This document shows, one piece after another, positions 1 through 55,125 of a stretch of 55,125 nt of DNA. The translations under genes and the position numbers were made by a program. Source of the DNA: a virus; the IMG/VR virus record IMGVR_UViG_3300037189_000415, positions 1 through 55,125 of that record, one strand, 5' to 3'. Under the pieces are notes generated by a model. That model saw nothing but the letters and a program-made list of their open reading frames with translations, made no database searches and was not told the DNA's origin. How positions within the stretch are numbered: the stretch's first letter is position 1; each line of letters opens with the position of its first letter.

Positions 1-288
1 AGTGTGTTTTGCCCCGCTGTAACTGATTTCAATCTCCCCTTCATACTGACCGGGGTCTACATTCAAAATACCGCCACTGAAGTTAAAGCTTACCTTTCCA
101 TTGACAGCATCAGTTTTGCTACAACTGATCGTGGATAACAGTGTAGTGCTACCCGCAGCGCGGAACTTCACCACAACCGTGGTAGTACCAGCCGACAAAT
201 CAATCGGTAGGTTAGTGTTCTCATCCGTCAGCGTGAGGTTGATCTCTGGCTTACTATCGTTCTGAACTAATCTTATAACGTCGCTCAT
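1..288 (-). CDS. BppU-N-like baseplate/fibre protein, partial (C-terminus off window)
   Basis: This is an open frame of 96 codons from an ATG at 288 that runs off position 1 without a stop. The start is supported by AGGAG about 6 bases upstream on the minus strand. The visible part begins MSDVIRLVQNDSKPEINLTL and continues as alternating beta strands, with a pattern of the type LTDENTNLPIDLS followed by VVVKFR. This resembles the N-terminal immunoglobulin-like domain of BppU-type baseplate upper proteins (DUF2479 type). It follows the two adaptor genes as the last visible gene of the leftward head operon, where a tail or fibre attachment protein would fit. The family call rests on pattern recognition only, and the full length is unknown. 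Confidence 0.55.
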   Translation of the reverse strand, partial: MSDVIRLVQNDSKPEINLTLTDENTNLPIDLSAGTTTVVVKFRAAGSTTLLSTISCSKTDAVNGKVSFNFSGGILNVDPGQYEGEIEISYSGAKHT

Positions 289-296
289 ATCTTCTC

Positions 297-950
297 CTAT
301 GCAAGAGGCCGCATCTGCACAGTCATCGACGCCCTAGCAACGCCCAAGTTAGCCTTAGCACGACGGGCTGCTGTTTTGTATGCAAATTGTTTGGCGTGAT
401 ACGTAGCAAGCTCTCGATCTGCCCATGACTTACCGGGTAGAACAAGAAGATGCTGCAACGCACCGTGGATAATTAGTTGTTCGCACTCATCAAACGGAGT
501 CTGATCCATCCCGCGTGAAGTTATGCTGGGCTTCAAGGCCACAAACATCTTCACATCGTATGTCTTAGTCGCATCAGGAACCGGAACCACAACAAAGTGG
601 TCAGGGTCAAGCTGCGACAAATTCCGTGGGTCAGACCGCTTTGCGGTTTCTGTCGAAGGCCAGTCGGGATACTGCGCGTGAACCTGCTCTTGGGTCAGTG
701 GAGTAATCTTCTCTCCATTAACTGTGGCGTGGATTACACCCACAATATCTGAGTTCTCAGGTGTCTCATACTCATATTCATAGACGCCGGGCGTCAATCG
801 AATAAGCGGCTGTTCGTACCGCCATACAAGAGTTTTCTCACAAACCTCGATTGCCGCGTCTCGAACATATTGCTCAATGGTTGGGCGGGGACACCCCGGC
901 ACACTTGGAGCCAATTTAGACTCGAGAGATAAAAAAGTTCGAGTAGCCAT
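297..950 (-). CDS. Putative head-tail adaptor / tail structural protein (217 aa)
   Basis: The 217-residue protein has no signal peptide or membrane segment. It has a helical N-terminal part, a central beta-rich part with repeated Tyr/Glu (around residues 50-60), a QYPDW motif near residue 94, and a helical C-terminus rich in Ala, Lys and Arg. It abuts the upstream 217-aa gene directly (TAA then ATG). Both proteins have the motif L(T/D)xxQxxxxYPDW near the same position, which suggests they are distant paralogs or two ring components of a connector. The position downstream of capsid genes fits an adaptor or tail-tube role such as gp11-like proteins of podoviruses. The role is inferred from context. 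Confidence 0.6.
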   Translation of the reverse strand: MATRTFLSLESKLAPSVPGCPRPTIEQYVRDAAIEVCEKTLVWRYEQPLIRLTPGVYEYEYETPENSDIVGVIHATVNGEKITPLTQEQVHAQYPDWPSTETAKRSDPRNLSQLDPDHFVVVPVPDATKTYDVKMFVALKPSITSRGMDQTPFDECEQLIIHGALQHLLVLPGKSWADRELATYHAKQFAYKTAARRAKANLGVARASMTVQMRPLA

Positions 951-1604
951 TTACACCACCTGACTTGTTGGTAGCCCGGCTTCCTCAGTATCCGTAACCG
1001 AACGGGCTTGGAAGTTGGTACTCAGCGCCTGCATGAAAGACTGTTGGAACAGTTGGGCGCGGTTTGAATTCACATGCTCGTTGTCAATAGATTCTGCGAG
1101 AAAGATCGTGCCGTCTACTACGACAGGAAAATACGCATCTGGCAACAAGGCTACAGTTTCCCCAGCAACATAGTTCTTTGGGGCTTGGGAATATTCAATA
1201 ATCAATACCTGCGAAGACGGAGCTTTTGGGTAGATAAAGAACCGGTTGTTATTGCGAACATGCCGCATCCAGTTTACACATGTACCGGGGTCATCATTTG
1301 CCCAATCAGGATATGTCTGGTCAAGAGTCAACCGATTAGTCTCTCTCACCGCTGCCCCATCCTTTACACGGAATACTTCCATGATACGGATGGAATCAGA
1401 GGGTGCAGTTTGTAGCACTTCTCCTGCGGTTGTAGTAAATTCCGCCACCTTAGCAAATAGGTCAGGACGCAACACTGCTATGCGTTTGAGCGCCTGATTC
1501 GCAAACCCAAGTAACTGGGCGTCCGAATAGCGTTGCAGTGCCACATTTGCATTGGTGTCCTGCAACATTTGGCGAACTTCAACGATAACAGTGTCGAGTA
1601 CCAT
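951..1604 (-). CDS. Phage adaptor protein (DUF6682-like, 217 aa)
   Basis: The N-terminal helix (VEVRQMLQD, then YSDAQLLGFANQALKRIAVLRPDLF, here split at about residues 10-25 and 27-50) is typical of phage adaptor proteins placed under the portal. The middle carries LTLDQTYPDW and a short beta region reading FFIYPKAP. The C-terminal helical part resembles head-tail connector proteins. The ATG overlaps the stop of the 75-aa gene by one base (TAATG), so translation is probably coupled. I recognise the DUF6682-type pattern but cannot run a search. The likely role is to connect portal and tail. Confidence 0.65.
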   Translation of the reverse strand: MVLDTVIVEVRQMLQDTNANVALQRYSDAQLLGFANQALKRIAVLRPDLFAKVAEFTTTAGEVLQTAPSDSIRIMEVFRVKDGAAVRETNRLTLDQTYPDWANDDPGTCVNWMRHVRNNNRFFIYPKAPSSQVLIIEYSQAPKNYVAGETVALLPDAYFPVVVDGTIFLAESIDNEHVNSNRAQLFQQSFMQALSTNFQARSVTDTEEAGLPTSQVV

Positions 1605-1831
1605 TACAGACCCCTAGATGCTTCGATGTTAAGTTCTTCGTTTACAACTTCTGGTTCCTCTGGGATTTCATCGGTCTCTAAGGCCAAGCCAGATTTTCGA
1701 CCCTTTTGTTTCTTTGGAATAAACTTCTCGGGGAAGGCTTCTTCCTCAGTCACTTCTACGCATGATGGATTCTCCGCAAGGACTTCATGCCATTCATAGA
1801 TAAAACCATTCTTGTCTTTTAAGTATCGCAT
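1604..1831 (-). CDS. Small acidic hypothetical protein (75 aa)
   Basis: It starts MRYLKDKNGFIYEWHEVLAE, has a short basic stretch KKQKGRK near residue 40, and ends in an acidic tail (EIPEEPEVVNEE). It is translationally coupled on both sides: its ATG overlaps the stop of the 51-aa gene (TAATG), and its own stop overlaps the next ATG in the same way. Proteins with the opening pattern Y-L-K-D-x-x-G-F-I-Y-x-W occur among phage head-module genes, but no function is known to me. A small structural or assembly role is possible. Confidence 0.6.
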   Translation of the reverse strand: MRYLKDKNGFIYEWHEVLAENPSCVEVTEEEAFPEKFIPKKQKGRKSGLALETDEIPEEPEVVNEELNIEASRGL

Positions 1832-1986
1832 TACTTGCTCCTTTTAGCCGCATTCATATTATCGACCAAGTTGGGGTATTTACGCCCAGCTTTTTTAGCC
1901 GCCGCTTTTGCCTTTGCTTTCTGCTCAGGCGTTAAAGGTTTCGATTTACCGATTCCCTTAGGTCTTGGTTTGTCCCAGACTTCCAT
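1831..1986 (-). CDS. Small basic hypothetical protein (51 aa)
   Basis: This short gene reads MEVWDKPRPKGIGKSKPLTP, then an Ala/Lys-rich stretch, then GRKYPNLVDNMNAAKRSK. It is very basic and probably helical in the middle. The ATG lies two bases after the TGA of the upstream DUF6321-like gene, with GGAAG about 8 bases upstream. Its stop overlaps the next ATG (TAATG). Proteins of the pattern KPRPKGxGKxKxLxPxQKxKAKxxAxxAGRxYPNLVDNxxA are common near phage head genes. Binding of nucleic acid or of an acidic partner such as its 75-aa neighbour is a guess. Confidence 0.7.
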   Translation of the reverse strand: MEVWDKPRPKGIGKSKPLTPEQKAKAKAAAKKAGRKYPNLVDNMNAAKRSK

Positions 1987-1987
1987 A

Positions 1988-2242
1988 TCAGCACTTCCAC
2001 GCCCGAAGGCTTTTGTTGATCCGGCTATTTGGATCGTTTGCTGTTTTCTTTGAAGTTAATTTCTTCTTCATCCCCTCCATCCTTGCGCAAAACGAATCTT
2101 TGCGGGAGCCGCCCTCAGGCTGCGGGGGTTTCAGTCCGGGTTTACCCGGATTGGCTTTGTTATACGCGGCACGACCCTTAGCATTTAGCCCGCCATCAGG
2201 GTCTTTACCTTCTTTGCGCTGCCATGCTGGGGTCTTAGCCAT
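1988..2242 (-). CDS. DUF6321-like small virion-associated protein (84 aa)
   Basis: The protein opens with MAKTPAWQRKEGKDPDGGLN followed by AKGRAAYNKANPG and then a basic region with KDSFCARMEGMKKKL. The WQRxEGKxxxGGLNxKGRAxYN pattern is one I associate with DUF6321, a phage family of unknown function. The C-terminus is Lys/Arg-rich and ends LRAWKC. The gene is one base from the stop-start junction with the 92-aa structural gene upstream and two bases from the 51-aa gene. It probably binds nucleic acid or a head protein, and the role is unproven. Confidence 0.7.
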   Translation of the reverse strand: MAKTPAWQRKEGKDPDGGLNAKGRAAYNKANPGKPGLKPPQPEGGSRKDSFCARMEGMKKKLTSKKTANDPNSRINKSLRAWKC

Positions 2243-2243
2243 G

Positions 2244-2522
2244 CTACACCACCTGCAAGAATGTTGTGAGTTTTGCTGACGCAGGCAGTGTTACGTGAAT
2301 ATCGGTAGTGAATAAAATGCCATCATCGGGTATCGACAACCCAATAGGCTGTGTGCCAGTACCAATATTAAACTGCATCCTGATAGTGCCCGAAGCCCCG
2401 CCGTCGCGGAAAATAATGTCACCAGCAGTACCACCGCTGATAGCCTGATACCCACGTAGTTGACGCCGCCCAGTCGCTACAGTACCTGTTGCTTCCACAT
2501 GTACAGCCGTTACATTTGACAT
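2244..2522 (-). CDS. Putative small virion structural protein (92 aa)
   Basis: This is a compact beta-rich protein (MSNVTAVHVEATGTVATGRR, then alternating hydrophobic strands to LTTFLQVV). It has no cysteines and no membrane segment. It lies between the decoration-like protein and the DUF6321-like gene in the head operon, preceded by AGGAG six bases before the ATG. Its composition (Gly, Thr, Ile, Val) suggests a surface or cement protein of the capsid or tail. I do not recognise a named family. Confidence 0.55.
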   Translation of the reverse strand: MSNVTAVHVEATGTVATGRRQLRGYQAISGGTAGDIIFRDGGASGTIRMQFNIGTGTQPIGLSIPDDGILFTTDIHVTLPASAKLTTFLQVV

Positions 2523-2540
2523 ATTGTTCTCCTAAAAGGA

Positions 2541-2556
2541 GGGGGCCGAAGCCCCC
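2541..2556 (-). terminator. UUCG-loop hairpin after the decoration-like gene
   Basis: On the minus strand the bases form a 6-bp G/C stem, GGGGGC and GCCCCC, closed by a TTCG tetraloop. It lies between the 158-aa and 92-aa genes. A T-rich but interrupted stretch (TCCTTTT) follows, so it may be a weak terminator or an mRNA-stabilising or processing hairpin rather than a full stop. Confidence 0.5.
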
Positions 2557-2570
2557 ATCCTTACTTACTA

Positions 2571-3047
2571 TTAAGTGATGTCTGTCAACAATGCAAAGAT
2601 ACGCACAACAGCGGCGGCTGGTACAGCAGTACCAATCGTGATGTCGATAGTATCAGCAGCAGCGTACACCTTGCCACCACTCAAAGTGGGAGCAAATGCA
2701 CCAGACGACAACACAGGAACGCCACCGGAAAAACCAGTAGAGTTCGCTGAAGTAGCAGCCAAGTAACCAGCGGCGGCGGAGCCGTCACCGATTGCGATGG
2801 TACTAGTCACGCCAGCAGCAGTAGTTACCTGCATACCCACGTTGGTAACAAGCGTACCAGCGGGGATTTGCATGACTTCCAGAACGTCAGAAGCAGCCAG
2901 TGCAGTTGCACCAGCAGCCAAACGTGCAGCAATGATTGCTGGGAAGTCAAGGGTAATCTCCACGCGGCTAGTCTTGTTAAGAGCATCGCCAGCGGGGAGA
3001 GCTGCTGAGCCTTTACTAAAGCCCAGAGAGTCGGTATATGTAGCCAT
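2571..3047 (-). CDS. Putative capsid decoration/head structural protein (158 aa)
   Basis: The protein is Ala/Gly/Thr-rich and beta-rich, opening with MATYTDSLGFSKGSAALPAG. Patterns such as DVLEVMQIPAGTLV and DTIDITIGT are typical of small phage head proteins of this layout. It has no Cys, no membrane segment and no catalytic motif. It sits directly after the coat gene, separated by a terminator-like hairpin, as capsid decoration or fibre-head proteins usually do. AGGAG precedes the ATG. Uncoupling from the coat gene by hairpins on both sides suggests that expression level is set separately. Confidence 0.6.
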   Translation of the reverse strand: MATYTDSLGFSKGSAALPAGDALNKTSRVEITLDFPAIIAARLAAGATALAASDVLEVMQIPAGTLVTNVGMQVTTAAGVTSTIAIGDGSAAAGYLAATSANSTGFSGGVPVLSSGAFAPTLSGGKVYAAADTIDITIGTAVPAAAVVRIFALLTDIT

Positions 3048-3058
3048 TTGTTTCTCCT

Positions 3059-3091
3059 AAAAAAAGTTCAAACGGGAGCCGAAGCCCCCGA
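3059..3091 (-). terminator. Hairpin with T-run after the major capsid gene
   Basis: On the minus strand a 7-bp stem (CGGGGGC with GCTCCCG, one G-T pair) closes a TTCG loop at 3074-3091. It is followed by TTTGAAC and then a run of T (3059-3066). This looks like an intrinsic, perhaps partial, terminator placed just after the coat gene to lower expression of the genes that follow. Confidence 0.6.
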
Positions 3092-3094
3092 CCA

Positions 3095-4000
3095 TTACAG
3101 AGTGATAACCGCTTGAGACAAAGCCTCAGGCTTCACAACCTTGTAGCCATACACTTGCAGACCACGGATGATGTTACCGAACGTGGTTTCAGAGCGGATG
3201 GTTTCCATGTTGGTCATTTGCGAAGCAAATGTGAAGCCCATCTTGTGACCGCCGATCACGCTGAACTTGCTGCTAGACACGTTCAGATTGTGGCTCACAT
3301 AAATGGTAAAGCGGTCGATCATACCGAGACGACCATTACGCAGTGGAGTCATGCTGTCACCAGTCAACGAAGCATCCTTCAAGTCAGAACGCTTGATATA
3401 GCCAGCCATCTTAGCTGGGATAACCAAGAAACGGTCGCTTTCAGGTGCGTTTGCTTCGTCAAGAACAGTACCCATATCAACGATCAAGTCGATGACGTTG
3501 GTCTTAGTGACTGCAATAGGACTACCAGTTGTACCAAGGGCGAGGTTACCGGAGATACGACCAGCACTATTGCCTTTATTCAAAGCAGAAATGTCTGGCA
3601 GGATGTCGGTAAGAACACGCTGGTCGATCTTGATCTTCATCTTTTCAGATGCGTCTTTAGACCAAGTGTCCATCATGTTGATGTCTGACTGAACCTTGTC
3701 CACATCATCTTCGATACAGGCGAAGTACTCGCCCTTGTCGATGAGGAGTTGCAGCTTAGGCTTGTCAGGATTTTCAACTGACAGAGTTTGACCTTTGACA
3801 TAGGTCTTGATGGTGATCTCAGGGCTAGTACGGATGTTGACCGTATCGCCATGTGAGCGAATCTCGCCTTCGTAATCAGTGTTAGAAATAGCAGCCAACA
3901 CAGTTGCGTCGTAGAAATTCTCGATCAGTTTGCCCGACCAAATCTCGGGGATGAAATTGCCGCTGTAGTTAGGGCGGCCACCTACGGTAGGATAAGACAT
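3095..4000 (-). CDS. Major capsid protein (301 aa)
   Basis: The 301-residue protein starts MSYPTVGGRPNYSGNFIPEI and continues with WSGKLIENFYDATVLAAISN, a pattern typical of HK97-fold coat proteins of podoviruses (P22 or N4 gp56-like type). Later segments include GDTVNIRTSP, a long helix with DDVDKVQSDIN, and RFLVIPAKMAGYIKR. It follows the scaffold gene and precedes the decoration-like gene, which is the classical order. GGAG lies 8-9 bases before the ATG. The terminator-like hairpin just after the stop fits high expression. No delta domain or protease is visible. Confidence 0.88.
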   Translation of the reverse strand: MSYPTVGGRPNYSGNFIPEIWSGKLIENFYDATVLAAISNTDYEGEIRSHGDTVNIRTSPEITIKTYVKGQTLSVENPDKPKLQLLIDKGEYFACIEDDVDKVQSDINMMDTWSKDASEKMKIKIDQRVLTDILPDISALNKGNSAGRISGNLALGTTGSPIAVTKTNVIDLIVDMGTVLDEANAPESDRFLVIPAKMAGYIKRSDLKDASLTGDSMTPLRNGRLGMIDRFTIYVSHNLNVSSSKFSVIGGHKMGFTFASQMTNMETIRSETTFGNIIRGLQVYGYKVVKPEALSQAVITL

Positions 4001-4014
4001 GTTATATCTCCAAA

Positions 4015-5064
4015 TTAAGCGTTAGCAACAATGCGTCCATCTCGCTGTGCAGCAAAGATGTCGCGTTCGATGCGGTCACGCTCAGCCTCTCGTCCTTTGT
4101 ACTTACCCTGACGAACGTCGTTGAAGAACGACTTGATGTCTTCAGGAGAGTACTGACGAGAAGTTTGACCAGCAGGTGAGTTCGTGCCGCGTCCGCGACC
4201 CGGTGCTACTTGCCGTTCAAGTTCTGAGGCAGACCGATGGGGCTGAGCATTAGCAGTCGGTTGGTACTTACCAGTAGCTTTAGAGAACGTACTGAAGAAA
4301 GACGCTACACGCTCTACATCGAGATTTTGTTGTGCCTGTTCCAGATACACCTGACGGTTCATTCCTGACATCGGGTCTACATCTAGCAACCAAGACTGGA
4401 AATCAAGATCATTGTTGATCTGCTGCCAGTTGGGTACAAGGTTCGACAACGAATTCCAGAAACGATCCTCAGAACTAATTGCCTGTTGATGGGCAACTCG
4501 TTGTACTTGAGGAACAACTGTTGTGTTAAGGCTGGTTGCGATTTGATTGATTGCGTTTTCAAGCGCAGCAAGTTTGCCGATCATAGGAACAAGTTCCTCT
4601 CTCGACACTTTTCGCATCACATCCAGTGACTCACCATACTCCTCTTTTTCTCTATCAGAGACGAGGACAGGAGCCTGCATCTGATTGGGAGCCTGAGAAG
4701 CTGGGGCAGATAGAGTAGAAAGCAACTGCTCCATCTGGCTAACACGAGACTGCAATTCTCGGTTTGTAGAGTGTAAACGCGGTACTTCTGCGTTATACAT
4801 TCCCTGAAGGGTTCGCCACTTCTGAGCATAAGTCTCAGAGTTTGCATCGTCGGCGCTTTGCTCTGTACCCGACGACGGCGCAGCATTTTCAGTAACAGTG
4901 CTGTTGGCGGTAGGCGCTTCATTCTCAGCAGGCGTCCCAGCGTCGGGGGAAGGGTCATTAGACGACGGCGTATTTTCCGCGCCCTCGGCTCCCTCGCTGT
5001 TGAGTTGCTTGTAGAGTTCCTGAACGGCCTCAGTCTGTTTACGAATTTGCTCTGGTAATGCCAT
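4015..5064 (-). CDS. Capsid scaffolding protein (349 aa)
   Basis: The N-terminal 80 residues are highly acidic and low-complexity (Glu, Asn, Pro, Ser, Asp, Ala), followed by a long coiled-coil-like helical middle (TLQGMYNAEVPRLHSTNREL and on). The C-terminus is basic, with KSFFNDVRQGKYKGREAERD, and would bind the coat protein. This architecture, the 349-aa length and the position between portal and coat genes are all typical of podovirus scaffolds. AGCGTAC precedes the ATG, so the ribosome binding site is weak. No protease motif is seen. Confidence 0.82.
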   Translation of the reverse strand: MALPEQIRKQTEAVQELYKQLNSEGAEGAENTPSSNDPSPDAGTPAENEAPTANSTVTENAAPSSGTEQSADDANSETYAQKWRTLQGMYNAEVPRLHSTNRELQSRVSQMEQLLSTLSAPASQAPNQMQAPVLVSDREKEEYGESLDVMRKVSREELVPMIGKLAALENAINQIATSLNTTVVPQVQRVAHQQAISSEDRFWNSLSNLVPNWQQINNDLDFQSWLLDVDPMSGMNRQVYLEQAQQNLDVERVASFFSTFSKATGKYQPTANAQPHRSASELERQVAPGRGRGTNSPAGQTSRQYSPEDIKSFFNDVRQGKYKGREAERDRIERDIFAAQRDGRIVANA

Positions 5065-5075
5065 GATGTACGCTC

Positions 5076-5327
5076 CTATCGGTGTGCGTTAAAAGAAGAT
5101 TGGGGCGAGGAGGATTCCTTTGCCGCCAAGTCAGGGGCGTCTTTGACGAGTCTGTACAACTCGCCCAATACCTGACACCGCCCCTGTAGAGGTGCAGGAT
5201 TGTTCACTGCCATAGGCAGTTGTTCTAGTTCATGCTGACGCCAGTCTCTCAGCCAGTCCAATACCTCAGGGTACGACCTAGCCGTGACGGCGAGAGCTTT
5301 GATAACCTTTGGGTCAGGGCGAATCAT
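5076..5327 (-). CDS. Small hypothetical protein between portal and scaffold (83 aa)
   Basis: It reads MIRPDPKVIKALAVTARSYP then EVLDWLRDWRQHELEQLP and ends in a Ser-rich tail. Residues 1-50 are helical and the rest may be flexible. Its ATG overlaps the end of the portal gene by four bases (ATGA type), so it is coupled to portal translation. Similar small helical proteins between portal and scaffold occur in other podoviruses, but the function is unknown. Confidence 0.6.
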   Translation of the reverse strand: MIRPDPKVIKALAVTARSYPEVLDWLRDWRQHELEQLPMAVNNPAPLQGRCQVLGELYRLVKDAPDLAAKESSSPQSSFNAHR

Positions 5328-7375
5328 GCAGCAGCCCCCGACTCTCTATTCATAACCGTGTTCCCTTCCATGCCGCCTTTAGGCGAACCATCAGGTTGCG
5401 TAGGGGTAGGAGGTGCAGACTTAGCTTGCGACATAGCAAGGCGAGCCTGCGTACGAGATTCAAAATTTTTCTTTTCTTTGGATGGGATAACCTCATCCAC
5501 TGGCATTTGCAGTCCCTTAGCCACTTCACGCAATACTGCTGCGCGACCGTCTTTACCCATGATCTCCATGTCGATCTGGTTGGCAGTAGCAGTCAGGAAC
5601 TCAATGCGGCGAACATTCATCTGCTCTTTGTTAGCAAGGTTAATTGCTCCACGCGGCATGATGTCGAGGTCGCCCTTGATGGACTCGTCCTCGTCATATC
5701 GCATGTTGTACACATACTGGCGTTCTACGATTGGCTTAGTAACATCCGCGTCAATGTGCATCACCACCTGACGTATGCCCTTACCAGCCGACCCCATCAG
5801 CATGGACAAACCAGACGATGTGCGACCTGCACCTTGTACATTGAGGTCACCGTATAGATATGCGGGAATACCGGAGTGATCGTCAGCCAGTCGGCTGAAC
5901 TTCTCATAAACACCCATCAATGTGTTGGCGTTGTCTTCAGGCTGGGAGAAACGTACTGCTGGTGCGCTTGACCCAGCCGGGTCGTTCATTACTTGCCAAA
6001 TCTTCCACGGAGAGATTTGAGTAATGTCTTCGTTTGCTGGGAGACGTTCGAGATTAACTTCGACTTGAGGGCCACTAGCGATGCCCATGTTGTTGACAAG
6101 TGCTCGTGCAGCCGCGTTACATACGTTCTGCAAATCTTCAATAATCTCTGGTATTCCTTTACCCCAGAACGCACCGGGGCACTTGATAAAAGATGTTTTA
6201 GCATAAGGTTTCTCTCCTAATGGATCATAATTTAGGACAGCCTTGATGACGTAGTTACCTACAACCCATACGTTTGCATCGTATTCTTTTGCTGCGTCAG
6301 GAACTTCATCCTCGGTCATCCCCCACTCCTGCAACATCTTGCCGGAGACTTTGCCCCAAAACTCAAGGGCATCAAAGATTTCAGTCGGGCGCATCTCAGT
6401 GTGGTACTTGCGCTCCTCTTGTTCTTTGATAAGTTCAACGTCTTGGTTGATCCAAGACTGACCATTACCTATATCAAGTACTTTACGGATAGCATCATCG
6501 TCATACCCCGGCACACCAATCAGGTCTGCCAAATCCATACGGGTCAGGGGGTGGTGCTCAAAGATATACCCTTCGTGGATATTAGAGATACCCGGCTCAG
6601 GGAAAATGCGGAACGGATCAACGCGCTCATACTCTGGCGCAATACGATCAACAGGCAGCGCAGTAGTACGTCCCTGTTCATCCTTACCCCAGCCCAACGC
6701 ACGTTGGCGACGAACAACTGGGCCTTTGATAAACGCAGATGGGAACGTAACTAGATCGGTGATGAAGTCGTTAAACGCTTCAGCCCAACCACCTTGTGCA
6801 AACTGGTCACTGATGCGGTGCTTCATACGATCAGCACGGTTCTGTGCTTCTTGCAGAATACGGAAACGAAAATCTTGCGAGATCATCTCACGCAGTTCAG
6901 CCATCTCCTGCTGCATCGGTGCGCGGTCTTGCGCCTCGATAATCTTCATGACCTGATCGTAGAAAATCTTTTCTACCTCAGCCTGCTGTGCAGGTTGCAA
7001 ATCAGGGATAGGTGTAGGCTGGGCATCCCATGGGGGAGTACCTGTGTCGAGAAGAATATCCCGTAGCCAAGACTCCGCTGCGCGGCACTTGACCTCGGTA
7101 ATCATCATGAATACTTCAGACCCGCCTTGCTTGCGGATCGCAGTCATCTTGTCTGCTTCATACTCGCCGTTACGCTGGCGCATAGCTTTGAGCATCTTCT
7201 GCTCGATTGGTTTCTTAGAGATACGTGCTGCATCCCAACACTGACGCAAGTAGTCGGTAATGCCGAGAATGAAGGGCGTATTCTGGCGTTCAGCCAGTTC
7301 TCTTTCGAGTTGCTCCTTCTCAGCTTTTACAAGCTGATCGTTACTCACCACGCGTAGTATTGAAAGGCCAGCCAT
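5324..7375 (-). CDS. Portal (head-tail connector) protein (683 aa)
   Basis: The protein is long, helical in the N-terminal third, and contains the run ITDYLRQCWDAARISKKPIE. Its pattern of segments resembles podovirus portal proteins: MMITEVKCRAAESWLRDIL, PDLQPAQQAEVEKIFYDQVM, and a wing region with GVYEKFSRLADDHSGIPAYL. The C-terminus (EVIPSKEKKNFESRTQARLA) is basic and helical, then Pro/Gly-rich. It lies between the 133-aa protein and the scaffold, downstream of the terminase, which is the expected order. It forms the dodecameric ring for DNA packaging. The first ATG at 7375 is used because it lies one base after the preceding gene's stop. Confidence 0.85.
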   Translation of the reverse strand: MAGLSILRVVSNDQLVKAEKEQLERELAERQNTPFILGITDYLRQCWDAARISKKPIEQKMLKAMRQRNGEYEADKMTAIRKQGGSEVFMMITEVKCRAAESWLRDILLDTGTPPWDAQPTPIPDLQPAQQAEVEKIFYDQVMKIIEAQDRAPMQQEMAELREMISQDFRFRILQEAQNRADRMKHRISDQFAQGGWAEAFNDFITDLVTFPSAFIKGPVVRRQRALGWGKDEQGRTTALPVDRIAPEYERVDPFRIFPEPGISNIHEGYIFEHHPLTRMDLADLIGVPGYDDDAIRKVLDIGNGQSWINQDVELIKEQEERKYHTEMRPTEIFDALEFWGKVSGKMLQEWGMTEDEVPDAAKEYDANVWVVGNYVIKAVLNYDPLGEKPYAKTSFIKCPGAFWGKGIPEIIEDLQNVCNAAARALVNNMGIASGPQVEVNLERLPANEDITQISPWKIWQVMNDPAGSSAPAVRFSQPEDNANTLMGVYEKFSRLADDHSGIPAYLYGDLNVQGAGRTSSGLSMLMGSAGKGIRQVVMHIDADVTKPIVERQYVYNMRYDEDESIKGDLDIMPRGAINLANKEQMNVRRIEFLTATANQIDMEIMGKDGRAAVLREVAKGLQMPVDEVIPSKEKKNFESRTQARLAMSQAKSAPPTPTQPDGSPKGGMEGNTVMNRESGAAA

Positions 7376-7376
7376 A

Positions 7377-7778
7377 TTAGAATTCTTTCCTGTACTTGAA
7401 CATTATGCGCTTCTCACCCATTTTACCGGGCTGCTTATCAAGTTCCATACCAATAGTCGTGTCACCCTTACGATAACTAACATCGGCTCCAGTAACATTA
7501 AATTCTTTACGTGATCCTTCTCTGTATCCACCACCGGATACACCAACGGTAAGGTCACGATTCTTGTCGATAGGTAGATTGACACCCATGCGACCGCCAT
7601 ATCCATACGAAGTGCTTTTACGTCCACTACCACTAGCAGAAACGTCAACATTCTTGAGGACATCTTCTTCGTCAGGAACGCGACCACCGTCCTTATAGCC
7701 TTTGGCTTGGGACTGGTATGGTTTGCCCATCTTCGGGTTGTCCGAATAGCAAGTTGATGGTTTACCGTTTGACTTCAT
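7377..7778 (-). CDS. Hypothetical beta-rich protein with GYxxGGRV tag (133 aa)
   Basis: The N-terminus reads MKSNGKPSTCYSDNPKMGKP and contains GYKDGGRV at residues 27-34. The rest alternates charged and aromatic residues in a two-residue rhythm (for example DLTVGVSGGGYREGSRKEF), suggesting a small beta-barrel or beta-helix. The strong site AGGAGGA lies upstream of the ATG, and a promoter lies upstream of that. It is the first gene after the terminator that ends the terminase operon, so it may head a separately controlled head operon. The GYxxGG(K/R)V tag recurs in two small proteins near 48,700-48,950. Confidence 0.65.
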   Translation of the reverse strand: MKSNGKPSTCYSDNPKMGKPYQSQAKGYKDGGRVPDEEDVLKNVDVSASGSGRKSTSYGYGGRMGVNLPIDKNRDLTVGVSGGGYREGSRKEFNVTGADVSYRKGDTTIGMELDKQPGKMGEKRIMFKYRKEF

Positions 7779-7807
7779 CCGATCCTCCTACTACATATTG
7801 TAGTGTG

Positions 7808-7837
7808 GGTGTAGCAGGAAGTATATACCTATGTCAA
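7808..7837 (-). promoter_or_regulatory. Candidate sigma70 promoter for the portal-capsid operon
   Basis: The minus strand has TTGACA (7837-7832), an 18-base spacer ending in TGC, and TACACC (7813-7808). The -35 box matches consensus and the -10 is weak but preceded by TG. A short inverted repeat CTACA-TAT-TGTAG follows at 7791-7803, before the AGGAGGA site of the 133-aa gene, and could be an operator. The promoter lies directly downstream of the terminator. Confidence 0.45.
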
Positions 7838-7840
7838 CAG

Positions 7841-7874
7841 AAAAAAAACCCCCCGGATATTCTCGACGGGGGGT
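7841..7874 (-). terminator. Rho-independent terminator after the terminase gene
   Basis: On the minus strand a 7-bp stem (CGGGGGG pairing with CCCCCCG, loop 7856-7866) is followed directly by eight T (7848-7841). A second hairpin (CCGCTG/CAGCGG, 7878-7896) precedes it. It ends the terminase transcript. A promoter for the next gene begins just after it. Confidence 0.8.
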
Positions 7875-7920
7875 GAACCGCTGGAAGGGACAGCGGAGGT
7901 GAAGGAGAAATGAAAGACAA

Positions 7921-9306
7921 CTATGTCCACCCCACTGCCGATACGGTTTTGATCTCTCGCCTTTGAGCGAGCATCTGACCCCCACCGGTAGTAACGTGAA
8001 GCATGAGATATTGTAACGCCTCCGCAACGTGGGAGTGTTTATTTTTTTCTATGTCCATGTCACCCTTGGGTTTATACCTATAGCCGCCCATCATGGCAGC
8101 TTTCAGTTGTGTACAGCCGGGATCGACGATGAACGCTGGGTCGCCATCAACCTGACGCATCAGGTATTCGTCCACCGCGTTTACTCGCGCCGAAACATTA
8201 TTCGTCTTAGCCGGTATAACTCGCAGGTTTTCCGCCTTAATGATGTCCACAGCCGAACGCTCATCCGTCTGCGCCCGCTGAATACCCGCCGGATCAGTAA
8301 CCACCAATATGGGCGCACCGGGGAACCTTTCGTAAAGTAATGGCTTCAGGACGGTTCGGACGAATCGCTGTACACCCATGTCAAAACTGACCGCTTCCGC
8401 CAGAATGAGCGCCCGACCTCTGGCATCTTGTTGTCCGATGACAGCGGCGGGGGTAAGCCCCAAGTCCATCCCGATAACAATGGGTCGAACCCCATTGTCG
8501 ATATAGCGAAGTTTCTGTTTAGCCATATGGTAGTCCGGCCTGAAATACTTGTAGACCGGCATACCAGCCGAGGACAGTCCGTACTCGCCGTCGATGTAAA
8601 CGCGGACGTATTCTTCTGATCGACCCTGTGTATCGTAGTATCCGTCAGGTAAGTTCTCGACGTTTTCGGCGTAAACCGAACGACCCGAGGGTTGCTTGAA
8701 TACATCCCATCCATTGTCATTGGGCGATACTCCGTCCTTGGGATCGAGTCCTTCCATCTGATAGTACCACCAAGTATCCATGGTGGGTGGGTTAGTATCG
8801 CCCCACATACCGTGCCAAGTAGGGCCACCATCCTTCGCGGAAGGAAAGCGACCGATACGTTTGGACATCGCATCGACAATATCGGGGTGGATGTCCCGAC
8901 ACTCGTTGAACCAAGCGAATGTCAACTCCAAGGAGTTCAAGTTGGCTACGTCGTCCGCATCGTCTAGCGCACGGAACATAATCTCGCACTCGATGTCCCC
9001 CACTTTGAAGAAATAGGTCTTGGTTGTACGCATGTAATCGCCGCACTGCCCCGGTGGGAACCAATCCAAGAAGGTTTTGATCGTCGTATCCTGCAACTGA
9101 CGCGCAGTTTCACGCACAATCGCCGCCCGCGTCTTGCGAATCCCCTGCTGATTGGGTTTTTGCATGGACGCTCGGCGCACGATCTCGAACGAGGAGGTTA
9201 CGGACTTGCCGGAGCCAACCGGCCCCATCAGAACCCGCATCTTCTTGTTCGACTCCATGAACTTCGCCCCCGTGGGTGGGGGCGTGTAGTCAATATCGAG
9301 TGCCAT
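7921..9306 (-). CDS. terL: Terminase large subunit (461 aa)
   Basis: Walker A is GPVGSGKS at residues 28-35, and a Walker B-like segment ends FAWFNE at residues 130-135. The nuclease domain has Asp in VIGMDLGLT (about residue 281) and in LVVTDPAG (about 338), plus a C-terminal SHVAEALQY region that could supply the third acidic residue. This gives an ATPase plus RNase H-fold nuclease that cuts and translocates DNA into the head. The start MALDIDYTPP at 9306 overlaps the preceding stop by one base (TAATG), so translation is coupled. A 34-codon upstream extension lies inside the preceding gene and is not used. The stop is TAG. Confidence 0.92.
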   Translation of the reverse strand: MALDIDYTPPPTGAKFMESNKKMRVLMGPVGSGKSVTSSFEIVRRASMQKPNQQGIRKTRAAIVRETARQLQDTTIKTFLDWFPPGQCGDYMRTTKTYFFKVGDIECEIMFRALDDADDVANLNSLELTFAWFNECRDIHPDIVDAMSKRIGRFPSAKDGGPTWHGMWGDTNPPTMDTWWYYQMEGLDPKDGVSPNDNGWDVFKQPSGRSVYAENVENLPDGYYDTQGRSEEYVRVYIDGEYGLSSAGMPVYKYFRPDYHMAKQKLRYIDNGVRPIVIGMDLGLTPAAVIGQQDARGRALILAEAVSFDMGVQRFVRTVLKPLLYERFPGAPILVVTDPAGIQRAQTDERSAVDIIKAENLRVIPAKTNNVSARVNAVDEYLMRQVDGDPAFIVDPGCTQLKAAMMGGYRYKPKGDMDIEKNKHSHVAEALQYLMLHVTTGGGQMLAQRREIKTVSAVGWT

Positions 9307-9575
9307 TACGGACGATCCGGGAAAATACCCATGATGCAGATGATTTTGCTGGGCTGACCGATCTCCCAACCATGGACTTTCTTGCCATGCTCGTTTGTCG
9401 GACGCCAATCCGGCAGTTTGTAGTTGGTAACGCCGTCGCCGCCATACATCGTGCCGATAATGGCGAACAATGGGGTGTAATCCCGGATGTTTATGGTCTG
9501 TCCGTCACACGACGCCCAGTTTTTCGGGGCAAAGCTGCCCGCAAACTCTCGTACTTCGCCAATATAGCCTTCCAT
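9306..9575 (-). CDS. Tail-collar-domain-like (MdpB-type) small protein (89 aa)
   Basis: The sequence MEGYIGEVREFAGSFAPKNW, then SCDGQTINIRDYTPLFAIIG and TMYGGDGVTNYKLPDWR, matches the phage tail collar domain seen in microcystin-dependent-protein-like and fibre proteins. It is unusual to find such a domain, only 89 aa long, between the small and large terminase genes. RBS AGGAG precedes the ATG. The C-terminus (GKKVHGWEIGQPSKIICIMG) departs from the family. It may be a structural tail protein expressed with the terminase, or an unrelated protein that reuses the fold. Confidence 0.7.
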   Translation of the reverse strand: MEGYIGEVREFAGSFAPKNWASCDGQTINIRDYTPLFAIIGTMYGGDGVTNYKLPDWRPTNEHGKKVHGWEIGQPSKIICIMGIFPDRP

Positions 9576-9584
9576 GTCGCTCTC

Positions 9585-9785
9585 CTAGGTTAAAGGTTCC
9601 ACTAACATCACCACAAATTCACGCCCGCGCTTCTTGTGCTTGGTAATTTTCGTCTTAAAAGAAGCCCCCGCCTCGCGTAGCGCGGATGTAAAGTTGTTGT
9701 ACTCACTGGAGGTGGTGAAAACCGCAGCCCGAAAGCCCTCGTAGGACTGATTAAGCCTGTTGACTATGCTCAATGGCAGTGACAT
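9585..9785 (-). CDS. Hypothetical small protein overlapping terS (66 aa)
   Basis: The protein has a helical first half (MSLPLSIVNRLNQSYEGFRA) and a basic middle (KITKHKKRGREFVVMLVEPL), ending in a short strand. Its ATG overlaps the small terminase gene by 35 bases, with AGGTGATGG just upstream. The role is unknown. The position suggests help in packaging or DNA binding, but this is only context. Confidence 0.5.
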   Translation of the reverse strand: MSLPLSIVNRLNQSYEGFRAAVFTTSSEYNNFTSALREAGASFKTKITKHKKRGREFVVMLVEPLT

Positions 9786-10245
9786 CCATCACCTCACTCG
9801 TGTCTGCGGCCTCGATGACCTGCATCTCGTGGTTCTTACCGCCCAAGTTGATCGTAATTCTCACGCCACCACCGGCTCCCTCGTTCACTGGGTCGTTCTT
9901 TGGCTCCAAACCAGCCCACTTCACGGTCGATTTGATGAGGTCGGCCTTCACTGCGGCGCTTACACCGGGGTCGTGGATCAACATATAGGATGTTGTCAGG
10001 AGTTCTTCCGCCTGAGCACGGGCCTTCAAGCGGAATGTCAGCCCTTTTTCCTTGATCTCGGCTTGGTAGTGCTCCACTTTCTTCAGGAACACTGGGTCTT
10101 TGTTGTAGTCGAGGATGTCGGTGGCTGCAATTTTGTGGCGTGCGATTACCTCTTGCAGCGTTTCTCCGCTGCCCTCAAGCATGAGCGCTATATCAAACGC
10201 CAGCCTGTCTGACCATTTCGTTAAATTGAGAGGTAGTGTGTCCAT
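9751..10245 (-). CDS. terS: Terminase small subunit (164 aa from the second Met)
   Basis: The N-terminal part (MDTLPLNLTKWSDRLAFDIA) leads into a helix-turn-helix-like segment (ETLQEVIARHKIAATDILDY) for DNA recognition. A long helix and a segment YMLIHDPGVSAAVKADLIKS follow; these are common in small terminases that pair with this TerL type. An upstream ATG at 10266 would add seven residues but lies inside the promoter spacer. The start at 10245 falls about where transcription should begin, so the mRNA may be leaderless. No Shine-Dalgarno is visible. It precedes terL, with two small genes between them. Confidence 0.75.
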   Translation of the reverse strand: MDTLPLNLTKWSDRLAFDIALMLEGSGETLQEVIARHKIAATDILDYNKDPVFLKKVEHYQAEIKEKGLTFRLKARAQAEELLTTSYMLIHDPGVSAAVKADLIKSTVKWAGLEPKNDPVNEGAGGGVRITINLGGKNHEMQVIEAADTSEVMDVTAIEHSQQA

Positions 10246-10251
10246 GAGCCG

Positions 10252-10282
10252 ACTATAACACGGCATCTTACGGTGGTGTCAA
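10252..10282 (-). promoter_or_regulatory. Promoter for the terminase operon
   Basis: On the minus strand TTGACA (10282-10277) is followed by a 19-base spacer and TATAGT (10257-10252); TTATAG gives an 18-base spacer. Both boxes are close to sigma70 consensus. The expected start site falls at about 10246-10244, which is the likely terS ATG (10245). This gives a divergent arrangement with the early plus-strand promoter region. Confidence 0.6.
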
Positions 10283-10599
10283 TAGGGGGACTGTAGGTAG
10301 TCTGGAAATTCCGTAACTTTACACGTTCCTTTTTTTGGGTCTTGTTTTATGAGGTTTACTACACTAAGGGGGGCGTCCGAATCGCCAGTCCATGTACCCC
10401 CCTCTCGACCAGCCCGAACCGCTCGCCACGCCCGCGCCCGCGAACCGCATCGACCCCTCGCAAACCCTAGCATCGGCGGGCTACTTGACACTCTCGTCAA
10501 GTTCTGCGAGTCTAGAAGTGTCGATGCAAGACAGCACCGACAGAGCAGGCGAGTTGCCTAGCTCTCCTGTTCTTTGACAATTAGGCATGGAGAAGTGAA
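10283..10599. other. Divergent intergenic control region
   Basis: This is about 317 bases between the leftward terminase operon and the rightward early operon. Part of it (10368-10470) is GC-rich, unlike the surroundings, and holds an inverted repeat of GGGGGG (10368-10373) and CCCCCC (10397-10402). A TTGACA box lies at 10485-10490. Two overlapping open frames of 61 aa (plus) and 73 aa (minus) exist here but lack a ribosome binding site, so I do not call them genes. Confidence 0.5.
10485..10513 (+). promoter_or_regulatory. Promoter-like box upstream of first paralog (TTGACA-17-GAGTCT)
   Basis: TTGACA (10485-10490), a 17-base spacer and GAGTCT (10508-10513) lie about 90 bases upstream of the first early gene. 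The same TTGACA-17-GAGTCT arrangement, with matching bases just before and after it, is found upstream of the paralogous gene at 11768. GAGTCT is a poor -10 for sigma70, so either a different -10 is used or another factor is needed. Confidence 0.45.
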
Positions 10600-10902
10600 A
10601 TGACTAAAGTCATGGAACGTCCGACACACGTACGTGTCATCGTCGCCCCTAAAGCAGGGTACTTGAAACTTGAGGGCTGCGCTGCTGATGCCACTGGCAC
10701 AGTGTTCACCGTCGATCAACACAAGGAAGTTTACGCTTTCATGGTGAAGAAAGGCAAGGAACTGAAGCGCGAAGTCAAGGTTTGGATACAGACCCAAGGT
10801 GCTAAAACACCAGAAGTCAAGTTCAACAAGTACGACGGCACGCCATATATGGCGCTAGTCAGCGACGACAAGCCAAGCAAGAGCACGAAAGTGATCCTGT
10901 AA
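10600..10902 (+). CDS. Early protein, paralog A (100 aa, unknown family)
   Basis: The protein begins MTKVMERPTHVRVIVAPKAG and ends with KFNKYDGTPYMALVSDDKPS then KSTKVIL. It is basic, beta-rich at the start, and has a central Lys-rich helix (FMVKKGKELKREVKVW). It shares with the gene at 11768 the landmarks RPTHxxVIxxPKA, YAxMVxKGKELK, and FNKYDxxPYxALVS, so the two are clear paralogs. The ATG has the same leader, CATGGAGAAGTGAA, as its paralog. The first early gene from the control region and strong leader suggest abundant early expression. No function is known to me; nucleic-acid binding is a guess from composition. Confidence 0.75.
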   Translation: MTKVMERPTHVRVIVAPKAGYLKLEGCAADATGTVFTVDQHKEVYAFMVKKGKELKREVKVWIQTQGAKTPEVKFNKYDGTPYMALVSDDKPSKSTKVIL

Positions 10903-10917
10903 GGTAGCAAACCGGAA

Positions 10918-10945
10918 CCCTCCCGCGAAAGCGGGAGGGATTCTT
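10918..10945 (+). terminator. GAAA-loop hairpin after paralog A
   Basis: A perfect 9-bp stem (CCCTCCCGC/GCGGGAGGG) closes a GAAA tetraloop and is followed by ATTCTT. The T-run is weak, so it may be an attenuator or an RNA-stabilising hairpin. A second hairpin lies after the next gene. Confidence 0.6.
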
Positions 10946-10964
10946 AAACAACTAGGAGATTGAA

Positions 10965-11123
10965 ATGGATAAGATCATGGAACTCGCGTTTGCCATCATG
11001 GGAACAATACTGACCACAGTAGCACTGGCTAAGTTAGTACCCGAAGGAATGTGGCTCTATCTGGTAGCACTGGTAGTCGGCACACAGATGATAGCGATGG
11101 CGATACGGTCAGCGAGGAGTTAG
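10965..11123 (+). CDS. Small membrane protein (52 aa)
   Basis: The reading frame starts ATG at 10965 with AGGAG eight bases upstream and ends TAG at 11121-11123. The sequence is MDKIMELAFAIMGTILTTVA, then LAKLVPEGMWLYLVALVVG, then TQMIAMAIRSARS. It contains two hydrophobic segments (about residues 5-24 and 29-47), so it is probably a two-pass inner-membrane protein with a basic end. It lies between two hairpins, in the unit headed by paralog A. A role in host takeover or membrane change is possible but unknown. Confidence 0.65.
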   Translation: MDKIMELAFAIMGTILTTVALAKLVPEGMWLYLVALVVGTQMIAMAIRSARS

Positions 11124-11129
11124 TACTAG

Positions 11130-11153
11130 CCCGGCGAAAGCCGGGTTTTTTTT
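11130..11153 (+). terminator. Rho-independent terminator
   Basis: The stem CCCGGC/GCCGGG closes a GAAA tetraloop and is followed by eight T (11146-11153). It closes the short unit of paralog A and the 52-aa membrane protein, and separates it from the repeat-rich region. Confidence 0.85.
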
Positions 11154-11260
11154 GTCTTTGCTTTTCTCTTTTTATATATAACACCATACGTCGGGGGGCT
11201 GTACCACACTAATGCGGCATAACTAGACATAATGGGGGTGAAATGTGTAAGGTTGCGCAA

Positions 11261-11608
11261 CTATCTAACATTATTGCGGCATCATGCGAAGTAGATAGTA
11301 GATTTAGATAGCTTAACTTTACATCTGATGTGTCAAGTTTGTTGATATACCAAGGGAATCCAAGGCATCGTCTCTCTCTATCTATCTAACTATATAGAAT
11401 ATATAGATAAAAAGGGTACTGTTTGATTCCACATTGACCGATTCTGAATTTTAATTTTTGCGGACAATAAATTGTAGTATCACATCATTCCAAAAAAGTA
11501 GATAGTTTAGATAGTTGCCCCGAAACCCGCATGAATACTAGCTTTTTTCTATCTCGTAAACTTAGATAGTCTGACTATACTTGACACTCAACCTAGATAG
11601 TGCTATCT
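11261..11608. repeat. TAGATAG / CTATCTA repeat cluster
   Basis: Heptamer TAGATAG occurs at 11292-11298, 11305-11311, 11499-11505, 11508-11514, 11563-11569 and 11594-11600. The reverse complement CTATCTA occurs at 11261-11267, and twice overlapping in 11378-11388. CTATCT also lies at 11549-11554 and 11603-11608, and TAGATA at 11404-11409. The copies at 11595-11608 form a perfect inverted repeat AGATAG-TG-CTATCT, which overlaps a promoter-like box. Spacing is irregular, with two pairs close together (11292/11305 and 11499/11508). This suggests protein binding sites: an origin or a repressor array. Confidence 0.7.
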
Positions 11609-11609
11609 G
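11581..11609 (+). promoter_or_regulatory. Candidate promoter inside the repeat cluster
   Basis: TTGACA (11581-11586), a 17-base spacer and TATCTG (11604-11609) form a plausible sigma70 promoter. The inverted repeat AGATAG-TG-CTATCT (11595-11608) sits inside the spacer and -10, so a protein bound to the repeat would block it. This is inferred from sequence arrangement. Confidence 0.45.
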
Positions 11610-11664
11610 ATGCCGCCTTCTGATGGCTCATTAACCTTACAGTCTTACTTTGAAGTGTCGAAAC

Positions 11665-11693
11665 TTGACAGCCGAGCCGAAGTCGGCGAGTCT
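11665..11693 (+). promoter_or_regulatory. Promoter-like box upstream of second paralog (TTGACA-17-GAGTCT)
   Basis: TTGACA (11665-11670), a 17-base spacer and GAGTCT (11688-11693) repeat the arrangement at 10485-10513. The spacer contains a small hairpin (GCCGA/TCGGC), and GGGACTGTCCC follows. The match with the first copy is in the boxes and around GCGAGTCT. Confidence 0.45.
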
Positions 11694-11767
11694 GGGACTG
11701 TCCCGAAAGGGCAACCCGTAATGGCATAACAACCATTACTTTACATTAACTTTCATGGAGAATTGAA

Positions 11768-12088
11768 ATGAAAAAACAGCGTCCAACTCACATCAACGTC
11801 ATCTTGCGTCCTAAAGCAAACGATATTGCAATTGAGGGTGTATGGAACAGCGATGGTAGCCCATCATCTGACGGTAAGTTCAGCGTTGATGATGCCAAGG
11901 GTATCTATGCTTACATGGTTACCAAGGGTAAGGAACTCAAAAAGAAGTTGCATACATGGTCTCCCAAGGACAATGCAGGCAATGTTCCTATTGTCAAGTT
12001 TAACAAGTATGACAATGCACCTTACATTGCATTGGTCAGCAATACAGAAGCTAATCGCCAACCTTCATCGGTCAAGATTGTTCTGTAA
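11768..12088 (+). CDS. Early protein, paralog B (106 aa, unknown family)
   Basis: Begins MKKQRPTHINVILRPKANDI and ends FNKYDNAPYIALVSNTEANR followed by a basic end KIVL. It shares landmarks with the gene at 10600 (RPTHxxVIxxPKA, YAxMVxKGKELK, FNKYDxxPYxALVS), differing mainly by a short insertion near residues 25-35. The leader CATGGAGAATTGAA before the ATG is the same as in paralog A with two base changes. A strong terminator follows. Tandem duplication, with promoter and leader, is the simplest explanation. No function is known. Confidence 0.75.
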   Translation: MKKQRPTHINVILRPKANDIAIEGVWNSDGSPSSDGKFSVDDAKGIYAYMVTKGKELKKKLHTWSPKDNAGNVPIVKFNKYDNAPYIALVSNTEANRQPSSVKIVL

Positions 12089-12094
12089 TCCCTC

Positions 12095-12123
12095 GGGACG
12101 GTAGCAATACCGTCCCTTTTTTT
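12095..12123 (+). terminator. Rho-independent terminator between paralog B and the main early operon
   Basis: A 9-bp stem GGGACGGTA/TACCGTCCC closes a GCAA loop and is followed by seven T (12117-12123). Only 22 bases separate it from the next ATG and I see no promoter there, so the early operon downstream must be read through, antiterminated, or started from within paralog B. Confidence 0.85.
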
Positions 12124-12145
12124 CGTTTGTTCATGGAGATATGAA

Positions 12146-12391
12146 ATGACAAAACTATACATTGATGACACTACTGGTGCTTTACGCGTTCAATTTGACC
12201 TCGTTGATGAGATGCAATGGGAGGATAAAGCTGAGGCTGAGGGGTTGTTTGTCCCCTTGGAACTCGCCGGTCTTGAGGAGGACTCAGGACATAACCATGG
12301 CTATCATCATGGCAAGGGTAGCAACGGTAGCATCTACGAATACACCGAATGGTTCTATGACGGTGACGACTCTGCATTTAGCGTCGCATAA
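12146..12391 (+). CDS. Acidic hypothetical protein with His-rich segment (81 aa)
   Basis: The protein reads MTKLYIDDTTGALRVQFDLV at the start, has an acidic Glu-rich middle (EDKAEAEGLFVP), a His/Gly segment (GHNHGYHHGKG, residues ~48-58) that could bind metal, and a C-terminal acidic aromatic tail. The ATG has the conserved leader CATGGAGATATGAA. It lies directly after the terminator at the head of the main early operon. I do not recognise the family. The His segment may bind Zn or Ni. Confidence 0.65.
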   Translation: MTKLYIDDTTGALRVQFDLVDEMQWEDKAEAEGLFVPLELAGLEEDSGHNHGYHHGKGSNGSIYEYTEWFYDGDDSAFSVA

Positions 12392-12403
12392 GGAGTGTGC
12401 ATA

Positions 12404-12616
12404 ATGGAAGATTACCACTTACCAATATGCACCAACTGCTATGCAGTCAGGGTGGAACCACAGCGTAAGCATATGTCAAGACCAACATGTCTGGCATGTG
12501 GGGAGAAACTTGCCAAACAGCGTAAGTTTACGGTGGCATGTAACAACAAACAGGGCTATGAGTTGATTACTGATCCTGCCCAACTTAAACAACTTAATCC
12601 CAAGAGGACGACATGA
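12404..12616 (+). CDS. Zinc-ribbon-like small protein (70 aa)
   Basis: It starts MEDYHLPICTNCYAVRVEPQ, with AAGGAG eight bases before the ATG; an in-frame GTG nine bases upstream is less likely. Cys pairs CTNC (residues 9-12) and CLAC (about 29-32) make a four-Cys zinc ribbon. The rest is basic (KLAKQRKF). It may bind RNA or DNA. The stop overlaps the next ATG (ATGA). Confidence 0.7.
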   Translation: MEDYHLPICTNCYAVRVEPQRKHMSRPTCLACGEKLAKQRKFTVACNNKQGYELITDPAQLKQLNPKRTT

Positions 12617-12696
12617 AAGATTACAGCTTCGCAATTCTCGTGACTATGTTCTGCATAGTCATGATATTTTTTGCACTTCTGATGATGGGGGTGTGA
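12613..12696 (+). CDS. Very short single-pass membrane peptide (27 aa)
   Basis: The frame MKDYSFAILVTMFCIVMIFF then ALLMMGV starts at an ATG that overlaps the previous stop (ATGA) and ends in TGA at 12694-12696. Nearly the whole peptide is one hydrophobic helix. It is coupled to its neighbours and followed by another membrane protein one base later. Short membrane peptides in early phage operons may act on host membrane complexes, but the function here is unknown. Confidence 0.5.
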   Translation: MKDYSFAILVTMFCIVMIFFALLMMGV

Positions 12697-12697
12697 C

Positions 12698-12904
12698 ATG
12701 TTCCATAAACCTAGGCGATCATTGCCCAAAACATTTTCTGCTGTCTTTGCCTTCATGGCAGGTATGGCATTTGTAGGATTCCTTGCCGCTATGCTCATTG
12801 AGTGGGTGGCAGGATGTGGGGAGACCTATGTCGATTCCAAAGGGATACGGCATCGGTATGAGTGTGTGTTCTTAACTATACATAATGAAGGAGTAAAGAA
12901 ATGA
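12698..12904 (+). CDS. Small membrane protein (68 aa)
   Basis: A basic N-terminus (MFHKPRRSLPK) leads into one hydrophobic segment at about residues 13-38 (FSAVFAFMAGMAFVGFLAAM), followed by a soluble tail with two Cys (CGETY, YECVF). The orientation is probably N-in with the tail in the periplasm, where the Cys pair could form a disulfide. It overlaps the next gene by four bases (ATGA). Confidence 0.6.
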   Translation: MFHKPRRSLPKTFSAVFAFMAGMAFVGFLAAMLIEWVAGCGETYVDSKGIRHRYECVFLTIHNEGVKK

Positions 12905-13086
12905 AACGTCTGTTCACGCTACGGCATGGCAGGGGTGGAGCTATGGTGCATGTCCTTACATCGGATAACCGCATCGAACCTGTCCACTTCGGCAACAAGA
13001 TGGTAGCCAAGCAAGCCCGTGATAGCGGCAATGGCTTGGTGGTATCCAAAGGTTATGACCATAAACTTTACAAAGGAGATAGATAA
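12901..13086 (+). CDS. Basic hypothetical protein (61 aa)
   Basis: It reads MKRLFTLRHGRGGAMVHVLT and then DNRIEPVHFGNKMVAKQARD. It is basic and probably a small beta-alpha protein. It overlaps its neighbours by four bases upstream (ATGA) and one base downstream (TAATG), so it is tightly coupled to the MoxR-like ATPase gene. I know no function. Confidence 0.55.
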   Translation: MKRLFTLRHGRGGAMVHVLTSDNRIEPVHFGNKMVAKQARDSGNGLVVSKGYDHKLYKGDR

Positions 13087-14072
13087 TGCGAGCCGCAACA
13101 CTTAAAACAACCATCAAGTCCCTGTTCCCCATACAGCGTACTATCTGCATCGAAGGCAGTCCGGGGGGTGGTAAGACAACCATCGTCCATGAAGTTGCCA
13201 AGGAGATGGATGTACCCTGCATCGAACGGCATATGCCTACCATGTTGGTCGAGGACTTCGGCATCCTGTTCCCTGATGGTTCCGATCAACTGAAATACAA
13301 GTTGCCTGATTGGTTCCCTATCAAGGGTAAAGCCCCTGAGCGTGGCATCTTGCTGTTCGATGATCGTAACCAAGCCAATGCCGATTTGCAAAAGGTGCTT
13401 GCCAACATATGCCAAGCCCGAACATTACACGGCACACCAATGCCTGATGGGTGGATGGTTATCTCAACAGGTAACCGTCAGACTGACAGAGCAGGTGCTA
13501 ATCGTGTCCTTGGTCATTTGCGTAATCGTGAGACAGTCTATGAACTTGACACACACCTTGATGACTGGACATCATGGGCTATTGACAACGGTGTCAAGCC
13601 TGAGGTTGTAGCGTTCATTCGCTTTCGTCCCAACTTGTTGCATGACTATGACCCACAGCGTGACCAGAACGCTACACCTCGTTCATGGGTTGAGGGTGTA
13701 TCAGATGTACTTGGTACTGTCCCTGCCGAGGCTGAGTATGAGTCATTCAAGGGTGCTGTAGGTGAAGGTGCTGCTGCTGAGTTCGTTGGGTTCGTAAAGA
13801 TATTCCGTACTTTGCCCAACCCTGACGCTATCCTGCTCAATCCAACCACGAGTGATGTACCCAAAGACCCTGCAACGCTGTATGCCCTGAGTGGTGCATT
13901 GGCTGATCGTGCTACTGAATCCAACATGGAACGAGTATGTACCTATGCAGAGCGTATGGGTGGTGACTTCTCAGTACTGACCGTCTCATATGCCGCTCGT
14001 AAGAAACCTGAGTTGACCAACACGCAAGCATTTACGAAGTGGTCGTTGGCACATCAGGACATCCTGTTTTAA
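13086..14072 (+). CDS. MoxR-type AAA+ ATPase (328 aa)
   Basis: Walker A GSPGGGKT is at residues 24-31, a Walker B-like ILLFDD at 88-93 (Asp-Asp where many have Asp-Glu), a sensor-1 Asn-Arg in VISTGNR near 125-131, and an arginine-rich RVLGHLRNR region that could supply the sensor-2 or finger Arg. The pattern EDFGILFPD (about 56-64) resembles MoxR/AAA_5 loops. These ATPases usually act as chaperones with a VWA partner; here the VWA-zincin partner is two genes downstream. It is translationally coupled to the preceding gene (TAATG) and followed by a small hairpin. Confidence 0.85.
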   Translation: MRAATLKTTIKSLFPIQRTICIEGSPGGGKTTIVHEVAKEMDVPCIERHMPTMLVEDFGILFPDGSDQLKYKLPDWFPIKGKAPERGILLFDDRNQANADLQKVLANICQARTLHGTPMPDGWMVISTGNRQTDRAGANRVLGHLRNRETVYELDTHLDDWTSWAIDNGVKPEVVAFIRFRPNLLHDYDPQRDQNATPRSWVEGVSDVLGTVPAEAEYESFKGAVGEGAAAEFVGFVKIFRTLPNPDAILLNPTTSDVPKDPATLYALSGALADRATESNMERVCTYAERMGGDFSVLTVSYAARKKPELTNTQAFTKWSLAHQDILF

Positions 14073-14077
14073 CCACC

Positions 14078-14094
14078 GAGGGGCAATGCCCCTC
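14078..14094 (+). terminator. Small hairpin between ATPase gene and the 282-aa gene
   Basis: The stem GAGGGGC/GCCCCTC closes an AAT loop just after the ATPase stop codon. No T-run follows, so it probably affects mRNA stability or processing more than termination. Confidence 0.45.
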
Positions 14095-14120
14095 ATTCAA
14101 CAACATCATGGAGAAATGAA

Positions 14121-14969
14121 ATGAACCTATCAGACCGAGCATTACTGGTGCAACTGTCCATCTCACAATGGACTGCCCGTAAGTATGACAAGAAGGCAAC
14201 CCAAGAGGTAGCCATGACCTTCAATACATCGAAGGATGCAGGACGCTACAACAAGTCGTTGCTACCCATGAACGACTACCTTGATCGTGTCCATAAGAAA
14301 ACCACTCATATCCGTGAGAAGTTCTACAAGAACACTCTGCCATGGGGTATGGAGGGTACGATGATGTTGCCTACAACCAACTATCTGTCCTTCATGACTG
14401 AGTTCCGCAAGGAGAAGTCTGAGTGGATGACCCTAGTGCAGGACTTTGTAACCGAGTATCCACGGTTGCAGATGGATGCACAGCGTGTCCTTGGCGGGTT
14501 GTATGCTGACTCTGACTATCCGTCATCATTTGACATTGAACGCAAGTTCAAGATCGACATGGCTGTGTTCCCTGTACCCAATACAGACTTCCGAGTAAGC
14601 ATAGCGTCAGATGAATTGACACGCATCCAACAGGATGTTGAGGCACGAGTAACCAATGCTCAAGCCGAGGCTATGAAGGAAGTATGGACTCGACTGTATG
14701 ACCGAGTAAAGCATATGGCTGAGAAGTTGGCTGACCCCAAGGCAATCTTCCGAGATACCTTGGTAGATAACTTGAAAGACCAATGCTCCATGTTGTCTCG
14801 ACTGAACTTCATGGATGACCCTGACTTGGAATCTATGCGACAACAAGTTGAGGGAACCCTTGCATCGCATCACCCCGATGCCTTGCGTAATGACCCCGAT
14901 CTTCGCCGTGATACAGCGGCTGAAGCCAAAGCAATCATGGACAAAATGTCCATCTTTATGGGAGCCTGA
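14121..14969 (+). CDS. Phage protein linked to the MoxR/VWA pair (282 aa)
   Basis: The helical protein contains LSISQWTARKYDKKATQEVA at the start, a conserved-looking patch KNTLPWGMEGTMMLPTTNYL (about residues 68-90), and FPVPNTDFRVSI (about 152-163), then a long helical tail. I recognise it only as a recurrent neighbour of MoxR-like ATPases in phages. The ATG has the conserved leader CATGGAGAAATGAA. It lies between the ATPase and the VWA-zincin, so it is likely a third component of the same system. No catalytic motif is visible. Confidence 0.7.
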   Translation: MNLSDRALLVQLSISQWTARKYDKKATQEVAMTFNTSKDAGRYNKSLLPMNDYLDRVHKKTTHIREKFYKNTLPWGMEGTMMLPTTNYLSFMTEFRKEKSEWMTLVQDFVTEYPRLQMDAQRVLGGLYADSDYPSSFDIERKFKIDMAVFPVPNTDFRVSIASDELTRIQQDVEARVTNAQAEAMKEVWTRLYDRVKHMAEKLADPKAIFRDTLVDNLKDQCSMLSRLNFMDDPDLESMRQQVEGTLASHHPDALRNDPDLRRDTAAEAKAIMDKMSIFMGA

Positions 14970-14970
14970 T

Positions 14971-16146
14971 ATGACTAGCGTAATGCCAACATCTGTGGTG
15001 AGGAACACCAAGTACAAAGACATGACGCCTCTGACTGATGCTCAGAAGGCGGTACAACACAAGCGAATCATCAAGGCTCGTACTGCCTTGGTGTTGGAGC
15101 ATCCGTTCATCGGTAGCATTGCATTGAACTTGCCATTCAACTTCAATGACAACATCCCTACTGCTCGTACCAATGGCAAGCGGATTGAATATCAACCCCG
15201 CTTTGTGGAATCATTGACCGATGAGGAGGTTAAGTTCCTCGTTGCCCATGAGTGCTTCCATCCCATGTTGGAACATAACTTCCGCCGTGGTGGTCGTGAC
15301 CCTCGCCGATGGAACAAGGCAGGTGACTATGTAATCAACCAACTGTTGACTGACGATAGCATCGGCAAGATGCCTAAGGATGGACTACTGAACCCTGCAT
15401 TGCACCAAGCAGGTAACGGTACGACTGATGGTATCTACAACTTGTTGCCCGAGGATGATGGCGGTGGTGACGGTGATGACCCGATGGATGACTGCGAGGA
15501 TGGTGACGGTTCACCTGCCGAGAAGGAGCAACAAGCGGCAGAATGGAAGGTCAAGGTAGCACAAGCGGCACAAGCGGCAAAGATGATGGGCAAGATGTCG
15601 GCAGGTCTTGAGCGTCTTGTTGCTGAGGTATTGCAACCCAAGGTAGATTGGCGTGATGTATGGTATCGCTTCTTGCAGAAGTGTAAGAACGACACTCGTT
15701 CCTTTGCTAGACCCAACCGTAGGTTCATTGCACAAGGACTGTATCTGCCCACTACTAGCGGTGAATCCCTTGGTGAGATTGTGTTTGCCATTGACTGCTC
15801 AGGTTCCATTACTCAGCAAGTCATTGACCAGTTTTCGGCAGAGATTCATGTAACCAAGGATGACTTCAACCCATCTGCCATTCACCTCATCTACTTTGAT
15901 AGCGAGGTCTCCCACTATGAACGGTTCGGTAGGGATGACACATTGCATGTCGAGCCACATGGCGGTGGTGGTACTGACTTTGCCCCTGTGTTTGAGTTCA
16001 TGGCAGAGCGTCAGATCGAACCTGTTGCAGTAGTGTTCCTGACTGACCTGTGTTGCAACTCATTCGGTAATCAGCCTGACTGCCCTGTGCTGTGGGTATC
16101 TACCGATGATGGTACTGCACCGTTCGGTGAAGTGGTGGTGATGTAA
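14971..16146 (+). CDS. VWA-domain zincin (DUF2201-like) protein (391 aa)
   Basis: The N-terminal domain has HECFH at residues 93-97, a zinc-binding HExxH motif, followed by EH and by WNKAGDYVINQLL, as in DUF2201-like VWA metallopeptidases. A long acidic linker (EDDGGGDGDDPMDDCEDG, residues 161-178) leads to a VWA domain with the MIDAS triad DCSGS (275-279), Thr-Asp at 335-336 and Asp in FLTDL (about 359). It is the partner of the MoxR-type ATPase. The start at 14971 follows the previous stop by one base; a longer in-frame extension lies inside the upstream gene and is not used. Confidence 0.85.
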   Translation: MTSVMPTSVVRNTKYKDMTPLTDAQKAVQHKRIIKARTALVLEHPFIGSIALNLPFNFNDNIPTARTNGKRIEYQPRFVESLTDEEVKFLVAHECFHPMLEHNFRRGGRDPRRWNKAGDYVINQLLTDDSIGKMPKDGLLNPALHQAGNGTTDGIYNLLPEDDGGGDGDDPMDDCEDGDGSPAEKEQQAAEWKVKVAQAAQAAKMMGKMSAGLERLVAEVLQPKVDWRDVWYRFLQKCKNDTRSFARPNRRFIAQGLYLPTTSGESLGEIVFAIDCSGSITQQVIDQFSAEIHVTKDDFNPSAIHLIYFDSEVSHYERFGRDDTLHVEPHGGGGTDFAPVFEFMAERQIEPVAVVFLTDLCCNSFGNQPDCPVLWVSTDDGTAPFGEVVVM

Positions 16147-16352
16147 TGATTACAGACGCCGAACTATTGGCGTTGTCTGTGTTCGTGGGTATGGGATGCT
16201 ACATCTCATACTTGCGGCATAGACTTAGAACGTCAGAACATAAAAGGTATTTTCTTGAGATGGTCATTGTCGATGTGCTTGAGGGTAGTGTTGAGATAAG
16301 GAGGGCTGACAATGGATTTACTATCCATAAAACAAAACAAGAAGTTACTTGA
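16146..16352 (+). CDS. Small membrane-anchored protein (68 aa)
   Basis: It has an N-terminal hydrophobic segment (LLALSVFVGMGCYISYL, about residues 7-23) and a charged soluble tail. The ATG overlaps the VWA stop by one base (TAATG). It overlaps the next gene by 41 bases. The function is unknown. Confidence 0.5.
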   Translation: MITDAELLALSVFVGMGCYISYLRHRLRTSEHKRYFLEMVIVDVLEGSVEIRRADNGFTIHKTKQEVT

Positions 16353-16896
16353 GAAGTATAGACACATCAATGTCGAGTGTATGGATTGGTGGGACTACAC
16401 ATACGACTGCTTCAAGGATGACATGGCAGAGAAGGGTATATCCGTTGATCGTATGTTCTTCTCAGGCTTTTGGTCACAAGGTGATGGTGCTTGCTTCGAG
16501 GGTTCGATAGATGACATTGGTAAGTTCTTGGATACCAACTTCAAGTACACCGACTACCCTATCATCCGACAACTTGTTAAGCACAATGGTACGGTGACTA
16601 TGAAGTGTGCGCATCGTGGTCACTACTATCATGAGAACTGTACTGTGTTTAGTATGGATAGCGATAGCTTCTACAACCTATGGCAACAGCCTACAGAGAT
16701 GCACCAACATGTTGTCCGTGCATTGGATGAGGCATTGGGCTATGAGTTAGAGGTGTTCGAGGAAGATGTGGTCAATATATTCAGAGACTGCATGAAGGAT
16801 TTATATAAACGATTACAGAAGGAGTATGAGAACTTAACGAGTGACGATGCCGTTGCCGAGGCTATCGTTGCAAACAATTTAACTGAAGGAGAATGA
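16312..16896 (+). CDS. Hypothetical phage protein with FSGFWSQGDGACF motif (194 aa)
   Basis: The protein starts MDLLSIKQNKKLLEKYRHIN and has a striking motif FFSGFWSQGDGACFEGSIDD near residues 48-67, then GTVTMKCAHRGHYYHE. It is acidic at the C-terminus. Phage proteins with the FSGFWSQGDGAxF pattern are widespread but uncharacterised. The start is 41 bases inside the previous gene and is supported by AAGGAGG seven bases upstream. It lies before a putative nucleotide-modification protein. Confidence 0.65.
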   Translation: MDLLSIKQNKKLLEKYRHINVECMDWWDYTYDCFKDDMAEKGISVDRMFFSGFWSQGDGACFEGSIDDIGKFLDTNFKYTDYPIIRQLVKHNGTVTMKCAHRGHYYHENCTVFSMDSDSFYNLWQQPTEMHQHVVRALDEALGYELEVFEEDVVNIFRDCMKDLYKRLQKEYENLTSDDAVAEAIVANNLTEGE

Positions 16897-16897
16897 C

Positions 16898-17530
16898 ATG
16901 GCAACAGTACGATTCAGCAAAGAACTACAAGACGCAATACTCAACAATGCGCGAGGTGTATTTGGTAATAAGGTAGCGGCGGCGCGAGATGCCAAGCCTG
17001 ACAATGCGTGGGGTGAGCGTATCTACAGCACATTGTTTGGTGAACATATCGTGCATCTCAATGCAGTACCTACCCACTTCTTTAAGATGGTGGATAAGAT
17101 AAAGGTAGATAGGGTTGGCGGCATCACAATCAACTGTGAGTTCAATCTCAACAGTACTAAACCTTTCCCTTATTCTTTCCCTAATAGCGAGTATGCTAAG
17201 AAGGCAAGCAACTATGGTGACGAGATTGAATTGAGAGATCATCTCGTATGGGGAGAGTTGTATGCAGATGTTGTTCGTTGGCGTGATGGTGTCAAGGATA
17301 TAGAAGCAAAGCGTGATGAGTTTGTCAAGCAAGTAAGGACAATCATTGAAGCACATGCTACCCTTGCACCTGCTCTCAAGATGTGGACACCACTATGGGA
17401 TTTGGTTCCTGAGGAATACAAGAACCGTCATCGTGAGGTGAAGGAACGAGAGAAGAAGGAAGTATCTCTCGATGGTGTGGACTTGTCCTCACTCACATCC
17501 ATTGTGGTCGCTAACAAACTAACACGCTAA
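16898..17530 (+). CDS. Nmad5-like (putative DNA base modification) protein (210 aa)
   Basis: The sequence MATVRFSKELQDAILNNARG, then WGERIYSTLFGEHIVHLNAV and FKMVDKIKVDRVGG, resembles a phage family I associate with Nmad5 (nucleotide-modification-associated domain 5). No classical methyltransferase motif is visible, so the enzymatic role is not shown. It may help modify or bind phage DNA. GGAG precedes the ATG, spaced seven bases. The next gene follows after a further AGGAG. Confidence 0.5.
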   Translation: MATVRFSKELQDAILNNARGVFGNKVAAARDAKPDNAWGERIYSTLFGEHIVHLNAVPTHFFKMVDKIKVDRVGGITINCEFNLNSTKPFPYSFPNSEYAKKASNYGDEIELRDHLVWGELYADVVRWRDGVKDIEAKRDEFVKQVRTIIEAHATLAPALKMWTPLWDLVPEEYKNRHREVKEREKKEVSLDGVDLSSLTSIVVANKLTR

Positions 17531-17539
17531 GGAGATAAC

Positions 17540-18406
17540 ATGACAGTAGCAACTAAAAACTGGTGGAACACATGCGAACTGCGCACCTATGATGATTTCC
17601 TAAAGTACTACATGACTGCAAGGACTAAGGACAAGGGCAAGCCCTTGCGTTCATGGGCTAGGATATTCCTCGTTGGTGATACGCTAGAGTTCCGCTTCGG
17701 CAGCTTCAAGTTCGGTGAACTAACACCTGACAACATCTTTACATTCGTAGCAACACCCCATGCTGTGCGTAGTAATGCGGCGGTGACATTCGCTTCGAGT
17801 TTGTACAAAGCCATACCTATCATGTGGCAACGAGTCGGTACTGCTAGGTATCGCGTATGCCATACATCCAAGGTGGCTACATCATCTTCCTACAATGAGT
17901 ACTACAACACACAACAAACCAATATGGAGTGGGCATACATGCGTACTTCTGCGCCTGAGTACTTCGCAGGAATACAGTTCAACATGTTGACAGGTGAGTG
18001 CGTAAACAGACAAGCCGATCTCACATCTAACATCAATAAAGATACCCGCAAGGTATGGCTCAACTCCCTTAGGAAATTCAAGTATGGTATCAAAGCCCGA
18101 CTGCGCATTGGTGCGTTTGACCCTATCATAGAGAGCGTAAAACAATTACCTAAGAACCAACAACAAGTACCTGAATGGTCTAACCCACGGTGGATTGATT
18201 TGTTATACCAATCTATCCGAGATAACAATCACCCTATGGAATTACTACAAGGGTTTTCCGCACATGCAGTCTATGACAGATGGTACTATCATCGTGGAAA
18301 CATAAAACCTGCGGACATACTAGCTGTTGTAGACTCTATCTGTACGACACATAGCATTGATCTGCGCAAACGATTCGGTGTATTCGACGAGGAACCAAAG
18401 ACATGA
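17540..18406 (+). CDS. Hypothetical phage protein (288 aa)
   Basis: The protein has an N-terminal KNWWNTCELRTYDDFLKYYM, a Phe/Thr-rich beta region (RFGSFKFGELTPDNIFTFVA), and a helical C-terminus (IDLLYQSIRDNNHPMELLQG). It is rich in aromatic residues and has no membrane segment. Its stop overlaps the next ATG (ATGA), so it is translated together with the Ntn-hydrolase-like gene. I do not recognise it. Confidence 0.65.
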   Translation: MTVATKNWWNTCELRTYDDFLKYYMTARTKDKGKPLRSWARIFLVGDTLEFRFGSFKFGELTPDNIFTFVATPHAVRSNAAVTFASSLYKAIPIMWQRVGTARYRVCHTSKVATSSSYNEYYNTQQTNMEWAYMRTSAPEYFAGIQFNMLTGECVNRQADLTSNINKDTRKVWLNSLRKFKYGIKARLRIGAFDPIIESVKQLPKNQQQVPEWSNPRWIDLLYQSIRDNNHPMELLQGFSAHAVYDRWYYHRGNIKPADILAVVDSICTTHSIDLRKRFGVFDEEPKT

Positions 18407-18849
18407 CCATCGTTGTATGGGATGGCAGTACTCTCGCTGTCGATAGAGGTGTATCAGATGGCTTTACCATGTGGGAACAAGACAAAACATGGAGGTTGGG
18501 TAACGCAATACTGACTGGTGTCGGTAGCATGACGCTCGTCCTTGCGATGCGTGAGTGGTACATCAGAGGAAGATTACCCGACCAGTTCCCATCTGAGCAG
18601 ACATTACCTGATAGATGGTGTGAGTTCATTGTCGCAACACCTGATGGTTTGTTTCGGTATGAGAGGTCACACATACCGATAGAACATGGCAAGAACAAGT
18701 GTGCGTTCGGCTATGGAAAAGACTTTGCTTATGGCGCAATGGCAATGGGCGCAACGGCAGAGCAAGCGGCACATGTCGCTTGTAAGTTCTCCCCTCATTG
18801 TGGTATGGGGGTAGATGTATTTAACCTAGGAGAATCAAATGAAAAGTAA
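18403..18849 (+). CDS. Proteasome/HslV-like Ntn hydrolase (148 aa)
   Basis: The N-terminus MTIVVWDGSTLAVDRGVSDG matches the start of proteasome beta and HslV subunits: the Thr after Met (T2) would become the N-terminal nucleophile after Met removal, with Asp14 in AVDRG and Lys28 in DKTW at roughly the places of D17 and K33. The C-terminal part FAYGAMAMGATAEQAAHVAC, then GMGVDVFNL, also matches the family. The protein is short and has no propeptide. A phage-encoded subunit could form its own protease ring or work with a host or phage ATPase. The function is inferred. Confidence 0.7.
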   Translation: MTIVVWDGSTLAVDRGVSDGFTMWEQDKTWRLGNAILTGVGSMTLVLAMREWYIRGRLPDQFPSEQTLPDRWCEFIVATPDGLFRYERSHIPIEHGKNKCAFGYGKDFAYGAMAMGATAEQAAHVACKFSPHCGMGVDVFNLGESNEK

Positions 18850-19261
18850 TTCACAGAAGATACGCGAGTACTTCATCAATCACCCAACTGTTGACCCTAA
18901 ACTTGTTGGCAATAAGTTCAAAGCGCATATGTCTCAAGTGTATATGCTACGCAAACAGGCATTGGGCGAAACCCCTGTTAGTAGCAAACCCATCATCGAG
19001 TATGGCTATGTGAACGATCAGATTACTGACGCGGTAACGCAAGCCAACCGTAAACAAGTTGGTGGTGACCACTACATGAACATGGGTGTGCAACCTTGGA
19101 AGGCAATGGAATCATGGATGACACCCGAGGAGTTCCGTGGTTTCCTCAAGGGCAACGCAATCAAATATCTTGCTCGTAGTAATGCGAAGGGCGGCGCTAC
19201 TGATGTGCGCAAAGCAGGTCACTACATTGAGAAACTTACTGAGGTAATGAACGATGATTGA
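18839..19261 (+). CDS. DUF3310 protein (140 aa)
   Basis: The C-terminal half has the DUF3310 pattern: QVGGDHYMNMGVQPWKAMES then FRGFLKGNAIKYLAR and KGGATDVRKAGHYIEKL. This family is often described as nucleotide-kinase-like, but its biochemical function is unclear. Residues 1-70 are a basic helical extension (KIREYFINHPTVDPKLVGNK) that may bind DNA. It starts at an ATG 11 bases inside the previous gene. It lies in the nucleotide and replication module. Confidence 0.85.
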   Translation: MKSNSQKIREYFINHPTVDPKLVGNKFKAHMSQVYMLRKQALGETPVSSKPIIEYGYVNDQITDAVTQANRKQVGGDHYMNMGVQPWKAMESWMTPEEFRGFLKGNAIKYLARSNAKGGATDVRKAGHYIEKLTEVMNDD

Positions 19262-19370
19262 GTTAGCCAACATGCTGTCCTTTGCAGGTGGTGTGTTGGT
19301 GGGCGCAGGCATTGTGTTCGGACTTGTTGCGTTCGTTATTGTCATGCTGTTGTACTACGCAAAGGACTGA
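19254..19370 (+). CDS. Very short membrane protein (38 aa)
   Basis: The frame starts ATG at 19254, eight bases before the end of the DUF3310 gene, and ends TGA at 19368-19370. It reads MIELANMLSFAGGVLVGAGI then VFGLVAFVIVMLLYYAKD. One long hydrophobic helix covers most of it. It is coupled to its neighbours. The function is unknown. Confidence 0.5.
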   Translation: MIELANMLSFAGGVLVGAGIVFGLVAFVIVMLLYYAKD

Positions 19371-19371
19371 C

Positions 19372-19842
19372 ATGCGCAAGCGCAGTAAGTACCGACCAAA
19401 GAAGGTGCTTGTTAATCCAGTGGGGTATGTGCTTGAGGGCATGACCCCATTGGTTAAACACGAGGACACACTGGTCAGGCTACAGTTGAAGCATCACTTT
19501 GCGGTGTCTGCACTTACGCAGGGTAAAGCAACACGAGAAGATATGGATAGGATTATCAGCATGGCGAACATGACTGAGGCTCTGTTCAGGTTGGGGTTCG
19601 GTAAGGACTACGCTGATGAGATCAAGCGTGGCATGTCTGCTTTGTTAGGCGTATGTCGCAGAGGGGCAGAGACCAATAGGTTTATCTTGAAAGCAGAGGA
19701 GATGAGGGCTATCAATACATTGGTTGAACTTCACGATGCCCAACTTGAGATCGTCACCGTGCAAGATATTGACCGTGGTGTTGCGCTTGTAGAGCAAGAA
19801 AAAAAGCACAAGCGTATGGAATTCATAAAAGAAAGGGAATGA
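19372..19842 (+). CDS. Helical hypothetical protein (156 aa)
   Basis: The protein begins MRKRSKYRPKKVLVNPVGYV (very basic), followed by a helical body with Leu, Ala and charged residues (LKHHFAVSALTQGKATREDM) and an EKKHKRMEFIKERE end. It could bind nucleic acid. The ATG at 19372 is one base after the preceding stop with AAGGA upstream; an upstream extension of 30 codons overlaps the 38-aa gene and is not used. Its stop overlaps the DNA polymerase ATG (ATGA). I do not recognise the family. Confidence 0.6.
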   Translation: MRKRSKYRPKKVLVNPVGYVLEGMTPLVKHEDTLVRLQLKHHFAVSALTQGKATREDMDRIISMANMTEALFRLGFGKDYADEIKRGMSALLGVCRRGAETNRFILKAEEMRAINTLVELHDAQLEIVTVQDIDRGVALVEQEKKHKRMEFIKERE

Positions 19843-21722
19843 GCATGGACATAGTAACAATAGACTTTGAGACTTTCTACTCGAAGGACTTCTCGCTCTC
19901 GAAGATGACCACGGAATCCTATATCCGTAGCCCTGAGTTCGAGGTAATAGGTGTGGGCGTGAAGGTCAACAAAGACCCTACCGTATGGTATAGCGGTAGT
20001 AATGTGAAGGGGTTCCTCACAGGGTTGGACTACTCCGACAAGGCAATCCTTTGCCACAACACAGCGTTCGATGGGGCAATCCTAGCGTGGCACTATGGCA
20101 TCAAGCCAAAGCTATGGCTCGACACACTATCTATGGCGCGACCATCACATCAAATGACAGTAGGTGGTTCACTCAAAGCACTCGCTACCTACTACGGGTT
20201 GGGACAGAAGGGCGAGGAAGTTCTTAACGCAATAGGTAAACGCAGGGCTGACTTCACAGCCGAAGAACTCAACCGCTATGGTGAGTACTGCAAGAACGAT
20301 GTGGAACTAACCTACAACTTGTTTAAGAAACTGAGCAAGGGATTCCCTATCAGTGAACTCATGGTCATCGACCAAACCCTGCGCATGTATACCGAACCAG
20401 TGATCGAGTTAGATGTGCCAGTCTTACAGCAACATCTTGCTGAGGTACAAACACGCAAACGCTCGCTGCTGTCCGACATGGGTATCGGTATTGGTGGAGA
20501 GCAAGCGGTCAAGGACATGCTCATGTCCAACAACAAATTCGCTACTTACTTAGAATCGCTTGGCGTTGAACCGCCAAAGAAGATCAGCCTAAAGACAGGC
20601 AAGGAATCCTATGCCTTCTCAAAGACCGACAAGGGATTCACAGACTTACTAGAACATCCTGATGATAGGGTGCAAGCCGCTGTGTCCGCCCGCCTTGGTG
20701 TCAAATCTACCATCGAAGAAACAAGAACCGAAGCACTCATCGGTGTGGCGGGGCGTGGGCGTTTGCCAATCATGCTCAACTACTATGGCGCACACACTGG
20801 TCGATTCTCAGGTGGCGACAAACTGAACCTGCAAAACCTACCGGCTCGTGGCAACAACTCTATACGCCGTGCGCTGAAAGCACCGGCTGGTCACAAGGTA
20901 ATTGCAAGTGACTCGTCGCAGATCGAAGCGCGTATGGTTGCGTATGTCGCAGGGCAAGAAGATTTAGTACAAGCCTTTGCCGAAGGGCGGGATGTCTATT
21001 CAGAGTTTGCCACTGAGGTCTACGGCAGACAGATAACGAAAGCTGACAAGGTAGAACGATTCGTAGGCAAGACCTGCATATTGGGACTTGGGTATGGGAT
21101 GGGTGCGGAAAAGTTTCGCAGGACGCTTGAGATCGGGCAAGGTGGTATCAGTGTCAAGATCGAGTTGAGTGAAGCCGAGCGTATCGTTCGGCTGTACAGG
21201 CAGAAGAATCATCGAATAGTTTCTTTGTGGAGTAAGTGCAACAACGCACTCAACCAAATGGTGTGCGGTCAGTCGGGACAGATTGTCGATTGGATTCCGT
21301 TCGACAACGAGGGCATCATTCTACCGAACAACCTACGCATCCGCTACCCTGCACTACGGCAGGAGAACAATCAGTATGTCTACATCGCAGACCCAAGGGA
21401 ATACCGCAAGGCAGTGACCAAGCGGGTGATGACAGGCGAGGTAGATGAAATCAACTGGACAAAAATCTACGGTGGCAAGGTCACAGAGAATCTTATCCAA
21501 GCACTCGCACGCATAGTTGTTGCTGAGCAAATGGCGGCAGTCGGGCAGCATTACCATGTTGCCTTCCAAGTTCACGATGAGATTATCATCACGGCCCCGG
21601 CAGCCGATGTGTCTAACGCAGAGCAACTTCTTGTCAGGATAATGTCTACTGCCCCAGTCTGGGCGGCAGGGCTACCTGTTGCTTGCGAATCAGGAACGGC
21701 TGACAACTACGGCGAAACCTGA
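19839..21722 (+). CDS. polA: DNA polymerase I-type (family A) with 3'-5' exonuclease (627 aa)
   Basis: The N-terminal exonuclease has IDFETF (residues ~7-12), with a further ExoII-like HNTAFDGA (about 74-81) and ExoIII-like YCKNDVELTY near 148-157. Polymerase motif A is SDSSQIEAR, with Asp358; motif B contains R407, K411, L415 and Y419 in RFVGKTCILGLGY; motif C is HDE at 579-581. Residue 415 is the position equivalent to E. coli Phe762. No 5'-3' exonuclease domain is present. AGGGA precedes the ATG, which overlaps the previous stop. It is the replicative polymerase of the phage and sits in the replication module. Confidence 0.92.
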   Translation: MSMDIVTIDFETFYSKDFSLSKMTTESYIRSPEFEVIGVGVKVNKDPTVWYSGSNVKGFLTGLDYSDKAILCHNTAFDGAILAWHYGIKPKLWLDTLSMARPSHQMTVGGSLKALATYYGLGQKGEEVLNAIGKRRADFTAEELNRYGEYCKNDVELTYNLFKKLSKGFPISELMVIDQTLRMYTEPVIELDVPVLQQHLAEVQTRKRSLLSDMGIGIGGEQAVKDMLMSNNKFATYLESLGVEPPKKISLKTGKESYAFSKTDKGFTDLLEHPDDRVQAAVSARLGVKSTIEETRTEALIGVAGRGRLPIMLNYYGAHTGRFSGGDKLNLQNLPARGNNSIRRALKAPAGHKVIASDSSQIEARMVAYVAGQEDLVQAFAEGRDVYSEFATEVYGRQITKADKVERFVGKTCILGLGYGMGAEKFRRTLEIGQGGISVKIELSEAERIVRLYRQKNHRIVSLWSKCNNALNQMVCGQSGQIVDWIPFDNEGIILPNNLRIRYPALRQENNQYVYIADPREYRKAVTKRVMTGEVDEINWTKIYGGKVTENLIQALARIVVAEQMAAVGQHYHVAFQVHDEIIITAPAADVSNAEQLLVRIMSTAPVWAAGLPVACESGTADNYGET

Positions 21723-21777
21723 TATAGTCAAATCTCAATCTGAACAAGGGCGGTGGAAGTCCCACTGCTGACAACCT

Positions 21778-22437
21778 ATGAAACTGAGTCATTCATACAG
21801 TGCAATCAAGCTGTACGAGAACTGTCCCTACCGATACTTTCGGCAACGCATCACGAAGGATGTGGTCGATGAGGGTGGTGAGGCGTCCAAGTACGGTGAG
21901 CGAGTTCACGAATACCTTGAGCATCGACTCAAATCCAACAAGTTATTGCCACAAGATGTAGCACATTACGAACCTCTCTGCGCATCGGTCGAGAAGATCG
22001 CGGCAGGGGGTGAGTTGCTCATCGAACACGAGCTAGTCCTGACAGACAACCTTACACCAACAGGTTGGTGGGACACAGACGCATGGCTCCGATCCAAACT
22101 AGACATCTTGGTATTGAATGGAACACTAGCCAATGTCATGGATTGGAAAACTGGAAAGCGCAATGCCGACCAGTTCCAAATGCAGTTGTTTGCGGCTCAG
22201 GTGTTCAAACATTTCCCCGATATAGAGACAGTAAAGACTTCCCTTGTATGGCTCAAGACCATGGAGATGGACACTGAGACCTACTACAGGACACAGACGA
22301 ACGACCTATGGGCTGATGTAATGAAGCGTATTCAACGCATCTACACCTCATTGGACAACGATAACTGGCCTATGCGTCCGTCAGGATTGTGTCGGTTCTG
22401 CCCTGCTCGTCACGATTGTGTGAGTGCTAGGGTTTAA
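21778..22437 (+). CDS. PD-(D/E)XK nuclease, Cas4/RecB-like (219 aa)
   Basis: The N-terminal LSHSYSAIKLYENCPYRYFR is typical of PDDEXK_1 RecB/Cas4-type nucleases (Cys at CPYRYF). The active site is D in SKLDILV (about residue 109) and the D-W-K triad in VMDWKTGKR (about 121-129). The C-terminus has three Cys (GLCRFCPARHDC), which with the N-terminal Cys could hold a 4Fe-4S cluster. A small hairpin lies upstream of the ATG. It probably acts in DNA repair or recombination with the VRR-NUC and SNF2 genes that follow. Confidence 0.85.
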   Translation: MKLSHSYSAIKLYENCPYRYFRQRITKDVVDEGGEASKYGERVHEYLEHRLKSNKLLPQDVAHYEPLCASVEKIAAGGELLIEHELVLTDNLTPTGWWDTDAWLRSKLDILVLNGTLANVMDWKTGKRNADQFQMQLFAAQVFKHFPDIETVKTSLVWLKTMEMDTETYYRTQTNDLWADVMKRIQRIYTSLDNDNWPMRPSGLCRFCPARHDCVSARV

Positions 22438-22468
22438 CCTAATAAAAAATACTTGACAGGAGCGTAAA

Positions 22469-22777
22469 GTGTCTTACAATACACCCGAAGGCAAGATAAA
22501 AAAGAAGGTTGTTGAAGTATTGAAGAAGCATGGTGTTTGGTATTTCTTTCCCGCCAACAATGGGTTTGGTGTGGCAGGGATTCCCGACATAGTGGCTTGT
22601 GTAAAGGGACAGTTCTTGGGGATTGAAGTGAAGGCAGACAGAACCAAGAAGCCCACTGCACTACAGATTCAATGCGGCGCAAAGATTCAAGCGACAGGGG
22701 GTTGGTGGCTCGTGGTATGTGACCAAGAATCCATCGACATGCTTGTTGTAATGTTAGAAGAAAAACTTTACAGGTGA
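22469..22777 (+). CDS. VRR-NUC nuclease (102 aa)
   Basis: The GTG start at 22469 is supported by AGGAG six bases upstream and by the family-like start TPEGKIKKKVVEVLKKHGVW. The active site pattern is GIPDIV (about residues 37-42) followed by GIEVKAD (about 49-55), as in VRR-NUC Holliday-junction-resolving nucleases. It is a single-domain protein, as in most phage copies. It is likely a structure-specific endonuclease for phage recombination, and it precedes an SNF2 helicase, a common pair. Confidence 0.9.
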   Translation: MSYNTPEGKIKKKVVEVLKKHGVWYFFPANNGFGVAGIPDIVACVKGQFLGIEVKADRTKKPTALQIQCGAKIQATGGWWLVVCDQESIDMLVVMLEEKLYR

Positions 22778-22781
22778 ATAT

Positions 22782-24335
22782 ATGTTAGTGGTGGAGCAAG
22801 CCAAGGCGTTGGCTCTGAAGTTAAACAATCCTAATCGGGTGCTTGATTGCATACCGACTGCGAAGGCGTTCGAGTATCAGGGGGTTCCCCTTGTGGTTAC
22901 TCCGCATAGGCTTGATGAGGTGCGAGTACTGCGCAACCTTGGCATCCAAGCCCCATCACCCATCTTGTATTATTACAACTGGCCCGGCCAGTTCACACCG
23001 TATGACCACCAAAAACAAACTGCTGCGTTCTTGACGCTCCATCAACGCGCTCTGGTGTTGAATGAGATCGGCACTGGCAAGACCCAATCATCTCTATGGG
23101 CTGCTGACTATTTGCTCAAGACCAAGCAGATCAAGAAGGTACTCATCCTCTCGCCGTTGTCCACTCTTGAAAGGGTATGGGCTGACGGTATCTTCATGGG
23201 GTTCCCCAACCGTAAGTTTGCTGTGCTGCATGGCACGGCTAAGAAGCGACTCGAATTATTGAAGCGCGATGTGGAGTTCTACATCGTGAATCATGATGGG
23301 TTCCCAATCATCAGTGAACAGATACATGGAATGTTTGACCTCATCATCGTTGACGAGGCGGCTGTATTGCGCAACCCCTCGACACAGCGATTCAAGATTT
23401 TTAGGAAATGGATTGAGGCTAACCACTCTACACGTTTGTGGTTGATGACGGGCACACCAACTCCCAACGACCCCACCGATGCGTGGGCGTTGGCAAAGTT
23501 GGTCAACAGTCCATACTGCACAAAGACATTCACATCATTCCGCGAACAGGTGATGATGAAGATTGGTCAATGGAAGTTCATACCACGACCCGAGTCAGTA
23601 GAGATTGTGAAGAACATCCTACAACCTGCTGTCAGATATACACGCGATGAGTGTTTCGATCTACCTGACACCGTGGTGCAAACTCGTTCCGTTGAACTGA
23701 CAACCGAGCAGAAGAAGCATTACCAACAGATGCTCCGTCATTTCGTAACGGAGATGTCTGCGGAGGGAACGATCACCGCAGTTAATGAAGCAGTAAAGAT
23801 TCAGAAACTCGTACAGATTTGTTGCGGCGTTGCTTACGGTGACGACGGGCAAAACATCGAGGTTGACGCAACCCCTCGTGTCAACTTGGTGAAGGAGGTG
23901 ATTGAAGAAGCAGGGGAAAAAGTGATTGTGTTTGTGCCGTTGACAGGAACTCTACACATGTTGGAGAAAGAGTTGAGTAAGCATTGGACAGTTGGTGTTG
24001 TGAATGGTGAGGTGTCCTCATCCAAACGCAATGACATCTTCCATAACTTTCAGAACAACAAACATCCACATGTGTTGATTGCTCACCCTGCGACTATGGC
24101 GCATGGGTTAACGCTGACCACTGCATCCACAATCATTTGGTATGGGCCGATCAATAGCAACGAGACCTACACTCAAGCCAATGGTCGGATAGAACGTATC
24201 GGCAAGAAGCATGTGTCCAATGTCATACACATTGAAGCAACAGACCTTGAGCATAGGATGTATGAGCGACTCAAGAACAAACAAAAGTTGCAGGGCTTGC
24301 TCCTTGATTTAATTCAACAAGAAACTGAAAGGTGA
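22782..24335 (+). CDS. SNF2-family helicase / ATPase (517 aa)
   Basis: Motif I NEIGTGKT (about residues 93-100), motif II VDEAA (about 190-195), LMTGTP (motif III) and a C-terminal helicase lobe with VFVPLTGT, LTLTTASTII and QANGRIERIG (motif VI) identify an SNF2-type helicase-like protein. It is preceded by VRR-NUC. The ATG follows its neighbour by four bases. It may translocate on double-stranded DNA during recombination or repair. Some phages carry the same VRR-NUC and SNF2 pair next to primase or polymerase genes. Confidence 0.9.
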   Translation: MLVVEQAKALALKLNNPNRVLDCIPTAKAFEYQGVPLVVTPHRLDEVRVLRNLGIQAPSPILYYYNWPGQFTPYDHQKQTAAFLTLHQRALVLNEIGTGKTQSSLWAADYLLKTKQIKKVLILSPLSTLERVWADGIFMGFPNRKFAVLHGTAKKRLELLKRDVEFYIVNHDGFPIISEQIHGMFDLIIVDEAAVLRNPSTQRFKIFRKWIEANHSTRLWLMTGTPTPNDPTDAWALAKLVNSPYCTKTFTSFREQVMMKIGQWKFIPRPESVEIVKNILQPAVRYTRDECFDLPDTVVQTRSVELTTEQKKHYQQMLRHFVTEMSAEGTITAVNEAVKIQKLVQICCGVAYGDDGQNIEVDATPRVNLVKEVIEEAGEKVIVFVPLTGTLHMLEKELSKHWTVGVVNGEVSSSKRNDIFHNFQNNKHPHVLIAHPATMAHGLTLTTASTIIWYGPINSNETYTQANGRIERIGKKHVSNVIHIEATDLEHRMYERLKNKQKLQGLLLDLIQQETER

Positions 24336-24340
24336 AGAAG

Positions 24341-24526
24341 ATGGCAAAGATAATTCAAATCTGTCCGGTTAGTCGTAACGAAGAAACAAAAGAGGCATTG
24401 GTGTACGCATTGGATAGTGAAGGCAATGTGTTCATGATACTCGAAGGTGAAGATATGGCTTGCATCATGAGCAATATTGAATACAGACATATCCTTGAGT
24501 TGTTACGAAAGGATGGTGAGATATGA
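24341..24526 (+). CDS. Small hypothetical protein (61 aa)
   Basis: It reads MAKIIQICPVSRNEETKEAL then VYALDSEGNVFMILEGEDMA. It is acidic and beta-rich in the first part. An in-frame GTG at 24332 would add three residues; I prefer the ATG because AAGGTGA lies just upstream. The next gene starts four bases before its stop. I do not recognise it. Confidence 0.55.
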   Translation: MAKIIQICPVSRNEETKEALVYALDSEGNVFMILEGEDMACIMSNIEYRHILELLRKDGEI

Positions 24527-24927
24527 GCGTGACAGTAGATGAAGTAGTCGCAGCCTATATCAAACTCCGTGCGAAGAAGGACGCAATGGAAGCTGAGACC
24601 AAGGCTGAGGTTAAAAAGATTGTCGAGAAGATGGACAAGTTTGAGGGTTGGTTGAAGCAACAAGCCGATGCTCAAGGCGTTACATCATTCAAGACTAAAC
24701 ATGGTACGGCGTTCCTCAAGACTACCGACTATGCCAACGTCGAGAACTGGGATGCCGCACTTGGTTTCATTCTCGAAAACAAAGCATTTGATTTGCTGAA
24801 CAAAGCTGTTAGTAAAACATCTGTGCGTGGGTACATCGAGTCAAACAAGGCAGTACCCCCCGGAGTCAACTACGGTACAAAGATAGAGGTAGAAGTTCGT
24901 AAACCCGCAAACCGAGTGGAGGATTGA
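24523..24927 (+). CDS. Gp157-like / host-nuclease-inhibitor-like protein (134 aa)
   Basis: The N-terminus is a helix (VTVDEVVAAYIKLRAKKDAM) and a coiled-coil-like stretch that continues to WLKQQADAQGVTSFKT. The rest is beta-rich and ends in KIEVEVRKP. This resembles small phage proteins of the Gp157 type and the host-nuclease inhibitors of recombination modules. It sits with a nuclease and helicase set, which fits protection of phage DNA ends. The call is tentative. Confidence 0.45.
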   Translation: MSVTVDEVVAAYIKLRAKKDAMEAETKAEVKKIVEKMDKFEGWLKQQADAQGVTSFKTKHGTAFLKTTDYANVENWDAALGFILENKAFDLLNKAVSKTSVRGYIESNKAVPPGVNYGTKIEVEVRKPANRVED

Positions 24928-24928
24928 C

Positions 24929-25315
24929 ATGATAGGTGGATGGTTCAAAAAGAAATTACAAGCTGCATTGCGTGAGATGCACGACACACCGCCTGAGGTT
25001 CGCCGTACCACGGCAACTGAAGAGATGTTTGGTCGGCAGATACCCGCTGTTGTCGCTTTCAAAATCAACAATGGTTTTGTAGTGCAAGCAAATGATTCCT
25101 CGCATGTCGCGCAGTATGGTGAAGTACGAGCATCAGGGTTCACCTTCTGTAAAGATGCTGAGGCAATCGCGGAGCATATCGTGTCGTCCGCAGTAAGGGA
25201 AAAAATTGGGATACAGCAAGAGATGTTTGGTCAGAGCATCCCTGCCATGCTGCAAAAACAATCTGCCATTGGTGGCGGTGGCGTCTATGCCAATGTCACT
25301 ACTCGTAAACCGTAA
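24929..25315 (+). CDS. Hypothetical protein with repeated EMFG-I-PA motif (128 aa)
   Basis: The N-terminus is basic (MIGGWFKKKLQAALREMHDT). The short motif EEMFGRQIPAVV (residues ~31-42) recurs as QEMFGQSIPAML near residue 98-109. The middle has a helix (KDAEAIAEHIVSSAVREKIG). GGAGG precedes the ATG. The repeat suggests a two-domain or duplicated protein. I do not recognise it; its position suggests a DNA-metabolism role. Confidence 0.5.
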   Translation: MIGGWFKKKLQAALREMHDTPPEVRRTTATEEMFGRQIPAVVAFKINNGFVVQANDSSHVAQYGEVRASGFTFCKDAEAIAEHIVSSAVREKIGIQQEMFGQSIPAMLQKQSAIGGGGVYANVTTRKP

Positions 25316-25337
25316 CGCTCAACTAAAGGAGAAATCT

Positions 25338-26315
25338 ATGAGCAATCTCGTTCCAGTAAATGTGCAAGTCCCCGCCCACCTTGCATCTCGCATCGGGCAA
25401 CCCTCTGCATTGGCTCAGTCCATGGCAGGTGGTCTTGGTAATGGTGGTGAATCAATTCCACGCATCAGCATTAAAGGTTCGCGTTTCCGTATCGTCGAGG
25501 GTGACACCGAGACTGTGTTGGATACCACGGCTATTGATGTTGTGATCGTTGGCGCTAACCCTCGTCTGTCAAAGACTTGGTACGCTAAGGCATGGACGCC
25601 TGACTCTGAACCACAAGCACCTGAATGTTTCTCGTTGGATGGTGTGTCACCTGACCCGCAGTCCACTCAACCACAGAACGATCTGTGTGCATCGTGTCCG
25701 CAAAATGCTTGGGGTTCCAAAGTCACACCTCAAGGCCAGCAGATCAAAGCATGTGCAGACAAGAAGCGACTTGCTGTGGTGAGTGCGGACGACCCGACCG
25801 GCCCAACATACCTGCTTGAGGTAACTCCTGCGGCATTGAAAGGTTTGAACCAGTATCAGAAAGAACTGGCTCACCGTGGTATTGCACCCGAGATCGTCAA
25901 GACTCGTGTAACATTCGACACCGATGCGTCATTCCCGAAACTCAAGTTCGGTTTCGGTGGCTTCAATGATGCTGATGCCCAAGAAGCTGTTGACCCTTTG
26001 TTTGGTTCTGCTTCTGTTAAAGAGATCACTGGCGAATCTACTCGCCAACCAGTAGCAGTTCCGCAAGCAATCGCGGCTCCTGCTCCTGCACCAGTTGCAC
26101 CGAAACCTGCCGTTAAAGTGGCAGAACCCGAACCCGCCCCTACCCCTGCGGAAACACCCGCTGCTCCAAAGCGCGGTTTCGGTGCAACCAAACAAGCGGC
26201 TCCTAAAGCTGCTGCCCCTGCCCCTGCTGCGGCTCCTGCTGCTCCAATGGCTGCGGCGGCATTGGCTGACAGTATCGCTGCACTTGTCGGTGAGGTGAAT
26301 TCCGATGACGCCTAA
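25338..26315 (+). CDS. Putative ssDNA-binding/recombination-related protein with Pro-Ala tail (325 aa)
   Basis: The ordered part has IPRISIKGSRFRIVEGDTET, a Cys group (LCASCPQNAWGS, later KACADKKR) that may bind zinc, and KTRVTFDTDASFPKLKFGFG. Residues from about 230 on form a low-complexity Pro/Ala/Lys tail, ending in DSIAALVGEVNSDDA. Acidic tails after disordered linkers are typical of SSBs, but the fold is not certain. The start at 25338 has AAGGAG upstream; an extension upstream overlaps the previous gene and is not used. The last 11 bases overlap the HTH gene. Confidence 0.55.
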   Translation: MSNLVPVNVQVPAHLASRIGQPSALAQSMAGGLGNGGESIPRISIKGSRFRIVEGDTETVLDTTAIDVVIVGANPRLSKTWYAKAWTPDSEPQAPECFSLDGVSPDPQSTQPQNDLCASCPQNAWGSKVTPQGQQIKACADKKRLAVVSADDPTGPTYLLEVTPAALKGLNQYQKELAHRGIAPEIVKTRVTFDTDASFPKLKFGFGGFNDADAQEAVDPLFGSASVKEITGESTRQPVAVPQAIAAPAPAPVAPKPAVKVAEPEPAPTPAETPAAPKRGFGATKQAAPKAAAPAPAAAPAAPMAAAALADSIAALVGEVNSDDA

Positions 26316-26592
26316 GCAACCACTTGACTTTGTAAAGGTCGAGGCGTTGCGTAAGCACATGCTCCTAACAACAGTTGACATGGCTGCTCTGTTAGGGGTG
26401 TCACGGATGACTTACTATGGTTGGGTACGAGGGAAACCCCTTCGTAAAACCAGTGACCAAAAGGTGCGGCAGATGTTAAAGTCTTTGCTCGCGGTTATGA
26501 CTGACCACGGGTGGCCTACACCGGAAGTCATAGCCATGGAACAACCGCAACGCAAGCAACGTCTCGATGAGATATTAGGGTCGTACAACTAA
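26305..26592 (+). CDS. HTH transcriptional regulator (95 aa)
   Basis: It contains a helix-turn-helix: TTVDMAALLGVSRMTYYGWV (residues ~22-41), with recognition helix SRMTYYGWVRGK, of the Cro/CI or XRE type. The C-terminal half is helical (KVRQMLKSLLAVMTDHG). It is the only clear DNA-binding regulator in the window, so it may control early genes or the TAGATAG array. Its ATG overlaps the previous gene by 11 bases. A stable hairpin follows its stop. Confidence 0.8.
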   Translation: MTPKQPLDFVKVEALRKHMLLTTVDMAALLGVSRMTYYGWVRGKPLRKTSDQKVRQMLKSLLAVMTDHGWPTPEVIAMEQPQRKQRLDEILGSYN

Positions 26593-26598
26593 GGGTGC

Positions 26599-26620
26599 GG
26601 CGGGGGAGCAATCCCCCGCC
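26599..26620 (+). terminator. GCAA-loop hairpin between regulator and primase-helicase genes
   Basis: A perfect 9-bp stem (GGCGGGGGA/TCCCCCGCC) closes a GCAA loop, with no T-run. It lies 16 bases before the primase-helicase ATG. It may stabilise mRNA or slow ribosomes rather than stop transcription. Confidence 0.5.
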
Positions 26621-26636
26621 TAAGATAGGGGTAGCA

Positions 26637-29531
26637 ATGAACACGCTTGAATTTTTGGAGCGGGTTCTTCCGTCTGAGGGGTTATATTGTTCGTTCACTG
26701 TAGTAGGGAAATACCCTAAGCAGTGTCACCACCAAACGATAGAAGAACTTGCTAATGAGGTATTGGCACAGAGCCAAGCAGGACACAACACGTATTTCGC
26801 AGTCTCGTCATTCCTGACAGACGAGAGCCGTGAACAGGTAAACGTCAGGGCGATCAAGACCTTCGCGCTCGACATCGACTGCGGTGAGGGTAAGCCGTAT
26901 CCATCGTGGAAGGAAGGACTGCTAGTCCTGTCCGACTATATTCGTGAGCTTGGTTTGCCGGGGCCGATGATTGTTCGGTCAGGCAACGGGCTACATGTTT
27001 ACTGGACATTGACCGCCGAGATGCCGCCCGAGGAGTGGCGTCCGATTGCGTTTGCGTTCAAAGCATCTGCTGTTGCCAAGTTCAAGGAACTGGCAGAGAA
27101 GCGCGGCATCATCTCGCCGACTCCGAGTAAACCCTATATCGACCCTGCTGTACCTGCTGACCATGCGCGGGTGCTACGTCCTGTGGGAACCACCAACACC
27201 AAAGGTGGCAACACAGTATCTTTGATATTCGATGCGCCCCCTATTGACCCACAACAGTTCGCATCGTTTTTCCGCATTGCCCCTAGCTCACCGGCTGAGC
27301 TACCCACACGACACACATCCAACAGTACATTGCTAGATAGTCTGGCAGTCAAACAAGAATGGCCTCCGTCAAACCCTGACCCTATCAAGAACAAATGCGC
27401 TCAGATTAAATGGGCGGTAGAGAACCAAGACAAGATGGACGAGCCATCTTGGTACAACGTCATGGGTGTGGCTGCGTTTTGCAAAGACCCTGAGGAAGTA
27501 GCTATCCAATGGAGCAATGAACATCGTACATTCAACGAAGCCGAGACTCGTAGGAAGATTGCTCAATGGCAAAACAAGACCAGTGGCCCGACCAAATGCG
27601 AAACATTCGAGGAGAACAATCCTGAGCGATGTAAGGGTTGTAAGTTCAAAGGCAAAATCAAAAGCCCGAACGGGTTAGGTGTTCAATACCAAGAGGTGCA
27701 GATAGCTCCCGATGCGCTTGATGCTGCTGCCTATGAGGTGGAGTTACCCAAACCTTTTAAGAGAACTGATCGAGGTATCAAAGTAACTCTCGATGATACC
27801 GATATTGATGTATGCCCGTTTGACATATACCCCGTGGGGTATGGCAAAGATGAAGCCCTTGGCTATGAGGTCGTCCGGTATCACTGGAACCGACAACATG
27901 TTGGTTGGCAACCGCTGACCCTACGTCAAGCTTTCCTCACCGATGGTAGCCGTGAGTTTGCAGGAGCCATTGCAGACCAAGGCATCGTCCTTTTCAACAA
28001 AAAACAAACGGAGTACTTTCAATATATGCTGCGCACCTACATGGATAAATTGCGGCAGCAGAGAGCCATGACGAACCTCTATTCCACAATGGGATGGAAG
28101 CACGACTACACCGAGTTCGTTATGGGTGACACCATCCTGCGCTGCAACAAGAACGGAACAATCACAGAGGAACAAATTCTTCTGTCATCAACATCACAAC
28201 GTCTGGGCCATGAGTTGTACGGCACAGCGGGAAGTCTTGAGGAGTGGCGGGAGTTCACCCGCATCATGCCCAAGGTCAACCTGATGGGTCAGATGTTTGC
28301 AATCGGCGTGAGTCTATCGGCTCCGTTATACGCCTTCACTGGACTTAAATCCACAACCGTGTCGCTCTATGGGCCGACAGGCTGCGGCAAAACATTGGCT
28401 CAGTTGTGGGGTCAGTCTGTGTGGGGTGTGCCTGAGAAGCTGCACTTCGCTGCCAAGTACACACAGAACGCTGTGTTCGCACGATTTGGTTTGTATTGCA
28501 ACATGCCACTGACCATTGACGAAACCACGATGATGGATGTCAAAGATGTTGGTGACTTCCTGTACTGGATTTCACAGGGTCGAGACAAGGCACGACTTAA
28601 CCGCAATGCAGAGGAACGTGAGGCTCGTGAGTGGGCGGCTCCTGCCATCCTGTCGAACAACACATCCATGGGTTCTAAACTGGTAGCGTCCGGCATGGAG
28701 ACCACGGCACAGATGGTTCGCCTGTTGGAGATTTCGCTGCAAGTCCACCCGATATTTAAGTCAGGTAGTACCGCAGGTCGAGACATCTACAACTTCCTGT
28801 CCACCAACTACGGTCACGCAGGTCGTGAGTTCGTGAAGTATCTTATGCAACTTGGCCCTGAGGGTATGAAGGCTATTGTGGATGAGGCGTTCAAATCTTT
28901 CCCCAAGAAGTATGACCATCACTTTACTGGCGAGGAACGCTTTTGGGAGCAAGCTATTGTGTTAGCTGATTTGACTGTACGCCTTGCCTATGAGAACAAC
29001 ATCATCGCTTTCCCGCCTGAGGTGATGACCAACTGGGTACTGGGTCAGATTGGTGCAATGCGTAAGACCGTCATCGACTATCAGACTGATAGCTTCGACA
29101 TGCTGACCGAGTATCTGAACGAACATGCCAACACCGCGCTGACTGTATGGCACACAGGTAACACTAAACCTGCCGTTGATATGCAACGCCTACCGCGTGG
29201 TGAAGTCCGTGCGAGATTCGACTGCCACCGTAGGGACATGACCTCAAAGTTTGACCACGGTACGGTGATGGTTGACCGGACGCACTTCCGTAAATGGCTT
29301 GCTCTGAAGGGTTCGGACTACCGTGGCTTCATGCGTGAGATGGCTTCTGCCAACTTAGTGGTAACACCCAAGTCCAACAAGGCAAGCCTTGGTAAGGATA
29401 GCCCTATCAAGTTGCCACAGTCCTATGTGATTGCGCTGAATCTAAACCATCCCCGCCTCAGAGGAATCCTAGAGGACGAGGATGCGGCTGTCGATGACGC
29501 CATGCTTGGTCAACTGAAGGTCGTTCAATAA
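26637..29531 (+). CDS. Primase-helicase (AEP-like plus DUF927-like), 964 aa
   Basis: The N-terminal domain has FALDIDCG (about residues 83-90) and RSGNGLHVYWTL (about 118-129), then VLRPVGTTNTK, as in archaeo-eukaryotic primase (AEP) domains that use two Asp and a His. A middle region with CETFEENNPERCKGCKF may bind zinc. The C-terminal part is a DUF927-like helicase/ATPase with Walker A YGPTGCGKT (about 579-587), TIDETTMMD and AILSNNTSM. It probably primes and unwinds DNA for the PolA. The ATG at 26637 follows AGGGG. Its stop overlaps the opposite-strand gene by seven bases. Confidence 0.88.
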   Translation: MNTLEFLERVLPSEGLYCSFTVVGKYPKQCHHQTIEELANEVLAQSQAGHNTYFAVSSFLTDESREQVNVRAIKTFALDIDCGEGKPYPSWKEGLLVLSDYIRELGLPGPMIVRSGNGLHVYWTLTAEMPPEEWRPIAFAFKASAVAKFKELAEKRGIISPTPSKPYIDPAVPADHARVLRPVGTTNTKGGNTVSLIFDAPPIDPQQFASFFRIAPSSPAELPTRHTSNSTLLDSLAVKQEWPPSNPDPIKNKCAQIKWAVENQDKMDEPSWYNVMGVAAFCKDPEEVAIQWSNEHRTFNEAETRRKIAQWQNKTSGPTKCETFEENNPERCKGCKFKGKIKSPNGLGVQYQEVQIAPDALDAAAYEVELPKPFKRTDRGIKVTLDDTDIDVCPFDIYPVGYGKDEALGYEVVRYHWNRQHVGWQPLTLRQAFLTDGSREFAGAIADQGIVLFNKKQTEYFQYMLRTYMDKLRQQRAMTNLYSTMGWKHDYTEFVMGDTILRCNKNGTITEEQILLSSTSQRLGHELYGTAGSLEEWREFTRIMPKVNLMGQMFAIGVSLSAPLYAFTGLKSTTVSLYGPTGCGKTLAQLWGQSVWGVPEKLHFAAKYTQNAVFARFGLYCNMPLTIDETTMMDVKDVGDFLYWISQGRDKARLNRNAEEREAREWAAPAILSNNTSMGSKLVASGMETTAQMVRLLEISLQVHPIFKSGSTAGRDIYNFLSTNYGHAGREFVKYLMQLGPEGMKAIVDEAFKSFPKKYDHHFTGEERFWEQAIVLADLTVRLAYENNIIAFPPEVMTNWVLGQIGAMRKTVIDYQTDSFDMLTEYLNEHANTALTVWHTGNTKPAVDMQRLPRGEVRARFDCHRRDMTSKFDHGTVMVDRTHFRKWLALKGSDYRGFMREMASANLVVTPKSNKASLGKDSPIKLPQSYVIALNLNHPRLRGILEDEDAAVDDAMLGQLKVVQ

Positions 29532-32500
29532 GCCAGTATCTCCGAGGCAGTCCTGAGATCAGTACGGGATGCCTTCGGAGCAGTACGCATGAACCGTTTC
29601 TCCGCAGGACGGAGAGCTTCTTTGTACGCCTTGGCTGCGTTCTCTTGGAAGTTTGAGATGAACAGCGATGTGCCGTAAGTCTCACGGTTCCAATCATTCA
29701 CGGCTGCTTGGATAGCTTGGACTCGTTCCATATCCCCTGACATACGCGCCTTAATCCAAGCGTGTTGGTATCCCGCAGAGATTTCTCTTTGGTAATCCGT
29801 GGCACGTTTGGCTACACGGATGAACTCGTATTGCTGTGATGCAGCCGTTGGGTAGAAGCCTAGTGCGCGGGTAATCATCGTACCTGCATGGAGGTCTTTC
29901 GAGATGACGTAACCACGACGGTCGATGATTGCACCTGCATCGTCATACGCCAACATGTCTCCAAGTGCGCGACCCATAGTCACCGGGGATTCGCGCAACA
30001 CATCCGCCAATGACAAGCGATCAGTAAACGCAGCCTTAACAGAGTTCGGGATAGTTGCTGCTACGCCTGCGAGCATTGACCAAGCTGGGCCTGCTACTTC
30101 AGCAATTTCTCTACCCACATCAGCGCCAGCCAAGAGGATACCAGTACCGGGAATCATGTTGCCAGTTGATGTGCGTGAGGCAAGGTCAGCAATAGACAGA
30201 TAGTTAGCCGCACCACGCAGAATAAATGGCGCAGACCCCGGAACTATTTCCTCCATTACCTTGGCAAGTTCGTAGCGAACGCTGCCCTTTTTCCACCCGA
30301 GAATCTTTTGTCCGATGGTATCAATGATGTCCTCTGCGTCCTCAGCAAATGGCAGACCCATCAAGCCGGTCATCATCCACATGGACAGCAGCATTACTCC
30401 CTTGCCCCCGGGGCTTAGTCGGTTCAACAACTGAATAGTTGTTGTGGGGAAAACCTTATACATATAGATGAACGACTGAATACCCGAACGCCATGCAGAT
30501 GGACGGTTAAGTACCGAGTATTCACCGAGCGAGTAGCGCAGAGTTTCCACCGCAAAGTTACGGGCTTCCGCAGCAGCTTGAGTTTCAGACAAGCCAGCAG
30601 CGATGGCGCGGTCATACGCCAAGCGATAAGACGCAAGACCTAAGCCTCTGCGTACTGCTTGTTCTGTGGAGTTAAACGTCCACATCATCGTGTCGAGGGC
30701 TTTCTGCTTTGCTCCCGATGTTGCACGACCACGAGCCGTTGCCGTCAGTGCATTGGACTGCGCAGGAATCATCACACCCTCACGGATTTCACGAGCGAGG
30801 AACTTAGCCTCATGCTCCTTGATTCCATACTGGGCTTGCAGCTTAGGGTCAGCCGCGATCTTGTCGTAGAACTCAGCAGTGTCGAAGCCAGTCTCCTCTG
30901 TGCCAATGGCCTTTAGAGATTTGGTTACGGCTTTGCGCAGACCGACTTGGTTCAGTGCAACTGAGAACGCCGCATACGACTTACCAAATCCGAAGCCACC
31001 ACCGAAGGCAGTCTTGGAGTTGTAAGTTGCCAGATATGGGATGCCGTTGGTCAGAGCGCCGATGTAGTTCAGCGCACCAGTGGCGACCGATAGACCGAGT
31101 TGGAACACACTGGTATATGCGCGGACAGATGACACAACTTCACCTGAGCCAAAGTCCGACTCATCCACATGCTTGTTGCCATCAATGAACGCCAGTAGTT
31201 GCGATGCCTCGTTGTAGTACATGTTCGACTTCTGATAGCCACCGGCTTCATTGGTCTTGTTGTACATGTAGGCGTACCGCTCGTAGCGTTTCTTGGCGTA
31301 GTTACGTTCCTCAAGGGTGGCTGTAGGATTCTTCTCCATGTCCTCCCACATCTTCTTGTACTTGTTGAGCGTACCCTTGTCGCCGTTCCAGAGTTCCTGA
31401 GACGAGCGCAGGTTACGGTTCATGATCTCAGCCAAACGTGGACGCATAGTCACCTTGGCGATAGTAGATGCACGCGCCTCAATATGTTGCATGATGGCTT
31501 GCACACCGTCGCTGCTGGCCCCCGGTGTAAACGCACGTTGCAATCGCTGACGAGCGCGGGCGTTCTGCGTAGTCAACGCAGTAATCACAGTCTCCATTTT
31601 CGTTGGGTTAAGCGTGATCCCGAATTGACGCAAGCCACGTACAAACTCGTTGAGGTTTAATTCAGGCGGTGCTGCAATGGCGTCAAGGGCCGCGCCGGGA
31701 ACAGCTTGCAGGTAAACATCTTGCAGTGTGTATGTGCCTTCAGCTTCGTTGTAGGCTTCTGCTTTGTACGCCTTACCTTGGAACAGTCCTTCGTTAATCT
31801 CCCGAGCAAAGGCAATCGCTTCGTCCTTGTTCTCGAACTGCGAGTAGACCAGTTGCTCTTTGTAGTCTTGCTTCAGGCGAACCACACGACCCTTGGAATC
31901 CACTGCGTTGACGCGAACCTGATGTGCGCCCTGACGGAGGATGGGGGTATACCCTGTAGCCAGTGTGTTCTTAGTGTAGATGTCAGCATCACCGTTGGAA
32001 ATCTCAGAGATGATGATGTCCTTCAGGCGGTTCTGAATTGTGAACTTAGCTTGAGCGTCATCCTCAGGGATAACCAAACGCTGCTTAAACTCTTTGGCAA
32101 ACGCAACCATGTCGTCTGCCATGTTCTTATCGTCGAAGAAATTAGACACGGCTACATAGTCGCGGTCTTGCCCCAAAATGATAGCCTTGTTTACCGCAGC
32201 AATAAAGTCGTTGGCTTTCTCAACTGAGTCAGGGTTGAGGATGGGGTCACCATTCTCATTGAAGGTTTGCGCAGCGGTATAGAACTCTTTGTAGCGGCGA
32301 TAGATTTTCTCAAACGCCTTACGCTCAGCAGCAGTCAGAGCAGGTTTGCCATCTTCACCGGGCTTGGTAATGTCCGCGATCTCACGGAACGCCAAGTCTT
32401 TATCTTGGACATACGCCAGATACCTAGCCTTGAGCAACTGAATCTCCACATCACGCATAGCTTCACGAGCGCGGAGGTAACCCTGCCAGACCTTGCCATC

Positions 32501-35500
32501 TTCCGTTAGGTCTTTGATGCCGGGGACATTGATCTTCTCTTTGACCGTCTTACCATCTTTGGCTACATCAATCTCAAACGAGTAGCCGTTCTTAGCCTCA
32601 TCAAACGTCACCAGACCCATCTTGTATAGGCGGTCGATCTCAGGCTGGTTTGGAACCAGTTGCCCTTCGTCATTGACTGTGAACAGGCGGACGTTGCCTA
32701 GCTTGCGCTTGTCTCCGAGGGTGGTGACTTTGTAACGCAGACCGTTGTACAAGATGCTGTTGAGTTGGTCGAGTTCATCAGTAGTGATACCGCCTACCTC
32801 GCCAGCCGAGAATCTACCCGCACCCAGCTTAACCGCACGGTTCAGGATGACGCCCAGCTTTTCCTTCATGGACACCTTGATGTTCATGGATAGGCTGAGA
32901 CCTTCGTTTAGAACTTCATTGACCGCAGACAAGCCAGCGTTCTCACGAGCGCGGAAGTTGGTCAGGCTAAAGAACTTGGTTATGAACTTGTCAGCACCGA
33001 ACGAGAAGTTACCAGCCTTATCGGTGAACTGCTGAATTGCTTTGTCGAAGTCCATTGTCCAGCCACCGACTCGATCTGTCATGAGTCCAGCAGCTAGGTT
33101 GTCAGCACGCAGGTTACCTGCCTGTGCAAAGCGACCAGAGCCATCGTAGTCCTGACCCATGGAGTAGGCTGAGAATCTTTGTGCAACTTCTTTGGCATCG
33201 AAGAACCCTGCGGTAGCGCCGGAGCGGGTGTAACGACGCGCTTGGTTGACGAAGTAACGTGCTGCCTCATCACCGAACTTAATGCCCAGCTTGTTGAGTG
33301 CGCCCTTGATTGCGTTCCAGACACGAGCCAAGACATTGGACTCGATGGTGGCAGCGAAGTCAGCAAGGTATTCTTCCGTGGCTTCAGCACGAGACATTCC
33401 GCGCACTGCCATGGCAGCATCCACATCGCCTTGCATACTTGGGCTACGCTTGTAGATTTCCTCCATCAAGGAGTTGAATTGCTTCTCGCCGATGAGAGCG
33501 CGGAGACCGTTGTGACCAATGGCTTCGTGTGCCAGCACAAAGTTCAACTGCTGCTCAGTCGCTACGCGATCACTGAACACGATGACGGTATCGCCGTTGA
33601 ACGAGTACGCCACGGCAGATACATTGTCGAAGTCACCTTGGGTACGGGCAGCAGCCGCACGGGCATACAGTTCAGGGTTACGTGCCTTGAGGTCTGCTTG
33701 GTTCTTGTAGATAAAAGTCTTTGGCTTGATAGTCAGTTTGGCTAGGAAGTTAGCCACCAACATCTTGATCTTACCAACCGGCACTGGGTTGTTGATAGGC
33801 GTACCATCGTCGCGCTCGAAGCGACCAGTATCGTCACGGTTGCCAAAAGAGTTCCAATCTTCCAAGTTGAATGGTGCTTTGTATTCACCCTTGGCTTCGC
33901 CTTCTTCTGAGATACGCACATCAGGATCGACATCGCCACGATCTTCAGCTTCAAAACCACGGAGTTCGTTGTCGGATACATCACGGACGAAGACACGCAG
34001 TTTGCCGTTGACCACACGGGTCTTGGGTTTGCTGCCATCAAAGTACGCAGAGATCGGGTTACCACTAGCAGTCTCGAAATCTTCCAGATCAGCAGCTTGA
34101 ACCTCAGCGTAGAGGTTTGTTAGTTTTGCGATTGCATCCTGCTGTTGCTTGGCGGTGTACGCCATACGGTTGGAGTTCAACCGCTGAATCTCCTCGTACA
34201 ACTTAGTGGCAGGATTACGTTTGGTCTTGTCAGTAGCGCCGCCGTCCTCGGAAGTTTGCTGTCCGTTCTTGGTCAGCTTCTTCTGTGTTTCTTTTGGGAA
34301 GTTATCTAGGCGAAGCTGACCACCATCAAGATAAAGCTGTGCGTCATCGACAGCAATACCAGTCAGGCGGGTCTTAATCTGTGGCAGCAGTTGGCGGTCT
34401 TGTGCGTATTGGAACCATGGCTTATCTGCACCCTTGTTCTCACCACGGGTATACACAGCCTCTATGGATTGCTGTGTGTTGACTTCGTTCAGCACAATCT
34501 GGTCAATCAGACTACGCTCTTTGTTGTCCCAGCGTTTGTTCTTGAGGTACTCGCGGGCGCGAGTAACAGCATCAATAGTATTGGTATCCTCAGGCGAGAA
34601 CAGCGCGTACTGCACCACTGTCTGCATAGCTTCAGCTTTACCTTTGAGGGTATTGGCTTCCTCAATATTATTGATTTCCTCATTGACTACATCCAGTGGC
34701 GTGAGTGTGCCTTCGAGCAAACCTTTTTCTTTCTGCTCGTCGTTGTAGGACTCAACCAATAGATCAGCCTCAGCCATCGTAGCCCTATTACGAGCTACGA
34801 GGTTAGTCCATACAGACTGGTTTTGCTTAGAGAGTTTGTCGAACGTCGGGGCGTTCTCTGGCTTCTTATCCTCCCATTGCTCCTCAGCAGTGGCAGGCTC
34901 TGGTTCGACCTTGGTCTCAGCCTTTACCTCGGTCTTTCCCTTTTTTAGGGAAGCAGCCTTTGGCGCAGGAACAAACCCGCGCTTCTTCTCAGCCTCGACT
35001 ACTTCTTTCCGAACAGTTTTTGGCTGATCTTCTTGCTTCTTGGTTTTGAGGGCTTGACCTTTGCTGGCAGATTTGCGTTGTCCGGTGTTTCCTTCTCCCA
35101 CTCCTTTGCCAGCTTCGGTTCGTTCTTGTACATCCACCGGCGCTGTGCCTCGCTCTTGAACGGCATTTTGTACCTCTCCTTTATATACAGTACGGATTGT
35201 TGTATCCCCAGCTTGATCTAACAAGAAAGCCCGATGATGCCCATCGTGAATGTAAAAGGAACCATCGGGTAATGCCGATACGACTATTGGGTTTTGTGCA
35301 GTAAAGTTACGCAGACGTTGTTGGGCCTGCGGGTCTGCCTTAAACGCATCAACCATCTCGCGCATGGTCATATATTTATCAATATTTTTCATCCCAACGA
35401 CATTAGTCAGTATGTCAAATACTTGGGATTCAGTAACACCCTGAGTACCAATTGCTCCATTAGGGCGTTTTATGTTTGCAATAAGAAAATCAAACGATCC

Positions 35501-38092
35501 TGCTGCCGATTTTACTTCTTGCTTTGCTCCCTTCTTCAGATTAGACACGGCCTTTGCCACAGTGACAGCACTTACGGGTTTACCAGTAGGCTTTGCCTGA
35601 GTGACACCCTTTGCCACAGTGGGCTTAGGTAGTGGTTGTTTCTTGCCTGCACTCTTGAGCGCCGCTACTGTGGGTTCACCCTTCTGGGTAAACAGTGCCA
35701 TTTGTCCTGCACGGCGGAGATCAGCCGGAGTAACAGGTGTCACAGGAGCCGCAGGTATGGGAAGTTGTGTACCTACACCACGGCGCAACCCCTCAGCACG
35801 CGAAGGACGAGGTAGTTCACCACGCTTGAACAGCGATAGTTGCTGTGGTGTGCGCTCACGGGGCGCAGTCATTGGTAGCGGAGGTGTCTGCGGTGTGTTT
35901 TCCTGTGGGAAAGCCAAGTCAAGCTGACGCTGATTCTGCGCTGCTAGATTCAAGCGGTCGAGTTCAGCTTCACGCTGTGCAGCGGCAGCGGCCTCAGCCT
36001 GTTGAAACGCAGCAGCACGAGCCTGCTGATCTTGGATTTGCTGGAGTTGCCCAGCCATCTGATTGTTGAACGGAGCCTGCGGTGCTGGCGGCGCAAACTG
36101 CAAAGCACCTTGTCGTGGATCATTTATTGGTAGCGACAAAGGAGCCACATTGGGCTGTGACATGCCCTGCCGCATGTAGTTAATTGCTTCAGGGTTTTCA
36201 TTCAACAGATCAATGTTGAGGTCTTTCATGGAGCCATAATTGACCTGTCCCCCCATACGGGACGCTAACTCTTGCGCGGATATGTTGCCGCCAAAGACAT
36301 CAAGTACGCCCTGAGAACCCTGAGTCATACTAGGCGGCACATTGCCAGTCTGCCTGAGCATTTGGTCAGGATAAGCCACGCCTTCGGGCGTGACCATCAT
36401 CATCGGATTTCCGGCTGGACTTACAGGCGAAGTCGGGCCACCCAGCATAGGTGGGGGTGGTGGGGGTAGACCGGGAAACTCGCGGTTAAACGTGCCGCCT
36501 TGCGCAGGTGGAGGGGGTGGAGGTGGTGTTGGGCTGACAGGTGCAAGCGAAGTACCACCGGCAGGTGGAGATGGGTCTTTACCGCTGTCCAAAAGGTTTA
36601 CTGCTATCTTGTTGTCACGAAGATTGCTCAGCCCGCCGATTGGGCCACCAACACCAAAGCCTGCGGCAAAGGCGTTCAGTATGCGGCGACGACCTTCAGG
36701 CGAATCAATGTTTACATCCTTGTTGGCGTAGATGCCAAGGGATTCTTGGAACGCTTCAGTCGCACCTTCGGCTGTACCACCTACGATGGCTCCAGTACCG
36801 AACCTACGACCTACCTCAAGAGACTTACCGCCCAGAGTCTTAATATCGCCAAGGCGTCCGCGTGCCATCCACTGCGGTGTACCGCTCAATCCAAAGACAC
36901 GGGAAGCTGCCAAGAACTCAGCAGACGATTCAGCCAAACCGTAGGGAATACCAAGAGCTAGTGCCATCAGGCGGTCGCCTTGACCATCGCCGCTCTCTAA
37001 AGTTTCCCCGTAAATATCAGCGATACCCGTGGCAATGTTCTGCCCAGTGGTAGCAATCGTCGCACCGCCAATCTGACCGGCACGTTTGTAATACTCAGAC
37101 AGCGTATTCTGGGCTGCGTTACGCAAAGTAGCAGCTTCTTGCTGGATAGCAAGCCGTTCCGCTTGGCTCTTAGCCTGTGCAGCAAGCACAGCGTCGTAAG
37201 GAATTAAGGCACGAGACGCCGATGGGTTCTTGATTGAGGCAGCAACTGTAATCCCAGCAGCTTCGTTTAGGAGTTTTGTCTCCGCCGCGTCCAAGGCTTC
37301 ACCGCGCAGATATTTCTGCCCAGCTACCGCCAAAGCGCGTTTAAATGTTTCTTTACCAGTCAGCGCCATAATCGCGCCGCCCGTAGCGGTTACGGGGTTC
37401 GGGCCACCCCCGGCTGCACCGCCAGCAACAAAGCCTAATGCACCAGTAACTATAGACTCAACAAGGTTCGGGCCTTGCTGCGCAAGGTTTGCAGTAAACC
37501 AGTCTAGTAGGCCACGATCTCCGCTAACAACTCCGTGCCCAAAGTCTATTTTCTCGCCGACGTTTGTGAATTCCCGCTGATACACCTGACTACGGGACAA
37601 GTCCTTGATCTGTTGTTCGACAATCTTTTTTCCGGCGTCCTCAAACCCAAGCCATTGCAGACCGTAACCGCCAAGCAACTGTAAGCCATCAACACCAATA
37701 CCCCAGTTGGCTTTTTGTTTTTGCCACTCGCTAGGGTCAACAATGCTTTTTGCGTGTTGCAGGTAGCCAGACACGGAAATAGGACGCCAGTCACCTTCGG
37801 GTAGCGGGGCACGGACATCAGGGCGAAGAATTTTAAGCGACTCAACAACAGCGGTATCGTCGTCGGCGTCAAACGTCGCACCATTTACAAACAACCTGTT
37901 AGTAGACGGGCTGTAAGCTACTGACCCTGATGGGATAAACGGTTGAGACGCAGGGACTTGGACGGTAGGCGTATTGGCTTTAAGCGCCTGCGAGTACTGT
38001 CCAAGACTGATACCCCCAAGATTACTCAAGTCTGCATTAGGCTGCGGTGTCAGCCCATAAGGAAGTCCTACCGTCAGTGCTTGGTCAGCCAT
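29525..38092 (-). CDS. Giant polyvalent internal virion protein (2855 aa)
   Basis: The 2855-residue protein is one of the largest possible for such a phage. The N-terminal region has glycine-rich hydrophobic segments (about 210-240), then Pro-rich linkers (about 510-560). A ParB-like nuclease-type domain has IHDGHHRAFLLDQAGD near residue 950. A metallopeptidase-like patch LAHEAIGHNGLR (His1522, Glu1523, His1527) has HExxGH spacing. The C-terminal region near 2480-2640 (RRGLGLASYRLAYDRAIAAG and on) resembles LPD38-type polyvalent domains. It is the last gene of the internal-protein set, so it is probably packed in the virion and ejected. A promoter of its own is not visible. Confidence 0.78.
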   Translation of the reverse strand: MADQALTVGLPYGLTPQPNADLSNLGGISLGQYSQALKANTPTVQVPASQPFIPSGSVAYSPSTNRLFVNGATFDADDDTAVVESLKILRPDVRAPLPEGDWRPISVSGYLQHAKSIVDPSEWQKQKANWGIGVDGLQLLGGYGLQWLGFEDAGKKIVEQQIKDLSRSQVYQREFTNVGEKIDFGHGVVSGDRGLLDWFTANLAQQGPNLVESIVTGALGFVAGGAAGGGPNPVTATGGAIMALTGKETFKRALAVAGQKYLRGEALDAAETKLLNEAAGITVAASIKNPSASRALIPYDAVLAAQAKSQAERLAIQQEAATLRNAAQNTLSEYYKRAGQIGGATIATTGQNIATGIADIYGETLESGDGQGDRLMALALGIPYGLAESSAEFLAASRVFGLSGTPQWMARGRLGDIKTLGGKSLEVGRRFGTGAIVGGTAEGATEAFQESLGIYANKDVNIDSPEGRRRILNAFAAGFGVGGPIGGLSNLRDNKIAVNLLDSGKDPSPPAGGTSLAPVSPTPPPPPPPAQGGTFNREFPGLPPPPPPMLGGPTSPVSPAGNPMMMVTPEGVAYPDQMLRQTGNVPPSMTQGSQGVLDVFGGNISAQELASRMGGQVNYGSMKDLNIDLLNENPEAINYMRQGMSQPNVAPLSLPINDPRQGALQFAPPAPQAPFNNQMAGQLQQIQDQQARAAAFQQAEAAAAAQREAELDRLNLAAQNQRQLDLAFPQENTPQTPPLPMTAPRERTPQQLSLFKRGELPRPSRAEGLRRGVGTQLPIPAAPVTPVTPADLRRAGQMALFTQKGEPTVAALKSAGKKQPLPKPTVAKGVTQAKPTGKPVSAVTVAKAVSNLKKGAKQEVKSAAGSFDFLIANIKRPNGAIGTQGVTESQVFDILTNVVGMKNIDKYMTMREMVDAFKADPQAQQRLRNFTAQNPIVVSALPDGSFYIHDGHHRAFLLDQAGDTTIRTVYKGEVQNAVQERGTAPVDVQERTEAGKGVGEGNTGQRKSASKGQALKTKKQEDQPKTVRKEVVEAEKKRGFVPAPKAASLKKGKTEVKAETKVEPEPATAEEQWEDKKPENAPTFDKLSKQNQSVWTNLVARNRATMAEADLLVESYNDEQKEKGLLEGTLTPLDVVNEEINNIEEANTLKGKAEAMQTVVQYALFSPEDTNTIDAVTRAREYLKNKRWDNKERSLIDQIVLNEVNTQQSIEAVYTRGENKGADKPWFQYAQDRQLLPQIKTRLTGIAVDDAQLYLDGGQLRLDNFPKETQKKLTKNGQQTSEDGGATDKTKRNPATKLYEEIQRLNSNRMAYTAKQQQDAIAKLTNLYAEVQAADLEDFETASGNPISAYFDGSKPKTRVVNGKLRVFVRDVSDNELRGFEAEDRGDVDPDVRISEEGEAKGEYKAPFNLEDWNSFGNRDDTGRFERDDGTPINNPVPVGKIKMLVANFLAKLTIKPKTFIYKNQADLKARNPELYARAAAARTQGDFDNVSAVAYSFNGDTVIVFSDRVATEQQLNFVLAHEAIGHNGLRALIGEKQFNSLMEEIYKRSPSMQGDVDAAMAVRGMSRAEATEEYLADFAATIESNVLARVWNAIKGALNKLGIKFGDEAARYFVNQARRYTRSGATAGFFDAKEVAQRFSAYSMGQDYDGSGRFAQAGNLRADNLAAGLMTDRVGGWTMDFDKAIQQFTDKAGNFSFGADKFITKFFSLTNFRARENAGLSAVNEVLNEGLSLSMNIKVSMKEKLGVILNRAVKLGAGRFSAGEVGGITTDELDQLNSILYNGLRYKVTTLGDKRKLGNVRLFTVNDEGQLVPNQPEIDRLYKMGLVTFDEAKNGYSFEIDVAKDGKTVKEKINVPGIKDLTEDGKVWQGYLRAREAMRDVEIQLLKARYLAYVQDKDLAFREIADITKPGEDGKPALTAAERKAFEKIYRRYKEFYTAAQTFNENGDPILNPDSVEKANDFIAAVNKAIILGQDRDYVAVSNFFDDKNMADDMVAFAKEFKQRLVIPEDDAQAKFTIQNRLKDIIISEISNGDADIYTKNTLATGYTPILRQGAHQVRVNAVDSKGRVVRLKQDYKEQLVYSQFENKDEAIAFAREINEGLFQGKAYKAEAYNEAEGTYTLQDVYLQAVPGAALDAIAAPPELNLNEFVRGLRQFGITLNPTKMETVITALTTQNARARQRLQRAFTPGASSDGVQAIMQHIEARASTIAKVTMRPRLAEIMNRNLRSSQELWNGDKGTLNKYKKMWEDMEKNPTATLEERNYAKKRYERYAYMYNKTNEAGGYQKSNMYYNEASQLLAFIDGNKHVDESDFGSGEVVSSVRAYTSVFQLGLSVATGALNYIGALTNGIPYLATYNSKTAFGGGFGFGKSYAAFSVALNQVGLRKAVTKSLKAIGTEETGFDTAEFYDKIAADPKLQAQYGIKEHEAKFLAREIREGVMIPAQSNALTATARGRATSGAKQKALDTMMWTFNSTEQAVRRGLGLASYRLAYDRAIAAGLSETQAAAEARNFAVETLRYSLGEYSVLNRPSAWRSGIQSFIYMYKVFPTTTIQLLNRLSPGGKGVMLLSMWMMTGLMGLPFAEDAEDIIDTIGQKILGWKKGSVRYELAKVMEEIVPGSAPFILRGAANYLSIADLASRTSTGNMIPGTGILLAGADVGREIAEVAGPAWSMLAGVAATIPNSVKAAFTDRLSLADVLRESPVTMGRALGDMLAYDDAGAIIDRRGYVISKDLHAGTMITRALGFYPTAASQQYEFIRVAKRATDYQREISAGYQHAWIKARMSGDMERVQAIQAAVNDWNRETYGTSLFISNFQENAAKAYKEALRPAEKRFMRTAPKASRTDLRTASEILAY

Positions 38093-38104
38093 TTACGCCT
38101 CTAC

Positions 38105-41095
38105 TTATTTTCTATTGATGTTCATCAGCCCACGGTTCATGCCGGTAGGGAGAACTGTAACAGCCTCTGCTGTGAATTTTCCATCCGTACCCAACTTGGC
38201 AGGGTTCAAATCTATTTGTACTATGTAATTCCCATCTCTGCTAGTCGCTATTACCGTCTCACCGCCATTTGGGTTAATTACTTTCTGGACATTCTCAAAG
38301 CCCTGCTGCTCCATATACTTCTTGGCAAGTTCAGTTTGGGATTTAACACCTTCTAATTGCAAGGAGTTAATACCCTTTACCAATTCAACCTTGACGAGTT
38401 TTGCGGTTTCGAGATTTGTCTCCATCACTTTACTGCTCAACGCAGCTTCTGCTGCCAGCTTCTGTTGGTTGTATTGCTCATTGATAGACCGCATAGCTAC
38501 GTCAGCCATCTTGGATTTATCGTACACAGCAACAGCCTGTAGTTGCCCATCGACCGGCAGGTACAAGTTGTAACGCCCATCGCTTCGTGGCTGGATGCGA
38601 ACTTCCTGCCCTGAGTACCAAGACCAGATGCGCTCTAACCGTTGTGGGTTGTTGCCGTACTGGAAGTCTGACAACGCTTGGTATGAAATAGCCATACCCA
38701 AGTTGTTGTCGATACCTTCTAGACCCTGCTGGATTGTTTGGTCTGTCGTCATAACGTCCGACTCATACTTGAGTCGGATTTTATTTATGTTCTGATCTAA
38801 CGTACGAATCTGATCTAGCTTAGTCTGCATCTCCTTAATCAGACCATTGCTGCGGGCGACTTCAGCCTCCATTGCCAGTTGCTTACGCTGGGCAGCGAAG
38901 TTATTCAGTTCACCAGTGTAGTAGTTGGTGATGCTTTGGCGTGTCTGTTGGTACTGGGCTACAGCGTTTTGACGCTGGTTCAAGTACTTGTTGGTCGTGA
39001 AGTTATGTTCTTCTGGCTTCATCGACAACGCAATACGAATACGTTTCAGATGCTCCTCAGGTTCCTCACTGATAGCAGGTTGTTGTACACCAGCAGTCGG
39101 TTGCTCAACAGCCGCAGGTTGTTTCTGGTCTTGCTGTACTTGCTGTACTTGCGTAACGTCCACAACGCGATTGACAGTACGCCCTGTGTTATCCACCTGT
39201 ACTTTTTTGGTGGTAGTAGCGTATAGCTGTTTGCTTTGAGCATCGTTAAGGTGCAGACCCATCTTGTCTTTGGTAATGTCCGGGAACATATCCGCAAGTG
39301 GGCCAGTAAACTGAACTTGGTTTTCTGCTGCAAGTTTTGCCAGATACTCGTTCTGACCAGTTGTAGGATTCTGTTTAGTACCCGGCCCCACACCAATGAT
39401 GTATGGAGTACCGCCCTTCTCTTTGATGAGCGCAATCTGTTTGGCAACAAAGTCTTGTTGCTGTGGGTTATTTGGTAAGCCTGTGCCAACGTAGACCATT
39501 GCACCCTTGATGTCGTTCTTAGCAACATAGGCTTGCAAGCGTTCGTAAACAGCCTTAGGACTTTCCCCAGTCTTATACGAACCTTCGAGTTTGTTTGCCT
39601 TGGCAAAACCTTCAGCTACGCTGTCACCGATAACGATAGTCTTTGTAGGAGCAGCCGCTTGTACCTGTGCTTGAGCTACTGGCTGTCCACCGCCCAGACG
39701 CGTTAATGCTTCGTTGTACAACGATACATAGGCACGGTTGTAATCGGCGTTCATGATGTTGCCATCATGCGCGTTCAGTGGGCGTTTCTGTTGCAGCACT
39801 GCGTCTGCGTTACCTTGGTAGCCAGCGCCCCACAGGTTCTTAGGATTACCAATCAACTCGTTGTATTTCAATACGAGCAGTCCGCCAGTAATCTTACCGT
39901 TGACGGTATTGAACTCCATCGAACGCGCAGCAGATACCGTTGCCTCAGGTATGTTGTACTTCTTAATAATGTCTGGATTGGTAAACCACTTCTTGATATT
40001 TTTAAAAGTATCAGGCATGACTTGCATTGGGCCTGATGCTCCCTTCCCACTCTCTGCTGAAGTAGCTCCGTAGTTTGTTTCCAGTCCGTACACTGCCAAT
40101 GCCGCAGCAGGGTCTACCTGAAGCTGCCCAGCAAGTGCAATGATTTGTTTGGTTTGCGGACGTTGCAATGCTGCGTCCATGGTATTGGTGAGGTCAACAA
40201 TACGCTTATCAGTTACCGAAGTTGAGTTCGCAATAAACTTGGAGTCGATCTTTGATGTCTTACCATCGCGCAGATTGACCGGTGGTACTTCAAGATTTTG
40301 CGCTCTACTAGCTTCATCCTTTTTTAACTTTTCTTGGTATTGCTCTACCGTGTAGTTCCCTTGCTCCCTTGCTCGAATCATGTCGTAGTAAGGTGTAGCT
40401 GAACCAGTATTGATGCTTGGAATTTCTACGCGGGTAACATCATTATCATAAATTCCAAGGGCGCGACCCAAACGAGGTATGCCGATCTGATTGGCAGTCC
40501 AAGTCCCGATACCAGAAATAGCATTAAGGGGGCCACCAACAAGCACATCGGCGGCAGCCGCAGGGAACCTGAGCAAATCTAACCGATCTCTAGTTGCCTG
40601 CTGCCCTCTATTTACAGTGTCTACAATGCGCTGCTTCTCGGCTGGCGGTAATGATAGAAATTGAGAGTAGGACACTGGCGGCGGATTAGCATCAGCACTT
40701 TGCACAACCACTGGTTTATTTTTATTTTCGGTGGTAGTTACTACCGGTTGCTCTGGTACATCAAGCTTTGCAGCAGGAACCGCTACTGGTACAGGAGCAG
40801 ATTCTGGCTTAGGGACGATGTACGTATCAAGACGGTTACCCGGCATCGGTTTGTTCGTAACATCAAACACCGACGGAGGCATGGTGAAGCCAATAGGAGC
40901 CAAGCCAGCAAGTTGCTGGTTAGGGTCAATCGTTTGCGAACGCTGTTGCAACTCCCGCCGCTGGCGAGCTTGCCTATAGATGTCGTCAGTTTCCTCTACC
41001 GCGCCCAACATCCGTGGGATGCGAGTCATGGTTTGAAACTGCGCATCTTCATTCGCAGGAACCGCCCTAAAAAACGCATCAAGTCCGCCAGCCAT
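38105..41095 (-). CDS. Internal virion protein with lytic transglycosylase and SGNH hydrolase domains (996 aa)
   Basis: The N-terminal third is Pro/Val-rich and disordered. A lytic transglycosylase domain has LAVYGLETNYG with Glu339 as the likely acid, then GASGPMQVMPDTFKN. A second domain from about 485 begins IVIGDSVAEG (Ser492), contains VYVGTGLPNN (about 540-550), and has DKMGLH (Asp610, His615), a typical SGNH hydrolase triad. The C-terminal half is a long helical region (LNQRQNAVAQYQQTRQSITN). The transglycosylase opens peptidoglycan at infection, as in T7 gp16. The SGNH domain may remove acyl groups from cell-wall or surface glycans. It has a terminal overlap-free start at 41095. Confidence 0.82.
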   Translation of the reverse strand: MAGGLDAFFRAVPANEDAQFQTMTRIPRMLGAVEETDDIYRQARQRRELQQRSQTIDPNQQLAGLAPIGFTMPPSVFDVTNKPMPGNRLDTYIVPKPESAPVPVAVPAAKLDVPEQPVVTTTENKNKPVVVQSADANPPPVSYSQFLSLPPAEKQRIVDTVNRGQQATRDRLDLLRFPAAAADVLVGGPLNAISGIGTWTANQIGIPRLGRALGIYDNDVTRVEIPSINTGSATPYYDMIRAREQGNYTVEQYQEKLKKDEASRAQNLEVPPVNLRDGKTSKIDSKFIANSTSVTDKRIVDLTNTMDAALQRPQTKQIIALAGQLQVDPAAALAVYGLETNYGATSAESGKGASGPMQVMPDTFKNIKKWFTNPDIIKKYNIPEATVSAARSMEFNTVNGKITGGLLVLKYNELIGNPKNLWGAGYQGNADAVLQQKRPLNAHDGNIMNADYNRAYVSLYNEALTRLGGGQPVAQAQVQAAAPTKTIVIGDSVAEGFAKANKLEGSYKTGESPKAVYERLQAYVAKNDIKGAMVYVGTGLPNNPQQQDFVAKQIALIKEKGGTPYIIGVGPGTKQNPTTGQNEYLAKLAAENQVQFTGPLADMFPDITKDKMGLHLNDAQSKQLYATTTKKVQVDNTGRTVNRVVDVTQVQQVQQDQKQPAAVEQPTAGVQQPAISEEPEEHLKRIRIALSMKPEEHNFTTNKYLNQRQNAVAQYQQTRQSITNYYTGELNNFAAQRKQLAMEAEVARSNGLIKEMQTKLDQIRTLDQNINKIRLKYESDVMTTDQTIQQGLEGIDNNLGMAISYQALSDFQYGNNPQRLERIWSWYSGQEVRIQPRSDGRYNLYLPVDGQLQAVAVYDKSKMADVAMRSINEQYNQQKLAAEAALSSKVMETNLETAKLVKVELVKGINSLQLEGVKSQTELAKKYMEQQGFENVQKVINPNGGETVIATSRDGNYIVQIDLNPAKLGTDGKFTAEAVTVLPTGMNRGLMNINRK

Positions 41096-41106
41096 ATTGG
41101 GTCTCC

Positions 41107-42690
41107 TTAGCCGTTGTATCGGTACATATCACGCGTATCTTTGGACAACAGCGGATATGTCATGTAGGTAGCCATCTTAGTAGCGCCCTGCCCAGCCAGT
41201 GCACGAGATGTATCAAGATCAGAATACATGCTTGCCACTTCTTTCAAGCCTGCCTGCATACCACGAGGCGCGGTTGGGTACATGCCTTGCGCACGAGACA
41301 ATGCTGTGTTGCGCATATCCAAGCCGCTTGCGTAACCTCTGTCATACGCGCTACCGACGTTTGCAGTAAGACCCAGAGACGCACGACGACGCTCTGAAGC
41401 ACCGTAACCGGGAGTACGAAGACCTGCAAAACGGTCGTCGCGGAAACCTTCAGCCAAAGATTTTGCGCCAGACACTTGTGCGGCATTGGCAGTTTGTTGC
41501 GCCCAGTAGTCAGGGTTGATAGCTTTGGCCTGTGCAACGAAATCGTTGTACTCTTTGAGCTTGGCTTGATACGCTGCTTGGTCTTGACCTTCAAGACGCT
41601 TGAGTTCTGCTTGGTATTCGTCAATGCGTTTTTGCTGCTCTTTACCGGCTTGTTGCGCGTATAGTGAGCCAACGATATTTGGAGCCGCCAGCAAAGTCAT
41701 ATCAGCCATCTTAACTGGGTCACTTATACGATTTCCAAGAGTTTGGAAGTACCCCTGCTTTTCAACTGGTAGCCCAGTCTTAGGATCAATACCACCGCCG
41801 GATGCAGATGCAGTGTTTGTGCCGCCGCCTGCTGGACTGGTTTGTGCACCAGTATCTACACCTCTGTTAGACGCGTTCGAATACGAATATGGATTTGTAC
41901 CTGCGCCGCTATACACGGGAGCAGTATTACCAGTATTGGTAATTGTCTGACCAGCGTCGTTAACAAACGTATGAGAATAAGTACTCGATGGCGCATATGG
42001 GCCTATACCAATACGAGGGTCATACAGATTAGTTGCCCCCAATGCCCTAGCCCCGCCTAACGTAGTATTCGCAGTCACGTTGGTCATGCTGTTTGCAAGA
42101 GCACCCGGATCCATAGCACCGCTAGATAACTTACTAGCAACGTCTGCCGAAATATTACCGCCGTATGCAATGTTTTGTGACTGAACAACCGCACCATTCA
42201 TAGGATCAACGAAAGCGTTCTTTGAGGCATCCCAAACACCAGTTCCGCTACCGCTATTGGTAATGACAGCAGAGTTAGGGCCAGCAGTAAATCCGGTTGC
42301 ATTTTGCACTGGGACGCCACTACCTGTGAATCCCATACCTTGTTGCCAGCCGCCGATACCACCGCCGATACCGCCCAGCAATGCACCCTGTTTCCAGTCG
42401 CCACCCATAGCAGCAGTAGTTACGCCGCCCAGTACTGCACCGACGCCAGCAGATGCTAAACCACCCCAAGCTGCACTCGCACCTAGAGCAGTTGCAATCT
42501 GCGGAGCTACGATGGGGATAGCAATCGCTACAGCTATACCGACAAGTGTCTTTAGAAATCCACCACCACCGCCGCCCATTTCGGATTCGCCACGAATAGC
42601 TGCGGCAATCGGATTGAGTTTTCCGGGGAACTTATCGTGTACCCCATACGAGACAAACTGGATGTTGTCAAAAGTTAGTTGATTAGACAT
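41107..42690 (-). CDS. Internal virion protein (527 aa)
   Basis: It has a hydrophobic, glycine/alanine-rich N-terminal region (LKTLVGIAVAIAIPIVAPQI, residues ~46-65, then GGVTTAAMGG and GALLGGIGGGIGG) typical of membrane-interacting ejection proteins. The middle is Asn/Thr/Gly-rich. The C-terminal third is helical (YQAELKRLEGQDQAAYQAKL). The length and place beside the transglycosylase protein suggest a gp14/gp15-like role in forming a channel through the host envelope. It overlaps the next gene start by eight bases. Confidence 0.65.
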   Translation of the reverse strand: MSNQLTFDNIQFVSYGVHDKFPGKLNPIAAAIRGESEMGGGGGGFLKTLVGIAVAIAIPIVAPQIATALGASAAWGGLASAGVGAVLGGVTTAAMGGDWKQGALLGGIGGGIGGWQQGMGFTGSGVPVQNATGFTAGPNSAVITNSGSGTGVWDASKNAFVDPMNGAVVQSQNIAYGGNISADVASKLSSGAMDPGALANSMTNVTANTTLGGARALGATNLYDPRIGIGPYAPSSTYSHTFVNDAGQTITNTGNTAPVYSGAGTNPYSYSNASNRGVDTGAQTSPAGGGTNTASASGGGIDPKTGLPVEKQGYFQTLGNRISDPVKMADMTLLAAPNIVGSLYAQQAGKEQQKRIDEYQAELKRLEGQDQAAYQAKLKEYNDFVAQAKAINPDYWAQQTANAAQVSGAKSLAEGFRDDRFAGLRTPGYGASERRRASLGLTANVGSAYDRGYASGLDMRNTALSRAQGMYPTAPRGMQAGLKEVASMYSDLDTSRALAGQGATKMATYMTYPLLSKDTRDMYRYNG

Positions 42691-43192
42691 TTGGAGCCTC
42701 CGTTAATTCCAATCTCATGTGTGAGTAAACCTGCTTGAACCCATAACGAGTAAGCATCCGCTGCATTGCCGGGCCTACCCACCCATCTATGGCTCGTATA
42801 CCGTTCATATACGCCCAACCACAAAACTGCTGCCAAAACTTCCGATGGAACATAGCTAATTCTGTACCGCCAATAGCCAGTACATTCATTGCTGGAAGTC
42901 TTGGGTACTGAACTACTTCTACTGCAAGTGCGAGACGCACATCACGTTCAGGATTTGTGGCAGTTCTGTCGTTTGTCAGCACAAAAATATACGCTTTACC
43001 ATTTAGTGCAAGGGCTTTAATATCATCTACCTCTAGTTCACCGTGCATTGTTTCTTTGACGCAGCGGTTCAACAGAGGGCGCACCCAAGGCCAGTATGCT
43101 TCTACGTGTGCAGGCGTAGCGAGCAAAAGCGGTTGATACTCCTCATCAAGAGGAGCCGGTTCCATCATTGCTGGCCCTGTATATAGCGTCAT
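42683..43192 (-). CDS. GNAT-fold-like internal virion protein (169 aa)
   Basis: It has the look of an acetyltransferase-like protein: HVEAYWPWVRPLLNRCVKET near the start, then LALAVEVVQYPRLPAMNVLA, then FCGWAYMNGIRAIDGWVGPA and RYGFKQVYSHMRLEL at the end. GNAT-like proteins of this type are found near internal virion protein genes in T7-like phages (gp13-like). I do not see a clear acetyl-CoA binding loop. It overlaps its neighbours by a few bases on both sides. Confidence 0.6.
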   Translation of the reverse strand: MTLYTGPAMMEPAPLDEEYQPLLLATPAHVEAYWPWVRPLLNRCVKETMHGELEVDDIKALALNGKAYIFVLTNDRTATNPERDVRLALAVEVVQYPRLPAMNVLAIGGTELAMFHRKFWQQFCGWAYMNGIRAIDGWVGPAMQRMLTRYGFKQVYSHMRLELTEAPNV

Positions 43193-44184
43193 GTTTTTGC
43201 CTTGTCTTTCTCATCGCCCTTTTTATACTTCTCCAACAGCATATCGAAGAAGTCCGTACCTTTGGCTTCGACAACATGTTTAGGAACGACATACTCACCG
43301 CCAGATACTCGAATCTGGATGTCATCGGCACGACCAGTTTTGTCGTCGGTAGGTGACCACTCCTCAGGAATATCGCCACCCATTTTAAAGCCGGGACTGT
43401 AGGTATCTCTGAACGTCTGCACACGACCACCATTAGCCAGTTGCTGCATTGGGCCACCAGCTTGTGCTCCTTGGAGTTCTTGCTGCACAGCAGCACCAGC
43501 CATCAAAATGGCAAACACAATGCCTTGATCGTATTCGGCTGGCAAATCTTGCTCAGTGGCTAGACCACGTTGAATAGCAAGTTGGCGAAGCCGTGGGTAT
43601 AGAGCAGGGTTCTGCGCCGCAGCCGTAGCCAGTTGTACAGCAGTATTAAGCTGCTCCATAGTCAACTCGCCAGACTGAATAGCCTGCATAATTACTTGGC
43701 GCATTTGGGAAATAGCTTGCGGGTTGCTCTGCATCGTTTGCTGAACTGCTTGCTCCATCTCCTGCATGGGGATCGGTTGGCTCATCGCCTGCTGCTGACC
43801 ACCTTGCATTGGCATACCACTTTGCATAGGCTCACCGCCCATCATAGGCATACCCTCTGGGCCGACTTGACCACCATCAGCGTAAGTAGGCTGCATACGG
43901 AAGTCCAGCACAGGATAGTTAGGGTTAGATGCAACTGTGCCAGTTGGTTGTGTCTGAAGGGCTTGCATGTTGATGCCGCCGTCTGGTGCGCCACCGCCAC
44001 CGCCACCGCCCATCATGCCTTGACCTTGCTGGTTAATCAGGCTGGCTAAGGATGCTGGCAGCGCGGTTGTAGCCGGAGCCATACCAGAGCCAAAACCGGG
44101 ACTGCGCATACCCGCTCCCGGAGTAAATCCGTTTTCTAAGCCAAGGTTCTGCATCCACCCTTGTGCGCCATTTCCTTTTGACAT
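43189..44184 (-). CDS. Virion-associated protein with GGEYVVPKHVV motif (331 aa)
   Basis: The N-terminal 100 residues are Gly/Met/Gln-rich and disordered. A helical middle (PIPMQEMEQAVQQTMQSNPQ and on) follows. The C-terminal part has VSGGEYVVPKHVVEAKGTDF and a helical end. The pattern S-G-G-E-Y/F-V-V/I-P is common in ejected virion proteins. The short YADGGQV (about residues 102-108), LANGGRV and FKMGGDI recall the GYxxGGxV tag of other genes here. It overlaps the next gene by four bases (ATGA). Confidence 0.65.
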   Translation of the reverse strand: MSKGNGAQGWMQNLGLENGFTPGAGMRSPGFGSGMAPATTALPASLASLINQQGQGMMGGGGGGGAPDGGINMQALQTQPTGTVASNPNYPVLDFRMQPTYADGGQVGPEGMPMMGGEPMQSGMPMQGGQQQAMSQPIPMQEMEQAVQQTMQSNPQAISQMRQVIMQAIQSGELTMEQLNTAVQLATAAAQNPALYPRLRQLAIQRGLATEQDLPAEYDQGIVFAILMAGAAVQQELQGAQAGGPMQQLANGGRVQTFRDTYSPGFKMGGDIPEEWSPTDDKTGRADDIQIRVSGGEYVVPKHVVEAKGTDFFDMLLEKYKKGDEKDKAKT

Positions 44185-44204
44185 GATCGTATCCTTTCTA
44201 GTCG

Positions 44205-44543
44205 CTATGATTTTAGTTGAGTAATCAGAGCGTTTAGCACATCTTTGATGTATGCTACATCCCCGATCAGTGTTTGTACATCCACAATAAGTTTTGCGTA
44301 GTCTTCCGCTGAAGCTACATTTACACCGCTTATTGTAAACCCCGCCCCCGTGGCTGTCACCTGTCTTAGGTTCAAATCACCCATGGGCTGTATCCCAATC
44401 TGCCCAGCAACAAGGGCTTGATACCCAGTATCCCCGCGCTGCCCGGTCAGGATTTCTACGTTTTGCTTTACGTTGTTTAGGAATTGAAACTGCCACTCAG
44501 GTATTCCTACCTGTGGCACGGCGGGTAGTGCTGCGTAACTCAT
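44205..44543 (-). CDS. Small structural protein (112 aa)
   Basis: It reads MSYAALPAVPQVGIPEWQFQ, then FLNNVKQNVEILTGQRGDTG, and ends in a helical segment (AEDYAKLIVDVQTLIGDVAY and on). The start overlaps the 794-aa tail protein's stop by one base (TAATG). Patterns such as PEWQFxFLNxVKxNVEILTG are found in small phage tail proteins located next to the tail-tube protein. It is probably a tail or assembly protein. Confidence 0.6.
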   Translation of the reverse strand: MSYAALPAVPQVGIPEWQFQFLNNVKQNVEILTGQRGDTGYQALVAGQIGIQPMGDLNLRQVTATGAGFTISGVNVASAEDYAKLIVDVQTLIGDVAYIKDVLNALITQLKS

Positions 44544-46927
44544 TATGCTGTCCTCAATCCAAAGGGAGTCTCACCTACATGGATAGCCCGGATTCGAGCC
44601 GAACCAGCCACAGACACCTCAAATGTATCCGACCTATATCCAGCCGGTAGTCGGAAGATGTCTGAGTTATCAACCGATACGTCGCAAACTAGCTCTTTGT
44701 TTGCCCAGAGTTTAAATGTCACAGGGAACGCTCCGGTAATATCTCGCTTGTAGATTGTCAGTTCAGGATCGCCATTCAGCAACATACTATTGACTGTACC
44801 AAGTACAGGTACTCGCGCAGATGTGTTGGGGTCTACATAATCCACAGGGCCGTTAACCGTACCTAACTCGGCGACAAGTGCCCAGATTTCAGCATTGTGC
44901 GGTGCAACAGTTTCGTTGTACGCAAGAATCGCTTCAGTTTCCTCAGACGGTACGGAGTAGTCGGCGACAACTCTTGCTGCGCCAAGGTTGAGATAGTCTT
45001 TGGTCACAATGACCTTAGACTTCCATTCCAAGGGTAGCAATGGCTGGGTATCGTCGTCCCACTTAGACAACGAACCTGACGTATCTGAACAGAAATAAAA
45101 CACATTGGTGCGGGCATCATAGTGCGCGGCACTAAAAACAACTGGGGCGGTTATAAAGAATCCGCCAACCTTGTCCTCACGTTCAAAAATAAATGAGCCT
45201 GCGGAATGAGACGCAAAGTATTTACCCGCGTAGAACGCAGCAACCAATGTCGTTGGGTTAAGATCACGTTCCCATGTATCCCAGTCATGGACTAACTTGG
45301 TCACAAGATCAATACCGGCGGATGGGTTGTAAACACCAATACCACCGTAGGTTGGGAATACAACACCATACCCAATATTTACAATACCTCGTTTAGAAGT
45401 ACATGGATATGGAGCGTCAATACGTGCATACGCCATGTTCGCTGGAGTGTTACCACTTACCAAGAACGGAAAAGATTCGGTTAGTACCAACACCGATCCG
45501 GCAATGGGGGAGATACCAACAATACGTGAATCAAAAACAAGTCGGTATTTAGCAGGCCATGCCCAAGGTTTATTAGGCTCAGAGAAGCAAAGTTCATTCT
45601 CGGTAAAGCCGCAAAGAATGTTGTTCTGGATAGACGAAAGTCCCTGCATATCAGCAGGTGGAGCATCATAGTCTTGTGAAGTTAAATTTATAGCAAGTGC
45701 GTCAGAGTCATAATCATCAATAAACGTGGTTGACTCGTAGTATCGAGAGACATTTGTCTCTGGCTCTGAAATATCCCAGTAAAGCGTACCAGCCGAGCAG
45801 GCGGTATCTGCTTTATTAGAGCCATTCTTCACATAGCTGAACTTATACTCTCCATCCACACCAGTGACTATGCCATCTGTGATATTGAATGAGGTATCAG
45901 GAGTACCACCAAACGCAATACCAGTCACTTTTACCTTATCTCCTACAAGCAAATTGTGTGGAGTCGCAGTAGTTAAAGTAACTGTGTTTGTTGCTCGGGC
46001 CGCCCGAGAAACTACGACGGGGAACCATACGGTACGCAACCGGAAGTAATCCGAGCCACTACTCGAAGTAATGGTGCGGTACAGCCGGAATCCAGATATG
46101 TAAGTGTTGCCTGCTGGCTTTGTAGTAGGAAGGTTACCTACTGTAACTATCTGACCTTCTTTTAAGTAGTCAGTTACCGATGGATCAGAGGGGATAGATT
46201 CCTCACCCCATGCTGTCAACCATGTAAATACATAGTTACGTGTGATTGTATTACCCGCAAGGTTTACCTTACCGGCTGTATCCGCAGTTGTTGCTACAGC
46301 GTCACCAGAATTAAAGTAAGTAAACGATGTAGAGTTTGTTACGGTAATACGGACGTTTGTGGCGTTGAAGGTCTTACCTGTTGCAGTGGCAAAACTAGAA
46401 ACAGAGACGACCTGACCGGTCTTTAAATTATGTGCAGACCCAGTGATGATTGTTGCAATGTTGCCAGAGTCACGAGCATAAGAAGCCGTAGTAGCAGCAG
46501 TAAACGACGTTACCACTGTAGTAGGAATAGTAGTTGGTAAAGGCAGACCTAGATCGTACGCTTCAACTGGATACGGCCCCGCACCTTGGATTGCTAAATC
46601 GTAGTTAGTGACCTTGGGTGTACCACTTCCCGAGTAATAGATACGCTGTTCTTCCTCTGTTAACGCAGTAGTGATAGCTACGTCAACATCGGTTAGCCAT
46701 GATAACCACTTCAAATCAGTAGCATCATCTGGATTACGCATTGGGTAAATCGCCCGTATAACGCCGTTGCGACTGACGTTACCGATAATGGATGGTTGAT
46801 GGTACGGAATCAAATCTCCGGAATACACCTTTGCGTTCGACGCAATTTGAGCGGCAGCATCCGGTAGCAACTCCGGGCTAATCTTCGGAGCCGCCCCTAG
46901 AAACTTGCTAAGTTTAATCGCTGCCAT
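44543..46927 (-). CDS. Tail tubular/nozzle-like protein (794 aa)
   Basis: The protein starts MAAIKLSKFLGAAPKISPEL and has PDAAAQIASNAKVYSGDLIP, as in podovirus tail proteins that form the nozzle or stem (gp12-like). Thr-rich beta strands form most of the middle (two copies of a short hypervariable pattern with ASSH/HNLxxGxxVxV near residues 170 and 320). Later, GYGVVFPTYGGIGVYNPSAG fits a beta-propeller-like part. The C-terminus has ARIRAIHVGETPFGLRTA. It is close to the lysis cassette and internal proteins. The assignment to tail tube B-like is by position and pattern. Confidence 0.65.
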   Translation of the reverse strand: MAAIKLSKFLGAAPKISPELLPDAAAQIASNAKVYSGDLIPYHQPSIIGNVSRNGVIRAIYPMRNPDDATDLKWLSWLTDVDVAITTALTEEEQRIYYSGSGTPKVTNYDLAIQGAGPYPVEAYDLGLPLPTTIPTTVVTSFTAATTASYARDSGNIATIITGSAHNLKTGQVVSVSSFATATGKTFNATNVRITVTNSTSFTYFNSGDAVATTADTAGKVNLAGNTITRNYVFTWLTAWGEESIPSDPSVTDYLKEGQIVTVGNLPTTKPAGNTYISGFRLYRTITSSSGSDYFRLRTVWFPVVVSRAARATNTVTLTTATPHNLLVGDKVKVTGIAFGGTPDTSFNITDGIVTGVDGEYKFSYVKNGSNKADTACSAGTLYWDISEPETNVSRYYESTTFIDDYDSDALAINLTSQDYDAPPADMQGLSSIQNNILCGFTENELCFSEPNKPWAWPAKYRLVFDSRIVGISPIAGSVLVLTESFPFLVSGNTPANMAYARIDAPYPCTSKRGIVNIGYGVVFPTYGGIGVYNPSAGIDLVTKLVHDWDTWERDLNPTTLVAAFYAGKYFASHSAGSFIFEREDKVGGFFITAPVVFSAAHYDARTNVFYFCSDTSGSLSKWDDDTQPLLPLEWKSKVIVTKDYLNLGAARVVADYSVPSEETEAILAYNETVAPHNAEIWALVAELGTVNGPVDYVDPNTSARVPVLGTVNSMLLNGDPELTIYKRDITGAFPVTFKLWANKELVCDVSVDNSDIFRLPAGYRSDTFEVSVAGSARIRAIHVGETPFGLRTA

Positions 46928-46932
46928 GGTGT

Positions 46933-47271
46933 TTACACATTCCGTTCAAAGTGGGGGCAATCAACCAAGGATTTGAAGTTGCCGCCCCAACGATTCTTAG
47001 GATGCAGCGACTCCCAATATTGCCCTAATGGAGCCAAGACTTCTTTGCTCCAGATAATTTTACCGTCCTTGAAGAAGTTTAAATCAATCGCACATCGTTT
47101 CAAGTGGATCGAATTCATGGTCTTTGAACGCCCTGCTTTGAAGTGCAAAGCCTGTTGCTCAGGGGTACGAGCCAATTCACCACCCGTAACCATGAAACCT
47201 TGTTCTGTGGCGTACTGGATTAACTTGCAGGCGTCCAAAAGGAACGCGGCTTGTTCTTGGCTAAGGCTCAT
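46933..47271 (-). CDS. Endolysin, M15 peptidase (112 aa)
   Basis: The active site has His56 in NSIHLKRCAIDLNFF and Asp63, and a further His107 in DCPHFER, matching the SxHxxxxAxD and DxxHFE patterns of M15 (VanY/L-Ala-D-Glu) peptidases. The protein is short, with no signal peptide or binding domain, so release depends on the holin. It overlaps the holin gene by four bases. It cleaves peptide stems in peptidoglycan during lysis. Confidence 0.9.
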   Translation of the reverse strand: MSLSQEQAAFLLDACKLIQYATEQGFMVTGGELARTPEQQALHFKAGRSKTMNSIHLKRCAIDLNFFKDGKIIWSKEVLAPLGQYWESLHPKNRWGGNFKSLVDCPHFERNV

Positions 47272-47780
47272 TTTTTCCCTCTCATTTCTGCCAGTTTCTC
47301 AACTGTGCGACCGCCAAAGTAAGCGCCCATAATCAACATACCCCAGTTACCAAGTAGGGTGACATACGACTCATTGGCGTTATAACCAAAGGCCGACATC
47401 ATGGCGAATAGGAAGTACCCCATAAAGATTGCTATGAGACTCATGGGGCGAATATTCTTGGACAACCAAGAGTCGGATGCCATATCTGCATCCCACCTAT
47501 TAGATACGTTGTTGTCCTCATTCTTGGCGGCATCGGCAAAGAGTTGTAGCTCTGCCAGTTCCATCTTGGCTTTCTCAATGCCGAGTTCAAGTAGACGTTC
47601 TTCATGGTCGTACTGAAGCTGACGCAGGTTTGCCACATCTTCAGGCGTAGGGTTATCTGGAATCTTTACGCCTAGGGTTTTCTCAACAACTTCTTTACCC
47701 TTAGCTTGAATTGCAGATGACAAAAGTCCTAAGCCGCTTTCAGCCAGTGTGCCAAGTAGTGCTCCAACAATAGGTATCAT
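47268..47780 (-). CDS. Holin with three membrane segments (GTA_holin_3TM-like), 170 aa
   Basis: The protein has an N-terminal hydrophobic stretch (IPIVGALLGTLAESGLGLLS), a long charged helix with KVEKA-like composition (about 40-95), and two C-terminal hydrophobic segments (MSLIAIFMGYFLFAMMSAFG, about 115-134, and LLGNWGMLIMGAYFGGRTVE, about 143-162). This is the layout of 3TM holins found in gene-transfer agents and phages. It lies directly upstream of the endolysin in the same operon and overlaps it by four bases. Confidence 0.88.
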   Translation of the reverse strand: MIPIVGALLGTLAESGLGLLSSAIQAKGKEVVEKTLGVKIPDNPTPEDVANLRQLQYDHEERLLELGIEKAKMELAELQLFADAAKNEDNNVSNRWDADMASDSWLSKNIRPMSLIAIFMGYFLFAMMSAFGYNANESYVTLLGNWGMLIMGAYFGGRTVEKLAEMRGKK

Positions 47781-47998
47781 TCTTCCACCCCTTTTATCAA
47801 ATTAGCGTTTCGTTCTTCCACAATTTCCCTGCGCAACTTCTCTACTTTCTTAGCCGTTGCTTCAATCATAATACGCTGCTCTAACGTGTCAAGATATATC
47901 CACATGCTGAACGGAAGCCCCAATAGGATAACGACCGCAAATATTACGAGGACGATTAAAAACGTCGTGTCATCGCTGCTGTGATTAGGAGTGCCCAT
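47777..47998 (-). CDS. Single-pass membrane protein with coiled coil (73 aa; possible i-spanin)
   Basis: The N-terminal TM segment (TFLIVLVIFAVVILLGLPFS, about residues 12-31) is followed by a charged helix (EQRIMIEATAKKVEKLRREI). This is the layout of inner-membrane spanins, which are often next to endolysin and holin. No lipoprotein partner is visible. It overlaps the previous gene by 43 bases and the holin gene by four. The spanin role is possible but unproven. Confidence 0.5.
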   Translation of the reverse strand: MGTPNHSSDDTTFLIVLVIFAVVILLGLPFSMWIYLDTLEQRIMIEATAKKVEKLRREIVEERNANLIKGVEE

Positions 47999-48621
47999 AC
48001 TTCAAGAACAACAAGTAATATTGCGATGACATACATCATTCTCCTTTTCCATTTGGCGACTTTCAAACCACGTTTGTAGTCTGCTACCTTTTGTAACCGC
48101 TCCTCCTCTTTCCTCGCTGCTTCCTGCTCTTTACCAATTTGGGCACGCATCTTCTCAAACCGTGTCCACAAATCCCCAAGCTCGGCGGGAGTCTGGTAAA
48201 CCATGACCTCCCGTAGCTCTGCTTGCAGGGTGTCTAGCCTAGATAAGATAAGCACTCGTTGCAGTGCTCGCCTACTAGGTGAAACGTCACCCTTATAAAC
48301 CTTCTTAGCGTTTCTTTCTTCCTCGTAGAACAGTTGTTCTATTTGGTCGTAAGCGTCAAAGAATTTACCTAAATAATCTCCAAGCTGTCCGATGACATCA
48401 TTAGGATCAGTCTTGGCAATTTCCTTGACACGCGCCTTCTCCTTCTCATAATGGACAACCTGCTCTTTGGTTAACTTCTGCCCACCAAACTGCTTATGCA
48501 GATCATCCAGTATTTCCTTGACGTTTCCAGCAGCGCCTTTAACGTCTTTATAAAGTTGACACCCCGTCTTTACTGCTGCAACAGCAGCGTTCGCCGCAGC
48601 TAATAAAGTTAGGGGGTCTAT
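47956..48621 (-). CDS. Helical protein with C-terminal membrane segment (221 aa; ATA start proposed)
   Basis: From an ATA at 48621-48619 the frame reads IDPLTLLAAANAAVAAVKTG then CQLYKDVKGAAGNVKEILDD and EQVVHYEKEKARVKEIAKTD. It continues to a C-terminal TM (RRMMYVIAILLVVLEVWALL). Proteins beginning (M)IDPLTLLAAANAAVAAVKxGC are a known phage type, so the frame upstream of the GTG at 48255 is coding. There is no ATG, GTG or TTG between the upstream stop and 48255 that would include this start. A purine-rich GGTGAG lies upstream of ATA. Alternatively a one-base indel in the five Cs at 48612-48616 would join the ATG at 48629. A role in lysis or membrane change is likely. Confidence 0.6.
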   Translation of the reverse strand: MDPLTLLAAANAAVAAVKTGCQLYKDVKGAAGNVKEILDDLHKQFGGQKLTKEQVVHYEKEKARVKEIAKTDPNDVIGQLGDYLGKFFDAYDQIEQLFYEEERNAKKVYKGDVSPSRRALQRVLILSRLDTLQAELREVMVYQTPAELGDLWTRFEKMRAQIGKEQEAARKEEERLQKVADYKRGLKVAKWKRRMMYVIAILLVVLEVWALLITAAMTRRF

Positions 48622-48637
48622 GGCTCACCATGATTGG

Positions 48638-48793
48638 TTAACAGTTCTTACCTTTGACAAGAACTTTGCCGCCCATAGCGTAACCTTTACCCATCTTTTC
48701 CATCTTTTCTTTCTTCGGGCTTTCTTTACCCTCATGCTTCTTCATAGCTTTCTTGGAGGGATAAGACTCTTTACCGCCGTATTCTTTCATCAT
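48638..48793 (-). CDS. Small Lys-rich protein with GYAMGGKV tag (51 aa)
   Basis: It reads MMKEYGGKESYPSKKAMKKH then KESPKKEKMEKMGKGYAMGG and ends KVLVKGKNC. It is very basic and probably helical. GYAMGGKV lies at residues 37-44. AAGGAG lies seven bases before the ATG; a second ATG follows immediately. It is preceded by the 56-aa gene with a similar tag. The function is unknown. Confidence 0.65.
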   Translation of the reverse strand: MMKEYGGKESYPSKKAMKKHEGKESPKKEKMEKMGKGYAMGGKVLVKGKNC

Positions 48794-48803
48794 GATGTGC
48801 TCC

Positions 48804-48974
48804 TTATTTCTTCTTCATACACTTACCCGCAGCCTTGCACTTAGCAGGGCTAGAGCAACCAGTGCAAAGCTTAATTACTTTGCCGCCTTTTTTATATCCA
48901 GCAACGGCTTTACGCTTTGCTTCGTCTTCTTGTTTACGACGCACTTCTGAGTCAGTCATTAGTCTGAGTGGCAT
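48804..48974 (-). CDS. Small Cys/Lys-rich protein with GYKKGGKV tag (56 aa)
   Basis: It reads MPLRLMTDSEVRRKQEDEAK then RKAVAGYKKGGKVIKLCTGC and SSPAKCKAAGKCMKKK. GYKKGGKV lies at residues 26-33, and four Cys (CTGC, CKAAGKC) in the basic tail may bind zinc or form disulfides. Its stop is 11 bases before the next start. The function is unknown. Confidence 0.65.
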   Translation of the reverse strand: MPLRLMTDSEVRRKQEDEAKRKAVAGYKKGGKVIKLCTGCSSPAKCKAAGKCMKKK

Positions 48975-48987
48975 GATATGTTTCCTT

Positions 48988-49260
48988 TCAGTTTGGTTTA
49001 TCAGCTTTTTCGTCCAACCTTAAAAAAATCTTGTTACAGATTTCTTTAATCTCTTTCATATCCTCTTTATGGTCGCGCTTCATTTCATTCAGCAAGTCGC
49101 GCATCTCATCTTTACGGACATAGTGTTTGGGTAGGTCAACTTCAATCTGGTGAATGTTACGCTGCATACGGTCTCCTGCTTCCCAAAGCTTACGCAAAAA
49201 CCAGCCGGAGATTGTGAGCACCGCGCCAGCACCAATATTGATTAAAGCTTGCCATTCCAT
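48988..49260 (-). CDS. Small membrane protein with coiled coil (90 aa; holin-like)
   Basis: The N-terminal TM (WQALINIGAGAVLTISGWFL, about residues 3-22) is followed by a helical region (DRMQRNIHQIEVDLPKHYVR) and a charged coiled coil (EMRDLLNEMKRDHKEDMKEI). Proteins of this pattern (MEWQALxNIGAGAVLxxxGW) are common next to phage lysis genes, and resemble small holin or XhlA-like proteins. It begins the lysis cassette after the fibre genes. Confidence 0.6.
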   Translation of the reverse strand: MEWQALINIGAGAVLTISGWFLRKLWEAGDRMQRNIHQIEVDLPKHYVRKDEMRDLLNEMKRDHKEDMKEIKEICNKIFLRLDEKADKPN

Positions 49261-49282
49261 TTTGGTGATTCCTTATTTTTAC

Positions 49283-50557
49283 TTACCAAACAGTAACTAC
49301 AACACGACCTGCGCCGCCGTTTCCGCCAGCGTTGAATCCGCCGCCGCCCCCACCACCGGGGGTATTTCCATTCGCGCCGTTACCGCTATCAAATACGCTT
49401 GATGCGCCACCATTACCGCCAGCCATAGACTGCCCGCCAGATGAAGCAGCACCTGCTGCAACAGGCTTACCGCCGCCACCGCCACCACCAAAAATAGAAT
49501 TCTGACCATTACCATCGGTAATTGTGTACCCGTCTACCATTTGTCGTTTGGTAGTATCTTTACGTACACCAGCACCACCGCAAAAATTTGCGAACTGATT
49601 TAGGTACGATCTCCAACTTGGAGCCGTAGAAATCCACGCAGTAGTAACTCCATCCCCAGTCTGTTGACCGCCGGGGAGGGTAGTGAACGGCGCACCGCCA
49701 AGAGCCGTTACGTTCATATCGCCTGCCGTAAAGGAAACCCCTTGCTGGATGCCAAGTCGGCCTTCACCACCACCTACAGAGTACCCTAGAAACGTAGTGG
49801 TTCCGCCAGAAGCGCCATTACCGTCGGAGCTTGTTTTACCCGCACCGCCTTGCCCGACCGTACCGCTGTAAGACGCGTTAGGTAGATCAGCAAGCAGAAT
49901 AAATTTTTCTAAGTATCCGCCACCTCCACCGCCATTGGCATGACTTCCATTAGCAGCGGCACGAGTACCACCAGCACCACCACCCCACATCTGAATGAGT
50001 GCGTATGTGCCTTTATTTGGTTTTGTCCAAGTGAAGTTAGTAACGGCAGCGCCACCTACATCACCTGTAAATGTTTGGCGGTCTACTACTGCGCTGTCCT
50101 CAGTAATAGCGGTAACTAATCCTTTGCTATTTACAGTAAGCCGAGGCGTCAAACCATTGCCACCGAACTGTCCAGCCGATACGCCCGATGCTGCTAACTT
50201 AGAGGATACTACTGCGCCATCAGCTAAATCGCCTTCAATGATCGTACGGATGGGCAAATCACCAAGCAATGCAGCGGTGACACGTAGTTCTACTCTATCG
50301 CCAAGAGCAAATGCGCGAGCCGTAGTACCATCTTGTCCGCGTGTGGCAGTTAGTGTGTCGTTAGTGCGGTTAGTTACTTTTACAACCTCTAGATTATTAG
50401 AGGTGTCAATAATCGTGACGTAGAAATAATTGCCAGACGCAACAGACGCAGCAGGGAAATGCGCCCCTTCACCAACAGCCACATTGATAGTCGTGGCTGT
50501 AGAGGTAATCCCAGCGAGTAGGGTACTATATGCGTTGTTCTTAATTTGTACGCCCAT
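49283..50557 (-). CDS. Tail fibre protein with repeated N-terminal module and Gly-rich C-terminus (424 aa)
   Basis: Residues 1-95 form a module with NNAYSTLLAGITSTATTINV, DTSNNLEVVKVTNR and RGQDGTTARAF, shared with the proteins at 50872 and 54146. The middle contains TVNSKGLVTAITEDSAVVDR, a fibre-type beta repeat. The C-terminal half has runs of Gly and a knotted-looking domain ending GGAGRVVVTVW. Such Gly-rich C-termini are common in phage tail fibres that bind receptors. It precedes the lysis cassette. Confidence 0.75.
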   Translation of the reverse strand: MGVQIKNNAYSTLLAGITSTATTINVAVGEGAHFPAASVASGNYFYVTIIDTSNNLEVVKVTNRTNDTLTATRGQDGTTARAFALGDRVELRVTAALLGDLPIRTIIEGDLADGAVVSSKLAASGVSAGQFGGNGLTPRLTVNSKGLVTAITEDSAVVDRQTFTGDVGGAAVTNFTWTKPNKGTYALIQMWGGGAGGTRAAANGSHANGGGGGGYLEKFILLADLPNASYSGTVGQGGAGKTSSDGNGASGGTTTFLGYSVGGGEGRLGIQQGVSFTAGDMNVTALGGAPFTTLPGGQQTGDGVTTAWISTAPSWRSYLNQFANFCGGAGVRKDTTKRQMVDGYTITDGNGQNSIFGGGGGGGKPVAAGAASSGGQSMAGGNGGASSVFDSGNGANGNTPGGGGGGGFNAGGNGGAGRVVVTVW

Positions 50558-50560
50558 ACT

Positions 50561-50875
50561 TTACTCCGGCTTTGGGTACTTGGCTTTTACAGCTAGACAC
50601 GCATCAGTATACTGCTGTAACTGCGCTGCGTCACCTTTTACGATAGCATCTAGATAATTTTCTATGGGTGGATACGCTAATTTACGTTGGCGCTGGTAGG
50701 CTGTGCGCTCCCACTCACGGTTAAGTCGCAATACCTCAATGTCAAGTTCTGCCTTTGTAGGCTTGTCAATCTGCGTTTCCTGCCACTTTAAAGTGCTGTA
50801 GTCGTTGCCATGAATAGACCAACTAACACCGGGGCATAGCGAGTTAATTGCATCAGTGTAATCAAAGATTCTCAT
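50561..50875 (-). CDS. XkdW/tail-fibre-assembly-like protein (104 aa)
   Basis: The sequence has CPGVSWSIHGNDYSTLKWQE near the start and YPPIENYLDAIVKGDAAQLQ then QYTDACLAVKAKYPKPE at the end. The YPPxxxxLDAxxKGD pattern and the KAKYPKP end are typical of small tail fibre assembly or XkdW-like proteins in phage fibre clusters. It overlaps the fibre gene upstream by four bases. It may act as a chaperone for fibre folding. Confidence 0.7.
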   Translation of the reverse strand: MRIFDYTDAINSLCPGVSWSIHGNDYSTLKWQETQIDKPTKAELDIEVLRLNREWERTAYQRQRKLAYPPIENYLDAIVKGDAAQLQQYTDACLAVKAKYPKPE

Positions 50876-51873
50876 TGTGCAATCTCCTGAAGCATGATCG
50901 AACTTGTACCAATTTCATAGTTAGCTTGCCCAGCATCAGTACCGCCATATGCACGATTAAGTCGGAACGTAACAGCATTACCATTTGAACCAAAGACTTG
51001 AAGCTTATACTCAACAGCCGATGTACTAGCCGGACTATCTAGATAGGTCATTACTTGACTTGATGGAGTAGATGAGTCATCCGGATCGTAGATAGGAATT
51101 TTCCATCCTACCCAGTTAGCAGCAGTTACTGCCGCGTTATTTCCAATCTGACTACCATTACGTGTAAGACGGAAAATATATTGAGAACCCGAGGACGCCT
51201 CAAAGGTTAGGTCATATGTAAGGAGGATTTTGCTGGTGGAGTACTTCGGCGTAATCGAGAACGTCATTGCCGCTATTTCAACTGCCGTATTTGCAGATGA
51301 AACATAGGAGGCAACTGTATCTACCTTTTGGTGCAGCGTCTGGATAATCATTCCGGGAGCTATCAGACCGCCTGTATCAGCGTTAATACGGTGTCCGGCA
51401 GGGATAACAATCTCATTCGATGGGCCTCGCAGTTCAGGAACAATCAAAGTTCCTGACATTGTGTCGCCAGATTTCTTTACTACCTCGTTGACTCGTGGAA
51501 CTTGATTATTGGTAGCGTTGGCAGGAGCTTCAACATGTCCTATTAACGCCCCGCCGCCTTTAGATAACTTATCGTCGATCAATCCTTGAGTGACCCGCAG
51601 TTCTACGCGGGAGGTAGAGGCGTATTCGCGTGCGGTCGTACCATCCTGACCACGCACTACCGTAAACGTATCTGTAGATACAGCCGTTACTTTGACTACT
51701 TCAAGATTGTTTGCGGTATCAATCAGCGTCAGAAAAAAGAAATCTCCTGACCCACCTGCAATAGATGGAAAACGCACGCCAGTACCTACAGTCACATTGA
51801 GGGCTGTACCAGAACTGGAGAGCGTTGCCGCCAGCGTACTGTATGCGTTGTTCTTTACAAGTGCGACGCCCAT
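50872..51873 (-). CDS. Tail fibre protein with repeated N-terminal module (333 aa)
   Basis: Residues 1-95 match the N-terminal module of the proteins at 49283 and 54146 (KNNAYSTLAATLSSSGTALN, NLEVVKVTAV, RGQDGTTAR). A middle segment KKSGDTMSGTLIVPEL is a short fibre repeat, and the C-terminal part (TSKILLTYDLTFEASSGSQY to SSIMLQEIAQ) is a beta-sandwich typical of a receptor-binding domain. It is followed by the XkdW-like gene with a four-base overlap. Confidence 0.72.
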   Translation of the reverse strand: MGVALVKNNAYSTLAATLSSSGTALNVTVGTGVRFPSIAGGSGDFFFLTLIDTANNLEVVKVTAVSTDTFTVVRGQDGTTAREYASTSRVELRVTQGLIDDKLSKGGGALIGHVEAPANATNNQVPRVNEVVKKSGDTMSGTLIVPELRGPSNEIVIPAGHRINADTGGLIAPGMIIQTLHQKVDTVASYVSSANTAVEIAAMTFSITPKYSTSKILLTYDLTFEASSGSQYIFRLTRNGSQIGNNAAVTAANWVGWKIPIYDPDDSSTPSSQVMTYLDSPASTSAVEYKLQVFGSNGNAVTFRLNRAYGGTDAGQANYEIGTSSIMLQEIAQ

Positions 51874-51889
51874 AATTTAATCCCGCAAT

Positions 51890-52156
51890 CTACTTGATGA
51901 TGTTTACAATTCTACTACCGCCCTCTAGAGCAGTAAACTCATGCGCCTGATTTGGTGGAAAATCAACCACCGCCCCTGCGCTGTATTCTTCTGACCACTT
52001 ATCTCCATGCGCTTTAACCTTGCCCCGCGCCACAATGGTAATGTGAGCATTACCCTCAACATGAGTGTGCATAGGTAGAGTATCGCCAACTTGCTCAAAG
52101 GTATAAACCATTCCAGAAAGTTTTCCTGTGTTTATAGGGATGCTAAGCAATGACAT
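51890..52156 (-). CDS. Cupin protein in the fibre cluster (88 aa)
   Basis: It has a cupin core: MHTHVEGNAHITIVARGKVK with His-x-His and Glu, then PPNQAHEFTAL with a further His. These are the usual metal ligands. The start at 52156 (MSLLSIPINTG) has GGAG eight bases upstream, and an earlier Met would add five residues. Cupins are rare in fibre clusters; it may be a sugar-modifying or sugar-binding enzyme for the fibre. It overlaps the next upstream gene by 14 bases. Confidence 0.75.
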   Translation of the reverse strand: MSLLSIPINTGKLSGMVYTFEQVGDTLPMHTHVEGNAHITIVARGKVKAHGDKWSEEYSAGAVVDFPPNQAHEFTALEGGSRIVNIIK

Positions 52157-52382
52157 TTGGTGTGTCTCCAACTATTGTTGGGGTTGGAGGTAAAGGCACA
52201 GGCACTGCTTTGATAGTCGCATCAGCAGGGTCAAAATACCAAAAATCAGCAACTACCTCATCAGCACAATCCAGCCAATACAAAGGGTCAGATACAGAAA
52301 AAATGTTTTTTTCGGGTTCTACTTGTGCAATACGAAAACCGTTTGGTACAAGTTCATTTGGGCAAATCAATGCTTTTTTCAT
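52143..52382 (-). CDS. Hypothetical small fibre-cluster protein (79 aa)
   Basis: From the Met at 52382 it reads MKKALICPNELVPNGFRIAQ then EPEKNIFSVSDPLYWLDCAD and a Pro-rich end (VPLPPTPTIVGDTPN). The start lies one base after the stop of the Gly-rich fibre gene. Proteins of this pattern are common in podovirus fibre clusters; the function is unknown and may be assembly. Confidence 0.6.
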   Translation of the reverse strand: MKKALICPNELVPNGFRIAQVEPEKNIFSVSDPLYWLDCADEVVADFWYFDPADATIKAVPVPLPPTPTIVGDTPNVIA

Positions 52383-52383
52383 C

Positions 52384-53286
52384 TTAATACTCCACAATTA
52401 CAACACCTGCCCCACCAACAGCACCTGTTGAACTACCGGAATTACAGGAACAACCACCTGCTCCACCCCCATAAAAAGCGCCCGGAACACCATTCCCAGC
52501 AGCGCCAGTTCCGTTTCCCGCACCGCTTGTCGATCCACCAAAGAAAGAAGAACCGCCAGTACCACCAGCGGTATTTGGAATCCCACCGCCACCGCCAGAC
52601 CCTTTTATATTTAAATCTCCGCCCGAACCTAAGCCGCCCGTACCACCCGTACTTCCTGACTGACCTGTTACTCCTACCGTTCCTCCCCCACCGGTAGCAG
52701 AAATAGTTGAAATAATTTGAGTACCTGAAGCAACGCTGCTTGTGCCGCCAGTGCCACCATTACCGGGTGTAGCCGAGCCAGCCGTTCCACCAGTGCCAAC
52801 TGTAATATTTAGTGTTTTACCAATCGTTAGGCCAGAAAATATTTTGATTGCTGCACCACCTCCACCCGCACCTGCACTACTACCAACGCCGCAGCTTTCT
52901 ACCCCGCCGCCAGAACCGCCGCCTGCTGCAACTACGGTGACTTTAATTTTCGTAGCTGGGATTGGATATGATGCGTTGCTCGATGTCAACACAACCATGT
53001 TAGAAAATCCAACTGGTTTAGCTTCCCAAGCATGTCCATTAGATACAACTGCCATACCTTGTGGGGTATAAGGTGACGGCAAACTGTTCTGCTGCATAGA
53101 AGTTTGAACTACCGAACCAGAGCCAGTAGATACAACCCCTGCATCGAGAGTTCCGCCATCAAATATTAAATTACCCGATGTCGGACTATATGCAACCCAC
53201 GATAGACCATCCCACCGCCAAACTGAATTGTTGGCAGTAAATACCTGCCCTACTGACGGGCTTGCTGGGAAGTCGATAGCTGCCAT
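52384..53286 (-). CDS. Gly-rich tail fibre protein (300 aa)
   Basis: The N-terminus MAAIDFPASPSVGQVFTANN is typical of a short fibre-head domain (WRWDGLSWVAYSPTSG follows). The C-terminal two thirds are very rich in Gly, Ser and Thr, with repeated GG(T/S)GG, ending GGAGVVIVEY. Such domains form elongated beta or polyproline-like structures in fibres. No catalytic motif is seen. It overlaps nothing and is followed by the 285-aa gene with two-base spacing. Confidence 0.75.
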   Translation of the reverse strand: MAAIDFPASPSVGQVFTANNSVWRWDGLSWVAYSPTSGNLIFDGGTLDAGVVSTGSGSVVQTSMQQNSLPSPYTPQGMAVVSNGHAWEAKPVGFSNMVVLTSSNASYPIPATKIKVTVVAAGGGSGGGVESCGVGSSAGAGGGGAAIKIFSGLTIGKTLNITVGTGGTAGSATPGNGGTGGTSSVASGTQIISTISATGGGGTVGVTGQSGSTGGTGGLGSGGDLNIKGSGGGGGIPNTAGGTGGSSFFGGSTSGAGNGTGAAGNGVPGAFYGGGAGGCSCNSGSSTGAVGGAGVVIVEY

Positions 53287-53288
53287 GA

Positions 53289-54146
53289 TTAAGCAAACGC
53301 TCCAGTGTTATCAGAAGGCAAACGAGTAATCTTGTAATAGCTACCTGCTAACGGCGTCACTGAACCTGCGCTTGAAGTAACTTGTAAGTTAAGCGTACCG
53401 CCGGTTGTTGCATTAGCTTGAAATAAAGCGCGAATAGTGTACCGATGGTTAACCGCAGTAGTTAGTGAACCTGTTACAGGGAGAGCACCTGCCGCTGCTG
53501 TAGATGCAGCCAGCGCCGCCGTTTGTGGTGTACCGACAGTAGCAACTCCCCCTACAGGTGTACCAACATAAGACGCAGAGTTAAAGACAGGGGCGTTACT
53601 AAATGTCATTGTAAAAGTAACAGTACCCGCTGTTGTTTTAGTGAAAAATAAATCAGCTTCAAACTCGTAGAGAATACTTGAGTCCAATCCCAAGCCGGAC
53701 GTAGAGCCGAAAAAGTTTGCAATAGTGGGGCCAATTGCTGCGCCACTTGCAGTCAATCTACGAAGATGGATAGACGCGAGATACCCGCGTCCGTCGGTTA
53801 CGTCATCGGTGGTGTAAAAAGCGTTGCCATCAAACTCCATTGCACCTGCTACTGGTGTGGTTAGCAATGAACCCGCAACAAAATCAAGGGGCGCTAATGC
53901 GGTTGTTCCCGCGTTAATATTTAGATTTGAAACTGTAGGCGAAGTTAGCGTTTTATTCGTCAACGTCTGTGTTGCATCCAGCGTCACTGGGTTATAGTTC
54001 AACGAATTCCATGCAGTCGAGCCATTCCCGATTTTAAAGTTACCCGTGTCGGTCTCATATCCAAACTCTCCCGACGCTAATGTCGGGTTTGCGGAAGTCC
54101 AGTTTGCCGCTGTATCGCGGCGAAGTTGAATAGTTACATTAGGCAT
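53289..54146 (-). CDS. Tail fibre protein with RRDTAANWTSANP and TLTNKTLTSPT repeats (285 aa)
   Basis: The N-terminal part MPNVTIQLRRDTAANWTSAN, then GEFGYETDTGNFKIGNGSTA, is a known phage fibre head pattern (major tropism determinant or hyaluronidase-like type). A short repeat TQTLTNKTLTSPTVSNLNIN follows at about residues 60-80. The rest is beta-rich (TVTFTMTFSNAPVFNSASY). The protein overlaps the next gene by one base. It probably forms a side-fibre or baseplate spike. Confidence 0.72.
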   Translation of the reverse strand: MPNVTIQLRRDTAANWTSANPTLASGEFGYETDTGNFKIGNGSTAWNSLNYNPVTLDATQTLTNKTLTSPTVSNLNINAGTTALAPLDFVAGSLLTTPVAGAMEFDGNAFYTTDDVTDGRGYLASIHLRRLTASGAAIGPTIANFFGSTSGLGLDSSILYEFEADLFFTKTTAGTVTFTMTFSNAPVFNSASYVGTPVGGVATVGTPQTAALAASTAAAGALPVTGSLTTAVNHRYTIRALFQANATTGGTLNLQVTSSAGSVTPLAGSYYKITRLPSDNTGAFA

Positions 54147-54676
54147 TATGTTGATGCTCCACCGTTAATTACAGAGATTGCGTAATACGACGTTACCGCC
54201 GCAGGCCCTCCGTCGAAAGAAGAAAAAGTGATTCCAGATGATCCAGCCGCCGCACTTACCCACTGCGAAGTGTTACCGTCGTTGTAATACACTTTGAGAT
54301 CGCCGGTATCAGTTTGAAACCACGCATTACCCGTGTCAATAGACCCAGTAGGAGGGGTTTCAGCAACCTCAAAAGCAACTGCCTTTCGTAGCGTGTCGGC
54401 AGTAATTCGGCACTCAATACGGTCACCAGTTACAAAAGCTCTAGCAGTCGTACTTTCTTGCGCACGAGTAATGGTTAGAGTATCGGTAGACCTCGCCGTA
54501 CACTTTACGATTTCTAAATTTGCACTAGCATCAATCAACGTCGCATAGAAGTAATCCCCAGCACTGAGCGAAGGGAACTTAGCCCCCTGCCCAGTTTGGA
54601 GAGTTACAGAAGTATCAGAGCTAGAGATACCACTAGCCAATACTCCGAACGCATTGTTGGCAAATTTAATCGGCAT
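54146..54676 (-). CDS. Tail fibre protein, short, with repeated N-terminal module (176 aa)
   Basis: Residues 1-90 carry the module NNAFGVLASGISSSDTSVTL, NLEIVKCTARSTDTLTITRA and ARAFVTGDRIECR, shared with the genes at 49283 and 50872. The C-terminal part contains FQTDTGDLKVYYNDGNTSQW, a short fibre-head motif, and ends SVINGGAST. The protein is the smallest of the three and may be an adaptor that anchors the others. It abuts the gene to the left by one base. Confidence 0.7.
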   Translation of the reverse strand: MPIKFANNAFGVLASGISSSDTSVTLQTGQGAKFPSLSAGDYFYATLIDASANLEIVKCTARSTDTLTITRAQESTTARAFVTGDRIECRITADTLRKAVAFEVAETPPTGSIDTGNAWFQTDTGDLKVYYNDGNTSQWVSAAAGSSGITFSSFDGGPAAVTSYYAISVINGGAST

Positions 54677-54678
54677 GA

Positions 54679-55125
54679 TTAGCTAATCGTCACTGTCCAA
54701 GAGATAGTCAATGTATCTGCTGCGCCTTTGTTAATCACAGCAAAGATTGTGCGGCAAAGCAGAATTTGTGTCGAGGTAGGTGATGCAGCGTATGTACCGT
54801 AGTTGAAGATACCTGCTTCGACCAATGCACCTGTACCAACACCGGGGTTGAATGTGCAAGCGTAAGTAACAGCGTTGCTGGTGTTCACTGTACTGGTCAG
54901 CGCAGTACGGCTAGAGCCTACTTCTGCTGCAAGATTTGTGTCGCCTGCGGCAGGGGCTGTGTTACTTGTGCCAACCGCCATGTGCGACATAACAGTCGCA
55001 GTGTTGTCTTTCATGCGAGACGCCATAAACTCGCGTCCTGTTAGGACTACGAGGTTGTCAATCTCACGCTCATCTTTGATGTTGCCTTGGGCATCAGCCA
55101 ACAAGATGTTGACCTTACCTGTCAT
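54679..55125 (-). CDS. Fibre-cluster structural protein, possibly partial at the window edge (148 aa seen)
   Basis: It begins MTGKVNILLADAQGNIKDER with the ATG exactly at the last base, then DNLVVLTGREFMASRMKDNT, which resembles the start of small phage tail proteins. The rest is Thr/Ala-rich beta structure ending SWTVTIS. As no upstream DNA is visible, the ribosome binding site cannot be checked and the gene may start earlier. It heads the leftward fibre cluster. Confidence 0.65.
   Translation of the reverse strand: MTGKVNILLADAQGNIKDEREIDNLVVLTGREFMASRMKDNTATVMSHMAVGTSNTAPAAGDTNLAAEVGSSRTALTSTVNTSNAVTYACTFNPGVGTGALVEAGIFNYGTYAASPTSTQILLCRTIFAVINKGAADTLTISWTVTIS

Follow-up and report, generated by a model that had tools for sequence, protein, structure and literature searches.

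What would a phage need a MoxR-type ATPase and a VWA protein for? In a virus record of 55,125 bases (the window, meaning the whole stretch of DNA that was analysed), a AAA+ ATPase gene, a gene for a 282-aa protein and a gene for a zincin-VWA protein follow one another. A first-pass annotation, made from the sequence of the window, proposed a phage system that remodels or cleaves a host target early in infection. The questions that this raises are whether the three genes belong together, whether the set is peculiar to phages, and whether the peptidase is its core.

The locus and its setting

The three open reading frames are real and lie in a row on the + strand, as the first-pass annotation had them. 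Gene 1 (13086..14072) encodes a MoxR/midasin-type AAA+ ATPase of 328 aa, gene 2 (14121..14969) a protein of 282 aa that appears to be a divergent DUF3150 relative, and gene 3 (14971..16146) a DUF2201 zincin-VWA protein of 391 aa (PF13203 plus PF09967). The start of gene 3 at 14971 directly follows the gene 2 stop codon (14967-14969). Upstream, on the same strand, a pattern scan found a terminator-like stem-loop with a T-rich tail (12638..12664). It is a possible transcription-unit boundary for the cassette, in a region where such sites were as numerous as expected from shuffled sequence. A hairpin 3' of the AAA gene was not clearly common to the relatives with which it was compared.

By its portal protein, the nearest named relatives of this virus are podoviruses, with Rhizobium RHph_TM phages first (34% identity) and Pelagibacter HTVC, Roseobacter CRP and HMO-2011 phages next. 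The replication genes of the window (PolA, exonuclease and helicase) are on the + strand and the portal, terminase and internal virion protein genes are on the - strand. The cassette is on the + strand upstream of PolA, and PolA follows it in 47 of 53 loci of this phage group. This position with the replication genes suggests that the cassette would be expressed early.

The three proteins

The gene 1 protein matched PHROG 1297 ('ATPase') with an E-value of 1e-70. As a single sequence it scored below the cut-offs of Pfam AAA_5 and AAA_3, and a profile built from 28 of its relatives had midasin chains as its best matches in the PDB (E 1.6e-15). Walker A (GSPGGGKT) occupies residues 24-31, where it had first been reported, followed by a Walker B region around D92, sensor-1 N130, an arginine-finger candidate at R148 and a sensor-2 region at P198-R199-x-W201. 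Residues G27, G29, K30, D92, N130, R148, P198, R199 and W201 are at least 97% conserved, and almost every one of 27 diverse homologues keeps the motifs. Motif conservation thus gives the protein the full MoxR-like set of Walker A and B, sensor 1, arginine finger and sensor 2, and by motifs and profiles its kin are the MoxR/midasin clade.

Gene 3 matched both PF13203 (DUF2201_N; E 1.2e-48, 166.6 bits against a cut-off of 23.2) and PF09967 (DUF2201 VWA-like; E 3.1e-28, 98.8 bits against 26.4), each above its curated cut-off and both in one chain. The zincin and the VWA domain, which had been described as fused or linked, are therefore one polypeptide and not two genes. The HECFH (93-97) and DCSGS (275-279) motifs are at the positions originally given. 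The former supplies H93, E94 and H97 of the N-terminal zincin, with D119 as a candidate third ligand; the C-terminal VWA domain has the full MIDAS set of D275, S277, S279, T335 and D359. All of these residues other than D119 are at least 97% conserved, and HExxH is kept in every viral relative sampled (82/82 distinct viral and phage homologues). Structural comparison agrees with this assignment. The zincin weakly resembles the minimal peptidase selecase (profile E 0.0038, fold E 0.019), and in fold searches the modelled VWA domain matched the CLCA1 VWA domain (E 5.5e-4) and the MIDAS domain of human MDN1 (E 1.3e-3). Since Pfam, motif and fold all point to a zincin-VWA protein, we dropped the label 'HNH endonuclease' that PHROG 1314 gives to gene 3. 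In the window, the N-terminal domain is a putative metallopeptidase with an intact active-site motif. An NCBIfam search of the window proteins returned nothing useful.

The 282-aa protein had been listed as of unknown fold, and this can now be revised. Against PF11348 (DUF3150) it scored 15.1 bits, under the gathering cut-off of 24.9, and homologues with 35-40% identity in two other loci exceed that cut-off (28.5 bits in L133 and 36.0 bits in L134). The AlphaFold model (pLDDT 80, pTM 0.52) is mostly helical, with a small β element and long predicted helices at residues 85-127 and 163-204. The best Foldseek match of this model among viral structures was a DUF3150 protein (E 1.6e-19, TM about 0.5); against the PDB, a fold search found nothing at E < 0.001. 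Judged by its homologues and its predicted fold, gene 2 encodes a divergent DUF3150 relative. We use this term rather than calling it an outright member of the family because its own score falls under the cut-off.

Linkage in viral contigs

Homologues of the AAA and VWA genes occur in hundreds of phage genomes. Queries with gene 2 or gene 3 gave 122 viral-contig loci, some of which overlap on one contig, and 104 of these loci have the order AAA-DUF3150-VWA. The 282-aa protein is thus linked to the pair in relatives too. Of the other 18, 17 are plainly truncated by the end of a contig; in the remaining one (L058), gene 2 is preceded by about 0.6 kb that contains no AAA fragment.

The same trio on plasmids and conjugative elements

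The cassette had been taken for a phage system, but the set is not peculiar to phages, since the trio is also found on conjugative plasmids and on an ICE-like element. Gene 2 matched 44 plasmid records, 38 of which have the three genes on one strand, in the order of the window and within 700 bases. They include Burkholderiales megaplasmids, whose AAA-DUF3150-DUF2201 cassettes are homologous to that of the window in all three proteins (about 30-40% identity) and share its order and strand, but are carried by plasmids instead of a phage and in some copies have lost the zinc site. Of the other six, one is split at the origin of the record, one has inserted genes and one has a gene 2 that is interrupted; the last three are Manganitrophus plasmids, which gave no zincin-VWA match. 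In the one Manganitrophus plasmid examined, DUF3150 lies beside another AAA gene, DUF1257 and DUF2997.

Two Bacteroidota loci, in Paraflavitalea and Tannerella, have the order AAA-VWA-DUF3150, and in both the genes are still adjacent. In Paraflavitalea the neighbours of the trio are conjugative-transposon TraJ and TraM, ParB and Prim-Pol.

A more distant version is present on plasmid pCAR1. ORF101-103 encode an AAA protein of the MoxR/CbbQ type, a DUF3150 protein (307.6 bits) and a VWA protein, adjacent, on one strand and in the order seen in the window. The pCAR1 VWA partner differs in being a 604-aa NorD/CoxE-like protein with no zincin match, the AAA protein is of the AAA_5/CbbQ_C kind, and the pCAR1 proteins are low in similarity to those of the window. 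Profile-profile alignments against single pCAR1 proteins were weak for genes 2 and 3, so the link between the two loci rests on Pfam assignments and gene order. Of the 1,118 plasmid records with a relative of the pCAR1 DUF3150 protein, 969 are typed as conjugative.

ORF100-103 of pCAR1 are conserved in R478, Rts1, SXT and R391 (PMC2642839). Taking that report together with work on SXT (PMC2791158), we infer that s067, s068 and s070 are the SXT counterparts of the AAA, DUF3150 and VWA genes. Deleting s067, s068 and s070 lowered SXT transfer by tenfold or less (PMC2791158), so a central role in DNA transfer is not indicated there. Because it recurs on conjugative plasmids and transposons, the trio looks like a tool common to mobile DNA rather than a protease restricted to phages.

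Natural loss of the zinc site

Among plasmid copies of gene 3, one part of the protein can be lost and another is kept. The zinc site has been lost from 5 of the 15 plasmid-borne gene 3 proteins examined, in two lineages, and the MIDAS residues are intact in all five. In the Paraburkholderia lineage HExxH has become LKxxQ, and N115, D119 and N123 have changed too; in the Variovorax lineage it has become ATxxH, with N123 changed. The joint loss in Paraburkholderia makes D119 a likely zinc-site residue, and H102, which that lineage keeps, is probably not part of the site. Copies of the Paraburkholderia protein differ with a dN/dS of 0.09-0.13, and the protein is therefore still under selection.

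The protease role that had been assigned to gene 3 is not a universal core. The zincin motif is present throughout the viral homologues sampled, but two plasmid lineages have lost the zinc site while the MIDAS stayed intact, and the pCAR1 VWA protein has no zincin match. The motor and the MIDAS are the invariant parts; the peptidase chemistry is not.

Pairs without a DUF3150 gene

The third gene is not invariant either. By profile, the AAA and VWA genes occur without DUF3150 in N4-like phages (gp24 and gp25), PA5oct, a Vequintavirus, Thermus phage phiFa and CRP-7, and on some Synechocystis, Sphaerotilus and Thermus plasmids. A profile search for a DUF3150 gene in the N4-like, rV5-like, PA5oct, Thermus phage, CRP-7 and RHph loci found none. 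As the AAA and VWA genes are kept where DUF3150 is absent by sequence, DUF3150 is not needed everywhere.

We considered whether DUF3150 joined the pair once and stayed. A single trio-bearing clade was rejected with a p-AU of about 0.005 in the VWA tree and in the AAA tree, both of which are quick trees with long branches. Because both trees reject it, more than one gain or loss of the third gene is probable.

Discussion

We propose that the trio is one ATP-driven remodelling machine serving an early, DNA-related step in the life of mobile elements, and we put the probability of this reading at roughly 0.55. By analogy with its MoxR and midasin kin, the AAA+ protein would form the ring motor. 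In NorQD, the VWA partner puts a finger into the AAA ring, the ring twists it and the client is remodelled, and the MIDAS of that system is a likely client site (PMC13036017). Following NorQD and midasin, the DUF2201 protein would dock on the AAA ring through its VWA domain, with the MIDAS metal site gripping the client. The DUF3150-like helical protein, to judge from its conserved linkage, may serve as third subunit or adaptor, delivering the client or keeping it in place. The zincin would be an accessory that can be lost; with an intact active site, such as that in the window, it could trim or cut the client after remodelling. The likely client is a protein complex that acts on the element's DNA as this enters or replicates, and it could be the element's own or the host's. 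This suggestion comes from the position of the cassette among DNA-processing and transfer genes in the phage, plasmid and ICE settings, which is weak evidence. Complex formation, client and timing are all inferred parts of the model.

The first-pass annotation had likened the genes to MoxR-VWA chaperone pairs, and both this logic and the linkage of all three genes are borne out. Like the trio, NorQ-NorD, RavA-ViaA and midasin (Rea1/Mdn1) combine a AAA+ motor with a MIDAS-bearing VWA partner or domain, and they act in metal insertion, respiratory complexes and ribosome assembly. They differ from the trio in having no zincin and no DUF3150 partner. Closer likenesses are found in phages. N4 gp24/gp25 and their orthologues in N4-like phages (Schitoviridae) are homologous AAA+ and DUF2201 zincin-VWA proteins, encoded near each other on the same strand (PMC2784036), but with no DUF3150 gene nearby by profile and with small genes or homing endonucleases between the two. 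The jumbo-phage pair of group 2.2 has the same VWA fusion architecture and a MoxR partner gene; it differs in belonging to much larger myoviruses and in being described, in the parts of that paper available to us, as a virion-assembly pair with no mention of a DUF3150 partner (PMC7824862).

That description raises an alternative for the trio itself, in which the MoxR-VWA proteins help virion assembly and the zincin processes structural proteins. For the jumbo-phage pair, the role was proposed by analogy with a system of Acidianus two-tailed virus (PMC7824862). The window groups the cassette with the replication genes, and its portal, terminase and virion genes run in the opposite direction; the trio is also carried by conjugative plasmids and a conjugative-transposon-like element, which make no virions. 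Position with DNA genes and presence on virion-less elements are both evidence against this proposal, and we regard it as quite improbable. Nearer to the first-pass annotation is an active host-targeting protease with the zincin as effector, fed by the AAA protein and its partners. The invariance of HExxH in the viral and phage homologues is what such an effector would lead one to expect, but the plasmid lineages that kept the MIDAS without a zinc site, and the non-zincin VWA of the pCAR1 trio, make it unlikely.

Counter-defence or host takeover has more in its favour. Here the machine would unfold or cut a host protein, for example a defence or nucleoid protein, that incoming DNA meets. Phages and conjugative elements both need to survive on entering a new host, and the small effect of the likely SXT counterparts on transfer is what a recipient-dependent benefit would produce. 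Against this, the PADLOC matches were to generic ATPase motifs only, and a set so strongly conserved would suit a fixed client as well as a variable host target; we think it somewhat doubtful. A bacterial MoxR-vWA ternary conflict system of the VMAP type, acquired by the phage, would also have two shared core parts and a third gene (PMC7159879). The third protein, being DUF3150-like, largely rules that reading out: neither the middle nor the third protein matched a VMAP or effector domain in Pfam or in PADLOC, and the fused peptidases of those systems are mostly trypsin- or caspase-like (PMC7159879). We give it very little credence.

Parts of this picture are already known, namely the individual components, the AAA-VWA pair in jumbo phages (PMC7824862) and in N4 as gp24/gp25 (PMC2784036), and the plasmid AAA/VWA genes. 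In the open-licence literature we found no description of DUF3150 as a partner of MoxR or VWA genes, DUF2201 alone being named there, and none of a function for the trio. The link between the phage and plasmid trios and the losses of the zinc site appear to be new. The identity of the genes, the conservation of their motifs, their linkage across unrelated mobile elements and the disappearance of the zinc site from two lineages are direct observations.

For the remodelling machine that we favour, the zinc-site losses found in nature distinguish the motor-adhesion part from the protease part. A broader proposal, which we offer tentatively and hold to be possible rather than probable, is that DUF3150 marks a distinct three-part MoxR-VWA class on phages, conjugative plasmids and ICEs. 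The N-terminal module of its VWA protein would be interchangeable (zincin, dead zincin or NorD-like), and the client shared by the class would be a host or DNA-processing factor that is remodelled so that incoming DNA can establish. That phages and plasmids both carry the trio speaks against a role confined to virion assembly, and points to a task shared by elements that arrive in the cell as DNA.

Sequence Features Around and Downstream of the Cassette

Two further proteins are encoded behind the cassette on the + strand, at 16898-17530 and 17540-18406, and they lie downstream in 45 and 46 of the 53 relatives, respectively. The first has a weak likeness, at 19.3 bits and under the cut-off, to Nmad5, a nucleotide-modification-associated domain. 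The next + strand gene, at 18403-18849, matched PHROG 1040 ("peptidase HslV family", E = 2.6e-23); it sits 2.3 kb downstream of the cassette. Since only 10/53 relatives have this HslV-family gene, it is not a fixed partner of the cassette.

Just 3' of the AAA stop codon, a perfect 7-bp hairpin (GAGGGGC-AAT-GCCCCTC, 14078-14094, + strand) was found. It has no T run and is not a clearly conserved feature among relatives. An open frame of 2855 aa occupies 29525-38092 on the - strand, the same strand as the structural genes.

Homologs and Family Annotation

The family of N4 gp25 and DUF2201 is labeled "HNH endonuclease" in PHROG 1314, and the same label appears in RefSeq phage records (e.g., NC_027381, NC_070861, NC_023581). 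This is apparently a library error that was propagated into RefSeq phage annotation. Three differently named cyanophage records (OL906435.1, OQ594354 and PP438419) are each 65,014 bases long with identical match scores, and are probably one phage.

In CP114559.1 (2354-5376), DUF3150 adjoins an AAA ATPase. DUF1257 and DUF2997 accompany them, and a VWA-zincin match is lacking. Going by this gene set, DUF3150 may act with AAA motors in a wider range of settings.

Follow-up and report, generated by a model that had tools for sequence, protein, structure and literature searches.

The window analysed here, a virus record of 55,125 bases, carries on its minus strand a gene for a 2855-residue protein, and sequence comparison supports this protein as a well conserved new member of the known polyvalent proteins. 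It is fairly likely that this polyvalent protein belongs to a lineage of Bcep22-like podoviruses, that it is carried in the virion and enters the cell together with the DNA, and that a constant frame encloses an exchanged middle, from which an active gluzincin frees the module carried there. Three parts make up the constant frame: an N-terminal region rich in Ala and Gly, a zincin-like domain bearing the motifs HExxGH and EEYL(A/S)D, and a large PLxRFG-type C-terminal part; the exchanged modules of the middle are ParB-like, MORN repeats and other unnamed ones. The gene and its parts are located as follows.

29525-38092, minus strand: giant gene for a polyvalent-type putative virion protein of 2855 aa (ORF with ATG start; relatives in viral contigs)
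36623-38092, minus strand: residues 1-490, Ala/Gly-rich N-terminal region (composition and hydropathy; position of the N-terminal, or injection, domain of N4 vRNAP)
33773-36622, minus strand: residues 491-1440, Pro-rich variable middle or 'cargo bay' (replacement blocks of close pairs concentrate here)
33173-33772, minus strand: residues 1441-1640, predicted zincin-like metallopeptidase domain (36-sequence alignment, AlphaFold2 model, fold searches)
29528-33172, minus strand: residues 1641-2855, the large C-terminal part (residues 2321-2816 match the PLxRFG 'tail-700' family)

The gene described in an earlier note on this DNA is real, with a minus-strand frame open across all 2855 codons, and its two motifs lie where that note had placed them: IHDGHHRAFLLD begins at about residue 948, with DGHHR at about residues 950-954, and LAHEAIGHNGLR supplies H1522, E1523 and H1527 within HEAIGH (1522-1527). 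At three close loci, full-length relatives are 74-75% identical to the giant protein in amino acid sequence and one partial relative is 92% identical. When a four-sequence profile of the zinc domain was used as query, 64 viral loci were found to share that domain; the relatives of the giant protein, more than 60, are uncultivated phage contigs. No cellular or prophage relative was confirmed when bacterial and archaeal genomes were scanned with conserved peptides, a result that applies to those patterns only. Among the four closest sequences, dN/dS is 0.03-0.14 in the zinc and C-terminal domains; judged from its sequence, the giant gene is under purifying selection. One further locus may be misannotated: at the place expected for the giant gene in Pseudomonas phage Itty13 (25492-36750), GenBank has three large genes on the opposite strand, the translations of which look like wrong-strand ORFs.

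The classification as a polyvalent protein was borne out chiefly by the C-terminal part, which is homologous to giant proteins of PLxRFG type encoded by podoviruses, F116-like ones among them. The NCBIfam model NF032893 ('PLxRFG domain-containing protein') matched residues 2321-2816 (E 1.1e-35, 123.2 bits, cut-off 100), and phrog_11358 also matches the large C-terminal part (E 2.2e-30). The earlier description of this end as LPD38-like was not upheld, since none of the Pfam LPD models gave a match when the protein was searched in pieces, with E allowed up to 10, and NF032893 was matched instead, above its cut-off. The named phages with a match to the C-terminal part include F116-like phages and Shewanella phage Y11, and identity is 24-26%. 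The Y11 protein (WIF21962.1, F116-like type) is homologous in its C-terminal part (E 1.8e-31, NF032893), and its zincin, with the motif HELGGH and hence HExxxH spacing, is homologous to the zinc domain of the window protein (E 1e-6). It additionally contains ddrB-ParB, LPD1, LPD5 and ART-PolyVal domains and a second HExxH in one chain. Because this homologue shares both the C-terminal part and the zincin and has polyvalent domains, the giant protein was placed among the polyvalent proteins. The middle of the window protein is shorter than that of Y11 and different, and the Pfam polyvalent models (LPD, ddrB-ParB, ART-PolyVal, MPTase-PolyVal) found no match in the window protein, whereas four such domains occur in Y11. 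In other respects there is agreement with polyvalent proteins as outlined in the relevant part of Iyer et al. 2017 (PMC5512222): they are very large, multidomain and mosaic, encoded late in the phage genome, with HEXXXH zincin-like and ParB-like domains. Several unrelated domains are likewise joined in one very long chain here, namely the zincin-like domain, the PLxRFG C-terminal part and the exchangeable middle module.

The N-terminal part, previously called hydrophobic, is better described as Ala/Gly-rich. Its GRAVY value is -0.11 and no 19-residue window reaches 1.5, the highest being 1.46 at residues 210-228. By hydropathy, then, the N-terminal part has no segment of transmembrane grade, a result that counts against the explanation favoured here.

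Within the zincin-like domain, two short elements account for the putative active site.

33512-33529, minus strand: HEAIGH, residues 1522-1527, an HExxGH motif with two putative His ligands and a putative Glu base (47 of 47 distinct relatives)
33359-33376, minus strand: EEYLAD, residues 1573-1578, with E1574 proposed as the third ligand of zinc (no variation in EEY..D among the 36 aligned sequences; spacing from the second His)

All 47 distinct relatives have HExxGH followed by EEY[LI][AS][DE], with a gap of 46-52 residues from the second His. In the alignment of 36 sequences, H1522, E1523, G1526 and H1527 (alignment H82, E83, G86 and H87) are invariant, the three residues singled out in the earlier note among them, as are E1570, E1573, E1574, Y1575 and D1578 (alignment E130, E133, E134, Y135 and D138). 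An AlphaFold2 model of residues 1441-1626 built from the 36 sequences has a pLDDT of 82 and replaced a four-sequence model with a pLDDT of 64. In it, helix 73-88 carries HEAIGH and helix 128-138 carries E133/E134, and the predicted order, helix-strand-helix-strand-strand-helix, would fit the expectation for a zincin core. In a fold search of BFVD, ten matches were obtained at E < 0.001 (1e-7 to 1e-3), mainly to phage giant proteins, and several of these are named 'large polyvalent protein associated domain'. The top two rows from VIA-align are zincins, at Z scores of 4.6-4.7 that lie below the level that counts alone. With the zincin-domain model as query, Foldseek found nothing significant in the PDB and no entry of M49, and PDB sequence searches with the giant protein returned unrelated matches only. 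Residues 1441-1640 are a predicted zincin-like domain with a recognised HEXXXH variant, and a predicted peptidase.

The earlier note had held that HExxGH, not being the usual HExxH, needed checking before a catalytic role was assumed. The motif is strictly conserved and has precedents, and it is not anomalous. A set of polyvalent peptidases with HEXXXH is described in the part of Iyer et al. 2017 (PMC5512222) that treats them, and in dipeptidyl peptidase III (M49), an active enzyme, HEXXGH and a second motif of the EECKAD type bind zinc (PMC5805324). Because of this invariance and these two precedents, the spacing is no argument against catalysis, and its interpretation as a sign of inactivity was rejected; as far as sequence allows, the doubt about the zinc site is removed. 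The likeness to M49 consists of HEXXGH followed by EExxA(D/E) and is limited to these two short motifs. M49 is a cellular exopeptidase of another overall fold, and no M49 chain was found in profile or fold searches with the zincin domain.

A parallel in layout is the virion RNA polymerase of phage N4 (vRNAP, gp50), which comprises a membrane-type N-terminal domain, the RNAP, an HExxH domain and a helical C2 domain (PMC12633501). The order of parts is the same in both proteins: an N-terminal ejection domain, a variable middle (the RNAP in N4), a zinc-motif domain and a large helical C-terminal domain. A further likeness is the ExxAD found 48 residues downstream in the N4 zinc-motif domain. The two differ in that N4 has HExxH and an RNA polymerase as its middle. 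Homology to the N4 RNAP or its C-terminal domain was sought with hmmsearch at full sensitivity and single-sequence hhalign, and nothing significant was found. Since no homology was detected, the giant protein may work like N4 vRNAP but is not classed as one.

The N4 protein also provides a case for a different role of the zincin. It is possible, if rather doubtful, that the fold is structural and not catalytic, and that it folds together with the C-terminal part for packing or for holding the cargo inactive, as in N4. N4 vRNAP is packed uncut despite its HExxH domain, so self-cleavage is no general rule, and the N4 C-terminal domain autoinhibits its polymerase. However, the presumed ligands and the catalytic Glu of the window protein are invariant in 47 distinct relatives, and a structural role is weakened because a purely structural site would not need E1523. 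Alternatively, the peptidase might itself be the effector, cutting host proteins after entry, with the middle modules as independent helpers. This is one option put forward for polyvalent peptidases in the pertinent part of PMC5512222, but we regard it as unlikely: the zincin is the most constant domain across phages of presumably different hosts while the middle varies, a pattern that a self-directed role fits better, though not decisively.

That the giant protein enters the particle is suggested by its gene neighbourhood, of which the main members are these.

38105-41095, minus strand: 996-aa gene upstream of the giant gene, with a weak SLT transglycosylase match (Pfam SLT E 0.003, 17.5 bits, cut-off 21.3)
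41107-42690, minus strand: 527-aa protein, counterpart by position of BcepIL02 gp69, a virion structural protein (gene order)
42683-43192, minus strand: 169-aa protein in the place of BcepIL02 gp65, an acyltransferase (gene order)
44543-46927, minus strand: 794-aa protein of internal virion or head-closure type (phrog_511 E 1.2e-111; tblastn to BcepIL02, DC1 and JC1)
26595-29531, plus strand: convergent primase/helicase gene (phrog_8841; conserved position)

An ORF of about 259 codons crosses the join 55125/1 without a stop, and the record therefore probably represents a complete circular map; no terminal repeat was found in the window. Read across the window ends, the minus strand encodes in order terminase, portal, capsid, tail fibres, the 794-aa protein, small proteins, the 169-, 527- and 996-aa proteins and the giant protein. 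The Bcep22-like (Lessievirus-type) order is thus present: terminase, portal, capsid, tail fibres, internal virion protein, acyltransferase place, virion protein place and giant protein. The 794-aa protein anchors the synteny, and the counterparts by place in BcepIL02 are gp63 (internal virion protein), gp65, gp69 and gp70 (DarB-like, 4,667 aa). In almost every locus whose sequence extends far enough, the primase/helicase gene lies beside the giant gene. The 996-aa protein is likely a cell-wall enzyme that would be co-ejected. A separate stretch of it (GDSVAEG...KDKMGLHLND) resembles GDSL/SGNH hydrolases, for which Pfam Lipase_GDSL_2 gave an E of 0.11 only.

Like the giant protein, BcepIL02 gp70 and JC1 gp69 are encoded last in the structural operon, behind the same set of virion genes, and have a zinc motif near the C-terminal third; they differ in size (about 4,500-4,670 aa) and in having HExxH rather than HExxGH. 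No sequence similarity between the giant protein and Bcep22-like DarB-like proteins was found with HMMER, hhalign and the profiles used. JC1 gp69, which is DarB-like, was detected in purified virions with 51 unique peptides (PMC9144972). From the gene order and this syntenic JC1 virion protein we infer that the giant protein would be packed in the particle and ejected with the DNA. Alternatively, the giant protein might be a structural component of the inner tail, or one resembling a tape measure, that remains in the particle and never reaches the cytoplasm; its Ala/Gly-rich N-terminal part and its place at the end of the structural operon would agree with this. That is quite improbable in view of the PLxRFG and DarB-like similarity and of a middle with domains such as ParB-like and MORN; the short-tailed relatives, moreover, are not known to have a tape measure.

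The ejected polyvalent protein proposed here would differ among phages mainly in its middle, in which two segments of the window protein were delimited.

35165-35527, minus strand: residues 856-976, ParB-like module (MORN repeats instead in two relatives; dS)
36158-36253, minus strand: residues 614-645, a 32-residue segment present with the ParB-like allele and absent with the MORN allele (alignment of four relatives)

The ParB-like reading of the first segment is plausible, but it falls under the Pfam cut-off and the segment is not constant, since close relatives have MORN repeats there. Pfam ParBc_2 gave an E of 0.0086 (16.6 bits, cut-off 23.6), and the best tblastn matches among plasmids were ParB proteins, at weak E values of 0.6-0.7. 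Among the viral contigs searched, the module was found in one other contig only, and the ParB label may plausibly serve as a lead but not as membership.

Slot 856-976 is occupied by the ParB-like module in the window and L002 and by MORN repeats in L003 and L004 (Pfam E 1.3e-10 and 1.4e-8, above cut-off). The backbone groups these sequences in the opposite way, the window with L003 and L002 with L004. On either side of the slot, DNA identity between the window and L003 is 91-95% (residues 681-800) and 93-99% (961-1080), and that between L002 and L004 is 89-100% over both stretches; inside the slot, both pairs drop to about 40-50%. Conversely, the window and L002 are 85-93% identical in the slot and 61-82% elsewhere in the middle, with a dS of 0.64 in the slot against 1.3-2.1 elsewhere. 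These identities and dS values indicate recombinational exchange, later than the split of the backbones. The dN/dS of 0.09 in the slot indicates that the module is under constraint. Segment 614-645 sits about 200 residues upstream of the ParB-like module, and in the four sequences the intervening stretch follows the backbone.

Similar exchanges were seen more widely. Close pairs were defined by at least 80% identity across the 400 residues from the zinc motif, and replacement blocks of at least 30 residues were found in 31 of the 59 such pairs, which are partly non-independent and represent roughly a dozen groups. The starting point of most blocks lies between about residue 430 and a position 180 residues ahead of the zinc motif; a few begin at the extreme N-terminus or at other sites in the N-terminal third, and in none of the 59 pairs does a block fall anywhere between the zinc motif and the C-terminus. 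Pro-rich drift accounts for some blocks and others are true replacements; for example, 204 residues of L015, including a helix-turn-helix-like stretch, correspond to 82 in L060, and the sequences flanking them on either side are 97% identical. In Pfam scans of the middle of the relatives, MORN was above cut-off and little else was named; the helix-turn-helix-like reading, and a GNAT-like one in L034, were made by eye or are sub-threshold. The latter concerns residues of about 730-900 (GKGRGTRAYAEIGERLAAEG...SPAALRVWEKL), which are absent from the close relative L033 and had no Pfam match at E 1. Every sequence comes from uncultivated contigs, but both alleles are represented by two contigs each, from different metagenomes, and both are present on either backbone; many further pairs also show exchange, so that a metagenomic assembly artefact is hardly credible as the source of the swap. 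Since polyvalent-protein mosaicism has already been reported for Helicobacter phages, the mosaic theme itself is known; the new detail is a fixed frame with one bay. MORN repeats as the slot alternative do not appear in the relevant part of PMC5512222.

The following course of events is proposed. By analogy with N4 vRNAP, the C-terminal 1,400 aa of which are required for packaging, the C-terminal part would anchor the protein inside the capsid, and its exit through the tail would be led by the N-terminal part. The 527- and 996-aa neighbours may help to form the conduit and to open the cell wall or envelope. The zincin would act as an active gluzincin, with zinc bound by H1522, H1527 and E1574 and with E1523 as the base, and would cut its own chain, in the particle or after entry. 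The module thus freed may act early on nucleic acid, of the host or the phage. More tentatively, and with less probability than the specific case, the arrangement could be a general injection chassis, in which a fixed leader, a conserved HExxGH peptidase that cuts its own chain and a packaging tail would enclose a bay, in the position of the N4 RNA polymerase, where phages of this lineage exchange different early effectors by recombination.

Several other features of the window were observed. A gene for a MoxR-like AAA ATPase (13086-14072, plus strand) is followed by a 443-aa ORF (14815-16146) in which an HECFH zinc motif and a DxSGS (VWA/MIDAS-like) stretch were recognised, all by eye; the phrog_1314 label 'HNH endonuclease' on this ORF looks doubtful. 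Three tail-fibre-type genes on the minus strand (49283-50557, 50872-51873 and 54146-54676) encode N-terminal domains of about 100 residues that resemble one another; the arrangement looks like a single adaptor fitted with three different tips. Between divergent gene blocks, about 865 bases (10903-11767) are without an ORF of 60 aa and possibly hold promoters or an origin. No Rfam RNA family match and no tRNA was found in the whole window.

The description of polyvalent proteins in 2017 was based on sequence, and tests have been made of few of them. In this lineage, near-isogenic pairs occur naturally in which a single module of a putatively injected protein is different, and therefore both the function of the module and that of the HExxGH peptidase can be asked cleanly. 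The comparison of close relatives points to the bay as the place to search for unnamed early effectors; if the chassis reading is true, the bay would be a source of new early phage effectors.
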